Source: Halopseudomonas sabulinigri
GTDB taxonomy: Bacteria; Pseudomonadota; Gammaproteobacteria; Pseudomonadales; Pseudomonadaceae
Direction of reading: 5' to 3'
DNA length: 64,000 nt
Assembly (NCBI GenBank): GCA_011053055.1
Contig: DRHT01000015.1
Span: forward strand, 62,001 to 126,000
In this document: in pieces, positions 1-64,000 of the stretch
Position numbering within the stretch: the first letter of the stretch is position 1
How the letters are laid out: every line of letters begins with the position of its first letter
Program-made: the position numbers and the translations under genes
Notes under the pieces: generated by a model
What the model was told of the DNA's origin: nothing
The model's input: the letters and a program-made list of their open reading frames with translations, nothing else
The model's database searches: none

Positions 1-799
1 CATCGCTCAGCGGTTCAGTGGTAATCACCTGTGTGCCACAGGGCATCGATTTTGCGGCTAGCTGGGGCACCAGGTTACCAAGATAGGCATTGCCAGCCAC
101 CACCACAAAATTGGCTACGACCTGGCCTTGCTCGGTGTGCACCACGGGTTTGGCACCTTGCTCGATTCGGGTCACGGTGGAGTGCTCGTGAATCACACCA
201 CCAAGGGATTCAACCGCCGCCGCCTCACCTAGTACCAGGTTGAGCGGATGAATATGCCCGCCGCTCATGTCGAGCATGCCGCCAACATAACGATCGGTAT
301 TAACCACCTCGTTGATACGAGTTTGATCCAGCATCTCCAGCTGAGTGTGACCGTAACGCTCCCAGAGCTTTTTTTGCGTCTCCAGGTGGCCCATCTGCTT
401 CTCGTTGAAGGCGGCAAATACGCCGCCGTCTTTAAGGTCACATTGAATGTTGTACTTGGTCACACGTTCGCGAATGATACGGGCGCCTTCAAAGGCCATT
501 TCGCCCATCAAGCGGGCCTGCTGAGCACCGGCGCTGCGCTCGATCACATCTATGTCACGGCTGTAGCTATTGACGATTTGGCCGCCGTTGCGACCCGAGG
601 CGCCAAAGCCCACTTTGACCGCTTCCAGTACCGTGACCTTGAAACCTTGTTCAAGCAGAAACAGGGCGGTGGAAATGCCGGTATACCCTGCGCCGATAAC
701 ACATACATCGGTTTCATGTCGGCCCTGCAAAGGTGGCCGGGATGGCGTCGGATTTGCTGAGGCGGCGTAATAGGAGGAGGTATGCTGGGTTTCGGCCAT
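1..799 (-). CDS. puuB: FAD-dependent oxidoreductase, gamma-glutamylputrescine oxidase-like (partial)
   Basis: This is the N-terminal 266 residues of a DAO-family flavoprotein; the 3' end lies outside the window. A dinucleotide-binding Rossmann motif (VIGAGYTGIS) sits near residue 37, followed by the GFGASGRNGGQ segment typical of the glycine-oxidase/PuuB group. The visible C-terminal part (GNAYLGN, then MPCGTQVI and TEPL) resembles gamma-glutamylputrescine oxidoreductases, which oxidise gamma-glutamylputrescine in putrescine breakdown. The ATG at 799 gives a short polar N-terminus before the FAD motif, as in homologues. It lies about 100 bases downstream of emrB on the same strand, with an inverted repeat in between. 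Exact substrate is inferred; other amine or amino-acid oxidases of the family are possible. Confidence 0.8.
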   Translation of the reverse strand, partial: MAETQHTSSYYAASANPTPSRPPLQGRHETDVCVIGAGYTGISTALFLLEQGFKVTVLEAVKVGFGASGRNGGQIVNSYSRDIDVIERSAGAQQARLMGEMAFEGARIIRERVTKYNIQCDLKDGGVFAAFNEKQMGHLETQKKLWERYGHTQLEMLDQTRINEVVNTDRYVGGMLDMSGGHIHPLNLVLGEAAAVESLGGVIHEHSTVTRIEQGAKPVVHTEQGQVVANFVVVAGNAYLGNLVPQLAAKSMPCGTQVITTEPLSD

Positions 800-809
800 G
801 ATGAACCTG

Positions 810-846
810 CTGAAAGTAGGTTGTTGAAAATATTTTACACTTTCAG
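810..846. promoter_or_regulatory. inverted repeat in the leader of the puuB-like gene
   Basis: Eight-base arms (ctgaaagt at 810-817 and actttcag at 839-846) flank an A+T-rich centre, ten bases before the start codon of the minus-strand oxidoreductase gene. It could be an operator or a leader hairpin; there is no direct evidence for either. Confidence 0.3.
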
Positions 847-902
847 CCGATGCTACCCCCTGGCTGAGCGTAGCGCCAGAGGGTGATCAAAAAAAATGAC
901 AG

Positions 903-2489
903 CTAGGGGTGCGCAGGCTCAGCGCTGGTTTCGTCTGCGGTAGCAGGTTTGGCCGCGACGGGTTTTGGGATGGCTTTGGTTAACAGTACAAAGACCATAG
1001 AGAAGCCCAACATGATAGCTATCAGGTGGAAGGCATCGTTGAAGGCCATGATGCTGGCCTGTTGGTGCACCTGATTACTGAGCATCTGGAAGGCGCTATG
1101 CTCATTGCCCAGTTGGGCCGTGAGAAGGTCCATGCGTTCAGTAAACGCGGCGTTACCGGGTGTGATGTTCTCGCGCAAAATCTCGTAATAATGTTTGGCC
1201 CTGCTGTCGAGGATGGTCGCCAGCGCGGCGATACCGATAGCGCCGCCCAGATTGCGCAGGATGTTGTACAGGCTGGAGGCTGAACCTGCCTGGGAGGGGG
1301 GAATCATCGCGGTAGCAAGAATTGACATCGGTACTAGGACCATGGGCTGGCCGAAAGCGCGGAAAATCTGGATTGCGATGAACTGGTCACCTGCAAAATC
1401 CAGATTCAGGCTGCCACTGAAGAAACTGGCGAAAGCGAACAAAAAGAAGCCGGTAGCGCAGATCAGGCGCGCATCGACGAACTTCATCAGGATCGGCACC
1501 ATCGGGATGATCAGCAGCTGTGGAAAGCCCATCCACATGATCACCTGGCCAATCTGCAGGGCGTTGTAATCCTGTATTTGCGCCAGATAAACGGGTAGTA
1601 CGAAAACCGTGCCGTACAAGCCCACGCCCAGGCCAATGTTGGCCAGACTGCCGAACAAGAAATTCCGCTCTTTGAGTAGTCGTAAGTTCACCAGCGGGTC
1701 GGGTTTTGACAGCTGCAAGATAACGAAGCAGACCAGGCTGATAAATGAAATGACCGCCAAGGTCAGCATCGAACTCGATTCAAACCAATCTTCGCGATGA
1801 CCTTCTTCAAGGAATACCTGTAAGCAACCCAGACCGGCAGCCATGGTGGCGATGCCCCAATAATCGCCCTTGCGTAACAGGTCCCAGCGCGGGGCTGCCT
1901 TATCTAGACCATACATCAAGCCGCTGGCCATCAGGATGCCGGGCACAATGTTGATGTAAAAAATGTATTCCCAGCCATAGTTCTCGGTCAGCCAGCCGCC
2001 GATAGTAGGGCCAATGGACGGAGCAAATGTTGCAGTGATGGCAAACATCGCCATGCCCTTGGGACGCGAGGCTGGCGGCAGCTTGGTGAGAATCAGCGTA
2101 AAGGCGAAGGGGATCAATGCGCCGCCAGCCAAGCCTTGCATGGCACGGAAGATAATCATGCTTTGCAGGTTCCACGCCATAGAGCAAAGCAATGAAGCAA
2201 TCACGAACAGGACCGATATGGTGACGGCAAACCGGCGTGGCGACATGATGGTGGTTAGCCAGGCCGCAAGCGGAATAATGATGATCTCGGCGACCAGATA
2301 GGAGGTCGAAATCCATGAACCTTCTTCAATCGTTGCCGACAGCGCGCCTTGAATATCTTTCAAAGACGAGTTGATTATCTGGATATCCAGGATCGCCATA
2401 AAGGCGCCGAGAATGGCGCTCAGCAGCGCGATCCAATCGCGCCTGCTGGGTGGCGGTATTTCCTGCTCGGGTATGCCTGCCTCAGCCAC
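903..2489 (-). CDS. emrB: DHA2-family MFS multidrug transporter, EmrB type
   Basis: This is an inner-membrane drug:proton antiporter of the 14-helix DHA2 (EmrB/QacA) family and partner of the adjacent membrane-fusion protein. About 14 hydrophobic segments are visible. The first helix carries the DIQIINSSL motif, and the motif-C-like proline/glycine pattern (APSIGPTIGGWL) lies near residue 155. Length (528 aa) is normal. The reading frame is open upstream to a TTG at 2498, but the GTG at 2489 has an AAGG about nine bases upstream and is preferred. It overlaps the end of emrA by 8 bases, so the two are translationally coupled. Substrates cannot be read from sequence. Confidence 0.9.
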   Translation of the reverse strand: MAEAGIPEQEIPPPSRRDWIALLSAILGAFMAILDIQIINSSLKDIQGALSATIEEGSWISTSYLVAEIIIIPLAAWLTTIMSPRRFAVTISVLFVIASLLCSMAWNLQSMIIFRAMQGLAGGALIPFAFTLILTKLPPASRPKGMAMFAITATFAPSIGPTIGGWLTENYGWEYIFYINIVPGILMASGLMYGLDKAAPRWDLLRKGDYWGIATMAAGLGCLQVFLEEGHREDWFESSSMLTLAVISFISLVCFVILQLSKPDPLVNLRLLKERNFLFGSLANIGLGVGLYGTVFVLPVYLAQIQDYNALQIGQVIMWMGFPQLLIIPMVPILMKFVDARLICATGFFLFAFASFFSGSLNLDFAGDQFIAIQIFRAFGQPMVLVPMSILATAMIPPSQAGSASSLYNILRNLGGAIGIAALATILDSRAKHYYEILRENITPGNAAFTERMDLLTAQLGNEHSAFQMLSNQVHQQASIMAFNDAFHLIAIMLGFSMVFVLLTKAIPKPVAAKPATADETSAEPAHP

Positions 2490-3513
2490 GCAGATCAACC
2501 TTCACATGTACTGACATGCCGGGCCGGATGCTATCCATCAGTGGTTGGTCGCTGTCGATTACCAGCTTGACCGGGAAGCGCTGGACCACTTTGGTGAAGT
2601 TACCGGTGGCATTGTCTGGCGGCAGCAAACTGAACTGCGCACCAGAGGCCGGGAACAGACTCTGGATCCGCGCCGTCACGATGTGATCAGGGAAGGCATC
2701 AAACACCAATTCAGCGCTCTGACCTTCGTGCATGGCCTGAATCTGGGTTTCCTTGAAGTTAGCTTTGATCCACAGCTCGCTAGCGGGGACGACCGCCAGT
2801 AAGTGGCTGCCTGGTTGCACGTTCTGGCCGACGCGCGCGGTGCGCTGGCCGATGCGCCCAGCGACGGGGGCACGGATTTCAGCGCGGCCCAGAGCGAGTT
2901 CAGCTTGACTGATATCCGCTTCGGCGGCCTGGATTTGCGCGGCAAGACGTTCGATATCGGCGTACTGAGTATCTTTGGTCAGTTTTTGCGTCTGCACGTC
3001 CGCATCGGCTTTTTTCACCTGCGCCTTGGCGACTTCCAGTTGGGTGCGAAAGTTGCTCAGCTGTTCTTCCGAGGCGTAACCGGATTGCTGCAGGGGAGTG
3101 ATACGTTTGATATCCAGCTCAATGCGACGCTGCTCTGCTTGGGTGGCGAGCATGCCGGCTTGGGCGGCCAGAATCAGACTGTCCTGTTGAATCAACATGG
3201 AACGTGCTTGTTGTTGCTCCGCGCGACGGGTAGCGAGATTGGCGCGTGCATGGGCAAGGGCGACGTCGAAGTCTCGCGAGTCAAGTCGCACCAGCGGATC
3301 GCCGGCTTCAACCAATTGATTGTCATCGACCAGTACTTCGGTCACTTGCGCGGCCAGTTGGCTGGAAATCAGAGTGATGTCTCCCTGCACATAGGCGTTG
3401 TCGGTCTCTTCATAATAACGACCGACAAACCACCATTGGGCAAAGGCAGCGGTGCCGACCAAAGCGCAAATCAATAGAAAGCCGAACAGGCGGACGCGAA
3501 CGCGGGCAGACAT
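2482..3513 (-). CDS. emrA: HlyD/EmrA-type membrane fusion protein
   Basis: This is the periplasmic adaptor that would link the EmrB-type pump to an outer-membrane channel. Residues about 7-28 form a single N-terminal transmembrane anchor, followed by the lipoyl half-motif region (DNAYVQGDI, then VDDNQLVEAGDPLV). A long alpha-helical hairpin rich in Ala/Gln/Glu follows, then the second lipoyl half (IRAPVAGRIG) near residue 215 and a C-terminal beta domain. The ATG at 3513 is preceded by GGGGA; the frame is open further to a TTG at 3525. No outer-membrane TolC-like gene is next to it. The divergent LysR gene is the obvious candidate regulator. Confidence 0.9.
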   Translation of the reverse strand: MSARVRVRLFGFLLICALVGTAAFAQWWFVGRYYEETDNAYVQGDITLISSQLAAQVTEVLVDDNQLVEAGDPLVRLDSRDFDVALAHARANLATRRAEQQQARSMLIQQDSLILAAQAGMLATQAEQRRIELDIKRITPLQQSGYASEEQLSNFRTQLEVAKAQVKKADADVQTQKLTKDTQYADIERLAAQIQAAEADISQAELALGRAEIRAPVAGRIGQRTARVGQNVQPGSHLLAVVPASELWIKANFKETQIQAMHEGQSAELVFDAFPDHIVTARIQSLFPASGAQFSLLPPDNATGNFTKVVQRFPVKLVIDSDQPLMDSIRPGMSVHVKVDLRG

Positions 3514-3549
3514 GAAATTCCCCAATTTTTATTATCCACCGCACTCTAC

Positions 3550-3611
3550 ACTGTTCCGCATGACGCCAGAGGCGCTAGAATCTGGAAACTTTGTTGCAAT
3601 ACGGGAACAGT
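3550..3611. promoter_or_regulatory. emrA / lysR divergent promoter region with inverted repeat
   Basis: The 103-base gap between the divergent genes holds perfect 8-base arms actgttcc (3550-3557) and ggaacagt (3604-3611). A smaller ccaga-N10-tctgg repeat lies between them (3566-3585). LysR-type regulators usually bind such interrupted dyads in the divergent region; assignment to this regulator is inference. Confidence 0.35.
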
Positions 3612-3616
3612 AACTG

Positions 3617-4519
3617 ATGGGATTGGACGATGCGCTGATTTTTACCCGCGTGGTGGAGTGTCATAGCTTCACCAGCGCGGCAGCAACCTTGAATATGCAA
3701 AAATCCACCGTGAGCCGGCGCATCGCTCAATTGGAGGAGCGTCTCGGCGTGCGCCTGCTCAACCGCACCACGCGAAAGTTGCGTTTGACTGAGGTCGGGC
3801 AGGCGTACTACGAGCGCTGCCGGCAGATCATGCAGGAGTTTGCGGAAGCCGAGCAGGCCATTATGCAGCTGCAAACAGAGCCCACAGGTCTATTGCGAGT
3901 TAGCTCGCCAATTGAATTTGGTCAGTTGTTTTTGGGAGGCGTGGTAGGCGAGTTCATGCGTCGTTACCCGGCAATCCAGGTGGAAGTGGAATTGACTACC
4001 CGGGTTGTTGATCCGGTAGAGGAGGGCATGGACGTTGTTGTGCATCTGGGCCGCCCGCAAGATTCCAGTCTGGTTGCCCGGCCACTTATGTCGAGCCCAA
4101 GGCAGCTGTATGCCAGCCCCGGTTATATAGCCAAGTACGGCATGCCGAAACTGGCGGAAGAGTTGAGTCAACACCGCTGCATTCATGCATTGGTAGATGG
4201 CGCCCGCAAGTGGCACTTTCTGCAGCCGCACATGAGTGTGCCGATCAATCCGGTACTGGTGGTCAACAACATCACTTTCGCTCGCGAAGCGGCGTTATCC
4301 AGCGCAGGCATCATCAACGTACCGGCGTTTATCGCCGAACCTCATGTAGCCGAAGGTACATTGGTGCGGGTGCTTGAAGACGTTACGCTGCCATCCAGCG
4401 AGCTGTACGCGCTGTATCCTTCGCGACGTTTTCAAGCGATGAAGGTAAAAGCCTTTATCGATTTTATTATTGAGAATCTGGAAAAGCGCGAAGATGTACA
4501 AGTAGAGATGGAGGCCTGA
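3617..4519 (+). CDS. LysR-family transcriptional regulator
   Basis: A 300-residue LysR-type regulator. The N-terminal winged helix-turn-helix (about residues 4-62) contains the FTSAAATLNMQKSTVSRRIAQLE recognition region in homologous form, followed by RLLNRTTRKLRLTE. Residues about 90-290 form the periplasmic-binding-like effector domain. It belongs to the CrgA-like subgroup typical next to efflux or oxidoreductase genes. It is divergent from emrAB with a 103-base shared promoter region, so it probably controls that pair and perhaps itself. The inducer is unknown. Confidence 0.88.
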   Translation: MGLDDALIFTRVVECHSFTSAAATLNMQKSTVSRRIAQLEERLGVRLLNRTTRKLRLTEVGQAYYERCRQIMQEFAEAEQAIMQLQTEPTGLLRVSSPIEFGQLFLGGVVGEFMRRYPAIQVEVELTTRVVDPVEEGMDVVVHLGRPQDSSLVARPLMSSPRQLYASPGYIAKYGMPKLAEELSQHRCIHALVDGARKWHFLQPHMSVPINPVLVVNNITFAREAALSSAGIINVPAFIAEPHVAEGTLVRVLEDVTLPSSELYALYPSRRFQAMKVKAFIDFIIENLEKREDVQVEMEA

Positions 4520-4549
4520 TAAAATCACCCCCTTTTCAACGATTACCAC

Positions 4550-4567
4550 GCCGAACTTCAGTTCGGC
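4550..4567. promoter_or_regulatory. short perfect dyad in the gltX leader
   Basis: Perfect 8-base arms gccgaact and agttcggc are separated by two bases, ending 19 bases before the gltX start codon. In DNA this could be an operator; in RNA it would be a tight hairpin just upstream of the ribosome-binding site. No function is known to me. Confidence 0.35.
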
Positions 4568-4586
4568 AGCCTGACTGAGAGATTTC

Positions 4587-6062
4587 ATGACTGTTCGTAC
4601 TCGTATCGCGCCATCGCCGACCGGTGATCCGCATGTCGGCACCGCCTACATTGCTCTGTTTAACCAGTGCTTTGCTCGCCAGCATGGTGGTCAGTTCATC
4701 CTGCGAATTGAAGACACGGATCAGGTGCGCTCTAGCGCGGAATCAGAGCAACAGATACTCGACTCGCTGCGCTGGCTCGGACTGAACTGGGATGAGGGTC
4801 CAGATGTTGGCGGCCCCCATGGCCCTTACCGCCAGAGTGAGCGCAGTGCCATCTATCATGAACACAGCGAACAACTGATTGGTAGCGGCCACGCTTTTCG
4901 CTGCTTTTGTAGCAGCGAGCGCCTGGACGTGTTGCGTGCCGAGCAAATGGCCAATAAGCAGACGCCTGGTTACGATGGTCACTGTCTGCACCTTGCCGCT
5001 GATGAGGTAGCCAAGCGAGTCGCTGACGGTGAGTCCCATGTGGTGCGCATGAAGGTGCCTGAGCAGGGCATTTGTCAGGTGCAAGACATGTTGCGCGGTG
5101 AGATCGATATTCCCTGGGAACAGGTGGATATGCAGGTGCTGATGAAGGCCGATGGCCTGCCGACTTACCATCTCGCCAATGTGGTAGACGATCACCTGAT
5201 GGGTATTACTCACGTGTTGCGCGGTGAAGAGTGGATCAACTCAGCGCCCAAGCACATTTTGCTTTACCAATATTTCGGTTGGGATATACCGCAGTTGTGC
5301 CATATGCCGCTGCTGCGTAACCCGGACAAGAGCAAGCTATCTAAGCGCAAGAATCCGACCAGCATTACCTTCTATGAGCGCATGGGTTACTTACCAGAAG
5401 CGCTGATGAATTACCTTGGCCGCATGGGTTGGTCGATGCCGGATGAGCGTGAGAAATTCACCCTTGCGGAAATGGTCGAGCATTTTGATATTCAGCGCGT
5501 GTCATTGGGCGGCCCGATCTTTGATGTGGAGAAACTCTCTTGGTTGAACGGTCAATGGATTCGTGACCTGTCAGAGGATGATTTCGCAGCATCAGTACAA
5601 ACTTGGGCGCTGAACTCAGATTACCTCAAGCCGATGATAGGTTTGGCGCAAAGCCGAGTTGAAACCTTCAGTGATCTGCCCAATCTGCTCGGCTTCTTTA
5701 TGGCCGGCAAGGTTAATCCCGCGCCTGAGTTGTTTGAGCATAAAAAGCTCTCCGCTGATGAAGTGCGCAAAGCCATGCAATTGCTGCTGTGGAAGCTCGA
5801 GTCGCTGCGCGAGTGGAGCAAAGACAACATCACCGCAACGATCAATGCAGTAGCCGCAAGCCTTGAGCTCAAGATGCGTGACCTGATGCCGTTGTTGTTT
5901 CCGGCGATTACCGGACAGGCCAGTTCGGTTTCCGTATTGGACGCCATGGCGCACCTTGGCCCGGACCTAACACGCTTCCGCTTGCGTCAGGCACTGGAGC
6001 TGCTGGGTGGCACCTCCAAGAAAGAGAATAAAGCGTGGCAGAAGCTATTGGAGGACATCTAG
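4587..6062 (+). CDS. gltX: glutamate--tRNA ligase
   Basis: Class I aminoacyl-tRNA synthetase that charges tRNA-Glu with glutamate in the cytoplasm. The HIGH-type motif appears as HVGT at residues 16-19 after APSPTGDP, and the KMSKS-type motif as KLSKRK near residue 252. The catalytic Rossmann domain, stem-contact region and C-terminal helical anticodon-binding domain add up to 491 residues, close to family norm. The ATG at 4587 follows GAGAGA. The tRNA-Glu gene lies downstream in the next tRNA cluster, a neighbourhood shared with other pseudomonads. Confidence 0.97.
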
Positions 6063-6181
6063 CGCTTAGCGCTTAGCTGCCAGCGGCTAGTTCTAGTTAG
6101 ACGACAGCAAGGCTCCGCAACGGCTGGGCCTTGCTTGATGCTTGGAGCGGCTCTTAAGTCTCTGTTTTATGTAAAATTCTG

Positions 6182-6210
6182 TTGACAGGGCGGGGCGGCA
6201 ATCATAATAT
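6182..6210 (+). promoter_or_regulatory. sigma-70 promoter of the tRNA cluster
   Basis: A TTGACA box (6182-6187) and a TAATAT box (6205-6210) are separated by 17 bases, ending 18 bases before the first tRNA-Ala. A G+C-rich stretch follows the -10 box, as in stringently controlled stable-RNA promoters. Confidence 0.8.
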
Positions 6211-6228
6211 GCGCCCCGTCATAGCGAC

Positions 6229-6304
6229 GGGGCTATAGCTCAGCTGGGAGAGCACCTGCATGGCATGCAGGGGGTCAGCGGTTCGATCCCGCTTAGCTCC
6301 ACCA
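6229..6304 (+). tRNA. tRNA-Ala (GGC), copy 1
   Basis: A 76-base cloverleaf. Acceptor GGGGCTA pairs with TAGCTCC (one G-T), followed by an encoded ACCA end. The anticodon arm CCTGC-ATGGCAT-GCAGG gives anticodon GGC, decoding GCC/GCU. It differs from copy 2 only at positions 26 (A) and 44 (G). Confidence 0.97.
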
Positions 6305-6381
6305 AGTTTTTTGGTCGACGTTCGCGTCGGCCTGTTTTATCACTGCTAAACAAGTTCCAGCTTGTTTGGAGAAGGGTTTGC

Positions 6382-6457
6382 GTCCCCTTCGTCTAGTGGC
6401 CTAGGACACCGCCCTTTCACGGCGGTAACAGGGGTTCGAGTCCCCTAGGGGACGCCA
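6382..6457 (+). tRNA. tRNA-Glu (TTC)
   Basis: A 76-base cloverleaf. Acceptor GTCCCCT pairs with AGGGGAC, followed by GCCA. The anticodon loop CTTTCAC on a CCGCC/GGCGG-type stem gives anticodon TTC. It lies between two tRNA-Ala genes and downstream of gltX, whose product charges it. Confidence 0.97.
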
Positions 6458-6498
6458 TCTTTACCGACACGGTCTTCCGTGTCAGGGTCGCAAGACCT

Positions 6499-6574
6499 GG
6501 GGCTATAGCTCAGCTGGGAGAGCGCCTGCATGGCATGCAGGAGGTCAGCGGTTCGATCCCGCTTAGCTCCACCA
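6499..6574 (+). tRNA. tRNA-Ala (GGC), copy 2
   Basis: Same 76-base structure and anticodon as copy 1, with G at position 26 and A at position 44. It is the last gene of the Ala-Glu-Ala cluster and is followed within ten bases by a strong terminator. Confidence 0.97.
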
Positions 6575-6580
6575 TTTCAC

Positions 6581-6610
6581 AAAAAAGCCGGCATTTATGC
6601 CGGCTTTTTT
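6581..6610 (+). terminator. Rho-independent terminator of the tRNA cluster
   Basis: A perfect A/T-flanked hairpin: aaaaaagccggcat and atgccggctttttt around a two-base loop, ending in a run of six T. Confidence 0.92.
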
Positions 6611-6773
6611 GTGTCTCCTATTCCCGCATGAACTGTCGTATGCCAGTCATGTGGTATCTGCTCTGCGTGCCGAGTGCGCATCGGTCTATTTGCCTCGCTA
6701 AAAATCAGCTCATGTCAGGCTTTGTCTCTCCTGGGATGACGCGCACGTCTGAGTATTGGGCCGAATTTTGATC

Positions 6774-6825
6774 AAAAAAAAGCGCGCAGTGGGTGATCCC
6801 GGCTGCGCGCTTTTGGGTTTTTTGC
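6774..6825. terminator. terminator of the chemoreceptor gene (minus strand)
   Basis: The arms agcgcgcag and ctgcgcgct have an A-run on the left and T-rich sequence on the right. Read on the minus strand the hairpin ends in a T run just past the chemoreceptor stop codon. It lies in the 250-base gap between the tRNA cluster and that gene, which otherwise holds nothing I recognise. Confidence 0.75.
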
Positions 6826-6827
6826 AA

Positions 6828-8462
6828 TCAGACGCGGAAGCGTTTTAACAGCTCGTCTATCTGCCTGCCCAGACTTGCCAGATGCTGCCCAGCTTGTGCT
6901 GTCTCACGTGCGCCATCGGTGGTTTCACGCGCTAGCTCGGCCGCTTCGGTTACGTTGCGGTTGACGTCTTCCACCACCGTGGACTGCTGCGTTGTAGCGC
7001 TGGCAATCGAGGCGTTCAAGGCGACGAGTTGCTCCATTGAATGAGCGATCAGTTCCAGCGCTTTACCGGCCTCGTTGACCTGTTCGACGCTTTGCTGTGA
7101 GTGCCTGCTGCTATCGTTGATCACGCCAACAACTACCTGCGTATTGGTCTGTAGCTTGCTGATCATGTTGTGGATTTCTTCAGTGGACTTTTGCGTACGC
7201 TGCGCCAGATTGCGTACTTCGTCCGCTACCACTGCAAAGCCCCGGCCCATCTCGCCGGCGCGTGCCGCTTCAATCGCGGCATTTAGCGCCAATAGGTTGG
7301 TTTGTTCGGCAATGTTGCGGATCACATCGAGTACTGAGGTGATTTCCTGCGCATCGCTGGACAGAGTCTGCATGTGCTCCACAGCCGTCTGCACGCTGGC
7401 CGAGAGCAGGTTGATTTCCTGAATGGTTTTGTCGACCTGATAGCGGCCGTTGTTGGCGCCCTCGTTGGCGTTCTCAACTTCTTGCGCAGCAGCATTGGCG
7501 TTTTGCGCAACGTCTTGCACGCCGTAGGTTATTTCGTTGATGGCAGTCGCCATCAGCTCCATGCGTTCGGATTGGGTGTTCATGTCACGCAGGCTGTTGC
7601 CACTGATCTGGTCCAGTTGATGGCTGGAGCTGATTAACTGCCGTGCACTGTCACCCAGTTGTTGAATGATTTCGGCCAGATTACGATTGAACTGATTGAA
7701 ATAATGCGCAATCTGCGACACCTCATCGTGGGCGTTGTCGTCCAGGCGGCGGGTGAGGTCAGCTTCGCCACTGGCGACGTCGCGCATGGCAGCTACGACA
7801 TTATTGAGCGGTTGGGTGATGCTGCGGCCGATCACGTAAAGCAGCACAATCATGATCAGGGTAACCAGGGTCATGATCACCACAGAGCTGGCCACGGCGC
7901 TATGGAACTTGGCCTGCATGTCGTCTACGTATATGCCGGTACCGACCATGTAATCCCAAGGTGCAAAATGCTTGAAGGCAGCAATTTTGGGGGTGCCGTC
8001 TTCTTCGCCTGGCTTAGGCCAGCTGTACTCAAAGCTGGCGGTGCCTTCCTTGCGAGCAAGAGCGACCATCTCGCTGATGACGTTGATGCCTTCTGCGTTT
8101 TGCATGCTGGTTAGGTCGACGCCTACAGTCTGCGGCGCTAGTGGGTGCATGACCATGATGTTGTTCATGTCATTGACCCAGTAATACTCGTTGCCGTCAT
8201 AACGCAGGCTACCCAGTGCGCTCATGGCTTCTTTGCGGGCCTGCTCACCAGTGAGTTCGCCGTTCAGCTCTTTCTGGTGGTAGAAACTCATCAGATCATG
8301 AGCCACTTCCACCAGGTGAGTCGCTTTGGTGATCTCGCCTTCGCGGATTTCCTTATGTAGATGGGAGAGGGATACGCCCTCCATGATCAAAGTACTGGCC
8401 AGTGCAATTATCAGGATCAACCAAATTCGCTGACTGATTCGAATACGGCGCAACAGCTTCAT
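6828..8462 (-). CDS. methyl-accepting chemotaxis protein with single Cache domain
   Basis: A 544-residue transmembrane chemoreceptor. TM1 spans about residues 11-29, a periplasmic single Cache domain about 35-188 (with the characteristic YYWVND and GTGIYVDD patches), TM2 about 190-211, HAMP to about 265, then a long methylation/signalling coiled coil. The signalling tip ([19 protein letters not shown]) is highly conserved and would contact CheA and CheW. There is no CheR-binding pentapeptide at the C-terminus (ends KRFRV). The family typically senses small organic acids; the ligand here is unknown. It stands alone, with its own terminator. Confidence 0.93.
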
Positions 8463-8598
8463 CTACAACCTCCACGCACTGAATGGCATACAGCTTCGTT
8501 TTATTTTTGTCATCGGCATTAGTCTTGGCTCGCCAAGTGCTAGTACCGAGCATATCGGCAGAAATATGCATAACCTGAGCGATATTTTCTTGGCATGC

Positions 8599-8619
8599 AT
8601 GATGTCAATTTGACGTCAT
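8599..8619. promoter_or_regulatory. 21-base near-perfect palindrome between divergent genes
   Basis: Arms atgatgtcaa and ttgacgtcat around a central T, with one mismatch, lie about midway in the 334-base gap between the chemoreceptor and the secreted protease gene. The size and symmetry fit a dimeric regulator site. The rest of the gap holds no gene that I can see. Confidence 0.4.
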
Positions 8620-8796
8620 GTTGCACACGCTTTCAAGTGCCAATCGGTTTCTGTGATTGGGGCATATAAGATTGGAAGGTGTTTTCTGTTCTTAACTGGT
8701 ATAAAGGCGCCAAACTCGTTCGTCTTGCCGCTTTGCAGTTGGGCACTTTCCAGGCGCAGGCCAGTCTATCTTGGTAGTTTGCAATAAGGATTTCTC

Positions 8797-9462
8797 ATGC
8801 AGTCAGTTTTCAAGGTTATGTCGTTATCTGCTTGTGTGTTGTTGGCGTCGGTCAGTGGCTATGCCCTGGCCGGTAGTGATGATTCGGTTGATGAGGCGGG
8901 AGAGCACCACGAAAAGCAGGTGGTGGGCTGGATTGAAAAGGGTTTGATCATGCCCGAGCACACGGCTGTCAAAATTAAGGTCGATTCAGGTGCTCTTACG
9001 TCGTCGATGCACGCGGTCAACCTCGAGACTTTCACCCACAAGGGTAAGCCTTGGGTGCGCTATGAAGTTCCGGTCAAGGACGCAGACACCGATGAACTGG
9101 TGAAAATGCAATTTGAGCGCCCGGTTTTTCGCCGGATTCTGGTCCGCGGTGCGGGCGGCTCCGACCGTCGACCGGTAGTGAAAATGTCGATCTGTATGGG
9201 TGATCAGGTCTATGAGGAGCAGTTTTCCCTGCGTGATCGAGGCGATATGACGTATCCGGTGCTGATTGGGCGTCGCACCATTGAGCACATTGGGCTGATC
9301 GATGTGTCCGAAACCTTTCTGCTCAAACCAAGCTGCTCGCAGCAGGAGCATGAAGATGAACGTGATAAGCAGCAGCGCATGAAGGACGACGAGAATCTGG
9401 TTGATGACAGCAAAGTTGATCAACCGGAAGAAACGGAAGAAGAGCTTGAGGCAGAAGAGTAA
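8797..9462 (+). CDS. secreted retropepsin-like protein of the 'ATP-dependent zinc protease' family (PF05618)
   Basis: A 221-residue protein with a Sec signal peptide (about residues 1-26, ending YALA). The family core contains the aspartic-protease-like motif VDSGALTSSMHA (about residues 66-77) and VLIGRRTIE further on, which match the second strand of a retropepsin fold. The family name is historical; the visible motif suggests an aspartyl-protease-like active site rather than a zinc site. The last 50 residues are strongly acidic (Glu/Asp-rich). The ATG at 8797 follows AAGGA. No RimK-like ligase gene, a frequent partner elsewhere, is adjacent. Periplasmic location is predicted from the signal peptide; substrate unknown. 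Confidence 0.8.
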   Translation: MQSVFKVMSLSACVLLASVSGYALAGSDDSVDEAGEHHEKQVVGWIEKGLIMPEHTAVKIKVDSGALTSSMHAVNLETFTHKGKPWVRYEVPVKDADTDELVKMQFERPVFRRILVRGAGGSDRRPVVKMSICMGDQVYEEQFSLRDRGDMTYPVLIGRRTIEHIGLIDVSETFLLKPSCSQQEHEDERDKQQRMKDDENLVDDSKVDQPEETEEELEAEE

Positions 9463-9480
9463 TACGAGCGGCTGACGCCG

Positions 9481-9507
9481 CCCGGTAGCCTAGTGGTGGC
9501 TACCGGG
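9481..9507. terminator. hairpin between convergent genes
   Basis: A perfect 10-base stem (cccggtagcc / ggctaccggg) with a 7-base loop separates the convergent protease and DUF2058 genes. There is no T run, so it may be a weak or Rho-assisted terminator. Confidence 0.55.
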
Positions 9508-9516
9508 CAGTCAGGC

Positions 9517-10041
9517 TTACCACATCAGGTCGTCAGGCACCTGGAAGGCAGCATAAGGGTCATCCTCAACCACCGCTTCAGCCTTGTTTTCAGCAACATA
9601 GACAGGCCAGTGGGGTGCTCGTTCGCGCACTTTCTCCGCGATTTCGACAGGGATCAATACAAAGTTACCGGATAGACGGGTAATCCCTAATCGGCCACGG
9701 CTGAGCAGGTCGAACTGCTCCTTGTTGACGTGGATTTTCTTGATCTTGTTCTTGCTGACAAACTGATAGGGCGTTTCACCACCGCTGCGGTCCAGTTTGC
9801 TGTTTTCCACCATCTGTTTGACCTGCGCCTCACGTTCCTTGCGCGCAGACTCTTCCTGACGTTGCTGGTTCAGCTGGCGATCACGCTCAGTCTTTTCCAG
9901 GCGTGCTTGCGCTATGGCTTTGCCAGTGTCTTGTGCGGGTTCGGTTTTGGCGGCTTTTTTCTTCGCGCGCTGGGCTTGCTTGAGTTTTTTCTCGTCGACC
10001 AGGCCGGTCTTGAGGAGTTGCGCTTGTAATGAGTTGACCAT
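9517..10041 (-). CDS. DUF2058 (YaiL-like) basic protein
   Basis: A 174-residue cytoplasmic protein of the DUF2058 family, often labelled nucleoprotein/polynucleotide-associated enzyme. The N-terminal half is highly charged, Lys/Gln/Arg-rich and probably helical (KKLKQAQRAKKKAAK). The C-terminal half carries the conserved YQFVSKNKIKKIHV and GRLGITRLSG segments. The basic N-terminus suggests nucleic-acid contact, but no activity is established. It starts with ATG at 10041, about 90 bases downstream of the DUF2897 gene on the same strand. Confidence 0.85.
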   Translation of the reverse strand: MVNSLQAQLLKTGLVDEKKLKQAQRAKKKAAKTEPAQDTGKAIAQARLEKTERDRQLNQQRQEESARKEREAQVKQMVENSKLDRSGGETPYQFVSKNKIKKIHVNKEQFDLLSRGRLGITRLSGNFVLIPVEIAEKVRERAPHWPVYVAENKAEAVVEDDPYAAFQVPDDLMW

Positions 10042-10130
10042 GATCTGTAACTATCTTGTCGGCGGCAGGCGCATTGGGCACCTGCACGCAAATGAATCCA
10101 TGCCGAAGAGGCTGCGTTTGCGCCGCTAGT

Positions 10131-10304
10131 CTACCGCTTTTCTTCGCGGGCTTCCTCTGCTGCGAACTCAGCTTCACGTGCTTTCACGTGGTCAATGGTT
10201 TCCTTGCTGACCTTATTGCTGCCAGCGTTATCGCGCAGCATCAGCAAACTACCAACAATGCTGCCGAGCGCCAACACCATGAACAACCATCCATACCAAG
10301 GCAT
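10131..10304 (-). CDS. DUF2897-like small membrane protein
   Basis: A 57-residue protein starting MPWYGWLFMVLALGSIVGSL. One transmembrane helix (about residues 4-23) is followed by a charged cytoplasmic tail rich in Lys and Glu (VKAREAEFAAEEAREEKR). The pattern matches the short DUF2897 proteins of pseudomonads. Spacing to DUF2058 is about 90 bases. Function unknown. Confidence 0.7.
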   Translation of the reverse strand: MPWYGWLFMVLALGSIVGSLLMLRDNAGSNKVSKETIDHVKAREAEFAAEEAREEKR

Positions 10305-10448
10305 GGCTTTTTTCCTTATGTGGATTTTTATTCATCATGGTCGTTATGTGGGCGCATGGCAAACGAGAAGATTCTGGTTATTTTGAATAAATCGTTATTT
10401 GTGACGAATAAACTAATTTAAGCGCTATAAATCGACAAAAAGGCGAAT

Positions 10449-10604
10449 ATGGAATTAGGCAAAAAGCTAACTGATGAACGCGTTCTATCTGAGCTAGAAC
10501 AACGCGTGGCTCGGCAACGACTCGATGCGGGTTTGACTCAAGCCATGCTTGCGGAGCAGGAGGGTATCGCCAAGCGCACCTTGGAGCGTCTGGAGGCGGA
10601 TTGA
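10449..10604 (+). pseudogene. truncated XRE/HipB-like helix-turn-helix gene
   Basis: A 51-codon frame encodes MELGKKLTDERVLSEL, then a helix-turn-helix (GLTQAMLAEQEGIAKRTLERLE), and stops directly after the recognition helix. Intact relatives known to me continue through 40-60 more residues and are usually followed by a HipA-like kinase gene. Here the C-terminal dimerisation part and any toxin gene are missing, and about 200 noncoding bases precede tRNA-Asp. It is most simply the remnant of a HipAB-type module, though a functional mini-regulator cannot be excluded. Confidence 0.6.
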
Positions 10605-10645
10605 ATGACGGGGTACGGCAAGTACGATTAATAAGGTCAAAAATT

Positions 10646-10694
10646 CGCTCAGTCGGTTGTTTTTTGATCAGGTTCTAACCTCGGACTGAGAGCG
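10646..10694. repeat. large stem-loop upstream of tRNA-Asp
   Basis: The arms cgctcagtc (10646-10654) and gactgag-a-gcg (10684-10694), with an inner ggtt/aacc pair, can form a 13-base bulged stem. It sits between the HipB-like remnant and the tRNA-Asp promoter. It may be a terminator without a T tail or the edge of a lost element. Confidence 0.35.
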
Positions 10695-10737
10695 TTGCAG
10701 TCAGCTGCCTTTGTTTTAATAAATCTCTCGCAAGTGC

Positions 10738-10765
10738 TTGACTCCCTTGGCAGAATGTTTACAAT
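10738..10765 (+). promoter_or_regulatory. sigma-70 promoter of tRNA-Asp
   Basis: TTGACT (10738-10743), a 16-base spacer and TACAAT (10760-10765) are followed by a G+C-rich discriminator, 56 bases before the tRNA. Confidence 0.75.
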
Positions 10766-10821
10766 GCGCGCCAGTTCAGACGCACTGCAAACTCCGGTTT
10801 GAGGCGCTTTTGGGCTGATGC

Positions 10822-10898
10822 GCAGCGGTAGTTCAGTTGGTTAGAATACCGGCCTGTCACGCCGGGGGTCGCGGGTTCGAGTCCCGTCCGCTGCGCCA
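10822..10898 (+). tRNA. tRNA-Asp (GTC)
   Basis: A 77-base cloverleaf with acceptor GCAGCGG / CCGCTGC and encoded GCCA. The anticodon loop CTGTCAC on a GGC-rich stem gives GTC. The T arm GCGGGTTCGAGTCCCGT is canonical. Confidence 0.97.
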
Positions 10899-10906
10899 TT
10901 ACAAAT

Positions 10907-10940
10907 AAAACCCCAGTTGCTTACGCGACTGGGGTTTTTT
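10907..10940 (+). terminator. terminator of tRNA-Asp
   Basis: The arms aaaaccccagt and actggggtttttt form a hairpin with a T run, nine bases after the tRNA. It could also end the convergent sugar dehydrogenase transcript. Confidence 0.88.
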
Positions 10941-10981
10941 GTTGCCTGCCAACACCTGATTTCCGTTATTGCTGGTCGCGT

Positions 10982-12274
10982 TTACTGAGTGGGCGTTACC
11001 CGCCATACGGTATTGGAAAGGTCATCCGCGATAATCAGTGCGCCGCGTGGATCGACCGTTACGCCGACAGGGCGACCACGGGTTTTTCCGTCTTCACCCC
11101 GAAAGCCAGAAACAAAGTCCACTGGCTCGCCGCTGGGGCGACCATTACTGAAGGGTACGAAAACCACTTTGTAGCCAACGGGGTCCTTGCGGTTCCAGCT
11201 GCCGTGCTCGCCGACGAATACGCCGTCAGCAAAGTCTACGCCCATACTCTCGCTAGAAAAATCGACCCCGAGCGCGGCAACGTGAGCCCCCAGTGCATAG
11301 TCAGGAGCTATAGCTTCGGCCACCTTTGCAGGGTTTTGCGGCCGCACACGTGGGTCAACATTCTGGCCCCAGTAACTGTAGGGCCAGCCGTAGAAGCCGC
11401 CTTCGCGTACTGAGGTCAAGTAATCCGGAACCAGGTCCTGGCCGAGTTCATCGCGTTCGTTGGCGACAGCCCATAAGCGATTTGTGCCCGGCTGAATGGT
11501 CAATGCAGTTGGGTTGCGCACGCCGGTGGCGTAAGGCTTGTGTGCTCCTGTCTCGGCATCTATCTGCCAAATCATGGCGCGATCGACTTCGGCTTCCATA
11601 CCGCGTTCGGTGATATTGCTGTTGGAGCCGATACCAACGTATAGATAACGGCCGTCCGTACTGGCAGCGAGCGGTTTGGTCCAGTGGTGGTTAATCTCTG
11701 AAGGTAGGTCAGTGACCTTGACCGGTGGACCGCTGGCTTGAGTTTGGCCTTCTTGATAATCAAAGCGCACCAAAGCATCTTGGTTGGCTACGTACAGTTT
11801 ATTACCCACCAATGCGAGCCCATAAGGTGCATTCAGGTCTTCGGCGAAAACGACTTGTTCTTCATAGGTGCCGTCATTGTCACTGTCACGCAGCAGTGTC
11901 AGCCGGTTGCCTCCCTTGACGGACGTATTACCCTGAGCCTTTATGTAACCAGCAATCACATCTTTGGGTTTCAGCTTCGACGCGTTGCCGCCACGGCCCT
12001 CGGCAACCAAGATGTCGCCATTGGGCAGCAGCAGTGTCTGGCGCGGAATTTTCAAGTCGGTGGCAATAGCAGTGATGCGGTAGTTCTGCGGTACTGTTGG
12101 TAGTTGATCGCCCCAGAGTGCGGGTTCGGCGATGGTCATGTTCGGCAGCAAGCCGCGTTGTTGCTCCGGGAGAGTAGGCTCAGGGCCATATTTCACGGAA
12201 GCTTGATCATTGTCACCACACGCGCTCAGCATGACTGATACGGCAAGAATGGACACCAGGCTTGGACTATTCAT
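10982..12274 (-). CDS. lipoprotein sugar/sorbosone dehydrogenase, PQQ-type beta-propeller
   Basis: A 430-residue secreted beta-propeller of the L-sorbosone dehydrogenase / soluble glucose dehydrogenase (GSDH) family, which usually oxidises aldoses or sorbosone with pyrroloquinoline quinone. The ATG at 12274 gives a lipoprotein signal with lipobox LSAC (Cys near residue 19), so it is probably an outer-membrane or periplasmic lipoprotein. Family signatures include LLPNGDILVAEGRGG, ATGVRNPTALTIQP, HVAALGVDF, VGEHGSWNR and ADDLSNTVWRV. The start overlaps the stop of the DUF2231 gene by 4 bases, so they form one operon. Substrate and cofactor are inferred. Confidence 0.87.
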   Translation of the reverse strand: MNSPSLVSILAVSVMLSACGDNDQASVKYGPEPTLPEQQRGLLPNMTIAEPALWGDQLPTVPQNYRITAIATDLKIPRQTLLLPNGDILVAEGRGGNASKLKPKDVIAGYIKAQGNTSVKGGNRLTLLRDSDNDGTYEEQVVFAEDLNAPYGLALVGNKLYVANQDALVRFDYQEGQTQASGPPVKVTDLPSEINHHWTKPLAASTDGRYLYVGIGSNSNITERGMEAEVDRAMIWQIDAETGAHKPYATGVRNPTALTIQPGTNRLWAVANERDELGQDLVPDYLTSVREGGFYGWPYSYWGQNVDPRVRPQNPAKVAEAIAPDYALGAHVAALGVDFSSESMGVDFADGVFVGEHGSWNRKDPVGYKVVFVPFSNGRPSGEPVDFVSGFRGEDGKTRGRPVGVTVDPRGALIIADDLSNTVWRVTPTQ

Positions 12275-12699
12275 TGTGCACCTCCCACGCGACGGCCGGA
12301 AAAACGAACGCCTGTTGCTGCGCAGGCAATCACAGTAACGATGACAGAAAGAATAAGCCCCATGGGCATGATGGCCCATGCATCCTTGGCGTGAACCAAT
12401 GCATTGATGAAGCCCAGAACCCAGGTTGCCAGCAATAGGGCTAGATAAATGCCGCCACGTCGGCCACGGCCTTCAGCGTGCGTGAGGCCAAAGAGCGCGG
12501 CCACTATTGCCAGCCCAGCAAAGACCAATCCACCGGCGATCAGCCAGGAAGAAAAATTGCTCCACTGTATTTGGTAACTGTATGCATAGGCGATATCGCT
12601 TAGTGCGGCGCCCAGAAACAGAGGGATGGTTCCAGCGAGAAAAACGGCGTGTATTGGATGCAGTGTCAATTGATATGGCCGGTCGACGGTGGCTGTCAC
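12271..12699 (-). CDS. DUF2231 four-helix membrane protein
   Basis: A 142-residue inner-membrane protein with four predicted helices. The conserved LHPIHAVFLAG segment opens the first helix, as in DUF2231 proteins often found beside PQQ-type sugar dehydrogenases or cytochromes. It is translationally coupled (ATGA overlap) to the downstream sorbosone-dehydrogenase-like lipoprotein. It might relay electrons or anchor the enzyme, but no haem ligands beyond the N-terminal His pair are obvious. Function unproven. Confidence 0.8.
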   Translation of the reverse strand: MTATVDRPYQLTLHPIHAVFLAGTIPLFLGAALSDIAYAYSYQIQWSNFSSWLIAGGLVFAGLAIVAALFGLTHAEGRGRRGGIYLALLLATWVLGFINALVHAKDAWAIMPMGLILSVIVTVIACAATGVRFSGRRVGGAQ

Positions 12700-13072
12700 G
12701 GCAATCTCCTTATTGTTGGTTTAGCGAGTTTTGTGTCGCCGCCGCGTGCGCGACAGTCGAGCCTTTGCTGCAGCTTCTGCAGCTCAGAAGAAACATCGCC
12801 GAATATGGCTTAGGTGCTTTCCCTGGTTACGCTCGATCCGAATGCCGTTGGCTCGTCGTCAGCAACGTCAACTTTGTCGAGCTTCTTCACGGAATTAGAA
12901 TGGCTAGGGACCATTTAGTTCGTTTGATTTCACCGCGGGCAGATGTTTGATGCGCAAACGCAGTCTGTATTGTAGGCCTGGAGTTTAGGTGCATTGGCGC
13001 GCATGCAGTGGCTGGCACAAGTATTGCTTTTACTACCTTGAGCCGGCGATCGAGATCGGTGAGGGGGGAACT
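12700..13072. other. intergenic gap, no gene seen
   Basis: These 373 bases separate the divergent DUF2231 and NIT-ANTAR genes. They must hold both promoters. I find no convincing gene, RNA or strong dyad; frames open here have no plausible product. A GAGGGGGGAA ribosome-binding site (13061-13070) fixes the ANTAR gene start. Confidence 0.5.
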
Positions 13073-14359
13073 ATGTCGACAGCATTGGATTTCATGTTGG
13101 CGGCCCGGCGCAGTGAAATGCAGGGGCTGCAAGCGTTGGCGCTTACCTGTCAGCTAGTCGGTAAAATCAGTCGCTTGGTGCATGCGCTACAACGTGAGCG
13201 CGGTTTCTCAAATATGTATCTGGGTGGGCAGTCCGAGCGTTATTTGCAATCGTTGGACGAGCTCTCCGAGACAGCGATTCGCCATGAGAACGCGGTACGC
13301 AGCGCTTTTGATGGTATGGATCTGGAACGCAGTTGCGGCGCCGACAAGGCGCGCCTGCTTACCCGGGTTGCTTTTGTGTTGCACAGCTTTGACGGCTTGA
13401 CGGCATTGCGCAGCCGCGTGCGTGCGCAGCAAGTAGGTGCTCAGGAGGCTACGCGCAGTTTTACTCGTTTGGTTGCGGGCCTGCTGGCAGTGGTATTCGA
13501 GGCTGCGGATACGGCAGTCGACCCGCATATCACCCGCACGTTGGTCGCTATGTTTAATTTCATGCAAGGCAAGGAGTTGGCCGGTCAGGAGCGGGCCATT
13601 GGTGTGTCCGGCTTCGTAGCCGGTTACTTCGATCAGGAGCAGTGCGGCAAGCTAAGCTTTCTTGAAGACGCGCAACGGCGTTGTTTTGAGACCTTTCTGG
13701 AGTTTGCTGATCACGACAGCAAAAGCACTTGGCTGACGCTGTGCAGCGAGGACTTAGTGGGCGAGATTGCACGTTTGCGGCTGGTGGCCGCGCGCACTAC
13801 TGAGCGCAGTAGGGTGCATGCCGCCATGGGTGAGCTGTGGTTTGAGCTCACCTCACAGCACATCGATAGCATGAAGCGCGTCGAGGATGATTTGGCTGAT
13901 AAGCTGCAGGCGATGTGTGAGCACAAGACGCAGCAGGCCAAGGCTGACTTGGACAGTCAGCGCCGTTTGCTCAAACGGTTGAACAGTCTTGATGACGAGA
14001 TCAATACGCCGTCAACCCGCTTGTATAACGTGCAGGCCACTGAACTTGAACCCCTGCCGGGTGAGCGCCTTGGTAGCCACATGCAACGCTCGGTTTTGGA
14101 GGTGCTGCACGAGCAGACCGTGCGCTTGCAGCAACTACATGATGAATTGGAAAGCGCCCGCCGCAGCCTCAGCGAGCGAAAGGTGATTGAGCGCGCGAAA
14201 GGTGTGTTAATGACCCAGCAGGGTCTGAGTGAAGAAGAGGCTTTTCGCGCCTTGCAAGGCGCCGCGATGGAGCGCAGCCAAAAGATCGGCGATATTGCCC
14301 AGACAATCCTCAATTACAACGAATTGCTGCAGACCCCGGTACGCAAGCCGCAACGCTGA
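13073..14359 (+). CDS. nitrate/nitrite-sensing (NIT) domain ANTAR antitermination protein, NasR-like
   Basis: A 428-residue cytoplasmic regulator. Residues about 25-300 form an all-helical NIT domain, recognisable by HALQRERGFSNMYLGG near the start. A coiled-coil linker (about 340-370) follows, then an ANTAR RNA-binding domain (about 372-420: ERAKGVLMTQQGLSEEEAF and the three-helix end). In NasR, nitrate or nitrite binding lets ANTAR bind a leader hairpin and prevent termination of assimilation operons. The ATG at 13073 is chosen from the strong ribosome-binding site; the frame is open upstream. No nitrate-assimilation genes lie in the window, so it acts in trans on distant targets or has another role. 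Confidence 0.87.
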   Translation: MSTALDFMLAARRSEMQGLQALALTCQLVGKISRLVHALQRERGFSNMYLGGQSERYLQSLDELSETAIRHENAVRSAFDGMDLERSCGADKARLLTRVAFVLHSFDGLTALRSRVRAQQVGAQEATRSFTRLVAGLLAVVFEAADTAVDPHITRTLVAMFNFMQGKELAGQERAIGVSGFVAGYFDQEQCGKLSFLEDAQRRCFETFLEFADHDSKSTWLTLCSEDLVGEIARLRLVAARTTERSRVHAAMGELWFELTSQHIDSMKRVEDDLADKLQAMCEHKTQQAKADLDSQRRLLKRLNSLDDEINTPSTRLYNVQATELEPLPGERLGSHMQRSVLEVLHEQTVRLQQLHDELESARRSLSERKVIERAKGVLMTQQGLSEEEAFRALQGAAMERSQKIGDIAQTILNYNELLQTPVRKPQR

Positions 14360-14424
14360 TCTTTTGCACAGTGCTGGCGCGCACGCCCTAAATTTGCCCG
14401 TTTGTGGGCCCCAAAGCCTGCTGG

Positions 14425-14453
14425 TTGACGCTCTGCAGCAAAGTCTCTACTCT
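14425..14453 (+). promoter_or_regulatory. promoter of the cobalamin operon
   Basis: TTGACG (14425-14430), a 17-base spacer and TACTCT (14448-14453) lie immediately before the riboswitch. Confidence 0.6.
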
Positions 14454-14461
14454 TCACGCCT

Positions 14462-14668
14462 GCTTCAGGTTCCCTCTATTTAAAGAGGGTGAAACTGGGA
14501 AGCCGGTGCGTCTGTTCTGCAGACAATTCCGGCGCTGCCCCCGCAACGGTAAGCGACGTTCGCCACACGGCGATGCGCCTGACATAACCACTGTGCTCAG
14601 CATGGGAAGGTTCAGGACGCAGGATCAAATGATCCAGTCGCAAGCCCGGAGACCGGCCTGTTGCGAAT
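14462..14668 (+). ncRNA. cobalamin riboswitch
   Basis: The leader contains the class signatures in order: a G+A-rich ggtgaaactgggaagccggt segment, the gctgcccccgcaacggtaa core, and the B12 box agcccggagaccggcct near 14643-14659. It lies about 125 bases before the btuB start. In this family adenosylcobalamin or a related corrinoid represses expression of the downstream gene, here btuB and probably the whole operon. Confidence 0.95.
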
Positions 14669-14792
14669 CACAACGGTGCGGTGGGCGCTGTAGGTGCGCG
14701 GCCCTCCTATGCTTGTTGCCGTTCTCCTGCCTCCGTCACTGTTATTCTCAGTCAGTGTCGTGCGGGTGGGTACGACGGAGCAATTAAGCAGT

Positions 14793-16604
14793 ATGAAAAC
14801 CTTTTTCCGTGCCCCTGTGGCATTCGGCCTTGTTGGCCTGTCTTCTCTTTCTTTTGCGCATACCCTTAACCTGGAAGATCAGGTTGTCACTGCTACTCGT
14901 ACCGCGCAGAGCGGTGCTCAGAGCATTGCTGCGACCAGCGTATTTGATCGCAACGACATCGAACGTCTGCAGGTCACCAGCGTGGATCAACTGCTACGTC
15001 GGGTGCCAGGCGTTAATGTGGTCAATACCGGCGGGCCCGGTAAGAACACCACCATCAGCATTCGCGGGGCTAGCACCAATCAGGTATTGGTACTGATTGA
15101 TGGCGTCCGTATTGGTTCGGCAACCACCGGTGACGCGGCGTTGCAGAATTTGCCGGTAGAGCAGATCGAACGTATTGAAGTGGTGCGTGGAGCGCGTTCC
15201 AGCCTTTATGGGTCCGAGGCGATTGGCGGGGTGATCCAGATTTTCACTCGCCGTGGCGGTGACGGCGGGGCGCAACCCTATTTCTCTACTACGGTTGGCA
15301 GTGCTCAGCACCTGGCTGGCAGTGCCGGCGTGTCGGGTGGTGACGACAAAGCCTGGTACAACCTGGGCGTTAGCAGTCTGAAAGACGAGGGCATTGATGC
15401 GCGGCCCTCGCGTGAAGTAGATCACGATGGCTATCGTGAAATGTCAGCCAACCTGAGTGGTGGCTATCGCTTTGCTAACGGCCTGACGCTCGACGGTAAT
15501 CTGCTGCAGGTCGACTCCCACAACGATTATGACTCCGGTCTTGATGCCAATGCCGACAACGTGACCAAAGTTTACGGCGCGCGTGCCCGCTTTGCGCCAT
15601 TGACCGCCTGGGATGTGACTCTGCAGGCTGGTCGCAGTGAAGATAAGACCGATACCTTCAACGGCAACGTCTTCAATACCCGCATCGATACCCGCCGCGA
15701 TAGCTTCGGTTGGCAGAATGATCTGCATGTCGCTGAAGGACAGTTGCTGACGCTGGGCTACGACTGGTTGTACGACGAGGTGAACGGCACTGGCAGCTTT
15801 GCCGAAGACAGCCGTGAGAATCAAGGCGTTTACGGACAGTACCTCGGGCAGTTCGGACGTCATGAGGTGCAGTTAAGTGTGCGCCATGACGATAACGAGC
15901 AGTTCGGTGCACATAACACCGGTAGCCTTGGTTACGGCCTACAGTTAAATGACCAGCTGCGCTTTACCACCAGTTATGGCACCGCCTTCAAAGCGCCTAC
16001 TTTCAACCAGCTGTATTACCCCGGCTTTGGTAACGAGAACCTGGAGCCTGAAAGCTCCAAGAGTCTTGAAGCAGGCCTGCAGGGCTCGCATGAATGGGGC
16101 AACTGGTCAGCAACGGTATTCAAGAACGAGATTGAAGACCTGATCGCGTACTTCAACAGTGGTGCGGGCCTACAGGCGCAGAATATTGATGAGGCTTCGA
16201 TCAAAGGCCTTGAGCTCGAGGCTGCGACTCAGCTGTTGGGTTGGAGCTGGCAGGGCAACCTAACCCTACAAGACCCGCAGAACAAATCCAGCCGATCCGG
16301 TCAGGGTGATCTATTACCGCGTCGCGCGGAGCAGATATTCAATTTGGATGTTGATCGCCGCTTTGGGCGCATCGGGCTGGGCGCCAGCCTGCACGCCGAG
16401 GGCCGTCGCTGGGACAACGCATCAAATACCACCGACTTGCACGGTTACAACACCCTCGACCTGCGCGCGACTTACTGGCTGAGCCATGCTTGGCGCGTGC
16501 AGGCGCAGGTAACCAATCTGTTTGATACTGAATATGAAACCGCAGCAACTTACCAGCAGCCGGGTCGTGCGGGGTATCTGACCCTGCGTTATCAGGCTAT
16601 GTAG
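14793..16604 (+). CDS. btuB: TonB-dependent vitamin B12 outer-membrane receptor
   Basis: A 603-residue outer-membrane receptor that takes up cobalamin using TonB energy. The signal peptide is about residues 1-22 (ends SFA); the TonB box region LEDQVVTATR follows at about 26-35. The plug domain (about 45-160) carries SIRGASTNQVLVLIDGVR and ERIEVVRGARSSLYGSEAIGG. A 22-strand barrel ends with the aromatic C-terminal strand (YLTLRYQAM). The size and plug resemble BtuB rather than siderophore receptors, and the riboswitch in front fixes the substrate class. The ATG at 14793 was chosen for the signal peptide. Confidence 0.95.
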   Translation: MKTFFRAPVAFGLVGLSSLSFAHTLNLEDQVVTATRTAQSGAQSIAATSVFDRNDIERLQVTSVDQLLRRVPGVNVVNTGGPGKNTTISIRGASTNQVLVLIDGVRIGSATTGDAALQNLPVEQIERIEVVRGARSSLYGSEAIGGVIQIFTRRGGDGGAQPYFSTTVGSAQHLAGSAGVSGGDDKAWYNLGVSSLKDEGIDARPSREVDHDGYREMSANLSGGYRFANGLTLDGNLLQVDSHNDYDSGLDANADNVTKVYGARARFAPLTAWDVTLQAGRSEDKTDTFNGNVFNTRIDTRRDSFGWQNDLHVAEGQLLTLGYDWLYDEVNGTGSFAEDSRENQGVYGQYLGQFGRHEVQLSVRHDDNEQFGAHNTGSLGYGLQLNDQLRFTTSYGTAFKAPTFNQLYYPGFGNENLEPESSKSLEAGLQGSHEWGNWSATVFKNEIEDLIAYFNSGAGLQAQNIDEASIKGLELEAATQLLGWSWQGNLTLQDPQNKSSRSGQGDLLPRRAEQIFNLDVDRRFGRIGLGASLHAEGRRWDNASNTTDLHGYNTLDLRATYWLSHAWRVQAQVTNLFDTEYETAATYQQPGRAGYLTLRYQAM

Positions 16605-16655
16605 GTTCTGCTGGACTATCACGCGTGCCGGTTCAGGGGAGTCGGCAGCCTGAGG

Positions 16656-16684
16656 CGTCTGTAGTCAATTTGATTACAGGCGTT
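16656..16684 (+). repeat. hairpin between btuB and the BtuM-like gene
   Basis: The arms cgtctgtagtc and gattacaggcg pair around a short A+T loop, with two G-T positions. There is no T run. It could partly insulate btuB from the biosynthetic genes or protect mRNA ends. Confidence 0.4.
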
Positions 16685-16710
16685 TCGCTGTTTCAATGAG
16701 GAGAATGAAT

Positions 16711-17286
16711 GTGCTGAACCTGTCCAGAACGACCCAGCTTTACATCGGTATTGCGCTGATGGCCTTGATGGCCATGACGCGCGGCAGCCACTTCCCGCTG
16801 CAAAACCTACCCAGCGCCTCGTGGGCGGTATTCTTTCTTGCAGGTGTGCTGCTGCGACCCAAGTGGGTTTTTCCGTTGTTGTTTGCTGAAGCAACGTTGA
16901 TCGACGTGGCTACCGTTGGCTGGATTAATGCGGGGCACCATTGCATGACCGTTGCTTACTGGATGTTGGTGCCGGCGTATGGCGCTCTTTGGTTTGGCGG
17001 GCGTTTGTATGCAGGTTGGCATCGTGAACAGGCAGGTTCACTTGCGATTCTTGTGCCGGTTATGGCCATCAGTGCGCTGGTTTGTCAGCTGTTTTCCAGC
17101 GGCGGCTTCTACTTTTTCTCCGGCCGTTACGAGTCACCTACGCTGCTAGGCATGTTTGAGCGGATTGGCCATTACTACCCCCAGTACCTAAGCACGCTGG
17201 CGCTTTATGTGGGCATTGCGGTAGTGCTTTATATCGGCGCCCGCAGCGCCCAGGTGCTGCTCAATAAGCAGAGCCGTCAGGCATGA
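16711..17286 (+). CDS. btuM: BtuM-like cobalamin transporter / ECF S-component-like membrane protein
   Basis: About 191 residues with six predicted transmembrane helices. Conserved-looking features are TRGSHF, then LPSASWAVFFLAG, GWINAGHHCMTVAYW and GRLYAGWH. From memory, these match BtuM, a solitary S-component-like B12 transporter in which a conserved membrane cysteine ligates cobalt; the Cys in GHHCM is the candidate. A GAGGAG at 16698-16703 suits the GTG at 16711; in-frame ATGs at 16705 (which would make the Cys residue 80) and 16696 are alternatives. The stop overlaps cobO by 4 bases. No BtuCD genes are present, so it may be the inner-membrane step for B12 or cobinamide. Confidence 0.75.
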   Translation: MLNLSRTTQLYIGIALMALMAMTRGSHFPLQNLPSASWAVFFLAGVLLRPKWVFPLLFAEATLIDVATVGWINAGHHCMTVAYWMLVPAYGALWFGGRLYAGWHREQAGSLAILVPVMAISALVCQLFSSGGFYFFSGRYESPTLLGMFERIGHYYPQYLSTLALYVGIAVVLYIGARSAQVLLNKQSRQA

Positions 17287-17897
17287 GTGAGCAGGACCAC
17301 ACACGCGATGAGCGCCACCGTCTGCGCATGCGGCGTAAGAAAGCGGTGGTCGATGACAAGATTGCCGTGGCACAGCAAGAGCGCGGCGTGCTGCTGGTAC
17401 TGACCGGTAACGGTAAGGGCAAGAGCAGCTCTGGTTTTGGCATGGCGGCGCGCGCGCTGGGCCACGGTATGCGCATTGGCATCGTGCAATTCATCAAGGG
17501 CGCGAAGAGCACCGGCGAGGAAAACTTCTTTCGGCGTTTTCCTGAAGAGGTGCGTTATCACGTGATGGGCGCAGGCTTTACCTGGGAAACCCAGGATCGT
17601 CAGGACGACATCGCCAAAGCCGCAGCCGCCTGGGCAGTAGCCGTTGAGCTGATGCGCGACCCCGATGTGACGCTGGTGTTGCTCGATGAGCTGAATATCG
17701 CGCTCAAGTACGGTTACCTGCAACTGGATCAGGTGATTGCCGATATCCAGGCGCGGCCAGCTCATCAACATGTGGTGGTCACCGGGCGCGGTGCACCGCC
17801 GGCACTGGTGGACGCCGCCGATACCGTGACCGAAATGGGTGTGGTTAAACATGCCTTCAAAGCAGGTATCAAGGCACAAAAGGGAGTTGAGTTTTGA
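17283..17897 (+). CDS. cobO: cob(I)yrinic acid a,c-diamide adenosyltransferase
   Basis: A 204-residue CobA/BtuR-type ATP:corrinoid adenosyltransferase. It attaches the 5'-deoxyadenosyl group to the cobalt of cob(I)yrinate diamide or salvaged corrinoids. The P-loop GNGKGKSSS (about residues 43-51) and the LLDELNIALKYGYL segment are diagnostic. A charged N-terminal arm rich in Arg/Lys precedes the P-loop, as usual. It starts in the ATGA overlap with the BtuM-like gene and overlaps cobB by 4 bases if the TTG start of cobB is used. Confidence 0.96.
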   Translation: MSEQDHTRDERHRLRMRRKKAVVDDKIAVAQQERGVLLVLTGNGKGKSSSGFGMAARALGHGMRIGIVQFIKGAKSTGEENFFRRFPEEVRYHVMGAGFTWETQDRQDDIAKAAAAWAVAVELMRDPDVTLVLLDELNIALKYGYLQLDQVIADIQARPAHQHVVVTGRGAPPALVDAADTVTEMGVVKHAFKAGIKAQKGVEF

Positions 17898-19186
17898 GTA
17901 TGCGACAGTGTCCGGCGGTATTAATAGCAGCGCCTGCCTCAGGCCAGGGCAAGACCACAGTGACGGCCGCATTGGCGCGCATGCATCGTCAGCTAGGCCG
18001 CAAGGTACGGGTGTTCAAGTGTGGTCCGGATTTTCTTGATCCCATGGTGCTTGAAGTCGCCAGTGGCGCGCCGGTACATCAGCTGGATTTGTGGATGGTC
18101 GGACTGGAGCAGTCGCAGCGCTTGCTCTGGGAAGCAGCAGGTGAGGCAGATCTGATCCTGATTGAAGGGGTCATGGGGTTGTTTGATGGCACGCCTTCAG
18201 CGGCTGACTTAGCGCGCCAGTTCGGTGTCCCGGTATTGGGCGTGATCGATGGTTCTGGCATGGCGCAAACATTTGCCGCCATGGCATTTGGCTTGGCCAA
18301 GTTTCAGCCTGACCTGGCCTTTGCTGGCGTGTTAGCGAACAAATTGGGCAGCGCTCGCCACGGCGAGATTTTGCGTGACAGTCTGCCGGCAGACATTCGT
18401 TGGTTTGGCGCGTTGCCGCGTTCAGCCGATATCGCCTTACCCAGCCGGCATCTGGGACTGGTGCAGGCCGCCGAGTTGGCGGATCTCGATGCCAGGCTGG
18501 ATGCTGCCGCAGCAGCGCTGGCGCAAAGTGTTGAGAACGCGCTGCCTGAGCCGGTGAGTTTTGCGGCACCGCAGCCGCGACAAATTAAGCCTTTGCTGGC
18601 GGGCGTTAGTATTGGTGTGGCGCGCGATGGCGCCTTTGCTTTTGTCTATCAGGCCAACCTGCAGTTGCTGCAGGCAATGGGTGCGGAACTGGTGTATTTC
18701 TCGCCGTTGAATGACAGCAAGTTGCCAGAAGTAGACAGCTTATATCTCCCCGGCGGCTACCCGGAATTACATGCCGCGCAGCTCTCTGGCAATAAGGCGA
18801 TGCAGGCAGAGATCGCCGAGCACCATCTGATGGGCAAACCCATGGTGGCTGAGTGCGGCGGCATGCTGTATTTGCTCGACAGCCTGACTGATCTACAGGG
18901 CGAGCGCTTTGAGATGGCCGGGCTGCTCAGTGGCGACGCGGTCATGCAGAAGCGTCTGAGCGCGTTGGCCTTACAGGCGGTCGAGCTGCCTGAAGGGACA
19001 CTGCATGGGCACACCTTTCACCACTCGCAGTTGACGAGTGACATGCAGCCATTAGTGCGCGGTGATTGCCCCAATTATCACCGCACGGCTGAGGCGGTCT
19101 ATCGCGTCGAACGTTTAACCGCGTCCTATGTGCATTTTTATCTGCCGGGTAATCCACAGGCTGCGGCGGCGTTGTTTCGCCCATGA
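17894..19186 (+). CDS. cobB: cobyrinate / hydrogenobyrinate a,c-diamide synthase
   Basis: A 430-residue CobB/CbiA amidotransferase that uses glutamine and ATP to amidate side chains a and c of the corrin. The N-terminal dethiobiotin-synthetase-like ATPase has P-loop APASGQGKTTV; the C-terminal glutaminase carries the nucleophile Cys in AECGGMLYL (near residue 320) and HTFHHSQ. A TTG at 17894 has AGGGAG seven bases upstream and overlaps the cobO stop; ATG at 17900 is the alternative. Whether it acts before or after cobalt insertion cannot be decided here, because ring-synthesis genes are absent. Confidence 0.93.
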   Translation: MSMRQCPAVLIAAPASGQGKTTVTAALARMHRQLGRKVRVFKCGPDFLDPMVLEVASGAPVHQLDLWMVGLEQSQRLLWEAAGEADLILIEGVMGLFDGTPSAADLARQFGVPVLGVIDGSGMAQTFAAMAFGLAKFQPDLAFAGVLANKLGSARHGEILRDSLPADIRWFGALPRSADIALPSRHLGLVQAAELADLDARLDAAAAALAQSVENALPEPVSFAAPQPRQIKPLLAGVSIGVARDGAFAFVYQANLQLLQAMGAELVYFSPLNDSKLPEVDSLYLPGGYPELHAAQLSGNKAMQAEIAEHHLMGKPMVAECGGMLYLLDSLTDLQGERFEMAGLLSGDAVMQKRLSALALQAVELPEGTLHGHTFHHSQLTSDMQPLVRGDCPNYHRTAEAVYRVERLTASYVHFYLPGNPQAAAALFRP

Positions 19187-19836
19187 CCGCCAGCCACGCT
19201 TATTCCATCGCCGAGCGTGATGCTGTGTATCGCGTTATTCGCGAGCGGCGGGATATGCGTCACTTTGTTGCGGGTGAGGTGCCGGAAGAGTTGCTGCAGC
19301 GCTTGCTGCACGCCGCGCACGACGGTCCCAGTGTCGGCTTGATGCAGCCTTGGCGGTTTATTCGGATACGCAAACCGCAATTGCGCGAGCAGATTCATCA
19401 ATTGGTAGAAGAAGAGCGCCAGGTCACGGCAGCGGCATTGGGTGAGCGGGCAGACGAGTTTATGCGTTTAAAAGTGCAGGGCGTGTTGGAGTGCGCCGAG
19501 CTGTTGGTTGCTGCGTTGCCGGATGGCCGCGAAGCGCACGTGTTTGGCCGACGCACGCTGCCCGAGATGGATCTGGCCTCGCTTGCCTGCGCTATTCAGA
19601 ATCTCTGGCTGGCTGCCAGGGCCGAGGGGCTGGGGATGGGCTGGGTTTCCTTGTTTGACCCACAGGCGTTGGCTGCCCTTTTGAAATTACCCGAAGGCGC
19701 TAAGCCGGTAGCGGTGCTTTGCCTCGGTCCGGTGGCGGAGTTCTATTCGCAGCCGATGCTGGTGCAAGAGCAGTGGGCCAAAGAGCGGCCCTTATCCGAC
19801 CTGCTGTATGTCGATCACTGGGGAGCGCAAGAATGA
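19183..19836 (+). CDS. bluB: 5,6-dimethylbenzimidazole synthase
   Basis: A 217-residue nitroreductase-like flavin destructase. BluB cleaves reduced FMN with oxygen to form 5,6-dimethylbenzimidazole, the lower ligand of B12. Markers include RRDMRHF near residue 24, the HDGPSVGLMQPWRFI substrate region, RTLPEMDLAS and GLGMGWVSLFDP. Its presence shows that the cell makes its own lower ligand under aerobic conditions. ATGA overlaps link it to cobB upstream and the BtuF-like gene downstream. Confidence 0.95.
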   Translation: MTASHAYSIAERDAVYRVIRERRDMRHFVAGEVPEELLQRLLHAAHDGPSVGLMQPWRFIRIRKPQLREQIHQLVEEERQVTAAALGERADEFMRLKVQGVLECAELLVAALPDGREAHVFGRRTLPEMDLASLACAIQNLWLAARAEGLGMGWVSLFDPQALAALLKLPEGAKPVAVLCLGPVAEFYSQPMLVQEQWAKERPLSDLLYVDHWGAQE

Positions 19837-20642
19837 GTCAGGACACTGTTTTGAATGGCCCGCAGCGCATTGCCTGCCTGTCTACTGAAACCTGCGAAGT
19901 GCTCTATCTGCTTGGCGAGCAAGAGCGGATTGTCGGTATATCCGGTTTTACCGTCAGGCCGCCACAGGCGCGCAAAGAAAAGCCCAAGATTGCGGCTTTC
20001 ACCAGCGCAAAAATAGACGAGATCCTCGATCTTAAACCGGATCTGGTGCTTGGCTATTGCGACCTGCAAGCCGGCATTGTGGCTGATCTGGCACGTGCTG
20101 GGCTGGAAGTGCACCTGTTCAATCAGCGCAGCATTGCCGGCATTCTGCGCATGATCTCGACGCTGGGCGCATTGGTGGGCGCTCCCGAGCGCGCAGCAGA
20201 ACTGGTGGCCGAGTTGGAAGATGGCATGTTGCAAGTGCGCAATGCGGCTAGCGGCATCAAACAACGCCCACTCATCTATTTTGAAGAATGGAATGAGCCG
20301 CTGATATCCGGCATTGGCTGGGTCAGCGAGTTGATCGAACTGGCTGGCGGTAAAGACTGCTTCGCTGAGCTGGCTGCTATGCCCGGTGCCAAGCAGCGCA
20401 TCATCGCTGATCCGCAGGAAGTCGTGCGCCGCGCACCGGACATCATCATTGGCTCATGGTGCGGCAAGCGTTTTCGACCTGAGCAGGTGCGTGAGCGTGC
20501 CGGTTGGCAGAGGATACCGGCCGTCAAATCCGGGCAGCTGCATGAAATCAAGTCCGCAGATATTTTGCAGCCGGGCGTAGGTGCGCTAACCGATGGCCTG
20601 CAGCACCTGTCGCGCATCATCTCCGATTGGCGTGCTGAATGA
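19833..20642 (+). CDS. BtuF-like cobalamin-binding protein without a signal peptide
   Basis: A 269-residue class III periplasmic-binding fold (PeriBP/helical backbone) related to BtuF. Features: [25 protein letters not shown] in outline, then [15 protein letters not shown], a [11 protein letters not shown] segment, [13 protein letters not shown] and [14 protein letters not shown]. The start at 19833 lies in the ATGA overlap with bluB, and nothing hydrophobic precedes the binding domain; even the longer open frame has no signal peptide. So the protein should stay in the cytoplasm. No BtuC or BtuD gene is nearby. It may carry corrinoids or cobinamide between operon enzymes; that is a guess. Confidence 0.85.
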
Positions 20643-21547
20643 GCGGTTTGCTGCCAGCGGCCTTGTTGGCAGTGCTGCTGGATCGGCTGCTAGGTGAACC
20701 GGCGCGCTGGCATCCGCTGGTAGGTTTCGGTCGGCTGGCGCACTACCTTGAGCGACGGCTCAACCAGCAGCCCAGTATTAGTAAGGGGACTCTGGCGTGG
20801 CTATTAGCCGTAATGCCGTTGACGCTCATGACCTACTGGCTGGCAACATTGCCCTGGTTTGGTTGGGCGTTCTCCGTGCTTTGTTTGTATCTCTGTCTGG
20901 GTGGGCAGAGCCTGGTGGCGCACGCTAAACCGATTGCAGATGCGCTGCTCAGCGCTGACTTGCCGTTGGCGCGAGAGCGGGTCGGGCGGATTGTTAGCCG
21001 TGATACCGGGCAGTTAGACGAGGAAGGTGTCGCGCGTGCCACCGTCGAGTCAGTTCTTGAAAACGGTAGTGATGCGATTTTTGCAGCGCTGTTTTGGTTC
21101 CTGCTACTGGGTGCGCCGGGCGTTGTGCTGTACCGCTTGAGTAATACGCTTGACGCCATGTGGGGTTATCGCACACCGCGCTTTCTATTGTTCGGTCGGG
21201 CCGCTGCGAAAATTGATGATGCGCTTAACTACCTTCCCGCGCGCTTGGTCGCGCTTAGTTATAGCCTCTGTGGAAACGCAATCTCAGGCTGGCATAGCTG
21301 GCGCACTCAGGCCCCGAGCTGGGATAGTCCCAATGCCGGGCCGGTGATGGCTGCTGGCGCCGGTGCGCTTGAGTTGCAGTTGGGCGGTGCCGCTGTGTAT
21401 CACGGCAAGCTTGAGGAGCGACCTGCGCTGGGCTGCGGCGTACCACCAAAAGCGCAGGATATTTCGCGTGCACTGCAACTGGTACAACGCAGTCTGCTGC
21501 TCTGGATGCTGATCCTGGTCCTCCTGTGGGCGCTCACTTATGTGTGA
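20639..21547 (+). CDS. cbiB: adenosylcobinamide-phosphate synthase (CbiB; CobD of Pseudomonas nomenclature)
   Basis: A 302-residue inner-membrane enzyme that joins aminopropanol phosphate to adenosylcobyric acid. Early [19 protein letters not shown], the central [22 protein letters not shown] and [14 protein letters not shown] are family hallmarks. Several hydrophobic segments (about residues 55-95, 145-165, 285-300) place it in the membrane, beside CobS. ATGA overlap with the BtuF-like gene upstream; its end overlaps the open frame of the next gene. Confidence 0.95.
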
Positions 21548-21555
21548 ACCGACTG

Positions 21556-22554
21556 ATGCTTGAGCATGGCGGACGGCTACGCAGCGCAGCCAGAGAGTTT
21601 GGCCTACCGCTGGAACAGTGGCTGGATTTATCGACTGGGCTGGCTCCCTATCACTGGCCGATACCGCCGCTCGCGCAGTCGGTTTGGAGCCGTTTGCCGG
21701 AAACGGACGACGGTCTCAGTGAACTGGCTGAACACTATTACCGCGCGCCGCGCGCTTTGCCGGTCGCCGGTTCACAGGCAGCCATTCAGGCATTGCCCCT
21801 GCTGCGTAAACCAAGCCGCGTGGGGATTCTTGAGCCGACGTACGCAGAGCATCGTCTGGCTTGGCAGCGTGCCGGACACGAGGTGCGCAGTGTGAGCGTT
21901 GCATCACTGTCAGATGCTCTGGATCAGCTGGACGTGCTGGTTGTGGTTAATCCCAATAACCCGACCGCGCAATCGCTCAGTAGTGAGTTGCTCCTGAGTT
22001 GGCACCAGCGGTTGGCGGAGCAGGGCGGCTGGTTGGTGGTGGACGAAGCTTTTATGGACCCGACACCCAACCTCAGTTTGGCACCGTCCAGCCAGCTGCC
22101 GGGGTTGATAGTCCTGCGCTCGCTCGGCAAGTTTTTTGGGCTCGCGGGTGTCCGGTTGGGTTTTGTTTTGGCGGCGCCAGAGTTGCTGCTGGCGCTGGAA
22201 GAGCATCTGGGGCCTTGGGCTGTAAGTGGTCCGGCCAGGGCAGTCGGCAAATTAGTGTTAGCGGACAGCCGCACTCAGGAGCTCTGGCGTAGACGTTTAA
22301 TGATGGACACCGCGCGCCTGGATCAGTTGTTGAATGACGCCGGTCTGCAAAGCGGCGGGGGTTGCGGATTGTTTCAGTGGCGTGAACTGGAGCAAGCACA
22401 GGCAAAGAGGCTTTACGTCGCTCTAGCCCAGCGTGGCGTATTGGTTCGCCTGTTTAAGGATATTGCAGGGTTACGCTTTGGTTTGCCTCGCTCGGAAGGT
22501 GAGTGGCAGCGATTGGAACATAGCTTGCTGGAAAGTCTGAAGGAGTTGGCATGA
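21556..22554 (+). CDS. cobD: threonine-phosphate decarboxylase (CobD; CobC of Pseudomonas nomenclature)
   Basis: A PLP-dependent class I/II aminotransferase-fold enzyme. It makes (R)-1-amino-2-propanol phosphate for the corrin side chain. Visible are MLEHGGRL at the start, [27 protein letters not shown] and the PLP lysine in [17 protein letters not shown]. The ATG at 21556 matches the usual MLEHGG start; a GTG at 21544, overlapping the cbiB stop as GTGA, fits the operon's coupling habit and is equally possible. About 332 residues. It is followed by cobQ with an ATGA overlap. Confidence 0.93.
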
Positions 22555-24023
22555 GCAGTTTGATGGTGCAAGGCACCACCTCGGATGCGGGTAAAAGTAC
22601 GCTGGTCAGCGCGCTGTGCCGTTGGTTGGTACGCGAGGGCGTGAGGGTCGCACCATTCAAACCGCAAAATATGGCGCTGAATGCGGCGGTGACCGAGAGC
22701 GGCGGCGAGATCGGCCGTGCTCAGGCGGTGCAGGCACACGCCGCACGCATCAGCCCACATACCGATATGAACCCCATTCTGCTCAAGCCCAACAGTGATG
22801 TGGGGGCTCAAGTGATCATTAACGGGCAGCCAATCGGCAATATGGACGCAGTGGCTTATCACGCTTACAAACCCACGGCCATGCAGGCAGTGCTGGCAGC
22901 GCATCGTCGCTTGAGTGAGCGTTACCCGGTGATTGTGGTGGAGGGTGCAGGCTCCCCCGCAGAAATCAATCTACGCGAGGGCGATATCGCCAATATGGGT
23001 TTTGCCGAGGCGGTGGACTGCCCGGTGATTATAATCGCCGATATTGATAAAGGCGGCGTATTTGCTCACCTGGTTGGCACACTTGAGCTGTTATCAGACA
23101 GCGAGCAAGCGCGAGTGCAAGGTTTCGTAATCAACCGCTTTCGCGGCGATATCGCGCTATTGGAGCCGGGTTTGCGCTGGCTGGAGGCACGCACCGGCAA
23201 GCCAGTGCTGGGCGTGTTGCCCTATCTGCATGACCTGCATTTGGAGGCTGAAGATGCGGTCGATACCCGACAAGTGGCCAAACGGGAAGAACGCATCAAA
23301 GTAGTGGTGCCGGTGTTGCCGCGCATCAGTAACCACACCGACTTTGATCCGTTGCGGCTGCACCCCCAAGTAGAACTCGAGTTTGTCGGGCCCGGCAAGC
23401 CGATACCTATGGCGGATTTAATCATCTTGCCGGGCTCCAAAAGCGTCGCAGCGGATCTGGCTTTTCTGCGTGAGCAGGGTTGGGATACAGCTCTGATCAG
23501 GCACCTGCGTTACGGCGGCAAGGTGCTGGGTATCTGTGGTGGTTTCCAGATGCTCGGCGAGCGACTGGCCGATCCGCTGGGTCTTGAAGGGCCGGCCGGC
23601 AGTGTGCCAGGGCTTGGGTTGCTAGATATGCAGACCGAACTGCGCGCAGCAAAACAGCTGAGCAATGTGACCGGCATACTGGCTTTCGATCAGGCCAGCG
23701 TGAGCGGCTATGAGATTCATGCTGGGGTCAGTCAGGGCCCTGCGCTCAGACGGCCGCTGGTTTATTTGCATAATGGGCTGGACGGCAGCACCTGCGACGG
23801 CGCTATCAGCGAGGACGGCCAAGTGGCTGGCACCTATCTGCATGGCTTCTTTGAGCAACCCGCGGCGCAACAGGCGATATTGCGCTGGGCTGGTCTGGTT
23901 GAAGCAGAGGGGCTGGACTATGCGGCGCTGCGTGAACGCGATCTTGAGCGTCTGGCTGATCTGGTCGAAGCCCACATGGATACCGAAAAACTGCGTCTAC
24001 TCTGTGGTTTAAGCTATGCATGA
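22551..24023 (+). CDS. cobQ: cobyric acid synthase
   Basis: A 490-residue glutamine amidotransferase that amidates side chains b, d, e and g of adenosylcobyrinate a,c-diamide. The P-loop [10 protein letters not shown] lies at residues 8-17 and KPQNMALNA follows. The second half is a class I-like glutaminase with nucleophile Cys329 in [10 protein letters not shown], and YLHGFFEQP near the end. Full family length. ATGA overlap with the preceding gene; 8-base overlap with cobU. Confidence 0.97.
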
Positions 24024-24537
24024 ATTGATTCTGGGTGGCGCCCGCTCGGGTAAGAGCCGGTTGGCTGAGCGGCTAGCGGTTGAGTCTGGCCTCCCGGTGA
24101 CCTATATCGCCACGTGCCAGCCACGCGATCAGGAAATGGCCGAGCGGGTAGCGCGCCACAGTGAGCGGCGCCCGGCAGAGTGGGGGCTGGTGGAAGAGCC
24201 GTTGGCGTTGGCCCAAGTACTACGTGAACAGGCTGCACCAGGGCGTTGTTTACTGGTGGATTGCCTGACGTTATGGCTAAGCAATTTGCTGCTCAGCGCA
24301 GACAGCGAACATTGGCTACGCGAGCGACAGCAGCTATTCGATTGCCTGCCGTCTTTACCTGGGCGGTTGATTATGGTCAGTAATGAGACGGGCTTGGGCG
24401 TGGTTCCCATGGGAGAGCTGAGTCGCCGCTTCGTGGATGAGTCGGGTTGGTTACACCAGCAGTTGGCCGCGCACTGTGACCGGGTAGTGGTCTGTATTGC
24501 GGGCTTACCGCAGACCTTAAAAGGAGAGAAGGTGTGA
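24016..24537 (+). CDS. cobU: bifunctional adenosylcobinamide kinase / guanylyltransferase (CobU; CobP)
   Basis: A 173-residue enzyme that phosphorylates adenosylcobinamide and transfers GMP to it. The P-loop [12 protein letters not shown] starts at residue 7, the [17 protein letters not shown] segment holds the guanylylated His, and [14 protein letters not shown] and [11 protein letters not shown] are conserved. It overlaps the cobT start by 4 bases (GTGA). Confidence 0.96.
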
Positions 24538-25589
24538 GTGAAGCCTGGTGGCAAGCAGCAGCACGTGTTTCTGATGGAGGCCAGCGAGCACAAGCGCTGA
24601 CGCGACAGACGCAACTCACCAAACCGCAAGGGGCGCTTGGCAGGCTAGAGCAGCTAGCCGTCAATCTGGCAGGTTTGCAGGGGCGTAGCCAGCCCTCAGT
24701 TGAGCGTATCTGGATATCCATCTTCGCGGCTGATCACGGCATCGCGCAGGAGGGCGTTTCGGCCTATCCGCAGGAAGTGACCGGCCAGATGCTGGCAAAC
24801 TTTGTCCAGGGAGGCGCCGCCATCAGCGTATTGGCGCGGCATCTAGGGGCTGAACTCGAACTGTTGGACCTGGGCTTGGCGCACGAAGTGGCTGCATTAC
24901 CCGGCGTGCGCCACCTGAAGATAGCTGCAGGCACCGCCAACTTTCGACATCAATCTGCTATGACTAACGTGCAGTGTGCGCATGCGCTGTTGGCCGGTCG
25001 TGATGCAGTGTTGCGCAGTGTCGAGAACCGCATGGATTTGTTTGTCGGTGGCGACATGGGCATTGGTAATACCAGCAGCGCCTGCGCGCTCGCCAGTTTG
25101 CTGCTCAATCAACCGGTGGAGCGCTTGGTTGGTGCCGGCACGGGCATGAAAAGTGGTGGATTACAGCACAAAATTCGGGTGATCGAGGATGCGTTGAAAC
25201 TGCATCGCCCACACATCAAATCGCCACTGGATGCCTTGACGCGAGTCGGCGGGTTGGAGATAGCCGCGCTGGCTGGAGCCTATGTAGCGGCAGCGCAGGA
25301 GGGTGTGCCCGTATTAGTGGATGGCTATATTTGCTGTGCTGCCGCACTGTGCGCGACGCGCATGAACCCCGGTGTGGCTCCTTGGTTAATGTACAGCCAC
25401 CGCAGCGCCGAACCCTGCCACCAGCAATTGTTGGATGCGCTGGACGCCGAACCTTTGGTGGCCTTGGAGATGCGCTTGGGCGAGGCCAGCGGTGCGGCCG
25501 TTGCGGTGCCCTTGTTACAAGCAGCTTGCCGCCTGCATAACGAAATGGCGACCTTTCAGGAAGCAGCAGTTTCAGGCAGCTTACAATGA
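24534..25589 (+). CDS. cobT: nicotinate-nucleotide--dimethylbenzimidazole phosphoribosyltransferase (CobT; CobU)
   Basis: A 351-residue enzyme that activates the BluB product to alpha-ribazole phosphate. Signature stretches are TKPQGALGRLEQLA, FAADHGIAQEGVSAYPQEVT (as recognised), GDMGIGNTSSACAL and, near the end, EMRLGEASGAAVAVPLLQAA. GTG start at 24534 with AAGGAG upstream and a 4-base overlap with cobU. Together with bluB upstream and cobC/cobS downstream it completes lower-ligand assembly. Confidence 0.97.
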   Translation: MSEAWWQAAARVSDGGQRAQALTRQTQLTKPQGALGRLEQLAVNLAGLQGRSQPSVERIWISIFAADHGIAQEGVSAYPQEVTGQMLANFVQGGAAISVLARHLGAELELLDLGLAHEVAALPGVRHLKIAAGTANFRHQSAMTNVQCAHALLAGRDAVLRSVENRMDLFVGGDMGIGNTSSACALASLLLNQPVERLVGAGTGMKSGGLQHKIRVIEDALKLHRPHIKSPLDALTRVGGLEIAALAGAYVAAAQEGVPVLVDGYICCAAALCATRMNPGVAPWLMYSHRSAEPCHQQLLDALDAEPLVALEMRLGEASGAAVAVPLLQAACRLHNEMATFQEAAVSGSLQ

Positions 25590-26164
25590 CGGTACAGCTG
25601 GATTTTTTGCGCCACGGTGAAACCGAACTGGGCGGCGGTTTACGCGGCAGTCTAGATGATCCGCTCACCGCGTCGGGCTGGCAGCAAATGGACCAAGCAG
25701 TGGCGGTCGCATCAGGGTGGCAAGGTATTGTCAGTTCGCCATTGCAGCGCTGTGCGCGTTTTGCCGAGCACTTAGCAGAGCAGCGCGGCTTGCCTATTGA
25801 GTACAACGCCGATCTTCGTGAGCTGCACTTTGGCGAGTGGGAGGGCAAGCACCCGCGCGATTTGATGCTTACCCAGGCTGATGAATTAGGGCGGTTCTGG
25901 GCTGACCCTTATGGCTACACACCACCCGGTGCTGAGCCGATGCGGGACTTTGCCGCGCGCATAGACGCAGGGCTGCGGGTCTTGCATGAAGCGCACGCTG
26001 GCCAACGTCTGTTGGTGGTGTCGCATGCTGGGGTTATGCGGCTGCTGTTGGCACGTGCACGCGGGATGAAGCCTGCAACCTTGCTGCAGGTGGTGGTCGG
26101 CTATGCGGAGCTGGCGCGGCTAAAATACGATCCGCAGCAAGGGTTAAGCGAGGTCATGGGATGA
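25586..26164 (+). CDS. cobC: alpha-ribazole phosphatase, histidine phosphatase family
   Basis: A 192-residue histidine phosphatase. The catalytic RHGE motif (FLRHGETELGG) starts near residue 8 and the second His lies in VVSHAGVMRLLL. ELHFGEWEGKHPRDL matches CobC-like members. It probably removes the phosphate from alpha-ribazole phosphate or adenosylcobalamin phosphate. ATGA overlap upstream and 4-base overlap with cobS. Confidence 0.9.
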   Translation: MTVQLDFLRHGETELGGGLRGSLDDPLTASGWQQMDQAVAVASGWQGIVSSPLQRCARFAEHLAEQRGLPIEYNADLRELHFGEWEGKHPRDLMLTQADELGRFWADPYGYTPPGAEPMRDFAARIDAGLRVLHEAHAGQRLLVVSHAGVMRLLLARARGMKPATLLQVVVGYAELARLKYDPQQGLSEVMG

Positions 26165-26895
26165 TGCCGTTCGCGCTGGCTCTGCAGTTTCTCACCCGTT
26201 TGCCGGTGCGGTTGCGGCGTGCTCCTAGCCCGCAAGAGAGCGCTGAATCACTGCTTTGGTATCCCTTGGTTGGCGTAGTGCTGGGCGCACTGCTGCTATT
26301 GGTAAACGAGCTGCTAGCCGGTGTTGATGCCTCGCTGCGGGCCGCGTTGTTGCTCGCACTCTGGGTTTGGCTGAGCGGGGGGCTGCACTTGGATGGATTG
26401 GCAGATACCGTAGACGCATGGGTCGGTGGTTACGGCGATCGCGAACGCACCTTAGCAATAATGAAGGATCCGGCCTGCGGCCCCATGGGCGTACTTGCGC
26501 TCCTGTTCTGCCTGCTGCTGAAATACTGCGCACTGGTTCTGCTGTTGCAACAGCATTTCTGGAGCCTATTGTTGATTACGCCGTGGCTCGGGCGGTGCTT
26601 ATTACCGCTACTGCTACTGATCACGCCTTATGTTCGCGCTGGCGGTCTAGGTGAGAGTCTGACTAATGACATACCAAGGTTGCGACTGCAGCTGGTGTTA
26701 TTGCTGAACGCAGCCTTGCTTTTGTGCTTTGGTATGGCAGGTCTATTGACTTTGTTAGTTGCAGCTATATTGACCTGGTATTGGCGTCGGCTGTTGATTA
26801 AACGCCTTGGCGGTACCACCGGCGATACTGCGGGTGCTTTGCTTGAAATGGCAGAGTGCGCGGTGCTGGTGATTGCTGCCGTGCTGTTGCTTTAG
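26161..26895 (+). CDS. cobS: adenosylcobinamide-GDP ribazoletransferase (CobS; CobV)
   Basis: A 244-residue polytopic inner-membrane enzyme that joins adenosylcobinamide-GDP with alpha-ribazole, the last step of B12 assembly. The conserved GGLHLDGLADTVDAWVGG (about residues 74-91) includes the metal-binding acidic residues, and DPACGPMGVLALL follows. At least five hydrophobic helices are seen. It is the last gene of the riboswitch-led operon; no clear intrinsic terminator follows. Confidence 0.95.
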   Translation: MMPFALALQFLTRLPVRLRRAPSPQESAESLLWYPLVGVVLGALLLLVNELLAGVDASLRAALLLALWVWLSGGLHLDGLADTVDAWVGGYGDRERTLAIMKDPACGPMGVLALLFCLLLKYCALVLLLQQHFWSLLLITPWLGRCLLPLLLLITPYVRAGGLGESLTNDIPRLRLQLVLLLNAALLLCFGMAGLLTLLVAAILTWYWRRLLIKRLGGTTGDTAGALLEMAECAVLVIAAVLLL

Positions 26896-26918
26896 TCCTC
26901 TTTGATGTATGACGTCTG

Positions 26919-26945
26919 GAACTTTATCGAACCAATTTCATCAGA
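26919..26945 (+). promoter_or_regulatory. candidate AlgU/RpoE-type promoter
   Basis: GAACTT (26919-26924), a 16-base spacer and TCAGA (26941-26945) resemble the sigma-E/AlgU consensus GAACTT-N16/17-TCTGA with one mismatch. It points at the small frame starting about 75 bases downstream. Confidence 0.45.
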
Positions 26946-27022
26946 ATGTCATGTGGCGTGGCTAACGTGAATATTGCGGTAGCAGTACGTCATCAACATA
27001 AAGAAGAAAAGGGAGTTATCAG

Positions 27023-27103
27023 ATGAGCGACTATCTTGAAGAGCTGATTGAGCTGCAATCTCAGCAACGCGAAGATGCAGTAGAAGACGCTGAAGAGATG
27101 TGA
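27023..27103 (+). CDS. possible 26-residue acidic small protein
   Basis: A short frame, MSDYLEELIELQSQQREDAV then DAEEM, with a strong ribosome-binding site (AAAAGGGAG, seven-base spacing) and its own candidate sigma-E promoter. The product would be a single acidic amphipathic helix with no membrane segment. I do not recognise it. It sits alone between cobS and the convergent AraC gene. The frame is short enough to be chance; the spacing and composition are the only support. Confidence 0.5.
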   Translation: MSDYLEELIELQSQQREDAVEDAEEM

Positions 27104-27145
27104 TTCTCTTCATGCGTTTTCTCTAAAAGCGATTTATGCCATTAA

Positions 27146-28195
27146 TTATATTGTACTTTCCTCCGAAATATTCCTTGAAGTAACCCCCGTCCCGAGCAAC
27201 ATGCGCCGATAGCTTCCGGGCGCTGAACCTGTCCAGCGTTTGAACGCCCGTTGAAATGCCTCCGGTGAAGAGAAGCCCAGCAGAAAGGTAATCTCGCCCA
27301 ATGCCAGCTCCGTGTCCCTTATATAACTCACCGCAAGCTCGCGGCGCATGTCATCGACTATGTCCTGAAAGCGCGTGTGATCTTCATGTTGTAATCGACG
27401 ACGCAGCGTCCAAGAAGGTAAGTCTAGTTCTCTGGCCACTTCCATCAGACTGGGCAGGCGTTGATGCAGTTGTGGCGCCACTATACTTTCAACCTTTTCG
27501 CGCAGGCCTCGGTGGCGAGTGAGTTCATGCAGTCGCTGCTCGCACAGCTTTAGTAAGTGTTGATAATGGCCGGGCGCGCTTTGCACTAATGGCAGTTGCA
27601 AACTGCGTGGCTCCCAAACCAGTTGGTTGTGTGCTTGTGAAAACAAAACTGGGCACTGAAATATCTGTTCGTAGCGTGCGGCGTAGGTGGGCGCCGGGAA
27701 CTCGATATGTACCTCACGCAGCTGCGCCTGCCCGTTGGTAATTTGGCGTCCTGCCTGCGCGCGCGCGGCCAAAGCGGAATCGACTACGAACAAGTTGAAC
27801 ATGTTGTAGGGCGCTATTGAATAGAAGCGCAGTGCAGGCGATGAAAACTCGGAATGGCCGCGATAATTCTGGCTGGTCAGCCGCTCATACTTAACCATAA
27901 CGCTAAAGGCGTCAGCCAAATTGGGTGCGCACTGGGCGGTCATCCCTGCCAAGCCTAAATGGCTGAGCTGGCTGTGGGTGCCCATCAATAAGCCAATCGC
28001 TGGATCCTGGGTGTAGCGTATCGCCGCGTTACCCAAGCGCATAAAGCGTGGAATGCTAATGCGTGCGTGGGGTTCCGCGAGCAGGGCATCGGTTATGCCA
28101 AAGCGTTCCAGTAGCGGTGCTGGGTCAAGCTGTTGCTGAATGAGCGCGGCGCGCAAACTAAGCAGGTAGCTGACGGAAATGTCGCCTAATTTCAT
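27146..28195 (-). CDS. AraC-family transcriptional regulator (Arabinose_bd-type N-terminus)
   Basis: A 349-residue regulator of the OruR/ArgR-like AraC subgroup. The N-terminal effector domain spans about residues 20-210 (SHLGLAGMTAQCAPNLADAF region). The C-terminal double helix-turn-helix spans about 235-335, with LDLPSWTLRRRLQ in the first HTH and the AraC signature (EITFLLGFSSPEAFQRAFKRW) in the second. It is divergent from fadH, so it probably regulates fatty-acid or related catabolic genes; the effector is unknown. Confidence 0.9.
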   Translation of the reverse strand: MKLGDISVSYLLSLRAALIQQQLDPAPLLERFGITDALLAEPHARISIPRFMRLGNAAIRYTQDPAIGLLMGTHSQLSHLGLAGMTAQCAPNLADAFSVMVKYERLTSQNYRGHSEFSSPALRFYSIAPYNMFNLFVVDSALAARAQAGRQITNGQAQLREVHIEFPAPTYAARYEQIFQCPVLFSQAHNQLVWEPRSLQLPLVQSAPGHYQHLLKLCEQRLHELTRHRGLREKVESIVAPQLHQRLPSLMEVARELDLPSWTLRRRLQHEDHTRFQDIVDDMRRELAVSYIRDTELALGEITFLLGFSSPEAFQRAFKRWTGSAPGSYRRMLLGTGVTSRNISEESTI

Positions 28196-28239
28196 GCGTG
28201 GCAGCCCTGTTAGCGTGGGGGTGCATTGTCTCTGTTCAT

Positions 28240-28277
28240 AAAGTGAGTGTAATTCAAGGTTATAAATGTGTCACTTT
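28240..28277. promoter_or_regulatory. dyad in the araC-type / fadH divergent region
   Basis: Seven-base arms aaagtga (28240-28246) and tcacttt (28271-28277), 31 bases centre to centre (about three helical turns), lie about 45 bases upstream of the regulator start. A candidate operator for the divergent pair. Confidence 0.35.
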
Positions 28278-28385
28278 GGGTGATTGAGCGGTGTCGGGTC
28301 TGAGCCTATTGTTTTGCCCATAACAGGCTCCGAGCATGCACTTGAGAGTCGATCCTGATGAGATGTTGATGAGGCACTGGAATAA

Positions 28386-30425
<2,040 letters not shown>

Positions 30426-30460
30426 CACCAGTCGCGTTTCTGTTCTGAGTCTTGGTATTA

Positions 30461-30492
30461 ACCCGTAGTCTGGATAAAAACTGACTGCGGGT
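30461..30492. terminator. hairpin downstream of fadH
   Basis: Ten-base arms acccgtagtc and gactgcgggt with one G-T pair lie 36 bases after the fadH stop. The following sequence is A-rich rather than T-rich, so termination is uncertain. Confidence 0.45.
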
Positions 30493-30688
30493 GTAAAAAC
30501 GCTGCCAGGCCCCATGGCGAGCGCTGCTCAGCTATTCCCGTCTATACTGCTCAAGATGTTTGGCTGCTTGCCAATTCGGTCACATACGCGTTTGAACCTT
30601 TTCCCTACACTTGCTGCCTTACTCGGCAGGCGGGATGCAATTGCCGTAAAAAAAGCGCAATGTATTGAGCAGGGCAAGGAGAGATAAG

Positions 30689-31540
30689 ATGGGCACAGCA
30701 AGGCCAATGCTCACAGAGGCGGTGATGTTTTTCTCGGAGCGCGGCATCTGTAAAGAGATGTTGTTTCCCGAATTTGAAGCATTATTGGATGGCCTCGTGG
30801 CGTCACCCGAATTCGCTGACGAAACGGTCGAGGCCGTATTCGTACAAATCAACTCGCGGCTGCAAGTGCGGGCAGGGGTGTTTTTTACCCTCGATTTCGA
30901 TCTCGATGGCTACGTTAACCGGTTGTGGAATATGCCCTTGCGCCAACTGGCAGAAAAGGCAGAACGCGGCCCAGACATGGGCGGCGGCCCAATCCGACTG
31001 GTCTGTCTCGGTTACAACAAACTTCCCAATTATCGGCCACTCTTGTGGAAACCTGGTCAGCGTGCAGGCTCGAATGATCTGGCGCTAGTGAAAGATGCGG
31101 TAAAGCGCAATACGCTCGGCATACTGGGTGACGACGAAGAGGCTATCGGCATCCTTTCGCCCGAACGCTTGCAGGTTGCTGCCGAAGATACCTGGTACGG
31201 CAGCGGCGTGATCATCGACCCTGACAACACCACACTCTTACCCATAGAATCCAGTGCGCCACACAGCGATGACCTTGACGAAGTGCTTGAGCAGCACGCG
31301 CTCGAAGTGCGTGAGTACCAGCGTCAAACCGAGTTATTGAATAACCGTTTGAAAGCGCTGACGTTGGAGAAAGATCAGGCGTTAGCCGAACTCAAGGGCA
31401 CCCACGCCGATCATCTGGAAATCGTGCAGGGCGAGCTGCTGGATATTAAGCAAGAGCTCGCACAGCAGCAGAAAATCAACGTCGCTTTGAAGCGTGATCT
31501 GGTAAAACTGCAGAACCGCACCTCTACCGATATTGACTGA
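30689..31540 (+). CDS. conserved hypothetical protein with C-terminal coiled coil
   Basis: A 283-residue cytoplasmic protein. The N-terminal globular part (about 1-190) begins MGTARPMLTEAVMFFSERG and includes a WYGSGVIIDPDN segment. Residues about 205-275 are a heptad-patterned coiled coil (Leu/Glu/Gln-rich). The ATG at 30689 is set by AAGGAGA seven bases upstream; the frame is open a little further. From memory, pseudomonad relatives are loosely annotated as chromosome-partitioning proteins, but I see no ParA P-loop or other ATPase motif. Convergent with DUF1853; the two stop codons abut. Function unknown. Confidence 0.8.
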   Translation: MGTARPMLTEAVMFFSERGICKEMLFPEFEALLDGLVASPEFADETVEAVFVQINSRLQVRAGVFFTLDFDLDGYVNRLWNMPLRQLAEKAERGPDMGGGPIRLVCLGYNKLPNYRPLLWKPGQRAGSNDLALVKDAVKRNTLGILGDDEEAIGILSPERLQVAAEDTWYGSGVIIDPDNTTLLPIESSAPHSDDLDEVLEQHALEVREYQRQTELLNNRLKALTLEKDQALAELKGTHADHLEIVQGELLDIKQELAQQQKINVALKRDLVKLQNRTSTDID

Positions 31541-32476
31541 CTACGCCGGCCAGTCATCCGCCACACAGATTAACCGGTCGGCGTGCAATGGTTGGTAGTT
31601 ATCCGGCGCCGCCACACGGGCGAACATAACCGCTTGCTGAGCTCTGGCGTTGGCGAACACCTGCTCCATTTGCTCCGGCTTCAGGAGCTCGCTGGCCGCA
31701 GGCAATTTAGGCGGCATCAACCATTCCTTATGCGGTATAGCGATCCAACGGCTATTACTGGGCAGCAATGCCACGACTTCTTTGCGATGACACCATAACT
31801 GCGCTCCGCGCCTTGTAGTTTGCCCGCACGCGGGTGGCATGTTTTGCGCTGCGGATTGAAACAGAAAGCCTTGCAGCCAGGTGGCGGAGCAAGTGGGTTT
31901 CGGCAGTTCTTGTGGGTACTGCGCAGGCTGTAACGCCTCCAGTTGTTTAACCAGTGGCAGTTGATGCTGAATTAGCCGCTGTACCTTCAATGACAACTGA
32001 TCGCTTGGGTCTGGCCCCCACCACAGTGAAGCCTTGCTGCATTCTCCGCTACAGCCAGGCTGCTGCAGCTCTGGACGGCCCATATAAAATTTAATGGCCA
32101 GCTCAAGATGCGTTATTTCCCCATTGGCCGCGCGAATGACCAAGTCAAGCTCGCCTAGCGTACGGCCTGCTTCGCGCAGTGCGATATTGTGAGCCACAAT
32201 GGCAACGTCGGGCGAGAGCTTCAGTAGCGCATGCCAGAGGCGCTCATAGTAGTTACCCAGACGACGGTCGCGTGAGTTGGGGAAGAGTTCCTGTAATTGC
32301 TCTGGCTTGGCGTCTAACTGCTGTAACCTGTGCAGCAGTTGTTCAGGCTCCGTACGCCAGATGGAATCCTTTAATGGGTCGCGTGAAGGCAGCGTGCTGC
32401 CATCCAGTAGTGGCGGGGCAAAAGCGACCCAGGCGAGGTCGCGCACTATGTGGTGGGTAAAATCCGGTAGCATCAA
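31541..32476 (-). CDS. DUF1853 family protein
   Basis: A 311-residue cytoplasmic protein. Conserved patches are RRLGNYYERLWHALL (about 71-85), GRTLGELDLVIR (about 104-115) and HLELAIKFYMG (about 123-133). The acidic/lysine spacing (Glu79, Asp111, Glu125, Lys129) loosely recalls PD-(D/E)XK nuclease folds, which is inference only. Its stop codon directly abuts the stop of the convergent coiled-coil gene. Function unknown. Confidence 0.8.
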   Translation of the reverse strand: MMLPDFTHHIVRDLAWVAFAPPLLDGSTLPSRDPLKDSIWRTEPEQLLHRLQQLDAKPEQLQELFPNSRDRRLGNYYERLWHALLKLSPDVAIVAHNIALREAGRTLGELDLVIRAANGEITHLELAIKFYMGRPELQQPGCSGECSKASLWWGPDPSDQLSLKVQRLIQHQLPLVKQLEALQPAQYPQELPKPTCSATWLQGFLFQSAAQNMPPACGQTTRRGAQLWCHRKEVVALLPSNSRWIAIPHKEWLMPPKLPAASELLKPEQMEQVFANARAQQAVMFARVAAPDNYQPLHADRLICVADDWPA

Positions 32477-32584
32477 TAAGGTCCTGATTTGCCAGCGCGG
32501 GGTTGGCTGCGGAATAATCGTTAACCCAGAGCGTTGTTGTCCGGTCAGTCTCCGTTATGTCCGGGCATGACTCAAGCGAACCTA

Positions 32585-32757
32585 GCAGGCTGTTGAAGAA
32601 CTACCTGCGTTGCCATCGCGGCGTTAAAATCAGGCTCGTGCGCGAGTCCGATCAAAATGCTCATTTACATGTATAAAGTAGAGCGCGACTCCGGTCGTTG
32701 TTCGACTGTTTTTGCCTTGCGTTGGCTGCCTCGCCTACGTTTTTTTTAACAGCCTGC
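32585..32757. repeat. 173-bp imperfect palindromic element (MITE-like)
   Basis: Perfect 10-base terminal inverted repeats gcaggctgtt and aacagcctgc bound the element. Its exact centre (32670/32671) is the palindrome acatgt, and the two arms stay alignable along much of their length. The element also contains a repeated gcgcga-tccg-tc block on each side of the centre. No reading frame lies inside. It sits just upstream of nadK, ending 14 bases before the start codon. The shape suggests a miniature inverted-repeat element or a large RNA hairpin; I recall very similar sequence being dispersed in other pseudomonad genomes. Confidence 0.75.
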
Positions 32758-32770
32758 ACAAAGAGGTAGT

Positions 32771-33655
32771 ATGGACCAGTTCCGCAATATCGGACTAATC
32801 GGCCGACTCGGCAGCGGGCGGGTAGTAGATACTCTCAAACGCTTGAAACGTTTTCTGCTCGATAACGGGCATACAGTGATTCTTGAAGATGCGGTAGCCG
32901 ACCTATTTCCAGGCCATCAGCAACAGGTTTGCTCGCGCAAAATGATGGGCGAGATCTGCGATCTGGTCATAGTCGTGGGCGGCGACGGCAGCTTACTTGG
33001 AGCAGCCCGTGCCCTCTGTCGCTACAACATACCTGTGCTGGGCGTGAACAGGGGCGGGCTGGGATTTTTGACTGACATCCCGCCGGATGAGCTGGAGCAG
33101 CGGGTCGGCGATGTGCTGGCTGGCCAGTACCTGGTTGAAAATCGCTTCCTATTGGACGCTTTCGTGCGCCGCGGCGAGGAGCAACTCGGTACCAGTGAGG
33201 CGCTGAACGATGTAGTGCTGCATCCGGGCAAGTCGGCCCGAATGATTGAGTTTGAGCTCTACGTCGACGGCCAGTTCGTTTATAGCCAAAAATCCGATGG
33301 CCTGATCGTAGCCACACCCACTGGCTCTACCGCTTACTCTCTGTCAGCTGGCGGCCCGATCATGCATCCCAAACTGGATGCGGTGGTGTTGGTGCCGATG
33401 TTCCCGCATACGTTATCCAGCCGGCCGATCGTAGTGGATGGCAATAGTGAGCTAAAGATCATTATTTCCAAGCAAAATGGTATCTATCCGCAGGTCAGCT
33501 GCGATGGTCAGGTGCATATTTCCTGTGCGCCGGGTGACAGCATCACCATTCGCAAGAAGCCGCAGAAGCTCCGTCTGCTGCATCCGCTGGATCATAACTT
33601 TTACGCTATTTGTCGCAGCAAGCTGGGATGGTCTAGCCGTCTCACGGATCAGTAA
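32771..33655 (+). CDS. nadK: NAD kinase
   Basis: A 294-residue cytoplasmic kinase that makes NADP from NAD and ATP or polyphosphate. The GGDGS motif lies at residues 70-74, the NE/D region (ALNDVVLH) near 145, and the substrate-binding TPTGSTAYSLSAGGPI near 180; VSCDGQ is near 243. ATG at 32771 follows GAGG. The palindromic element ends only 14 bases upstream, so it lies inside or next to the ribosome-binding region and promoter. The phosphatase gene follows with no gap. Confidence 0.97.
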   Translation: MDQFRNIGLIGRLGSGRVVDTLKRLKRFLLDNGHTVILEDAVADLFPGHQQQVCSRKMMGEICDLVIVVGGDGSLLGAARALCRYNIPVLGVNRGGLGFLTDIPPDELEQRVGDVLAGQYLVENRFLLDAFVRRGEEQLGTSEALNDVVLHPGKSARMIEFELYVDGQFVYSQKSDGLIVATPTGSTAYSLSAGGPIMHPKLDAVVLVPMFPHTLSSRPIVVDGNSELKIIISKQNGIYPQVSCDGQVHISCAPGDSITIRKKPQKLRLLHPLDHNFYAICRSKLGWSSRLTDQ

Positions 33656-33656
33656 G

Positions 33657-34625
33657 GTGAGCGTGCTGGAAAGCCAACGTGGCTACGACATTATCGGTGA
33701 CGTGCACGGCTGCGCCTTAACGGTCGAGCGCTTGCTTGAGCAAATGGGTTACCAGAAAAAGGCCGGCGTTTGGCGACACGCTGAGCGCCAGGCACTGTTT
33801 CTCGGCGATATTATTGATCGCGGACCGCGTATTCGCGAATCGCTGCATTTGGTGCGCGATATGGTAGAGGCGGGCAGTGCGCGCTGCATCATGGGTAACC
33901 ATGAGTTCAACGCCCTGTGCTGGGCTACGCCGGCGCCACCGGATAGCGGCAGAGCCTTCATGCGCGAGCACAATGAGCGCCACCATCGGCTGATAGGCGA
34001 TACGCTGGATCAATTCGCTGCCTGGCCGGATGAGTGGCAAGGTTTTCTCGATTGGTTCTATGAGCTGCCGCTGTTTCTTGACTGCGATGAAATTCGATTA
34101 GTGCATGCTTGCTGGGATGACCGTTTAATTCAGCCTTTCCGTGCGCAACACCCGGACGGCTGCATAGATCGCGATTACCTGCTGGCGGCGGGCAACTGGG
34201 GTAGTGTTGAGTCGCGCACATTAGATCGGTTGTTGCGCGGTACTGACTTGCGCTTGCCCAATGGCGCTACCATGACCGGCACGGATGGCTTCACCCGCGC
34301 TTCGTTCCGCACCAAATTCTGGGAAGAGGCGCCGCAGCGCTATGGCGATGTGGTGTTTCAACCCGATGCATTGCCTGATGCGGTGGCAGCGCTTGAACTG
34401 TCGAATGAACAAAAAGCGGCGTTACAGATCTACCAGCCGGAAGATCCTATTTTGTTTGTCGGTCACTACTGGCAACAGGGCCAGCCACAGCCGATTCGTC
34501 CAAACCTAGCGTGTCTGGATTACAGCGCGGTCAAGTACGGCAAGCTGGTAGCTTATCGCTGGGACGGCGAACGGCGCCTGAATTCAGATAATTTCGTCTG
34601 GGTAGATGTACCCCGGTACGCCTGA
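33657..34625 (+). CDS. calcineurin-like metallophosphoesterase
   Basis: A 322-residue phosphatase of the Ser/Thr-phosphatase/ApaH-like group. Metal-binding motifs appear in order: GDVHGC (near residue 13), GDIIDRGP (near 50) and GNHEF (near 80), with a later VGHYW histidine motif. The GTG at 33657, two bases after the nadK stop, is the likely start; GTG at 33663 is possible. Co-transcribed with nadK and the rhomboid gene. Substrate unknown; nucleotide or protein phosphates are typical for relatives. Confidence 0.87.
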   Translation: MSVLESQRGYDIIGDVHGCALTVERLLEQMGYQKKAGVWRHAERQALFLGDIIDRGPRIRESLHLVRDMVEAGSARCIMGNHEFNALCWATPAPPDSGRAFMREHNERHHRLIGDTLDQFAAWPDEWQGFLDWFYELPLFLDCDEIRLVHACWDDRLIQPFRAQHPDGCIDRDYLLAAGNWGSVESRTLDRLLRGTDLRLPNGATMTGTDGFTRASFRTKFWEEAPQRYGDVVFQPDALPDAVAALELSNEQKAALQIYQPEDPILFVGHYWQQGQPQPIRPNLACLDYSAVKYGKLVAYRWDGERRLNSDNFVWVDVPRYA

Positions 34626-34632
34626 GGAATAC

Positions 34633-35472
34633 ATGCAACGAGCATTGAGCTGTCCGCTGGAAGAAGATCTACGTCCTCTTGTGCGTTTTTTACGCAGCCG
34701 AGGCGTGGTACACCGTGTAGCCGAAGAGAATGGCATGCAGGTCGTCTGGGTGGTGGATGAGGCGACCGCTGAAATTGTGCGAGCCTTGCACCAGAGAGAT
34801 TTGAGTGAGTTACCGGCGGCGCCTGCTAGCAGCATTGCAGAAACTCCCGCAAGCGCTTATTGGCGCCAGTCTTATCGGTTGATACCCGTTACCTTGGCGG
34901 TCTTGCTCCTGACCTTATTGGTGGCAGCGATAACCGGGCTGGGCAGCAATCTGCAGAACGTGGTGTTGCTTACCTACACGCCGCTTGAGGCCAGTGGTTA
35001 TCTCGCGGCGCAGCCGGACATGAGTCAGTGGTGGCGGTTGATTACGCCTATTTTCATCCATTTTGGCCTGATGCACCTGGCGTTTAACGCCCTTTGGTAT
35101 TGGGAGTTGGGGAGGCGCATTGAGATGCGTTCCGGCGGCCTTTGGTTGTTGGGGTTAACGTTACTAATTGGGGTGATCTCCAATACCGCACAGTGGTGGT
35201 GGACCGGGACGAATGGCCTGTTCGGTGGCTTATCTGGTGTGCTGTATGGCTTGTTGGGCTACTGCTGGCTGTATCAGCTGATTGCACCGAATGTGCATTT
35301 CGCGCTGCCCAAGGGGGTCGTCATCATGATGCTGGTGTGGCTAGCGTTGTGTATGTCTGGCCTGGTCAGCATGTTGGGCTTTGGTGCCATCGCCAACGCT
35401 GCACATGTGAGCGGTCTGCTGGTCGGGTGTCTGTTCGGTAGTATCGCCGGAGCGCTGCAGCGGCGTCTGTGA
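34633..35472 (+). CDS. rhomboid-family intramembrane serine protease
   Basis: A 279-residue inner-membrane protease. A soluble N-terminal domain (about 1-70) precedes six transmembrane helices. The catalytic serine is in the GGLSGVLYG motif and the histidine in NAAHVSGLLVG; HFGLMHLAFNALW provides the conserved His/Asn of the oxyanion region. The ATG at 34633, with GAGGA just upstream, is preferred to the earlier in-frame start. Closely follows the metallophosphatase (7-base gap). Substrates unknown. Confidence 0.92.
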   Translation: MQRALSCPLEEDLRPLVRFLRSRGVVHRVAEENGMQVVWVVDEATAEIVRALHQRDLSELPAAPASSIAETPASAYWRQSYRLIPVTLAVLLLTLLVAAITGLGSNLQNVVLLTYTPLEASGYLAAQPDMSQWWRLITPIFIHFGLMHLAFNALWYWELGRRIEMRSGGLWLLGLTLLIGVISNTAQWWWTGTNGLFGGLSGVLYGLLGYCWLYQLIAPNVHFALPKGVVIMMLVWLALCMSGLVSMLGFGAIANAAHVSGLLVGCLFGSIAGALQRRL

Positions 35473-35522
35473 CGGGTTACAATGACGCCCATTTCCTCAC
35501 TCTACTCTAAGCCGGAGTCCTG

Positions 35523-35789
35523 ATGACCTCTTTCATCGACATGCTGCGTAATATCACCCCGGATGTGTACGCGGCTCTCAAGCTCGCCGTCGAGATCGGT
35601 AAATGGTCCGATGGTCGCAAATTGACCCAAGAGCAGAAAGAGCTTTGCCTGCAAGCCATGATTGCCTGGGAGCGGGACAATCTGCCGGAAGAGCAGCGTA
35701 CGGGCTACATGGGGCCGCAGGCCTGTAAATCGGCAGAGAAGGACGTCCCCAATATCCTGTTTTCCACCGGCTCGGAAACCTTACACTGA
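35523..35789 (+). CDS. DUF1315 family small protein (YeaC-like)
   Basis: An 88-residue cytoplasmic protein with the DUF1315 core: TPDVYAALKLAVEIGKWSDG followed by LTQEQKELCLQAMIAWE and a short LPEEQRTGYM tail. Function unknown. It shares one base with the start of the DUF2797 gene (TGATG), so the two are coupled. Confidence 0.88.
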   Translation: MTSFIDMLRNITPDVYAALKLAVEIGKWSDGRKLTQEQKELCLQAMIAWERDNLPEEQRTGYMGPQACKSAEKDVPNILFSTGSETLH

Positions 35790-36631
35790 TGTCATTGGTA
35801 GAAACGCAGGGCAGTGCGCGCAAAATGCTGGCTGATATCTCGGGCGCGGCCGCCACGGTTGCTTATCAGTTACCGCTGGGCGATCAGCGTATCGATTTAA
35901 ATACGCTCATCGGCAAACAGATACGCTTGCAAGCGATGGGTTTGATCAACTGCGTACACTGCGGTCGCAAGACCAAAAAAAGCTTCAGTCAAGGTTATTG
36001 TTATCCTTGCTTCACCAAGTTGCCCCAGTGCGATCTCTGCATCATGAGTCCGGAGCGTTGCCATTATCATTTGGGTACGTGTCGAGATCCGGCCTGGGGC
36101 GAGCAGTTCTGCATGACCGATCATGTGGTCTACCTGGCGAATTCATCAGGTCTTAAAGTTGGCATCACCCGTGCCAGTCAAATCCCCACTCGCTGGATTG
36201 ATCAGGGTGCAAGCCAAGCGCTGCCGATTTTACGTGTGGCGACCCGACAGCAATCGGGGTTGGTTGAAGATTTGCTGCGTCAGCATGTGGCGGACAAAAC
36301 TAACTGGCGCGCTTTGCTGCGCGGCGAGCCGGAACCCTTGGATATGCTCGCGGAGCGCGAACGGTTGTTGGATCTGGCCCGCGATGGCATCGAAGCACTG
36401 CAGAAGCAATTCGGCCTCCAAGCGATTCAACCGATAACGGGCGTTGAGCCGCTGCAGATTCGTTATCCGGTTGAACAATATGTGGCTAAACCGCAGTCTG
36501 CCAATCTGGATAAGGTGCCGCTGCTCGAAGGCACGCTTATGGGCATTAAAGGTCAATATCTTTTGCTCGACACGGCGGTTATCAATATTCGCAAATACAC
36601 TGCTTATCAGCTGGCATTCAGCGCTAGCTGA
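35789..36631 (+). CDS. DUF2797 family protein, Cys-rich with GIY-YIG-like motif order
   Basis: A 280-residue cytoplasmic protein. Nine cysteines between residues 55 and 108, including CVHC (55-58), CYPC (71-74) and CDLC (81-84), suggest one or two zinc sites. Downstream, VYLA (114-117), KVGIT (123-127), Arg135, Glu160 and Asn172 follow the order and rough spacing of a GIY-YIG nuclease. The C-terminal 100 residues are beta-rich (LLEGTLMGIKGQYLLLD). Biochemical function unknown; the nuclease resemblance is my inference. Coupled to the DUF1315 gene. Confidence 0.85.
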   Translation: MSLVETQGSARKMLADISGAAATVAYQLPLGDQRIDLNTLIGKQIRLQAMGLINCVHCGRKTKKSFSQGYCYPCFTKLPQCDLCIMSPERCHYHLGTCRDPAWGEQFCMTDHVVYLANSSGLKVGITRASQIPTRWIDQGASQALPILRVATRQQSGLVEDLLRQHVADKTNWRALLRGEPEPLDMLAERERLLDLARDGIEALQKQFGLQAIQPITGVEPLQIRYPVEQYVAKPQSANLDKVPLLEGTLMGIKGQYLLLDTAVINIRKYTAYQLAFSAS

Positions 36632-36711
36632 AAGCGCTACTTCAAGGTCACCGCGTATCACGCGGTGGGCGGGACTCTCACTTGCCGGCCAGCGCCGGAA
36701 TGGGGCACTTC

Positions 36712-39366
36712 ATGCGTACCGAACAACCCAAAACGATTTATCTGAAGGATTACCAGCAGCCTGACTACTGGATTGACGAGACCCAGCTGACCTTTGAACT
36801 GTTCGAAGATCACGCATTGGTGCATAGCCGTCTGAGTATGCGCCTGAATGCCGACAAGCCAGCAGCTAGCAGCCAGCCACCCTTGGTGCTGGATGGCCAG
36901 TTGCTTGAGCTGGTAAAAGTCGAACTCGACGATCAGCCGCTTGCCGCGGCGGACTATCAGGTCGATGACGATAGCCTGACGCTGCATCCGCAGGCCGCCA
37001 GTTTTGAACTCTCTATCACCACTCGCATCGAGCCGCAAAACAATACTGCGCTAGAGGGGCTCTACAAATCCGGGGGCATGTTCTGTACCCAGTGCGAAGC
37101 CGAAGGCTTCCGCAAAATCACTTACTACCTCGACCGCCCGGACGTCATGAGCCGGTTTACCACTACAGTGGTCGCTGATCGTGGCAACTACCCTGTGTTG
37201 CTGTCCAACGGCAACCCGATTGCCTCGGGTGAGCACGAGGGCGGTCGCCACTGGATCAGCTGGGAAGACCCTTTCCGTAAGCCGGCCTACCTGTTTGCTT
37301 TGGTCGCCGGTGATTTGTGCCTGCTGCAGGACAGTTTCGTGACCATGAGTGGCCGCGAGATCGATCTGCGTATTTACGTCGAGGCGGAAAACCGTGAACA
37401 GTGTGATCACGCCATGGACAGCCTGAAACGCTCTATGCGCTGGGATGAGGAAACCTACGGTCGTGAATACGACCTGGATATCTTTATGATCGTCGCTGTG
37501 AACGACTTCAACATGGGCGCGATGGAAAACAAAGGCCTGAACATCTTCAACTCCAGCTGTGTGTTGGCGCAGCAGGATACGGCGACTGACCTGGCTTTCC
37601 AGCGGGTTGAGGCGGTAGTGGCGCACGAATACTTCCACAACTGGTCAGGCAATCGGGTGACGTGCCGTGACTGGTTTCAGCTATCGCTGAAGGAAGGATT
37701 TACCGTGTTCCGTGACTCCGAATTTTCGTCAGACATGAACTCACGTACGGTCAAACGCATCGAAGACGTGACCTTTTTGCGGGCTAACCAGTTTGCCGAA
37801 GACGCTGGCCCGATGGCACATCCGGTACGCCCTGATTCCTTTATTGAAATCGCTAACTTCTACACACTGACAGTGTATGAAAAGGGCTCAGAAGTAGTGC
37901 GCATGCTGCATACCTTGCTGGGTGAGGACGGCTTCCGTAAGGGGACCGACCTGTATTTTGAGCGTCATGATGGTCAGGCAGTGACCTGCGATGACTTTAT
38001 ACAAGCGCTGGAAGATGCCAACGGCGCAGACTTCAGCCAGTTCAAACGCTGGTATAGCCAAGCCGGCACGCCACGGTTGGACGTGGCTAGTCACTACGAT
38101 GCGGCCAAGCGCGAATATCACCTTGGCTTCCGACAGCATTGCCCCGCAACACCGGGGCAGAGCGAAAAGCTGCCTCAGGTGATTCCGGTACGTATGGCGT
38201 TGCTAGATGGAGCGGGCAAAGAGTTGGCGCTACAGCTGAAAGGTGAGTCCGAGAGCTTGGGTAATGAGACTGTGCTGTCGATAACTGAAGCTGAGCAGGA
38301 GTTCGTCTTTAGCAATATCGAACAGCAACCCATGCCGTCGTTGCTGCGCGGCTTCTCAGCACCGGTCAAACTCAATTACCCCTATAGCCGGGATGATCGA
38401 GTGTTTTTGGCCAAGCACGACCCAGACGGCTTCAATCGTTGGGAAGCGGCGCAGGGGCTGGCGGTGGATGTACTGCACGGCTTGGTAGAAATTCATCGCG
38501 CGGGTCGACCGCTGCATTTGGATCAGCGTTTGGCCGAGGTTTATCGGACTGTGCTGGCGGATACTGCGCTGGACGCAGCCATGGTCGCAGAGCTAATCCG
38601 CTTGCCGTCCGAGGCCTATTTGGTTGAGTTGGCCGATACCGCCCATGTGGAGGCGATTCACTTCGCCCGCGAGTGGTTGCGCGGCGAGTTGGCACGCACG
38701 CTCAAAAGCGAACTGCAGCAACGCTTTGATAGTTTGCCGGCGGCTGAGCACTACAGCGCGGATGCTGCGTCTATGGCGACGCGCAGCCTGAAGAATACGC
38801 TGCTGAGTTACCTGATGTTGACTGAAGACCAAGCTGTCATGCATCTATGCGTACGGCAGTTTGTTGAGGCCAATAACATGACTGACCGGCAGGCCGCCTT
38901 GGTCGCCTTGGTTAACTCGCCTTTCGCGCAACAGCGCGAAGCGGCGTTGGAGCGTTTCGCCGAGCGTTGGGCAGCTTACCCGTTGGTGATGGATCAGTGG
39001 TTTAGCATTCAGGCCGGCAGCACCTTGCCCGGCGGGCTGGAGCGCGTAGAAGCGCTGATGCAACACTCGTTATTCACCCTGCGTAATCCGAACAAGGTGC
39101 GTGCCCTGATTGGCGCCTTCGCTAACCAGAACCTGGTCAACTTCCACCGTGCTGACGGCGCGGGTTATCGTTTTCTTGCCGATCGCATCATCGAACTGAA
39201 TAGCCTAAACCCGCAAATCGCCGCTCGGCTGGTTACCCCACTCAGCCGCTGGCGCAAGTTCGCCGAGGATCGTCAGCAGCTGATGCAACAAGAGCTGGCC
39301 CGCATAATGGCAACCGAAAAACTGTCTCCGGACGTTTACGAAGTGGTGAGTAAGTCGATGGTTTGA
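36712..39366 (+). CDS. pepN: aminopeptidase N
   Basis: An 884-residue M1 zinc aminopeptidase acting in cytoplasmic peptide turnover. The exopeptidase motif GAMEN is at residues 269-273 and the zinc site HEYFH at 305-309 with Glu328 in LKEGFTVFRD. The C-terminal half contains the DUF3458 Ig-like and helical ARM repeat domains, and the total length matches E. coli-type PepN. The ATG at 36712 (MRTEQPKTIYLKDY) was chosen on homology. It lies 80 bases after the DUF2797 gene. Confidence 0.97.
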   Translation: MRTEQPKTIYLKDYQQPDYWIDETQLTFELFEDHALVHSRLSMRLNADKPAASSQPPLVLDGQLLELVKVELDDQPLAAADYQVDDDSLTLHPQAASFELSITTRIEPQNNTALEGLYKSGGMFCTQCEAEGFRKITYYLDRPDVMSRFTTTVVADRGNYPVLLSNGNPIASGEHEGGRHWISWEDPFRKPAYLFALVAGDLCLLQDSFVTMSGREIDLRIYVEAENREQCDHAMDSLKRSMRWDEETYGREYDLDIFMIVAVNDFNMGAMENKGLNIFNSSCVLAQQDTATDLAFQRVEAVVAHEYFHNWSGNRVTCRDWFQLSLKEGFTVFRDSEFSSDMNSRTVKRIEDVTFLRANQFAEDAGPMAHPVRPDSFIEIANFYTLTVYEKGSEVVRMLHTLLGEDGFRKGTDLYFERHDGQAVTCDDFIQALEDANGADFSQFKRWYSQAGTPRLDVASHYDAAKREYHLGFRQHCPATPGQSEKLPQVIPVRMALLDGAGKELALQLKGESESLGNETVLSITEAEQEFVFSNIEQQPMPSLLRGFSAPVKLNYPYSRDDRVFLAKHDPDGFNRWEAAQGLAVDVLHGLVEIHRAGRPLHLDQRLAEVYRTVLADTALDAAMVAELIRLPSEAYLVELADTAHVEAIHFAREWLRGELARTLKSELQQRFDSLPAAEHYSADAASMATRSLKNTLLSYLMLTEDQAVMHLCVRQFVEANNMTDRQAALVALVNSPFAQQREAALERFAERWAAYPLVMDQWFSIQAGSTLPGGLERVEALMQHSLFTLRNPNKVRALIGAFANQNLVNFHRADGAGYRFLADRIIELNSLNPQIAARLVTPLSRWRKFAEDRQQLMQQELARIMATEKLSPDVYEVVSKSMV

Positions 39367-39636
39367 TCGATAATGCTGGCAACATGCTCTCCGGATAGGC
39401 CCGGAGGGCTTGAGTTAAGACCTAATAAATGAGTTACTTCGTATGCGCAAGGCCGATATTTTAATAAAAAATTACCAAGAGGTATTTGTGCAGTGTGTAG
39501 TAGGCCTCTAATATGCCTTGTCCGCTGGAGCGATAGCTGATTTGACGCTTGTCTTTCAGTTCTCCAAGCATGGCGACATCTGTTCATCGTTCCCTTGCGG
39601 AGCAGGGCACCTTATAAAAACAAAGAGGGGTGGTGT
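39367..39636. other. intergenic region before the YCF48/MMPL modules
   Basis: These 270 bases hold a short ctccgg/ccggag hairpin (39389-39406) just after pepN and A+T-rich sequence (39455-39480) that could carry the module promoter. No gene seen. The next gene has a GAGGGG ribosome-binding site. Confidence 0.5.
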
Positions 39637-40758
39637 ATGCGTAAGCCTATTAATTGGCGCGCTCCATTCATGGTTCGTGCGAACGCGTTTCAAACGACCA
39701 GCAAGCAAAATTTTCCTATTCGTTCAGTACTCTCGACGTTAGCGCTCTCTGCTGCCGTTGCGGGCTTTGCTATGCCTGGCGTCAGCCTGGCCGAGGCGGC
39801 TGAGGATATTAAACCCGCAGTTGAATCTGAGCTTTCCGCTTCCGACCTGCTGCTCGATGCGGCCCTGGTCGGCGAGCGCTTGGTCGCTGTGGGTAGTCGC
39901 GGTCATATTGTGTATTCCGACGACCAAGGCAGCAGCTGGAAACAAGCTGCTGTGCCGGTACGTCAGCTGCTGACCGCCGTTTACTTTGCGGACGACAAAA
40001 ACGGCTGGGCGGTAGGACACGATTCACTAATCCTGCACACCACCGATGGCGGCGCCAACTGGGCGATGCAGTATCGTGATCCAGAATTGGACGAAGCCTT
40101 GGACCCAGAAGGCCCCAGCTTGCTTGAGCGGCCGCTGATGGATGTCTGGTTCCGTGACGCCAAAACCGGTTTTGCCGTCGGAGCCTATGGCATTTTCTTG
40201 CGTACCGATGATGGTGGCGAGAACTGGCAAGACGTCAGTGATGTGGTTGATAACCCGGATGGTTTTCACTACAACTCGATCGCAGAGATCAAGGGCGCTG
40301 GTCTGTTTCTAGTTGGCGAGATGGGCACGATGTACCGCTCTGTTGACTATGGCGACACTTGGGAGACTCTGACCGACATGCCCTATGACGGCTCTTGGTT
40401 CGGTGTCTCTGGCACCAATCAGGAGAATCTTGTTCTGGTCTGGGGCCTGCGTGGCAACATGTATCGTTCAACCGATTTTGGTGACAGCTGGCAGCAGGTA
40501 GCCCTGAAAACCCAGAGCAACAACAAACTCGGCGCAACACTGCTGGGTGGCAGCGTCTCCGAGGCTGGCGAGTTGGCTGTAGTGGGGGCCGGCGGCGTGG
40601 TGGTCATTAGCCATGATGGTGGCAAAACCTTCAACGTCTCCACTCGTCCTGATCGTGTTGCCCTCGCGTCTGCCAAGGTGCTGAAAAACGGTCAGATCTT
40701 GCTTGTAGGCCAGAACGGCGTTTCTATTGCTGCCGCCAGCGGCCTCAAAGTTAACTGA
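39637..40758 (+). CDS. periplasmic YCF48-type beta-propeller protein, copy 1
   Basis: A 373-residue exported protein. The long signal peptide has a 30-residue polar n-region (MRKPINWRAPFMVRANAFQT) and cleaves near VSLA (about residue 50). The mature part is made of BNR/Asp-box-like blades: repeated SDDQGSSW, TTDGGANW, TDDGGENW, SVDYGDTW, STDFGDSW and SHDGGKTF motifs imply about seven blades, as in Ycf48. It is followed 27 bases later by an MMPL exporter gene. The conserved pairing suggests a periplasmic partner for that exporter. It is 60-65% identical by eye to copy 2 downstream. Confidence 0.88.
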   Translation: MRKPINWRAPFMVRANAFQTTSKQNFPIRSVLSTLALSAAVAGFAMPGVSLAEAAEDIKPAVESELSASDLLLDAALVGERLVAVGSRGHIVYSDDQGSSWKQAAVPVRQLLTAVYFADDKNGWAVGHDSLILHTTDGGANWAMQYRDPELDEALDPEGPSLLERPLMDVWFRDAKTGFAVGAYGIFLRTDDGGENWQDVSDVVDNPDGFHYNSIAEIKGAGLFLVGEMGTMYRSVDYGDTWETLTDMPYDGSWFGVSGTNQENLVLVWGLRGNMYRSTDFGDSWQQVALKTQSNNKLGATLLGGSVSEAGELAVVGAGGVVVISHDGGKTFNVSTRPDRVALASAKVLKNGQILLVGQNGVSIAAASGLKVN

Positions 40759-40785
40759 TAATAATTACAAGCGAGGAGAGTCTGG

Positions 40786-43161
40786 ATGTCCAGCGACCAG
40801 GAAAACGCAACTTTCATGGAACGGTTGGTCTTTAACAACCGCCTGATAGTTGTATTGTTGTTCTCTATTATTACTGTATTTCTCGGCTATCAGGCGCTGC
40901 AGGTTCGCCCTGATACCAGTTTCGGCAAGATGATTCCGCTGGAACACCCTTATATCGTCAACATGCTCGAGCACCAGGATGATCTGGCCAACCTCGGCAA
41001 CTCCATCCGTATTGCGGTGGCGATTGAAGATGGCGACATTTTCTCTACCGAGTACATGGAAACCCTCAAGCAGATTAACGATGAGGTGTTCTTCCTGCCG
41101 GGTGTAGACCGCTCCAATCTTCGCTCCCTGTGGACGCCAAACGTCCGCTGGACCGAGGTGACCGAGTACGGTTTTGACGGTGGTCCGGTAACCAATCACC
41201 CGTCTTACACCAATGAAGAAGATCTGGACGAATTGCGCGGCAACGTGCTCAAGTCCGGCGAAATTGGTCGTTTGGTTGGCAACAACTTCAAGTCCAGCAT
41301 CATCGAAGTGCCGTTGCAGGAGTTCTACCCGAACCCCGAGAATCAGAGCGAGCTGCTGCGGCTGGACTACAAGGAGTTTTCGCATCAGCTGGAAGAGAAA
41401 ATTCGTGATCGCTTTCAGGCTGACAATCCCAATATCAAGATTCACATCGTTGGTTTCGCCAAGAAAGTCGGTGATCTGATCGATGGTCTGATGGGGGTAG
41501 TGGCCTTCTTCGGTATTGCGTTCCTTATCACCTTCGTATTGCTGTACCTGTTTACCTGGTGTATCCGCAGTACGGTATCGGTACTGGTCACCACAGTTAT
41601 CGCGGTGATCTGGCAGTTGGGTCTGATCAATCTGGTCGGCTTCGGTCTGGATCCGTATTCGATGCTGGTGCCGTTCTTGATCTTTGCCATCGGTATTTCC
41701 CACGGGGTGCAAAAGATCAACGGTATTGCCTTGCAGTCAGGCGAAGCTGATAACGCCCTGACGGCAGCACGTCGCACATTCAGGCAGCTATTCCTGCCCG
41801 GTATGATCGCGATTCTGGCGGATGCGGTGGGCTTCATCACGCTGCTGGTTATGGATATCGGCGTGATTCATGAGCTGGCCATTGGTGCTTCCATCGGTGT
41901 GGCGGTTATCGTGTTCACCAACTTGATCATGCTGCCGGTAACCATCTCCTATCTGGGTATCAGCAAGAAGGCAATTGAGCGCAGCAAGCGTGATGCGGTG
42001 CGCGAGCACACATTCTGGCGCGCCCTCTCCAACGTGGCGCATCCAAGTTTCGCGCCGTGGATTGTGATTGTTGCTCTGGTTGGTGGTGTGGCTTGCTTCT
42101 TCTATCAGGAGCACAACATCAAGGTCGGTGACCTGGATGCCGGCGCCCCCGAGTTGCGGCCTGATTCACGCTATAACCTGGACAATGACTTCATCATTCA
42201 GAACTATTCGACCAGCTCGGACATTCTGGTTGTTATGGTCAGCACGCCAGCAGAGAAGTGCTCTGCTTACGAAACCATGGAAGCCATCGACCAGTTGCAG
42301 TGGAAGATGAACAACCTTGAAGGTGTGCAGTCTGCCGTCTCGCTGGTAACCGTGGCCAAACAAGTGCTGATGGGTAACAACGAGGGCAACCTGAAATGGC
42401 AAGGCTTATCGCGTAACCAGGATAACCTGAACAACGCGATCAGCCGTGCACCGTCCGGTATGTTCAACGCTGCTTGCTCACTGGCGCCGGTGATGATCTT
42501 CCTGGATGACCACAAGGCTGACACCCTGACCCGCGCTACCGATGCGGTTAAGGAATTCGCTGCCGAGTACAACACAGATGAGCTCGAATTCAAGCTGGCT
42601 GCAGGTAATGCCGGTATCGAAGCGGCGACTAACGATGTTATCTCCAGCTCCGAGCTGCTGATTCTCTCATTGGTGTACATCTGGGTTGGCATCATGTGCA
42701 TGATGACCTTCCGCTCATTCCCGGCGACCATCTGTATCTTACTGCCGCTGGTTCTGACCTCGGTGATGGGTAACGCGCTGATGGCCTTCCTGGGGATTGG
42801 TATGAAGGTGGCAACGCTGCCGGTAATTGCCCTTGGTGTAGGTGTGGGTGTCGACTACGGTATTTATATCTACAGTCGCCTTGAGAGTTTCTTGCGCGCG
42901 GGTATGCCGCTGCAGGAAGCCTACTATGAAACCCTGCGCTCTACCGGTAAGGCAGTACTCTTCACTGGTCTGTGTTTGGCCATCGGTGTGGCAACCTGGA
43001 TATTCTCCGCCATCAAGTTCCAGGCGGATATGGGTCTGATGTTGACCTTCATGTTCCTGGTCAACATGTTGGGTGCCATGCTGTTGCTGCCGGCTCTGGC
43101 GCGCTTCCTGATCAATCCTGAAAAGGTTCGCAAGTCTAAAGGCAGCAAGATGAGTCACTGA
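40786..43161 (+). CDS. MMPL/RND-superfamily exporter, copy 1
   Basis: A 791-residue inner-membrane RND/MMPL protein. Twelve helices in two halves: TM1 at about 17-37, a first periplasmic loop (about 40-225), five helices to about 400, TM7 near 425-445, a second periplasmic loop (about 450-615) and five more helices. An acidic proton-relay-like GVGVDYGIYIYSRLE lies in the second half, as in MmpL/HpnN proteins. The C-terminus is short and basic. No membrane-fusion protein or outer-membrane channel is nearby; the YCF48 protein is the likely partner. Such proteins export lipids or hydrophobic compounds; substrate unknown. Confidence 0.9.
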   Translation: MSSDQENATFMERLVFNNRLIVVLLFSIITVFLGYQALQVRPDTSFGKMIPLEHPYIVNMLEHQDDLANLGNSIRIAVAIEDGDIFSTEYMETLKQINDEVFFLPGVDRSNLRSLWTPNVRWTEVTEYGFDGGPVTNHPSYTNEEDLDELRGNVLKSGEIGRLVGNNFKSSIIEVPLQEFYPNPENQSELLRLDYKEFSHQLEEKIRDRFQADNPNIKIHIVGFAKKVGDLIDGLMGVVAFFGIAFLITFVLLYLFTWCIRSTVSVLVTTVIAVIWQLGLINLVGFGLDPYSMLVPFLIFAIGISHGVQKINGIALQSGEADNALTAARRTFRQLFLPGMIAILADAVGFITLLVMDIGVIHELAIGASIGVAVIVFTNLIMLPVTISYLGISKKAIERSKRDAVREHTFWRALSNVAHPSFAPWIVIVALVGGVACFFYQEHNIKVGDLDAGAPELRPDSRYNLDNDFIIQNYSTSSDILVVMVSTPAEKCSAYETMEAIDQLQWKMNNLEGVQSAVSLVTVAKQVLMGNNEGNLKWQGLSRNQDNLNNAISRAPSGMFNAACSLAPVMIFLDDHKADTLTRATDAVKEFAAEYNTDELEFKLAAGNAGIEAATNDVISSSELLILSLVYIWVGIMCMMTFRSFPATICILLPLVLTSVMGNALMAFLGIGMKVATLPVIALGVGVGVDYGIYIYSRLESFLRAGMPLQEAYYETLRSTGKAVLFTGLCLAIGVATWIFSAIKFQADMGLMLTFMFLVNMLGAMLLLPALARFLINPEKVRKSKGSKMSH

Positions 43162-43176
43162 TAGTCTGCTTGCAGT

Positions 43177-43207
43177 AAAAAAACCCGCCGCGATTGGCGG
43201 GTTTTTT
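43177..43207 (+). terminator. terminator after module 1
   Basis: A perfect aaaaaacccgcc / ggcgggtttttt stem with a six-base loop and T run, 15 bases after the first exporter. It implies that the second module has its own promoter in the 180 bases that follow. Confidence 0.92.
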
Positions 43208-43391
43208 ATGCGCGTAGAACTCGCTGTGAAATGAACTGTTACTTGATATTGCGGGTAAATTCGTCGAACTGTTATCAGTTTGCTGATTAACAAAAGATAA
43301 CCGCGACCCGTTGGCGAGCGGGGTCTGTCCTCGTTAGTATGGTTGATTCCGTCTAGTTGGCGGCTTCTGACAATAATAAGGGGAATGGCGT

Positions 43392-44522
43392 ATGCGTGAG
43401 CGCATCGAGGGGCGCACTCAATCTACAGTCCAGGCAGTTTGCCCGATTTCAGATCTGAAACTCCGCAAGCATTTTATTGGCCGGCCAGCGCTGCGTGCTT
43501 TTGGCTTGGCTGCTGTGCTATTGGCACCGGCAGGCGCCGTTATGGCTCAGGACGCACAACCAATCGCTGAGGCACCCAAGCCCGCAATCATGTCTGACCT
43601 CGCCAGCCAGGTATTGCTGCTTGATGTGGTCACTGCAGGTGAGCGTCTGGTAGCCGTAGGCAGCCATGGGCATATCGTGTATTCGGATGACCAGGGCGAG
43701 AACTGGACTCAGGCAGAGGTGCCGGTGCGGCAGGTGCTTACGGCGGTGTACTTCGTGGATGCTGAGAACGGCTGGGCAGTAGGTCACGATTCGATGATTC
43801 TGCACAGCAGCGATGCAGGTCAGAGTTGGGAGCTGCAATACCGCGATCCGGCACTTGATAAGCCGGTTGATCCCGAAGGGCCAGGCCTGTTGGAGCGTCC
43901 GTTGATGGATGTTTGGTTCCGCGATGCGCAGACCGGCTTTGCCGTGGGCGCATACGGTATTTTCCTGCGCACAGATGATGGCGGGGCCAACTGGGAGGAT
44001 CGCAGCGACAGCGTCGATAACGAGTACGGTATGCACTACAACGCTATTGCCCCGATCCACAATGCTGGCCTGTTTATGGTCGGTGAGATGGGCAGTATGT
44101 ATCGCTCTTCCGATTACGGTGACACCTGGGAAACCCTCGACAATTCCCCCTATGACGGAACCTGGTTCGGTATTTCAGGCACGGGGCAGACGGGTCAACT
44201 GTTGGTTTGGGGCTTGCGCGGCAATCTCTTTCGCTCAGAAAACTTTGGCTATACCTGGCAGCCAGTGGAGTTCAGCAATCGCGCCCCGAGAGCCACCTTG
44301 TTGGGCGGTAACCTCTCTGCCGATGGCAAGCTAGCAGTGGTAGGCGCTGGCGGCGTGGTGCTCACCAGCGATGATCACGGCAAGACCTTCGAGGCACATA
44401 CCCGTGCAGATCGGGTAGCACTAGCAACCGCCAAACGTCTACCCGATGGCCAGCTGTTGCTGGTTGGACAGCACGGTGTAGTCAGGGCCTCGGCCAATGG
44501 CCTTAAAGACGAACAACAATAA
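43392..44522 (+). CDS. periplasmic YCF48-type beta-propeller protein, copy 2
   Basis: A 376-residue paralogue of the protein 3.7 kb upstream. The extended signal peptide (polar n-region of about 35 residues, cleavage near AVMA, about residue 53) is unlike copy 1 in sequence, whereas the propeller is well conserved, including the EGPGLLERPLMDVWFRDA and VGHDSMILHSSDAGQSW regions. Strong ribosome-binding site AAGGGGA. 20 bases before its own MMPL partner. Confidence 0.88.
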   Translation: MRERIEGRTQSTVQAVCPISDLKLRKHFIGRPALRAFGLAAVLLAPAGAVMAQDAQPIAEAPKPAIMSDLASQVLLLDVVTAGERLVAVGSHGHIVYSDDQGENWTQAEVPVRQVLTAVYFVDAENGWAVGHDSMILHSSDAGQSWELQYRDPALDKPVDPEGPGLLERPLMDVWFRDAQTGFAVGAYGIFLRTDDGGANWEDRSDSVDNEYGMHYNAIAPIHNAGLFMVGEMGSMYRSSDYGDTWETLDNSPYDGTWFGISGTGQTGQLLVWGLRGNLFRSENFGYTWQPVEFSNRAPRATLLGGNLSADGKLAVVGAGGVVLTSDDHGKTFEAHTRADRVALATAKRLPDGQLLLVGQHGVVRASANGLKDEQQ

Positions 44523-44542
44523 ATTTTCGCCGGAGAATCTGG

Positions 44543-46894
44543 ATGTCAAAGCACCATCAGGAGACCGCACCCTTCGTGGAGCGGCTGATTTTCAATAATC
44601 GGATTGCAGTACTGCTGATCTTTGCGTTACTCACCGCGTTTTTCGGATATCAGGCAGCGCAGGTCAAGCCCGATACCAGCTTCGAGAAGATGATTCCTCT
44701 CAAGCATCCCTATGTCGTTAACATGATCGAGCATGAGAACGACCTGCCAAACCTCGGCAACTCTATCCGTATTGCGGTTGAGATCGAAGATGGTGACATC
44801 TTTTCTGCCGAGTATATGGATATGCTCAAGCGCATTAATGATGAAGTGTTTTTCCTGCCGGGCGTAGACCGTTCCAATCTGCGCTCGCTGTGGACCCCTA
44901 ATGTGCGCTGGACCGAAGTGACCGAGTACGGTTTCGACGGTGGCCCGGTAGCCAATCGGCCGTCCTATTCCAGCGAAGAGGATTTGGACGAGCTGCGTGC
45001 CAACGTACTTAAATCCGGTGAAATTGGTCGCTTGGTAGGCAATAACTTCAAGTCAACCATCATTGATGTGCCGCTGCAGGAGGCTTATCCCAACCCGGAT
45101 AACCAAAGCGAGCTGATTCAGCTCGACTACGGTGACTTCTCGCGGCAGTTGGAAGAGAAGATACGTCAGCACTTCGAGGCAGAAAATCCCAACATCAAGG
45201 TGCATATCGTTGGTTTCGCCAAAAAGGTCGGCGACTTGATTGAAGGCATCATCAAAGTTGTTATGTTCTTCGGCGCTGCGCTGTTGATCACCTTTGTGCT
45301 GTTGATGATGTTCACCCGTTGTATCAAGAGCTCGCTGACCACGTTGGCCTGCTCGGTTATCGCGGTGGTTTGGCAGTTGGGTTTGTTGCGCACCTTGGGT
45401 TTTGGGCTTGATCCTTACTCAATTCTGGTGCCGTTTCTGGTGTTCGCCATCGGTATTTCCCACGGTGTGCAAATCATCAATGGCATGGCTATTGAGTATC
45501 CGACCTCGCAGGGCAGTTACGATGCGGCGCGCCGCGCGTTCCGGTCTTTGTACATTCCAGGCATAGTTGCGCTGATTTCGGACGCGGTGGGCTTTGTAAC
45601 GCTGCTGCTGATTGAAATTGAGGTGATTCGCGAACTGGGTATCGCTGCTTCCATCGGTGTAGGTGTGATTATTCTCACCAACCTGATGTTGCTGCCAATT
45701 CTGATGTCCTACATCGGTCTTAGCAAAAGCGCGGTTGAGCGCAATCGCGATCGTGCTTCACGGCCACAGAAACTCTGGTTGGCAGTCGCGAAGTTTGCGC
45801 ATCCGTCAGTTGCTCCCATTTCGGTTTTACTGGCCATACTGGCGTTCGCTTTCGGTATCTACCACGGCAAAAACGTGGCCATCGGTGACCTTGATCCAGG
45901 TGCGCCGGAGTTGCGTGCTGACTCGCGCTATAACTTGGACAACAAGTTCATTATCGACAACTACTCGACCAGTTCGGACATTTTGGTGGTCATGGTCAAA
46001 ACGCCGGATGAAATGTGTTCTGCGCATTCGACGATGGAAGCCATTGACGACCTGGAATGGAAGATGAACAACCTGGATGGCGTGCAGTCAGCGGTATCGC
46101 TGGTGACGGTAGCCAAGCAGGTGATCATGGGTAACAACGAGGGCAACCTGAAATGGCAGGGTCTGTCGCGTAACCAGGACAATCTGAACAACGCCATCAG
46201 CCGCGCACCTTCAGGTATGTTCAACGCCGCCTGCTCGTTGGCTCCGGTGATGATCTTCCTCGACGACCACAAGGCAGCCACGCTCACCCGCGCTACCTCT
46301 GCGGTGGAGGAGTTTGCTGCTGAGTACAACACCGATACGATGGAGTTCAAGCTGGCAGCAGGTAACGCTGGTATCGAAGCTGCTACCAACGTGGTGATCG
46401 AGGCTTCGCAAACCAAGATGCTGCTCACCGTGTACGCGGTAGTGATCTTCATGTGTCTGGTGACCTTCCGATCGATCCGCGCGGTGCTGTGTATCATCAT
46501 TCCGCTGGCTCTGACTTCGGTACTGGCCAACGCGTTGATGGCGTTCCTGGGTATTGGCGTGAAGGTGGCAACTCTGCCGGTGATCGCTTTGGGTGTAGGT
46601 ATCGGGGTGGATTACGGTATCTATATCTATAGCCGACTGGAAAGCTATCTGCGTCAGGGTTTGCCGCTGCAGGAGGCCTACTACGAAACGCTGAAGACCA
46701 CGGGTAAGGCGGTGACCTTCACCGGTTTCACTCTGGCCATTGGTGTGGCCACCTGGATCTTCTCGGCCATCAAGTTCCAGGCCGACATGGGTATCTTGCT
46801 GACCTTCATGTTCCTCTGGAATATGTTCGGCGCACTCTGGTTACTGCCAGCACTGGCTCGCTTCCTGATTCGTCCGGATAAGTTGCGTAAGTAA
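44543..46894 (+). CDS. MMPL/RND-superfamily exporter, copy 2
   Basis: A 783-residue paralogue of the exporter at 40786-43161 with the same two-fold, 12-helix layout. The periplasmic loops are the best conserved parts: the first contains a near-identical LRSLWTPNVRWTEVTEYGFD block, the second a nearly invariant stretch of about 70 residues. GVGIGVDYGIYIYSRLE marks the second transmembrane half. It lacks the last eight basic residues of copy 1. Preceded by GGAGAA, followed by a perfect terminator. Probably works with the adjacent YCF48 protein; substrate unknown. Confidence 0.9.
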   Translation: MSKHHQETAPFVERLIFNNRIAVLLIFALLTAFFGYQAAQVKPDTSFEKMIPLKHPYVVNMIEHENDLPNLGNSIRIAVEIEDGDIFSAEYMDMLKRINDEVFFLPGVDRSNLRSLWTPNVRWTEVTEYGFDGGPVANRPSYSSEEDLDELRANVLKSGEIGRLVGNNFKSTIIDVPLQEAYPNPDNQSELIQLDYGDFSRQLEEKIRQHFEAENPNIKVHIVGFAKKVGDLIEGIIKVVMFFGAALLITFVLLMMFTRCIKSSLTTLACSVIAVVWQLGLLRTLGFGLDPYSILVPFLVFAIGISHGVQIINGMAIEYPTSQGSYDAARRAFRSLYIPGIVALISDAVGFVTLLLIEIEVIRELGIAASIGVGVIILTNLMLLPILMSYIGLSKSAVERNRDRASRPQKLWLAVAKFAHPSVAPISVLLAILAFAFGIYHGKNVAIGDLDPGAPELRADSRYNLDNKFIIDNYSTSSDILVVMVKTPDEMCSAHSTMEAIDDLEWKMNNLDGVQSAVSLVTVAKQVIMGNNEGNLKWQGLSRNQDNLNNAISRAPSGMFNAACSLAPVMIFLDDHKAATLTRATSAVEEFAAEYNTDTMEFKLAAGNAGIEAATNVVIEASQTKMLLTVYAVVIFMCLVTFRSIRAVLCIIIPLALTSVLANALMAFLGIGVKVATLPVIALGVGIGVDYGIYIYSRLESYLRQGLPLQEAYYETLKTTGKAVTFTGFTLAIGVATWIFSAIKFQADMGILLTFMFLWNMFGALWLLPALARFLIRPDKLRK

Positions 46895-46910
46895 TAAGGC
46901 TGCAACTGAA

Positions 46911-46944
46911 CACCAAAAAGGCGCCTCCGGGCGCCTTTTTGGTG
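46911..46944 (+). terminator. terminator after module 2
   Basis: A perfect 15-base stem caccaaaaaggcgcc / ggcgcctttttggtg with loop tccg, 17 bases after the exporter stop. Confidence 0.93.
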
Positions 46945-47296
46945 GATTGCTTATGCAGGCTGCTTAATATGCCGCTGCACGGACCATCAAATCCCATCTG
47001 AGCGGGCGAGTAGCGCAGGGCTGTCGGGAAAAAGGTGCTCGCGGTGTCTGAGCGAAGCGAGTTTGCGAGCATCCCCGGCAGATCGAGCAACGCAGCGAAC
47101 CCGCAGGGCCGCGCAGCTGGGTGCCCCGGGGGATCGCTAAGGGGGCCGGGCAAGCGGCCCCTCTTGGCTCGCCTAAAGGCGAAAAGCAAAAATCAGCTAA
47201 ACAGATAATCTGGCGATATAACTGGTCAGATGCATCCACTTGCGACATTTATGTAAACCAGTTCCGGCAAAGGAAAATATTCCATCAGCCGCGCGC
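46945..47296. other. 352-base noncoding, structured G+C-rich region
   Basis: It lies between the converging module 2 exporter and batD. It contains several small dyads, the clearest being ggggccg-ggcaag-cggcccc near 47142-47161, and a long stretch with repeated gcgagt/gcgagc words (47035-47070). Frames open here on both strands look like chance products of G+C bias. It may be a dispersed repeat or remnant; I cannot name it. Confidence 0.4.
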
Positions 47297-48964
47297 TCAA
47301 ACATCCGGATACAACGGCTGCATCCCTCCATCAGTCGCCTCAGCCGCTTCCCGCTGACGCGACTGGGTGACTTGCCGCACCGCACGCCACAGGGGCTTAC
47401 CGCGCCAGGCGCTGTCGTTCTGGCCGAACAGGCAGGTATTCAAATCATCAAGGGCATCGGCTAGCACAGGGTATTGCTGGCTGAGTGCGATGAGGTCACT
47501 TTCTTGCTGCTTGGCCCAATGCTCTAGTGCTTTGCGCGCATCAGCTGGCTGGTTCTGGCGGCAGGCTACTTGGAGGTCGGCTAAGGGGTTGCCGGCGACA
47601 TCGGCATCCAGGTGTTCGGTGTCTTCGTGCAGCTCATCCAGGCTACGCAATTGCCTGCGTAGTTGGCGTAGGCGATAGATACAAGCAGCTAGCGCGGCCA
47701 GCAGCAGGGCGCAGGCCAGCTGCCAGGGCCACAGCAGCGCCACGGGCTCTACGTTGCGGTTACGCTCGCTGGCCGGCGTGCTGGGGCCGACGTTCTGATT
47801 GTTGAGTATGTTCAGACTGACGGCCGGCAAGCTGGCTTTCTCGAGCTTGTCGGTACTTATATTCCACCAGGGCACGCTGACTTCTGGCACCGCAAGCTGG
47901 CCAGTGCTGCGCGCTACCAGCGCAGCGCTTTCCTGACGCAAGCCAAGAATACCGTTGGCCGATAGTTGGTTTTCCAGCTGTGGCTGGTCGTTGTACTGAC
48001 GGAGGTCTTCGGACTGCTCATCGGAAAGCCGGCCCAGTTCGGGCAGTTGGCTCGCGGTTAGGCCGTCAGCTTGAATGGATAGCGTGCGGGTCAAGGGCTC
48101 ACCGCGCAATAGGTCCTGGTCGGGGTCTGGTTGCCAGTTCTGACTCAGCCGCACCTGTTTAGCGGGTAACCAGAGCGCATTTGCGGGGTAGCTTTCAGGG
48201 ATAGGCTTAACATCAAGTTGCATGCTGGGTGAGCGCAGTTGAACCATGCGTGCGGTGTGTGGGCTATTTGGATCTGTTGGGTTGCGCGGCAACTGTACCG
48301 TGGCGCTGAACAGCTGTGAGGGGATATCCAGGGTTCCGCTCTTTTGCGGGAAGATGGCATAACGCACCTCAATCACCCCGTGCAGCACGCCGTTGATCGT
48401 GCGCTCATAGTTGCGGGGGGCGCCTAGCCGTTCAATTTTGGCATTGGGTATGTCTAGCCCGCTGAGATCGGAGTCGTCATACAGGGAAACGGAGTGATAA
48501 ACACGCAGGGTCAGTAACACCTGAGCCTGCACGTAAGGTGTCTCGGTATCCACTTCGCTGTCGATGAAAATGGGGGCTAGTTTGCCGGCTTCGTCATCGT
48601 CTGCTTGTGCCTCGGTGAGCACCCGCAGCGTAATTGGATCGCTGCTGTCAGGGCCAAGAAAAAGTGGCGGTATGACGACGAAACCTGTGCGTTTTGGCTG
48701 CAACCCGATCACCCATCGGTTGACCCATTGCTTGCGACCTTCCAATTCGCTCAGCAGGCTAAGCTGATGGCTCTGGGTGACGTTAAAGTGTTCATGCAAA
48801 GGTGTGAGATCGGGCGGACCATACTTGCTCCCGGCGTTGCTCTCTATCGTTAGTTCAAGGAGATCGCCTTCTACCAACTGGGTGCGGTCAACACTGGCCT
48901 GCATCGCCGCCTGGCAAAGGCCGGTTAGCATCAGCAGGCAAAGTGTCAACAGCAATCGCATCAT
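47297..48964 (-). CDS. batD: BatD-like oxygen tolerance protein
   Basis: A 555-residue membrane-anchored periplasmic protein. Signal peptide at about 1-19 (GLCQAA), Ig-like N-terminal repeats beginning ASVDRTQLVEGDLLELTIE, a long periplasmic region, a transmembrane helix near residues 428-446 (LALLAALAACIYRL region) and a cytoplasmic helical tail. It is the last gene of the MoxR/Bat operon and overlaps the VWA-TPR gene by 4 bases. Bat proteins are thought to form a membrane-associated chaperone or stress complex with MoxR. Confidence 0.9.
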   Translation of the reverse strand: MMRLLLTLCLLMLTGLCQAAMQASVDRTQLVEGDLLELTIESNAGSKYGPPDLTPLHEHFNVTQSHQLSLLSELEGRKQWVNRWVIGLQPKRTGFVVIPPLFLGPDSSDPITLRVLTEAQADDDEAGKLAPIFIDSEVDTETPYVQAQVLLTLRVYHSVSLYDDSDLSGLDIPNAKIERLGAPRNYERTINGVLHGVIEVRYAIFPQKSGTLDIPSQLFSATVQLPRNPTDPNSPHTARMVQLRSPSMQLDVKPIPESYPANALWLPAKQVRLSQNWQPDPDQDLLRGEPLTRTLSIQADGLTASQLPELGRLSDEQSEDLRQYNDQPQLENQLSANGILGLRQESAALVARSTGQLAVPEVSVPWWNISTDKLEKASLPAVSLNILNNQNVGPSTPASERNRNVEPVALLWPWQLACALLLAALAACIYRLRQLRRQLRSLDELHEDTEHLDADVAGNPLADLQVACRQNQPADARKALEHWAKQQESDLIALSQQYPVLADALDDLNTCLFGQNDSAWRGKPLWRAVRQVTQSRQREAAEATDGGMQPLYPDV

Positions 48965-50802
48965 CTGGGTCTTCCATCGGGTTGTTGCAGGTGTTGATAG
49001 AGGAACTTGCGGCGCAGCAGTTCTGACGGGTTATCGGGTATGTCGCGCAGCCATTGCTGCAGGGCTTGTTGTTGCTCGGCATTGTAGCCTTTGGTGAGCG
49101 AAGATGCGCTACCGCTGCCATCGCCAGGTGTGCTGTCTAGCAGGTTTTCTTCCTCTTCGGCAGCGCTGGGTATTTGCTCAATCAGGTTGCCGTCGAGCGT
49201 GACGTCCTCGGCACCGTCGGTAGCTGCGCTGCTGTCTTGATTGCCGTTGGCGCCAGGGCTGAGACTCACGGGTTGCTCGCCCGCAGGTTGGGCCGCCTCG
49301 CTGTCTGTCATGGTGCTTTGTTCATCGTTTTGCGCGCTGTCCTCAGCGCTCTGCTGGTCAGTACCGTTGCTGCCGGGGCCTTCGCCTGCCTGCCCCTGTG
49401 TATCTGGGTCAGCTTGCTGCTCCAGTTCGGCTAAATAGGCTTCTACGCGTTGCCGGTTGTGTCGTGCGGCGGTGTGTTCTGGGGCACGGATTAACGTCTG
49501 CTCAAAAGCATCCAGTGCATTCGGATAGTCACCATCCAGCGCCAGCGCAGTGCCTTGGGCGAAGTGATACTCCGCGTTCTCCGGCTCTGCGGTAGCCAGT
49601 ACGCCGTAGGCGCTGCTGGCTGCGCTGTAGTCTCCGGCTTGCAACAGTGACCAGGCACGCCACTCTGGGTTTTTAAAGCGCTCAGCGGCGGCGGCAGGTT
49701 TGCCGTCGGTGATGAGTTTAGCAGCCTGCTGGTCGGGTCGCTGCCAGAGATCTTGCCAGCTCATTGCAGAGGCCGGCGGTGGCAACCAAAGTGCGACGAG
49801 TAGCAAGGCGAGCCATCCGCGGCGCGCGCCAAATGCGGCAATGGGTACCAGCAGCAACAGCAGCCAATGTCCCTGGTCGAGCCACTGGCGCTGCTGCGTT
49901 AACGCGACCTGGCCCGCCGCCGGCGCATCGGCCAGAAGGTATTGGATGTCATTGTCGTCGATTGTCAGATGGGCGTACTCGCCGCCGTGGCGACGAGCAA
50001 AGTGGCTGAGGGCGCTTTCATCCAGCTGTGGTAGCAAAATACGACCCTGTGCGTCGCGCATGAAACCGCCTTCGGCGAGCGGCACCGGAGCGCCGTCGGC
50101 GGTGCCAATGCCGAGCACACGCAACCGCTCGCCGATCTGTTTTGTAGTGGCGTCTGCGATTTTTTCTTCGCTTTCATCCAGGCCGTTGGTTAACAGCAGC
50201 ACCTGGGCGCTGTCTGGCGGTAGATCACTCAGCATCTGGTGGGCCAACGCGAGTGCCTGATCAGCCTGTTGGCCGCGTACCGGCATGATATCCGGATGCA
50301 GAGCGCCTAGCAGGTTGAGCAGGGTACTGTGATCGCGGGTGAGGGGGGCTACTACGTGCGCACTGCCAGCGTAGGCAATCAGCGCAACCCGCCGCTCTGG
50401 AAAGGCGCGCATGAGGTCTTGTACCTTGCGGCGAGCCTGCTCCAGTCGGTTAGGTGCCAAGTCCGTTGAAAGCATACTGCGCGACACTTGTAATACCACC
50501 ACCAAAGCCGCTTGATCACTGCGCTCGATGCCGTCATCGGATTCCCATGCAGGCCCGGACAGCGCCAGCAAAGCCAAGGTCCAACATAGCGCTAACAGCA
50601 GGTAGCGACCGGAATAACGCCGCCCCGTCCGTTGTTGCAACGCCACCTTACGCAGGTTGGCCGGCAACAATGCTTCCCAGCCGGAATACTTCTTCATGTG
50701 GCGGTACAGATACCAGCACAGCAGTAGATTGGGCAACAACGCCAGCAGCCACCAGGGGCGTATGAAGCTAAAAGGCAGTAGCTCAGGCAGCTCAGTTAAC
50801 AT
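48961..50802 (-). CDS. batB: VWA-TPR membrane protein (BatB fused to BatC-like TPR)
   Basis: A 613-residue protein. Two N-terminal helices (about 14-33, 67-83), a VWA domain (about 88-290), two more hydrophobic helices (about 308-345), then a TPR segment (about 400-470: AEYHFAQGTALALDGDYPNA) and an acidic Gln/Ser-rich low-complexity tail. This joins the separate BatB and BatC of other bacteria. The metal site is degenerate: the expected DxSxS is LQVSRS (Gln105) and the later TDG is TNG, unlike the intact site of BatA beside it. Overlaps batA by 11 bases. Confidence 0.9.
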   Translation of the reverse strand: MLTELPELLPFSFIRPWWLLALLPNLLLCWYLYRHMKKYSGWEALLPANLRKVALQQRTGRRYSGRYLLLALCWTLALLALSGPAWESDDGIERSDQAALVVVLQVSRSMLSTDLAPNRLEQARRKVQDLMRAFPERRVALIAYAGSAHVVAPLTRDHSTLLNLLGALHPDIMPVRGQQADQALALAHQMLSDLPPDSAQVLLLTNGLDESEEKIADATTKQIGERLRVLGIGTADGAPVPLAEGGFMRDAQGRILLPQLDESALSHFARRHGGEYAHLTIDDNDIQYLLADAPAAGQVALTQQRQWLDQGHWLLLLLVPIAAFGARRGWLALLLVALWLPPPASAMSWQDLWQRPDQQAAKLITDGKPAAAAERFKNPEWRAWSLLQAGDYSAASSAYGVLATAEPENAEYHFAQGTALALDGDYPNALDAFEQTLIRAPEHTAARHNRQRVEAYLAELEQQADPDTQGQAGEGPGSNGTDQQSAEDSAQNDEQSTMTDSEAAQPAGEQPVSLSPGANGNQDSSAATDGAEDVTLDGNLIEQIPSAAEEEENLLDSTPGDGSGSASSLTKGYNAEQQQALQQWLRDIPDNPSELLRRKFLYQHLQQPDGRPR

Positions 50803-51787
50803 TGCGCTGCCTCCTTACCTGTTGCAGCGCCATGCCGATGCTGATTAACCAAACGGCAGCGAGTGGCCACGGGTACAGGGGGATGTTCTCATGGCTTGGA
50901 CGACCTGCGCGTAAACTGGGCTCCAGTTCATCTAGCTGCGCGTAAATGGCCTCAAGGCTGGCACTGTCGTGGGCACGAAAATAGCTACCCCCGGTTATGT
51001 CGGCCACTTCGCGTAGGGTGGTTTCGTCGAGGTCTATGGAGGGATCGACGTCGCCATTTAATAAGCCCTGCAATCCGCTCTGCTGCATGCTGTCGGCGCC
51101 AACGCCTATGGTGAAAATACGGATTCCCTGTTCGGCGGCAAGTTGCGCGGCCTGGATAGGTGCGATCTCACCGGCGGTATTGGCGCCGTCGGTGATCAGT
51201 AGCATGACGCGGCTGGAGTCGGGTTGCTGAATCAGGCGTTTAATGCCCAAGCCAATGGCATCGCCAATCGCGGTGTCTCGCCCTGTAAGACCTATGAAGG
51301 ATTCATTCAACCATTGCGCAACGCTATCTAAATCGTAGGTTAGCGGTGCCTGCACATACGCTTTGCTGCCGAACAGAATAAGCCCCAGGCGATCGCCGTG
51401 GCGGCGCTCAATAAAAGCACCAAGCCAATGCTTTACCAATGTCAGCCGATCGACGGTGTGCTCTTCAAGCTGCATGTCGCGTATTTCCATACTGGCAGAC
51501 AGATCGACGGCGACAATCATGTCGCGCCCACTGACACTGGGTGCCAACGGCGCACCAATTAACTGCGGTCGGGCCACGGCGCAGATCAACAGGAGCCAGA
51601 TCAGCAGTACCGGCCAGCGTGCGCCTGCGCTTGTAGGGCTGGAAGTGCTGGCGTCCAGCTGGCTTAGCCGGCGTAAAAAACTAACCTGCAGAGCGCTGGC
51701 GGGCCGCGCAGCGGAAGGAAGCAGCCAGCGCAACAGCCAAGGCAGCGGCAACAGTAAAAAGGCGGCAGGCCAATACAGTTCAAACAT
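50792..51787 (-). CDS. batA: VWA-domain membrane protein BatA
   Basis: A 331-residue inner-membrane protein. Transmembrane helices near 8-24, 59-73 and 306-323 enclose a VWA domain (about 88-285) with an intact MIDAS: DLSAS at 95-99, TGRDTAIGDA in the middle and ITDGANTAGE later. VWA domains bind metal and partner proteins. Between DUF4381 and batB in the operon, overlapping both. ATG at 51787. Confidence 0.92.
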   Translation of the reverse strand: MFELYWPAAFLLLPLPWLLRWLLPSAARPASALQVSFLRRLSQLDASTSSPTSAGARWPVLLIWLLLICAVARPQLIGAPLAPSVSGRDMIVAVDLSASMEIRDMQLEEHTVDRLTLVKHWLGAFIERRHGDRLGLILFGSKAYVQAPLTYDLDSVAQWLNESFIGLTGRDTAIGDAIGLGIKRLIQQPDSSRVMLLITDGANTAGEIAPIQAAQLAAEQGIRIFTIGVGADSMQQSGLQGLLNGDVDPSIDLDETTLREVADITGGSYFRAHDSASLEAIYAQLDELEPSLRAGRPSHENIPLYPWPLAAVWLISIGMALQQVRRQRNVN

Positions 51788-52241
51788 GGTTGTGCCTAAC
51801 CCAACGCAATAGCTCTCGTTGCAGTGCCAGGCGCTCGATAGAACTCATGTCGCTACCCGGCTGATACAGCCCACCTCCCAATGGGTGCAGAATATCGGGC
51901 CGTGACTGCGGATAGCCCTGACAAAGGTAGCTGACCCAGGCCGGGCCGAACAGTCGGATCGCGTCGTGTTCGCCACGGCTTTTTAGCTGCCGCTTGAGCT
52001 GGGTATTCAGTGCTGCTAGCCACGCCTGATCTGGCAGATGGTCCGGCACCTCCCAAATGATGCGTTGTGCTCTCAGGCGGCGCCGATGGCGACGGCGCAA
52101 TGACAGCCAAAGCAAGGGTAGGGCGATCAACAACAGCATAAGTAGTACCGCCAACGCGATCCAACCAGGCGCCGGCGGCCACCAAGCAATCGGTGGCGGC
52201 GGTGCCGGTTGAATAAGGGCATCCAGCAGAGGACTGCTCAC
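51780..52241 (-). CDS. DUF4381 single-helix membrane protein
   Basis: A 153-residue protein. A proline-rich start (LIQPAPPPPIAWWPPAPGW) precedes one transmembrane helix (about 28-49) and a basic cytoplasmic region (LRRRHRRRLRAQ) with a helical C-terminal domain (LNTQLKRQLKSRGEHDAIRL). GTG start at 52241 overlaps the DUF58 stop by 4 bases (GTGA). DUF4381 proteins are regular members of MoxR/Bat operons; function unknown. Confidence 0.88.
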   Translation of the reverse strand: MSSPLLDALIQPAPPPPIAWWPPAPGWIALAVLLMLLLIALPLLWLSLRRRHRRRLRAQRIIWEVPDHLPDQAWLAALNTQLKRQLKSRGEHDAIRLFGPAWVSYLCQGYPQSRPDILHPLGGGLYQPGSDMSSIERLALQRELLRWVRHNHV

Positions 52242-53185
52242 CGTGAGCCTCCTTTAGGGTGGCCAGTCAGGTTGTCGCGTAGTTGTTCATGGGCGGTGAA
52301 ACGCGTATCTAGCGGAATCAAGCTACAGCGCAAGCGGCGGGCCAAGCGTAGCCAGTTCTGTTGCTGTTGCTGGAATTGCGCCGCGTAAGCCTCACGCACG
52401 CCTGGTTGCAGGGTGTTAAGGGTTATCCGCTGATCGCCTTGAACAAAGTCCAGCGGGCCGAAAAGGGGCAGGCTGCTATCCAGCGGGTCGAATATGGGGA
52501 GCAACACCAAATCGTTGTGCCCTGCCAGCGGCACCAGCAAACTCTGGTTCAGCCCATCGATGGCGCTGTGATCACAGATGATATAGAGAATGCTACCGGG
52601 ACGGATGATCTCGCGGCTATGGCGCAACGCCAGGTTCAGCGGCTCGCTCTCGTCTTCCGGCGCCGCTTGTTGGCCGGGTTGCAGTTCGTGGTTGGCTTTG
52701 AGCAGCAACTGCAGTAGCTGCAACAGCGCTTTGCGGTCGCGTCTAGGTCTGACTTCATGGCAAACACCGGGGCTATACACCATGCCGCCCACACGGTCGT
52801 GATGCGATAGCGCGGTCCAGGCAATCAGCGCGCTGGTTTCTGCGGCCAACACTGACTTGAAGCGCTGGCTGCCAAAAAATAAGCGCGGGCTCTGCTCGCC
52901 GACCACAAAAACCGGCCGCTCGCGCTCTTCATTGAATACTTTGGTGTGCACCTTCTGGGTACGCGCGGTGACTCGCCAGTCGATATTGCGGATATCATCA
53001 CCGGGCTGATAGGCGCGTACCTGATCAAAGTCAACACCGCGCCCACGCAGACGCGAACTCTGCTGGCCGCTTTGGCTACCACTGCGCACCGGACGACTGA
53101 ATAACGGCAGCTCGTGACAATGGCGGCGGGTTGCGAGCAGCGCTTCCAGGCTGGTGTAGATAGCAGGATCCAGACCGGCGGCCAT
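52238..53185 (-). CDS. DUF58 domain protein
   Basis: A 315-residue cytoplasmic protein with the DUF58 signature RGVDFDQVRAYQPGDDIRNIDWRVTAR (about 48-74, quoted in part: YQPGDDIRNIDW) and a VWA-like C-terminal fold. It lies between moxR (3-base gap) and DUF4381 (4-base overlap). DUF58 proteins accompany MoxR ATPases nearly universally and may be their client or adaptor. Confidence 0.93.
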   Translation of the reverse strand: MAAGLDPAIYTSLEALLATRRHCHELPLFSRPVRSGSQSGQQSSRLRGRGVDFDQVRAYQPGDDIRNIDWRVTARTQKVHTKVFNEERERPVFVVGEQSPRLFFGSQRFKSVLAAETSALIAWTALSHHDRVGGMVYSPGVCHEVRPRRDRKALLQLLQLLLKANHELQPGQQAAPEDESEPLNLALRHSREIIRPGSILYIICDHSAIDGLNQSLLVPLAGHNDLVLLPIFDPLDSSLPLFGPLDFVQGDQRITLNTLQPGVREAYAAQFQQQQQNWLRLARRLRCSLIPLDTRFTAHEQLRDNLTGHPKGGSR

Positions 53186-53188
53186 GGC

Positions 53189-54148
53189 TTAGACCACCGG
53201 AACTGAGTCGATCAACAGGTTGATGGCCTGATCGGTATCAATGCCAGCGGCTTCTGCCTCAAAACTGAGCATGATGCGGTGACGCAACACGTCATGGACT
53301 ATTGCCTGCACGTCCTCGGGGCTGACGAAATCACGCCCGGCCAACCATGCGTGCGCGCGGGCGCAACGGTCCATAGCGATGGTGCCGCGTGGACTGGCAC
53401 CCATGGTTAACCATTCGGCCAGCTGCGCGTTGTACTGCTCGGGCCGACGAGTCGCCATGATCAGTTGAATCAGGTACTCCTCTACGGCGTCGGCCATGAA
53501 CATCTCCAGCACTTCCTGTCGCGCGCCGAGTATGCTGGCTTGACTGATCTTGCGCGAGTCAGTGGGCTCTTCGCCGCGTGCTTCACCGCGCGCCAGTTGA
53601 AGTATCTGGCGCTCCAGAGCAGCATCGGGAAAGCCGATGCGCACGTGCATCAGAAAGCGATCAAGTTGCGCCTCAGGCAGGGGATAAGTGCCTTCCTGCT
53701 CAATCGGGTTTTGCGTTGCCATCACCATGAACAGCTCGGGCAGTGGATAAGTCTCACGGCCAACACTGACTTGCCGCTCTGCCATGGCCTCCAAGAGCGC
53801 CGATTGCACTTTAGCAGGCGCACGGTTGATTTCGTCTGCCAGCACCAGATGATGGAAGATGGGGCCTTGCTGAAAACTAAAGGTGGCAGTTTCCGGTCGG
53901 TAGACCTCGGTGCCGGTGATGTCGGCGGGCAACAGATCAGGGGTGAACTGAATGCGATGAAAGTCTGCTTCAATGCCCTCAGACAGCGCTTTGATCGCCT
54001 TAGTCTTGGCTAGCCCCGGTGCACCTTCGACGAGCACATGGCCGCCAGCCAGCAGGCTGATCAGCATGCGATCGATCAAATGTTCCTGTCCGAAGATGTG
54101 TTGGCCGAGGAAGGCCTTGAGCTGCAGCAGTGAGTCCCGGTGAGTCAT
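53189..54148 (-). CDS. moxR: MoxR-family AAA+ ATPase
   Basis: A 319-residue AAA+ ATPase. Walker A GAPGLAKT at residues 42-49, Walker B LVLADEINRAP near 105, sensor ATQNPIEQEGTYPLPEAQLDRF near 150, and a C-terminal lid with LAGRDFVSPEDVQ. It is the first gene of the six-gene operon and probably drives assembly or remodelling through the Bat/VWA proteins. ATG at 54148, with AGGACAC upstream; promoter in the shared region with gdhB. Confidence 0.95.
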   Translation of the reverse strand: MTHRDSLLQLKAFLGQHIFGQEHLIDRMLISLLAGGHVLVEGAPGLAKTKAIKALSEGIEADFHRIQFTPDLLPADITGTEVYRPETATFSFQQGPIFHHLVLADEINRAPAKVQSALLEAMAERQVSVGRETYPLPELFMVMATQNPIEQEGTYPLPEAQLDRFLMHVRIGFPDAALERQILQLARGEARGEEPTDSRKISQASILGARQEVLEMFMADAVEEYLIQLIMATRRPEQYNAQLAEWLTMGASPRGTIAMDRCARAHAWLAGRDFVSPEDVQAIVHDVLRHRIMLSFEAEAAGIDTDQAINLLIDSVPVV

Positions 54149-54226
54149 TGGCGTTTTTAGTGTCCTGTTGATTGGGGCCGGCGTCAGTGTACGTCACTTT
54201 ACCGAAATGCCTTTGGTCTAGACTAT

Positions 54227-54261
54227 GTCTGAGAGAAGAAAAGTTCGGGGTCTGAGAGAAT
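54227..54261. promoter_or_regulatory. direct repeat in the moxR / gdhB divergent region
   Basis: The 11-base word gtctgagagaa occurs at 54227-54237 and 54251-54261, 24 bases apart. It lies about 100 bases before the gdhB start and 80 before moxR. A possible two-site operator. Confidence 0.35.
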
Positions 54262-54363
54262 AATAATTCAGGCCTGCCGACTCATGCCCCACAAGGGCGA
54301 GCGGAACGACCGAATGTAGGTTCGCAGTCCACACCCACGACGCAACATCAGGAGGTAGGCAGC

Positions 54364-57300
54364 ATGGCATTGATCATGGCCAGCACCAAGCAGGGCTTTA
54401 TTGAGACACTGCAGGAGAGGCTTCAGCCCCTTGTGCAGACAAAAGATCAACAAGCTATCCGCTTATTCTGTCGCTACTTCTATGGTATTGCCTCGCTGGA
54501 CGAGCTCAGTGCCCGCCAAGATAATGATTTGTTGGGTTGTACGTTATCAAGCTGGCGCTTTTTGCAGCAGTTCGAGGGTGGCGAGGTAAAGCTGCGGGTG
54601 TTCAACCCAGATACCCAGCAGCATGGCTGGCAGAGCACGCACACGGTAGTCGAAGTGTTGCACCGGGATCTGCCGTTTCTGGTTGATTCGGTGCGCATGG
54701 AGCTCACTCGCCAGGGTTATGCTATCCATACGCTGCAAAACAGCATTATGACCACTCAACGCGATCAGCAGGGCAATCTGCAGGCGTTGCTGGAAACCGG
54801 CAGCCAAAGTGCCGAAGTGCGCGCCGAATCCCTTATGTATATTGAGGTTGACCGTTGCACCACCACTGCGGATCTGCGCACCCTGCAAGACGGCTTGAAG
54901 GATGCTTTGAGCAACGTGCGCGTGACCGTGCGTGATTTTCCGGCAATGCAGGCTCAGGTCGACACCCTGATCGGTGATCTAAAGAAGCGCAGCAAGCAGT
55001 TTTTCTCCAGTGATGAACGGGCTGAAACCGTCGCTTTTTTAGAGTGGTTGCTCGAAGACCATTTCACTTTTCTGGGTTACGAGTGCTTTGCAGTTAACGA
55101 GGGCTTGCCGAAGCAGCGTCTTGGTTTGATCGAAGGCAAAAGCTTAGGCGCTCTGTCGATGGAGCCGCGGGATGAGAGCCTGGCCGGTTTGCCTGGCGAA
55201 GTAATCGAATATCTGCAGGCGCCCTTGTTACTTTCTTTTGCCAAGGCCTCGCAGTTGAGCCGGGTACACCGTCCGGCTTATCCAGATTACGTCTCCCTGC
55301 GCGAGGTAGATGCCGAAGGTAAGGTGCTACTTGAGCACCGTTTCATGGGGCTGTATACCTCGCGGGTTTATTCGGACTTGGTCGACAATATTCCGCATGT
55401 GCGTCGCAAGGTGGCGCATGTGCGTGAGGTCTCCGGCTTTATTCCGCGCAGCCATTTGGCCAAGGAACTAGAGCAAGTGCTGCAGGTGCTGCCGCGCGAT
55501 GATTTGTTCCAGACCTCGGTCGAGCAACTGGCGGATACCGCGCTCAGTATTGTGCAAATGCAGGAACGAAATCAGATCAGGGTATTCCTGCGTTCCGGCA
55601 ACTACGGTCGTTTCTATTACTGCCTGGCTTTCGTGCCACGCGACGTTTACTCCACCGATATCCGGCTAACCATTCAATCCGTATTAATGGAGCGCTTGCA
55701 GGCGAGTGAAAGTGAATTCTGGACTTATTTCTCTGAGTCCATTCTGGCCCGTACCCAGTTCATTATGCGGGTTGACCCCACCAAAACGCTGGACATCGAC
55801 CCCGTGAAAATAGAACAGGAAGTAGTACGCGCTTGCCGCAATTGGAAAGATGAATTTCGCGATCGTTTGCTGGAAAGTATGGGCGAGGCTCGTGCGACCG
55901 ATGTATTAGCGCACTTGGGCGAAGGCTTCCCGGCGGGTTACAGCGATCGTTTCCCACCGGCCACCGGTGTAGTGGACCTGCAGACCATGCTGGGCTTGAG
56001 CGCGGAGCAGCCCTTGGCGATGAGCTTCTATCAACCGCTCGAACAAAAACCAGGCATATTGCACTGTAAGCTCTATCACCTAAGTGACCCGTTGCCGTTG
56101 TCGGATGTTATTCCGATTCTGGAGAATTTGGGGTTGCGTGTGCTCGGTGAGTTTCCCTTCCATATTGCCCAGGAAAATGGCCCCAGCTTCTGGATTCACG
56201 ACTTCGAGTTTACCTTTGCAGCTAACGCCGGACTGGACATTCAAGAAGCCAATGATCTGTTCCGCGAAGCCTTCACCGCGATCTGGGCCGGGCATGCGGA
56301 AAATGATGCCTTCAATCGTTTAGTGCTACTGGCCAGCCTGCCGTGGCGTGATGTGTCGCTACTGCGCGCTTATGCGCGCTATCTCAAGCAGATTCGCCTT
56401 GGCTTCGAGCTGCCTTATATAGCCAACACTCTGGTCGCGCATGCCGACATCGCGCGCGAATTGGTCCGACTGTTCCGGACCCGTTTTTATCTGGCACGCA
56501 AGCTCTCACCCGCTGACCTGGAAGACATGCAACAAAAGCTGGAACAGGCGATTCTGAATGCGCTGGATAACGTAGCGGTACTCAATGAAGATCGCATCCT
56601 GCGCCGCTACCTGGATCTCATCAAGGCAACTCTGCGCACCAATTACTATCAACCAGATGCCGATGGTCAGACCAAGGATTATCTGAGCCTTAAGTTTGAT
56701 CCTTCGCTCATTCCAGAGCTGCCGTTGCCACGGCCGATGTTCGAGATATTTGTCTATTCACCTCGGGTCGAGGGTGTGCACCTGCGCGGCGGTAAAGTCG
56801 CTCGCGGGGGCTTGCGCTGGTCTGATCGTGAGGAAGATTACCGCACTGAAGTGCTGGGCTTGGTAAAAGCCCAACAAGTGAAGAACGCGGTCATTGTGCC
56901 AGTGGGTGCCAAGGGTGGCTTCGTGCCGCGCCGGCTACCCGTTGGCGGCACGCGGGATGAAGTGCAGCAGGAGGCAATTGCCTGCTACAAAATGTTCATC
57001 CAGGGCTTGCTTGATCTAACCGACAACTTGGTTGATGGGCAGGTGGTGCCGCCAGTCAATGTGGTGCGCCATGATGCCGATGATACCTATCTGGTAGTCG
57101 CCGCCGACAAGGGCACCGCGACCTTTTCAGATATCGCCAATGGTATTGCTGCAGGTTACGGCTTCTGGCTGGGTGATGCTTTCGCTTCAGGCGGCTCAGC
57201 TGGTTACGACCACAAGAAAATGGGCATTACCGCCAAGGGTGCATGGGTTTCGGTACAGCGGCATTTCCGCGAGCTGGGGCTGAATGTGCAGACCGATCCG

Positions 57301-59235
57301 ATCACAGTGATTGGTGTGGGAGATATGGCTGGCGACGTATTCGGCAACGGCATGTTGTTATCGCGTCAGCTCAAACTGGTGGCCGCATTTAACCATCAGC
57401 ACATTTTTATCGACCCTAATCCGGACACCGAAAGCAGCTTCGTCGAGCGTCAGCGCCTATTTGATCTGCCCCGTTCCAGCTGGGCAGATTATGACGCCAG
57501 TCTGATCTCTGAAGGGGGCGGCCTGTTTGCCCGCAGTTTGAAGCAAGTATCACTTACGCCGCAGATGCGGGAACTCTTTGATATCAAAGAGGAGAAGCTT
57601 ACGCCAACCGAACTGATTCATCAGTTGCTAAAAGCCCCGGTTGATCTGATCTGGAACGGCGGCATTGGTACTTATGTGAAGGGCAGCGTCGAGACCCATG
57701 CTGATGTCGGCGACAAGGCTAACGATACGTTGCGCGTTAATGGTCGTGATTTACGCTGCCGAGTAGTGGGTGAGGGCGGTAACCTCGGCATGACGCAGCT
57801 CGGACGGATCGAGTTCTGCCTGAATGGTGGTGCGGTTAACACTGATTTTATTGATAACGCCGGTGGTGTGGATTGTTCCGACCACGAGGTCAACATCAAG
57901 ATCCTGCTCAACGAGGTGGTTGCCAGCCAAGACATGACCGCCAAACAGCGCAATAAGCTGCTGGCGAGCATGACCGATTCGGTCTCCGAGTTGGTGCTGG
58001 GTAATAACTACAAGCAGACGCAGGCGATCAGCTTGGCCCAGCGCCTTGCCAGTCAGACCATGGGTGAATACCAGCGTTTTATCAGCGCGATGGAAAACAG
58101 TGGCAAGCTCAATAGAGCGCTGGAATTTATCCCGGATGATGAGCAGATGGCCGAGCGCAAGGCGCGAGGTAAGGGACTGACGCGGGCGGAGCTGTCGGTG
58201 TTGATTTCCTACTCCAAGGCAGACTTGAAAGAAGCCTTGGTCGCCTCGGATGTACCCGAGGACAGCTACCTTGCCGCTGAATTGGAAACGGCCTTTCCTG
58301 CGGTGCTGCTGAAGAAGTATCAACAGGCGCTGTCCGATCACCGTTTGCGTCGTGAAATTGTCTCCACTCAGTTGGCTAATAACCTGGTCAACCACATGGG
58401 CATCACGTTCTTACGTCGTCTGGAGCAGTCTACTGGCGCCGCGCCAAGCGATATCGCCCGCGCCTACGTGGTTGCCCGCGATGTATTCCATCTGCAGGAG
58501 CACTTTGCTGGCATAGAGAAGCTCGATTATCAGATCCCCGCTGACGTGCAGCTCGAGCTGATGGAGGAGTTGATGCGGCTGGGCCGTCGCGCCACGCGCT
58601 GGTTTATCCGCAATCGTCGTACTGAGTTGGTCCCAGAGCGCGAAGTGGCGCATTTTGCACCTTGCGTGCAGGCGCTGTCTGAGCGCTTCGATCAGCTTTT
58701 GGGGGGCGAGATCAGGCGCCTTTGGGATGAGCGTTATCAGCACTATGCCGACAACGCCGTGCCTGAAGGCATAGCGCGCGTGGTTGCAGGTACTGGTCAT
58801 GCCTATACGCTACTGGGTATCGTCGAAGCAGCAGACGCCACGGGCCAGAGTCCAGAGCGAGTAGCTCAGGTGTTCTTCGCGATGGGTAGTCAGTTGCAGC
58901 TGCCTTGGTTTAATCAGCAAGTATCCAACTTGGTGGTAGATAACCACTGGCAAGCGCTGGCCCGCGAAAGCTATCGTGATGATCTCGATTGGCAGGCGCG
59001 CACCATGACTATCTCGGCGCTGCAGAGTGCCGATGAATCGATGCCGGTAGATGAGTTAGTCGACAGTTGGATGGCGCAGAATCAGCAGATGGTGCAGCGT
59101 TGGCAGGCAATGTTGACCGAATTGAAAAACGCCGGTGCAGGAGATTATCCAATGGTAGCGGTAGCTATGCGCGAATTGCTGGATATGGCTCAGTCAGCGC
59201 GGTTGAATGCACAAGGAGAGCCATGCAGCAGCTGA
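54364..59235 (+). CDS. gdhB: NAD-specific glutamate dehydrogenase, large (about 180 kDa) type
   Basis: A 1623-residue enzyme that oxidatively deaminates glutamate to 2-oxoglutarate using NAD. The N-terminal 700 residues hold ACT-like regulatory modules; the catalytic domain (about 720-1220) contains GGLRWSDREEDYRTEVLGLVKAQQ (in part) with catalytic lysines, VPVGAKGGFV, the NAD-binding GVGDMAGDVFGNGM and GEGGNLGMTQ. The C-terminal helical domain completes the usual length for this family. ATG at 54364 sits seven bases after GGAGGT. It overlaps the DUF2835 gene by 13 bases. Confidence 0.97.
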   Translation: MALIMASTKQGFIETLQERLQPLVQTKDQQAIRLFCRYFYGIASLDELSARQDNDLLGCTLSSWRFLQQFEGGEVKLRVFNPDTQQHGWQSTHTVVEVLHRDLPFLVDSVRMELTRQGYAIHTLQNSIMTTQRDQQGNLQALLETGSQSAEVRAESLMYIEVDRCTTTADLRTLQDGLKDALSNVRVTVRDFPAMQAQVDTLIGDLKKRSKQFFSSDERAETVAFLEWLLEDHFTFLGYECFAVNEGLPKQRLGLIEGKSLGALSMEPRDESLAGLPGEVIEYLQAPLLLSFAKASQLSRVHRPAYPDYVSLREVDAEGKVLLEHRFMGLYTSRVYSDLVDNIPHVRRKVAHVREVSGFIPRSHLAKELEQVLQVLPRDDLFQTSVEQLADTALSIVQMQERNQIRVFLRSGNYGRFYYCLAFVPRDVYSTDIRLTIQSVLMERLQASESEFWTYFSESILARTQFIMRVDPTKTLDIDPVKIEQEVVRACRNWKDEFRDRLLESMGEARATDVLAHLGEGFPAGYSDRFPPATGVVDLQTMLGLSAEQPLAMSFYQPLEQKPGILHCKLYHLSDPLPLSDVIPILENLGLRVLGEFPFHIAQENGPSFWIHDFEFTFAANAGLDIQEANDLFREAFTAIWAGHAENDAFNRLVLLASLPWRDVSLLRAYARYLKQIRLGFELPYIANTLVAHADIARELVRLFRTRFYLARKLSPADLEDMQQKLEQAILNALDNVAVLNEDRILRRYLDLIKATLRTNYYQPDADGQTKDYLSLKFDPSLIPELPLPRPMFEIFVYSPRVEGVHLRGGKVARGGLRWSDREEDYRTEVLGLVKAQQVKNAVIVPVGAKGGFVPRRLPVGGTRDEVQQEAIACYKMFIQGLLDLTDNLVDGQVVPPVNVVRHDADDTYLVVAADKGTATFSDIANGIAAGYGFWLGDAFASGGSAGYDHKKMGITAKGAWVSVQRHFRELGLNVQTDPITVIGVGDMAGDVFGNGMLLSRQLKLVAAFNHQHIFIDPNPDTESSFVERQRLFDLPRSSWADYDASLISEGGGLFARSLKQVSLTPQMRELFDIKEEKLTPTELIHQLLKAPVDLIWNGGIGTYVKGSVETHADVGDKANDTLRVNGRDLRCRVVGEGGNLGMTQLGRIEFCLNGGAVNTDFIDNAGGVDCSDHEVNIKILLNEVVASQDMTAKQRNKLLASMTDSVSELVLGNNYKQTQAISLAQRLASQTMGEYQRFISAMENSGKLNRALEFIPDDEQMAERKARGKGLTRAELSVLISYSKADLKEALVASDVPEDSYLAAELETAFPAVLLKKYQQALSDHRLRREIVSTQLANNLVNHMGITFLRRLEQSTGAAPSDIARAYVVARDVFHLQEHFAGIEKLDYQIPADVQLELMEELMRLGRRATRWFIRNRRTELVPEREVAHFAPCVQALSERFDQLLGGEIRRLWDERYQHYADNAVPEGIARVVAGTGHAYTLLGIVEAADATGQSPERVAQVFFAMGSQLQLPWFNQQVSNLVVDNHWQALARESYRDDLDWQARTMTISALQSADESMPVDELVDSWMAQNQQMVQRWQAMLTELKNAGAGDYPMVAVAMRELLDMAQSARLNAQGEPCSS

Positions 59236-59459
59236 TCATCGATTTGGCATTACCCGCAGAGCGTTATTTGGCCTGGTATCAGGGCCGCGCGGAGCGGGTT
59301 TCGATGTATAGCCGTGATGGGCGCAGGGTGAGTCTCCCTGCGCACCATTTACGCCCGTTTTTGACCCATGGCGGTGTGCACGGCAGTTTTCTATTGAGCT
59401 TCACGGATGAGGGTAAGTTACTCAAGTTGGAACGCTTGACTGGCGGAACGCACGGATAG
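59223..59459 (+). CDS. DUF2835 family small protein
   Basis: A 78-residue protein, MQQLIIDLALPAERYLAWYQ then SLPAHHLRPFLTHGGVHG, matching DUF2835. It starts inside the end of gdhB with AAGGAG upstream and is coupled to it, so it may be produced with the dehydrogenase. Function unknown. Confidence 0.85.
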   Translation: MQQLIIDLALPAERYLAWYQGRAERVSMYSRDGRRVSLPAHHLRPFLTHGGVHGSFLLSFTDEGKLLKLERLTGGTHG

Positions 59460-59536
59460 GGTGCCGGCGCTGCTGAATCCGGCGGCATAACCCTTTATAC
59501 TCTGCAGCCTGATTTCACAGCCCAGGCCCTTCTCTC

Positions 59537-60565
59537 ATGTACGACCTGCTCCGCTCTTTGATGTTCAAACTGCCCGCCGAGACGTCTCACGATCTGGCGT
59601 TGGACCTAATTGGCGCTGCTGGTCGTCTGCGCCTGACCGACAAGCTGGTGCGGCCGGTGCCGGCTCAGCCTGTTGAAGTGATGGGGCTGACCTTTGATAA
59701 TCCGGTTGGCTTGGCTGCGGGTCTGGATAAGAACGCAGTCGCTGTCGACGGCTTGGCCGCTTTGGGCTTTGGCTCTATTGAAGTAGGCACGGTTACACCT
59801 CGGCCGCAGCCCGGCAATCCCAAGCCTAGGCTGTTTCGGTTGCCGGAACACGAGGCGATCATCAACCGTTTTGGTTTCAATAATGCCGGTGTGGACGCCA
59901 TGCTTGAGCGCCTGGCTGCGGTTAAGTACCAAGGTATTCTGGGTATCAACATTGGTAAGAATGCGATCACTCCAGTAGAAAGCGCAGTGGACGACTACCT
60001 CTATTGCCTGCGCAAGGTCTACAGCAGGGCCAGCTATGTCACTGTAAACCTGTCGTCACCGAATACACCTGGCCTGCGTACTTTGCAGTACGGGGATGCA
60101 TTGAAACAGCTGCTGGCGCAGATCAAAGCTTGCCAGTTGGAGCTCAGTCAGCAACAAGGCCGTTACGTGCCGTTGGCTATCAAGATCGCGCCAGATATGA
60201 CGCCTGAAGAAGTACAGCTGGTAGCGGGGACGCTATTGGAGGAAGGCATGGATGCAGTGATTGCGACTAACACTACGCTGGATCGTAGTGCGGTTGCGGA
60301 CTCACCCTATGCCGATGAAGCGGGCGGCCTTTCCGGTGCACCATTGACCGATGCTTCAACTGAGATCGTGCGCCTGCTGGCAGAAGAGCTGAAAGGTCGT
60401 ATGCCGATTATTGGCGTGGGCGGCATTTTCAGTGGTGCCGATGCGGCAGCCAAAATTGACGCGGGCGCGAGCCTGGTGCAGTTGTATAGTGGATTTATTT
60501 ATCGTGGGCCGGCACTGGTACGTGAGTGCGCAGAAGCGATAGCGACCCTGCCGCGCGAAGCGTGA
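59537..60565 (+). CDS. pyrD: dihydroorotate dehydrogenase (quinone), class 2
   Basis: A 342-residue membrane-associated flavoprotein of pyrimidine synthesis. The N-terminal helical extension (about 1-40) that contacts the quinone marks class 2. FMN-binding [10 protein letters not shown], the [16 protein letters not shown] segment and the catalytic serine in [12 protein letters not shown] are clear, as are [10 protein letters not shown] and the [16 protein letters not shown] phosphate site. ATG at 59537. Confidence 0.97.
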
Positions 60566-60603
60566 TATGTGTGCTTAGGTAAAAATGCAAAGGGGAAATA
60601 GGC

Positions 60604-60644
60604 GGCCCCCGCAAGCGGGGGCCGGGTGGGCCTTCGCGAGGCCC
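60604..60644. terminator. double hairpin between pyrD and rmf
   Basis: Two adjacent hairpins: ggcccccgc-aa-gcgggggcc (60604-60623) and gggcct-tcgcg-aggccc (60628-60644). They sit between convergent pyrD and rmf and probably serve both, although T runs are absent. Confidence 0.6.
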
Positions 60645-60688
60645 GACGCTCTGGGTGAGCGCCTTTGGAAAAATAGTAAAGCTAGTGT

Positions 60689-60910
60689 TTAACCTACTGC
60701 ATGCATCTCGTTTAATCGGTGTACACCGGAGATACCGGTGTAACCAGCCCAATGGTCTGCACGACCTTCACGCCAACCATTGATCCAATTCTGTCTAACG
60801 CTGGCACTGGTACTATTGAAAGGGCAACTGTCTTGAGATTTGCCATGTACTCCATTCTGGTAACCGCGCAAAAATGCTCGTTCCATCGGATCACGCTTGA
60901 GTCTTCTCAT
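60689..60910 (-). CDS. rmf: ribosome modulation factor
   Basis: A 73-residue basic protein that helps dimerise 70S ribosomes into inactive 100S particles in stationary phase. The core RLKRDPMERAFLRGYQNG and SVRQNWINGWREGR match RMF. It is longer than the 55-residue E. coli form because of a C-terminal extension (GYTGISGVHRLNEMHAVG), which, from memory, pseudomonad RMFs share. ATG at 60910 with GAGG upstream. A second in-frame Met (residue 9) is less likely. Confidence 0.95.
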   Translation of the reverse strand: MRRLKRDPMERAFLRGYQNGVHGKSQDSCPFNSTSASVRQNWINGWREGRADHWAGYTGISGVHRLNEMHAVG

Positions 60911-61171
60911 AGGGTTGAGTCCTCGTTGGGTATGACATACCAGACGGCAAATGCCGTTCAGGAAAGTTGTGCGAACCAGTGACTGGTTGCACCGAAGGGA
61001 AGCCAGCTAACATGTAGTAGAGTGCTAGCTTCCGAATCCGTATAGCTGATCAAGTCATACCCTGTTGTACCTTATTGGAGGTGCCTCCTCCAAAGAACAA
61101 ATTGGCATACCAAGGCAATTATTTAGCCTTGGTTGAAATATAACCGTCACCTTTTTTCGGAAATCAAAGAC
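60911..61171. promoter_or_regulatory. rmf / rlmKL divergent region with three dyads
   Basis: The 261-base region contains a perfect palindrome aaccagt-g-actggtt (60974-60988), arms ggaagccagc/gctagcttcc (60998-61007, 61024-61033; one mismatch) and a hairpin accaaggc/gccttggt (61109-61116, 61126-61133), the last 38 bases before the rlmKL start. No gene seen. The first two may be operators; the last could be a leader hairpin. Confidence 0.45.
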
Positions 61172-63370
61172 ATGCGCGAGACCCTTGAATTTTTTGTTAC
61201 CTGTCCGAAAGGCGTGGAGGGCTTGTTGCGTGACGAAGTGCTCGCGCTGGGGGCTGATTCTGCCCGCGAAACCGTCACTGGCATCGAGGTGCAGGGCGAC
61301 ATGGAGCTAGGCTACCGCATCTGCCTTTGGTCGCGTCTGGCCAACCGCGTGCTCATGGTGCTGAACCGTTTTCCGGCGGAAAGTGCACAGGATATGTATG
61401 ACGGTATCCAAGAAACTGTATGGGCGCAGCACCTGCGCGCTGACGGTAGCCTGTCCATCGACTTTACTGGCAGCTTACCGGGAATCGACAACACGCACTT
61501 TGGTGCGCTCAAGGTCAAGGATGCGATTGTCGATCAGCTTCGACAGGCTGATGGCACCCGCCCTAGCGTGGAGAAGGTGCAACCTGATCTGCGCATCAAC
61601 GTGCATTGTCGTCGCAGTGAAGTGCAGGTTGCACTGGATTTATCCGGCGTCAGCCTGCATCAACGTGGCTACCGTCTGCAGCAGGGTGCGGCGCCACTTA
61701 AAGAGAACCTGGCTGCCGCTATTCTTATTCGCAGCGGTTGGCCAAAGCTGGCTGAAGAAGGCGCGGCGCTGGCTGATCCTATGTGTGGTTCAGGCACCTT
61801 TCTGGTTGAAGCCGCGCTGATGGCAGCGGACGTTGCGCCCAACCTGCAGCGCGAGCGTTGGGGTTTCAGCCGTTGGCTGAAGCATGTGCCGGCCATCTGG
61901 GAGCGGCTGATGAGCGAAGCGCAGTACCGCGCCGAAAAGGGGTTGGCTAAGCCGCCTGTGTGGATTCGCGGCTATGAAGCAGATCCGCGGCTGCTGCAGC
62001 CGGTGCGCAATAACATTCAGCGTGCAGGGGTGACCGAGTGGGTCAAGGTGTATCAAGGGGAGCTGGCGACCTTTGCTCCGAGCCCGGATAGGGGGCAACA
62101 GGGCCTTATCGTCTGTAACCCTCCCTACGGCGAGCGGCTGGGCGATACGGCGAGTCTGGTCTATCTGTATCAGAAGTTGGGTGAAGTGCTACGTGAGCAA
62201 TGTATGGGCTGGCAGGCGGCTATCTTTACCGGTAACCAAGACCTCGGCAAACGCATGGGCATCCGTAGCCACAAGCAGTACAACCTGTTCAACGGCGCTT
62301 TGCCTTGCAAACTCTTGCTGATGGATTTGGCGCCAGAGCGGTTTATTACTCAGGCACCTGTACCTGCACCGCAGGCGAACAAAATCGGCCAGCAGGACAA
62401 CGCCGCCGCGCCTGTGGCTACAGCTCGGTTGAGTGAGTCAGCACAGATGTTTGCCAACCGATTGAAAAAGAATCTCAAGCTGCTTGGCAAGTGGGCTCGT
62501 CAGCAGGAAATCGAGTGCTATCGCGTGTACGACGCTGATATGCCCGAGTTTGCTGTAGCTGTCGATATTTATGCCGACTGGGTGCATGTGCAGGAATATG
62601 CGGCGCCCGCAACCATCAGTGAAGATAAAGCTCAAGCCAGGTTGCAGGATGTGTTATCTGCGATTCCGCAGGTACTGGGTATTCCAGAGAGCAAGGTGGT
62701 GTTTAAACAACGTCTACGCCAAGCCGGCAAGCAGCAGTATCAGCGGATGGCACAGCGTGGTGAGTTCCTTACCGTGCATGAAGGTCAGGTGCGTATGTTG
62801 GTCAATTTGACTGATTATCTCGACACTGGGCTATTTCTTGATCACCGGCCAATCCGACTGCGTATCGCGCAGGAGTCGCGCGGTAAGCGTTTTCTTAATC
62901 TGTTCTGTTATACCGCAACGGCTAGTGTGCATGCAGCCGCGGGGGGCGCTCGCACGACCACCAGCGTAGATCTATCCAAAACCTATTTGGACTGGGCGCG
63001 GCGCAACCTGTCACTGAATGGCCTGTCGGATCTGCACAAGCTGGAACGCGCCGACGTGATGGAGTGGCTGGTGGAAGATCAGCAGAGCTACGACTTGATC
63101 TTTATTGACCCACCGACCTTCTCGAATTCAAAGCGGTTGGACGATATTTTTGACGTGCAACGTGATCACCCGCGCTTAATAGAGCTGGCAATGGCGCGGC
63201 TGGCTCCGGGCGGGGTGATTTACTTTTCAAACAACTTCCGCCGCTTCCGTATGGATAAAACGGTCGAAGAGACGTATCAGGTTGAGGATATTTCAGCGCA
63301 GACGCTGGACAAGGATTTTCAACGTAATACGCGGATTCATAAGACCTGGCGGATTAGTCGCCTCGGCTGA
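61172..63370 (+). CDS. rlmL: bifunctional 23S rRNA methyltransferase RlmKL
   Basis: A 732-residue fused enzyme that methylates G2445 (m2G) and G2069 (m7G) of 23S rRNA. A THUMP domain (about 45-155) precedes the RlmL methyltransferase with DPMCGSGTFLVEAALMA and the VCNPPYGERLG catalytic motif. The C-terminal RlmK half has GLFLDHRPIR, FLNLFCYTATASVHAA, TSVDLSKTYLDWA and FIDPPTFSNSKR. The ATG at 61172 (METLEF-like start MRETLEFFVTCPKG) is chosen on homology; a TTG further upstream overlaps the leader hairpin. Confidence 0.97.
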   Translation: MRETLEFFVTCPKGVEGLLRDEVLALGADSARETVTGIEVQGDMELGYRICLWSRLANRVLMVLNRFPAESAQDMYDGIQETVWAQHLRADGSLSIDFTGSLPGIDNTHFGALKVKDAIVDQLRQADGTRPSVEKVQPDLRINVHCRRSEVQVALDLSGVSLHQRGYRLQQGAAPLKENLAAAILIRSGWPKLAEEGAALADPMCGSGTFLVEAALMAADVAPNLQRERWGFSRWLKHVPAIWERLMSEAQYRAEKGLAKPPVWIRGYEADPRLLQPVRNNIQRAGVTEWVKVYQGELATFAPSPDRGQQGLIVCNPPYGERLGDTASLVYLYQKLGEVLREQCMGWQAAIFTGNQDLGKRMGIRSHKQYNLFNGALPCKLLLMDLAPERFITQAPVPAPQANKIGQQDNAAAPVATARLSESAQMFANRLKKNLKLLGKWARQQEIECYRVYDADMPEFAVAVDIYADWVHVQEYAAPATISEDKAQARLQDVLSAIPQVLGIPESKVVFKQRLRQAGKQQYQRMAQRGEFLTVHEGQVRMLVNLTDYLDTGLFLDHRPIRLRIAQESRGKRFLNLFCYTATASVHAAAGGARTTTSVDLSKTYLDWARRNLSLNGLSDLHKLERADVMEWLVEDQQSYDLIFIDPPTFSNSKRLDDIFDVQRDHPRLIELAMARLAPGGVIYFSNNFRRFRMDKTVEETYQVEDISAQTLDKDFQRNTRIHKTWRISRLG

Positions 63371-63387
63371 TTAGGTGAGAGATACAC

Positions 63388-63424
63388 AAACAATAAAGGC
63401 GCCGATTAGGCGCCCTTATTGTTT
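63388..63424. terminator. bidirectional terminator between rlmKL and dacB
   Basis: The arms aaacaataaaggcgcc and ggcgcccttattgttt, with one mismatch and a gatta loop, are flanked by A and T runs and serve both convergent genes. Confidence 0.88.
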
Positions 63425-63436
63425 GTGCCAAGCCCC

Positions 63437-64000
63437 TTACTGCGCGTGGCTTGCGATATCGGTTGGGCCGCGGCGGTAAACGTCTTGCAGCACTAAATCC
63501 AGTGCCTGACCACTGATCCCGGCAGAGGTGTGGTTGACGATAGCGGTGACCGCCCAGCTTTGACCATTGTTGTCGCGAGTGATCCCGGCAATCGCTTTGA
63601 CGTTGCGCAGGGAGCCGGTTTTTACGTGCGCTTGCCCGGCAACAGGTGTGTTGCGCAAACGCCGCCGCATGGTGCCATCCATCGCGGCCAATGGCATAGA
63701 GGCAATGAACTCGGCGCGATATGGGCTAGCCCACGCGGCCTGCAGCAGCTTGGCCATATCTCGCGCGGTGAGGCGCTCCATACGTGACAGCCCGGCGCCA
63801 TTTTCCAGCACTAGGCCGGTAGGGTAGATGCCTTTTTCAGACAACCATTGGTTGATCACCCGTACGGCGGATTTATGGTCGTCGCGGTCTGCGGGCGTGC
63901 GTTGGTCACGTCCTATGGTCAGGAATAACTGACGGGCCATGGTGTTGTTACTGTATTTGTTGATGTCGCGTACTACTTCCACCAAGTCTGGGGAGGCACT
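63437..64000 (-). CDS. dacB: D-alanyl-D-alanine carboxypeptidase/endopeptidase PBP4 (partial)
   Basis: The C-terminal 187 residues of a class C penicillin-binding protein that trims or cleaves peptidoglycan peptides in the periplasm; the start lies outside the window. The SxN motif (YSNNTMARQLF) and the KTG box (HVKTGSLRNVKAIAG) are present, as is the GLVLENGAGLSRMERLTA region. The SxxK nucleophile lies upstream, out of view. Convergent with rlmKL through a shared terminator. Confidence 0.93.
   Translation of the reverse strand, partial: SASPDLVEVVRDINKYSNNTMARQLFLTIGRDQRTPADRDDHKSAVRVINQWLSEKGIYPTGLVLENGAGLSRMERLTARDMAKLLQAAWASPYRAEFIASMPLAAMDGTMRRRLRNTPVAGQAHVKTGSLRNVKAIAGITRDNNGQSWAVTAIVNHTSAGISGQALDLVLQDVYRRGPTDIASHAQ

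Follow-up and report, generated by a model that had tools for sequence, protein, structure and literature searches.

A tandem propeller-pump locus of Halopseudomonas sabulinigri with a probable mosaic pump

Two pairs of genes, each encoding a YCF48 propeller and an MMPL pump, lie in tandem on the + strand of a 64-kb stretch of Halopseudomonas sabulinigri DNA (the window), flanked by what we take to be pepN and a batD-like operon. How did one cell come to hold both pairs, and what do they serve? A preliminary description read them as the tandem duplication of one exporter module. The features of the locus are:

36682..39366, + strand: conserved upstream neighbour, presumably pepN (earliest listed start)
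39622..39630, + strand: ribosome-binding-like run 5′ of YCF48-A (read directly)
39637..40758, + strand: YCF48-A, propeller of 373 aa with an N-terminal export-signal-like stretch, native to the genus (ORF, Pfam, trees)
40773..40779, + strand: ribosome-binding-like run 5′ of MMPL-A (sequence)
40786..43161, + strand: MMPL-A, RND-type pump of 791 aa, a mosaic of native and foreign-type segments (ORF, Pfam, trees)
41460..42200, + strand: foreign-type segment 1 of MMPL-A, TM2-TM7, approximate (site string and two-state segmentation)
42580..43134, + strand: foreign-type segment 2 of MMPL-A, TM8-TM12, approximate (site string and two-state segmentation)
43178..43207, + strand: terminator-like hairpin and T run after pair A (z = -3.9)
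43378..43383, + strand: ribosome-binding-like run 5′ of YCF48-B (sequence)
43392..44522, + strand: YCF48-B, propeller of 376 aa with an N-terminal export-signal-like stretch (ORF, Pfam, model)
44532..44536, + strand: ribosome-binding-like run 5′ of MMPL-B (sequence)
44543..46894, + strand: MMPL-B, native pump of 783 aa with a predicted RND fold (ORF, Pfam, model, trees)
46911..46944, + strand: terminator-like hairpin and T run after pair B (z = -6.9)
47297..48964, - strand: conserved downstream neighbour, which we take to be a batD-like gene (ORF and neighbour conservation)

The start of YCF48-A was taken as the ATG at 39637; the list of open reading frames has an earlier TTG at 39595. The head-to-tail arrangement of the preliminary description was confirmed by the open reading frames, by Pfam, and by the identity between copies (62% for the propellers and 73% for the pumps). 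Its ribosome-binding sites and terminators were also recovered: purine runs precede all four starts, and downstream of each pair lie a hairpin and a T run, although a pattern scan for terminators returned the pair-B hairpin only, not that of pair A. The signal peptides had been said to have diverged, and A and B are indeed 32% identical over the first 68 residues; this level is ordinary, given that the same stretch in the window is 43% (B) and 38% (A) identical to the L007 orthologues (75% and 87%, respectively, for the nearer L006 orthologues).

Both pumps belong to PF03176 (MMPL; MMPL-A: 100.4 bits; MMPL-B: 118.2 bits; gathering cut-off 20.5), and both propellers to PF14870 (YCF48-like; YCF48-A: 94.3 bits; YCF48-B: 89.5 bits; cut-off 27). 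TIGR00921 (HAE3 RND) is the top-scoring NCBIfam family for the pumps, although the scores (141.9 and 153.3 bits) lie below its curated cut-off of 351.9. The propellers share PF14870 with the photosystem II assembly factor Ycf48, but lie far under the cut-off of its equivalog NF010237 (98.1 and 90.6 bits vs. 326). The model of MMPL-B (pLDDT 84.8, pTM 0.79) has the two membrane-helix repeats and two large periplasmic domains of a predicted RND fold, which its identity to MMPL-B would extend to MMPL-A. Structural matches cover residues 5-783 and include NCR1 (8qee; Z = 41.4, rmsd 4.6, 700 aligned) and MmpL5 (9b46; Z = 41.3, rmsd 3.5, 684 aligned). The model of YCF48-B matches seven-bladed propellers (the design 7big: Z = 28.2, rmsd 2.7, 272 aligned), and YCF48-A is expected to fold in the same way. 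The pumps share the fold of other MMPL/RND pumps (MmpL4/5, NCR1/NPC1, Patched, SecDF) along the chain, but with 10-15% identity among the matches listed, and they differ from them in having a paired propeller and a Ser-His in TM4. Asp is usual in this stretch of MMPL/RND pumps; the Ser-His (residues 306-307) is invariant across the alignment (45 of 45 sequences).

Comparisons of RND pumps usually treat the protein as one unit. The full-length pump tree contains one A clade and one B clade, joined as a single clade (95), and from this tree we initially favoured a plain tandem duplication of the propeller-pump pair, with periplasmic parts under purifying selection and membrane parts accelerated, as the tandem order and the identities between copies would also suggest. 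This explanation fell once the segments were analysed apart; it is now largely refuted, and we regard it as very improbable. The periplasmic domains of MMPL-A (limits in MMPL-B: PD1, residues 41-230; PD2, residues 446-610) group with MMPL-B of their own genus (tree support 100), and most of its membrane domain nests within other Pseudomonadaceae genera. The grouping of A with B was rejected in the membrane part (p-AU = 0.0002), and that of A with donor-like pumps was rejected in the periplasmic part (p-AU = 1.8e-70); these decisive tests were run on 65 of 79 rows (LG+G4, quick search), with group labels chosen once earlier trees were known. The best match of MMPL-A outside the genus is 91% over TM2-6; to MMPL-B the figure is 61%. 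The nearest sequence found reaches the 91% over TM2-6 only. Judged from its sequence, MMPL-A is a mosaic of native periplasmic domains and a mostly foreign-type membrane domain. By sequence, too, both propellers and the periplasmic domains of both pumps are native, and the membrane domain of MMPL-B is that of the genus's own lineage.

Distances and conserved sites follow the same division. The comparison covered 18 two-pump genomes; G001, G023, and G030, in which the pump genes are divided between contigs, are not among them. In the periplasmic domains, the p-distance between A and B of one genome is comparable to that between orthologues (0.158 and 0.154, vs. 0.125 and 0.160 for A-A, 0.113 and 0.133 for B-B, and 0.34 and 0.32 for outgroups); in the membrane parts it exceeds the outgroup level (0.367 vs. 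0.30). The claim that the loops had not diverged thus holds for the periplasmic domains of the pumps. Conserved periplasmic sites comprise 30 shared-derived sites and no A-B difference, as against 4 and 50, respectively, in the membrane parts (Fisher's exact test: P = 9e-19), a disparity that speaks against plain duplication; in a circular-shift control, 7 of the 772 shifts, the zero shift among them, reached the observed contrast. Two-state segmentation of the site string places the switches near domain borders, with an uncertainty of about 15 codons for the switch points of segment 1. TM1 looks native (4 native vs. 1 foreign-type site), so the swap is smaller than the whole membrane domain.

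When the four segments were treed singly, the best topologies alternated along the pump. The single-segment AU tests mostly fall short of significance (TM2-7: A+B, P = 0.052, B+near, P = 0.179; TM8-12: A+B, P = 0.118, B+near, P = 0.173; PD1: A+near, P = 0.062, B+near, P = 0.034; PD2: A+near, P = 0.031), and it is the combined parts and wider sampling that decide. Combined-part trees had 44 chosen rows and single-segment trees 41; of the wider-sampled trees, the first omitted four near-duplicates and the second ten further rows (L193 being present as L196). Contig-end or split loci (L142, L143, L153, L156, L157, L158, and L159) were excluded from the early trees of the periplasmic/membrane split. 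With far outgroups left out, the mixed ancestry of MMPL-A is invisible. For the periplasmic tree, the data do not reject a monophyletic A (P = 0.122). We looked for ongoing gene conversion at synonymous sites and in distances within and between genomes, and saw no sign of it. The A-B periplasmic distance within genomes (0.156) is hardly smaller than that between genomes (0.164), so homogenisation of the periplasmic parts is no longer active; and since pS of the window pump pair is about 0.6 and nearly equal in the periplasmic and membrane parts, the periplasmic replacement appears to be old, without a DNA-level tract.

The propellers have a history different from that of the pumps, which also argues against duplication of the pair as one event. 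Unlike the pumps, propellers A and B of the window clade are each other's sisters (100/99). When propeller segments were treed separately, the second half (93) and the N-terminal part (84) joined them, but the first half alone did not. First-position propellers as one clade gave p-AU values of 0.027 and 0.040, a modest result, and a grouping of those of L130, L131, L132, and L141 is not rejected (P = 0.417). Two pumps share the locus with one propeller in 8 of the 37 genomes of the window genus, so that a dedicated propeller for each exporter, as had been proposed, is found in the window but not in these eight, where a search of the rest of the genome (E up to 1e-3) brought up no spare propeller. 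MMPL and YCF48 counts are equal in 28 of the 37 genomes, and a propeller deficit of one or two occurs in exactly the same eight (contig-end pump pieces G001 C6, G030 C30:1-873, G023 C56 and C95, G026 C70 and C182, and G028 C83 were excluded; the apparent extra propeller of G026 adjoins such a piece). The propeller-less second pump might simply be idle. We first explained the single propeller by a loss, the ancestor having had four genes, but a model of insertion lets the one-propeller arrangement be ancestral.

RND pumps are often oligomers, the two pump genes are adjacent, and their periplasmic domains are closely similar, all of which would favour a pump that needs both A and B subunits. B stands alone at the locus in 13 of the 37 genomes, however, and A in one, and the obligate form of the heteromeric system once suggested is highly unlikely, although the two may still associate facultatively. 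A deeper paralogy, with both pump types in the family ancestor, periplasmic domains exchanged by conversion, and differential loss in each genus, would dispense with transfer, and in other genera the membrane type at the locus is A-like in some pumps and different in others, even inside one genus group. Against it, the membrane part of A lies several nodes deep beside particular pumps of group g14 (96 and 95) and is not basal, and many losses would be required among the 330 genomes outside the genus with a match (each listed with one match to a pump like these, E up to 1e-60); we consider it unlikely. We prefer a history by insertion: a foreign pump gene would have been inserted downstream of pepN, in front of the resident propeller-pump pair; resident sequence would have taken the place of its periplasmic domains, probably through gene conversion from the neighbour, and the propeller would later have been duplicated in front of the incoming pump.

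The exporters had been described as lacking a fusion protein and an outer-membrane channel. The interval from pepN to the batD-like gene contains no gene for either, and the locus does not encode a tripartite HAE1 exporter; the lack does not extend to the genome, in which 7 DUF1329 and 4 DUF1302 genes lie away from the locus, bearing out the suggestion that such genes be sought elsewhere. The four adjacent genes of an AmeABCD-type cassette are absent from the window locus (YCF48-MMPL twice only) and present in the third cassette of the genome (C20), in the order DUF1302-DUF1329-YCF48-MMPL. The partner families of an AmeABCD-type system are encoded in the genome. Other genera have this complete order at the same pepN site. 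MMPL is present in 125 of the 148 genomes and DUF1329 in exactly those, and 45 of 46 genomes with one MMPL gene have at least two DUF1329 genes.

The locus probably provides, in two versions, the inner-membrane hub of an envelope system of the DUF1302/DUF1329/YCF48/MMPL kind that transports hydrophobic compounds, and would have the mosaic history given above. We read it as the energised hub of a system of the AmeABCD or PP_0765-0766-2018-2019 type; the docking surfaces would be common to both versions and the membrane halves would differ. The propeller and the LolA-like DUF1329 shuttles would dock on the periplasmic domains, and most of the shuttles would have as partner a DUF1302 outer-membrane barrel whose gene lies elsewhere. 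The proton-coupled membrane domain would be the interchangeable half. The cell may thereby gain two pumps with differing membrane-side properties and one common set of periplasmic partners. Different cargo for the two pumps, as first proposed, fits membrane halves that are their main difference.

The membrane domain of the hub could also be a mobile module, recombined between Pseudomonadaceae genera while the periplasmic domains stay with the lineage and match the resident propeller and DUF1329 shuttles; other genera would have swapped it in place and the window genus kept both. We rate this broader proposal a little short of an even chance. In line with a mobile module, the membrane parts of pumps from one group (g14 or g15) are 23-28% different from each other but 87-89% identical to those of pumps from the other group; identities in the periplasmic parts (82-86%) show no such split. 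Three-way site counts in other genera argue against it: the periplasmic native signal is unclear (G551: PD1, 12 native to 18 foreign; PD2, 13 to 7), and clean alternation is seen only in the window genus.

At this locus, evolution would have split a periplasmic docking part from a membrane part near domain borders, with one cell retaining both versions: a natural experiment on the role of each pump half, in which the periplasmic part is common and the membrane part differs. Two questions become testable, namely to which targets the propeller and the DUF1329 shuttles bind, and whether the membrane half determines substrate or energy coupling. The locus also supports a hub-and-spoke view, with many DUF1302/DUF1329 pairs sharing one or two pumps. 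This system is widespread, has uncertain cargo, and has been reported in users of terpenes, benzene, and fatty esters. We found no description of a mosaic pump of this kind in the open-access papers searched, and among the matches listed for Halopseudomonas, RND, and MMPL, all concern actinobacterial MmpL-type pumps.

PP_2018 and PP_2019 of Pseudomonas putida are presumably orthologous to the window locus. We consider it somewhat more likely that the system carries hydrophobic nutrients or intermediates inwards, to the inner membrane, than that it exports. The neighbours of DUF1329 genes in the window genome (FadL-type, AMP-binding, and thiolase genes for some; for others, a region that includes genes for enoyl-CoA hydratase, short-chain dehydrogenase, and P450) fit uptake or processing without proving it, and PP_0765, PP_0766, PP_2018, and PP_2019 of P. 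putida are reported to be essential for growth on Tween 20 (PMC10866462). Efflux of toxic hydrophobic compounds, which is compatible with the mosaic history, is nevertheless quite possible, if rather less than an even prospect: an ameABCD deletion mutant of Castellaniella defragrans had higher Nile Red accumulation and lower monoterpene tolerance, and the authors infer export from dye accumulation (PMC6394551).

The same paper describes AmeABCD as DUF1302 outer-membrane, DUF1329 LolA-like periplasmic, and COG4447 (photosystem-assembly-factor-like) periplasmic proteins with an HAE3-lineage RND pump (PMC6394551), the four families of the C20 cassette. The window locus differs in having only YCF48 and MMPL, twice, with DUF1302 and DUF1329 elsewhere and a probable mosaic in MMPL-A; the likeness is by description. 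In P. putida, predicted contacts are strong for PP_2018-PP_2019 and weak for PP_0766-PP_2019 and PP_0766-PP_0765; judged by locus number, the DUF1302/DUF1329 genes are likewise separate from those for the periplasmic protein and the pump, but one pump is named there (PMC10866462), as against two in the window. The benzene "Nanopod" cluster of ORM2a similarly combines DUF1329, a YCF48-related protein, and an MMPL transporter in one expressed cluster, but in a Desulfobacterota strain and, in the accessible text, with no mention of duplication (PMC13101534). We take PA3080 to be the YCF48 gene at this locus. One report lists a PA3080 transposon mutant among attenuated mutants (PMC2714965).

We compared the pumps of the two propeller-pump pairs (A and B) that lie head to tail after pepN and before a batD-like gene, in contig C15 of the 3.8-Mb genome:

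39637-40758, + strand: YCF48-A, propeller gene of the first pair
40786-43161, + strand: MMPL-A, pump gene of the first pair
43392-44522, + strand: YCF48-B, propeller gene of the second pair
44543-46894, + strand: MMPL-B, pump gene of the second pair

Within the 18 genomes carrying both pumps, the periplasmic domains (PD1 and PD2) of A and B were as similar as orthologues, whereas their membrane parts were more divergent than those of different genera. Conserved periplasmic sites held 30 changes common to A and B relative to outgroups and no fixed A-B differences, against 4 common changes and 50 fixed differences at membrane sites (Fisher P = 9e-19); of 772 shifts of the domain labels along the gene, 7 (counting the zero shift) reached the observed contrast. 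Late duplication followed by fast membrane evolution predicts many shared membrane changes, instead of the 4 found, and is thus unlikely. When distant outgroups were included under a mixture model, the membrane part rejected a grouping of A with B (p-AU = 0.010) and the periplasmic part recovered it (100/100). Segment trees placed A with nine other-genus pumps for TM2-7 and TM8-12 (99 and 100) and with B for PD1 and PD2 (99.9 and 97); this alternation is seen in the best trees, most matching AU tests of the four segments being >0.05.

In the membrane part of a 79-row tree, A fell inside the other-genus pumps, beside that of G720 and then those of G088, G733, and G619, of genus group g14 (nodes 95 and 96), and B fell outside the other sampled Pseudomonadaceae; the periplasmic part united A and B (100). 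For 65 of the 79 rows (LG+G4, quick search), A with B was rejected in the membrane part (p-AU = 0.0002) and A with donors in the periplasmic part (p-AU = 1.8e-70). We also scored the sites at which A matches exactly one of two references, B (native, the genus's own type) and the pump of locus L193 (foreign, donor-like).

MMPL-A sites matching one reference, native:foreign
TM1, 4:1
PD1, 40:10
TM2-6, 4:50
Loop and TM7, 4:18
PD2, 35:4
TM8-12, 5:25

The switches lie near residues 220-234, 465-480, and 600. A's TM2-6 found matches (E up to 1e-60) in 362 of 398 genomes of the family: two in 19 genus genomes, one in 13, and one each in the 330 non-genus genomes listed. The top non-genus match (91%) was nearer than some same-genus A copies (84-100%). 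Among g14 and g15 loci (L173, L189, L191, and L196-L212), hub pumps (hub: inner-membrane pump) of one genus group comprise two membrane types, with no such split in periplasmic identities. Membrane-domain exchange, these sequences suggest, extends past the window's genus to g14 and g15.

Locus states were examined in 37 genomes of the genus, including the window's own. With Y a propeller gene and M a pump gene, we found pepN-Y-M-Y-M in 13 (assembled from separate contigs for G001 and G023, the latter without its pepN side in view), pepN-M-Y-M in eight (G030 pieced across contigs), pepN-M-Y in one, and Y-M in 13 (the G026 contig begins just upstream); the locus was not found in two genomes, both incomplete. 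Locus L136 (G025) is the sole case seen in the genus of MMPL-A and a propeller without MMPL-B. MMPL and YCF48 counts were equal in 28 of the 37; the eight M-Y-M genomes had one propeller fewer than pumps (G033: two fewer), and G026 had one surplus propeller, adjoining a pump fragment left out of the count. No spare propeller was found elsewhere in the M-Y-M genomes at E up to 1e-3. Therefore, a single propeller can accompany two pumps, and either pump can occur singly.

The propellers of the genus are monophyletic to the exclusion of those belonging to 17 other pumps, donors among them (100/100). Within the window's own clade, the two propellers pair with each other (100/99), which indicates a late origin, or late overwriting, of the second copy; a tree built on the propeller's first half only did not recover this pairing, and a single clade of first-position propellers was modestly rejected (p-AU = 0.027 and 0.040). 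The simplest history we propose is that a foreign pump gene was inserted upstream of a resident propeller and pump, that its periplasmic domains were replaced with resident sequence, and that the propeller would have been duplicated afterwards in some lineages. Some losses of pump A also took place, as shown by the Y-M loci L149 and L151/L152, which sit within groups of M-Y-M genomes on the B side of the pump tree.

Gene families, identities, ribosome-binding sites, and terminators of both pairs agreed, on re-examination, with the preliminary description. Its statement that the pumps lack outer-membrane and fusion proteins holds at the locus, but the DUF1302/DUF1329 search it suggested found seven DUF1329 and four DUF1302 genes elsewhere in the genome. 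A distant third YCF48-MMPL pair (contig C20, pump identity 47%) belongs to a complete DUF1302-DUF1329-YCF48-MMPL cassette, in a stretch that also carries glyoxalase-superfamily, enoyl-CoA hydratase, short-chain dehydrogenase, P450, and flavoprotein genes; FadL-type barrel, AMP-binding enzyme, and thiolase genes lie near one DUF1329 gene. Positions 7573-15028 of locus L162 (G000 contig C12) hold two tandem DUF1302-DUF1329 pairs with an AraC-type regulator gene in between, a further local duplication within this four-family system. The four-gene set occupies the pepN site itself in P. benzenivorans (L025), P. segetis (L026), Parendozoicomonas (L042, L043), Sansalvadorimonas (L044), and five g14 genomes (L196-L200), and is incomplete at the remaining other-genus pepN sites.

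Among 148 Pseudomonadaceae genomes of at least 95% completeness, MMPL and DUF1329 each occurred in 125, identical by handle, and DUF1302 in 135. Five of 19 genera lacked both MMPL and DUF1329, so co-absence represents few independent events. With at most seven MMPL and 12 DUF1329 candidates scored per genome, DUF1329 outnumbered MMPL in 124 of the 125 and equaled it in one; 45 of the 46 one-MMPL genomes had at least two DUF1329 genes, and 14 at least four. Because DUF1329 genes outnumber MMPL genes and the two co-occur across genomes, our reading is that one pump hub may serve several DUF1302/DUF1329 pairs (spokes). Ten genomes (G045, G047, G048, G052, G060, G062, G066, G071, G074, and G082) had one DUF1302, no MMPL hub, and no DUF1329 matches; their DUF1302 is perhaps a separate subtype.

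The gene families and system type are already known. Castellaniella AmeABCD is described as comprising the same four families, its deletion weakening growth on apolar monoterpenes (PMC6394551); all are present in the window's genome, whereas the locus itself holds YCF48 and MMPL only. In P. putida, PP_0765, PP_0766, PP_2018, and PP_2019 are reported as essential on Tween 20, with strong predicted contacts for PP_2018-PP_2019 and weak ones for PP_0766-PP_2019 and PP_0766-PP_0765 (PMC10866462), and a DUF1329-YCF48-MMPL cluster is reported as expressed in a benzene-degrading consortium (PMC13101534). Inward transport would suit the Tween 20 requirement (PMC10866462); outward transport is argued by the Castellaniella authors, who regard AmeABCD as an exporter (PMC6394551). 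The periplasmic domains of A and B would dock the native propeller and shuttles, and their having stayed native is as expected from such docking; the MMPL-A membrane domain could then be foreign while the periplasmic domains keep a native fit. The literature searched yielded no description of a split hub whose two pumps have mixed ancestry, and the mosaic adds to the published frame native periplasmic domains alongside a foreign-capable membrane domain.

The closest named relative of MMPL-B is from Pseudomonas neustonica (96%) and the next closest are from Halopseudomonas species, which makes Halopseudomonas the probable genus of the window. The predicted structure of MMPL-B is an RND pump (pLDDT 84.8), similar to NCR1 (Z = 41.4, rmsd 4.6, 700 aligned) and MmpL5 (Z = 41.3, rmsd 3.5, 684 aligned); YCF48-B is a predicted propeller (pLDDT 87.8) with seven-bladed top structural matches. 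TM4 of RND pumps typically contains Asp. Since that stretch is invariably Ser-His (MMPL-B residues 306-307, 45/45 aligned sequences), the lineage may use an asymmetric proton relay; the TM10 stretch is Asp-Tyr (residues 690-691, 45/45). Elsewhere in the window (14694-26895), a TonB-receptor-like gene precedes a gene run resembling, by eye, a cobalamin biosynthesis and salvage cluster.
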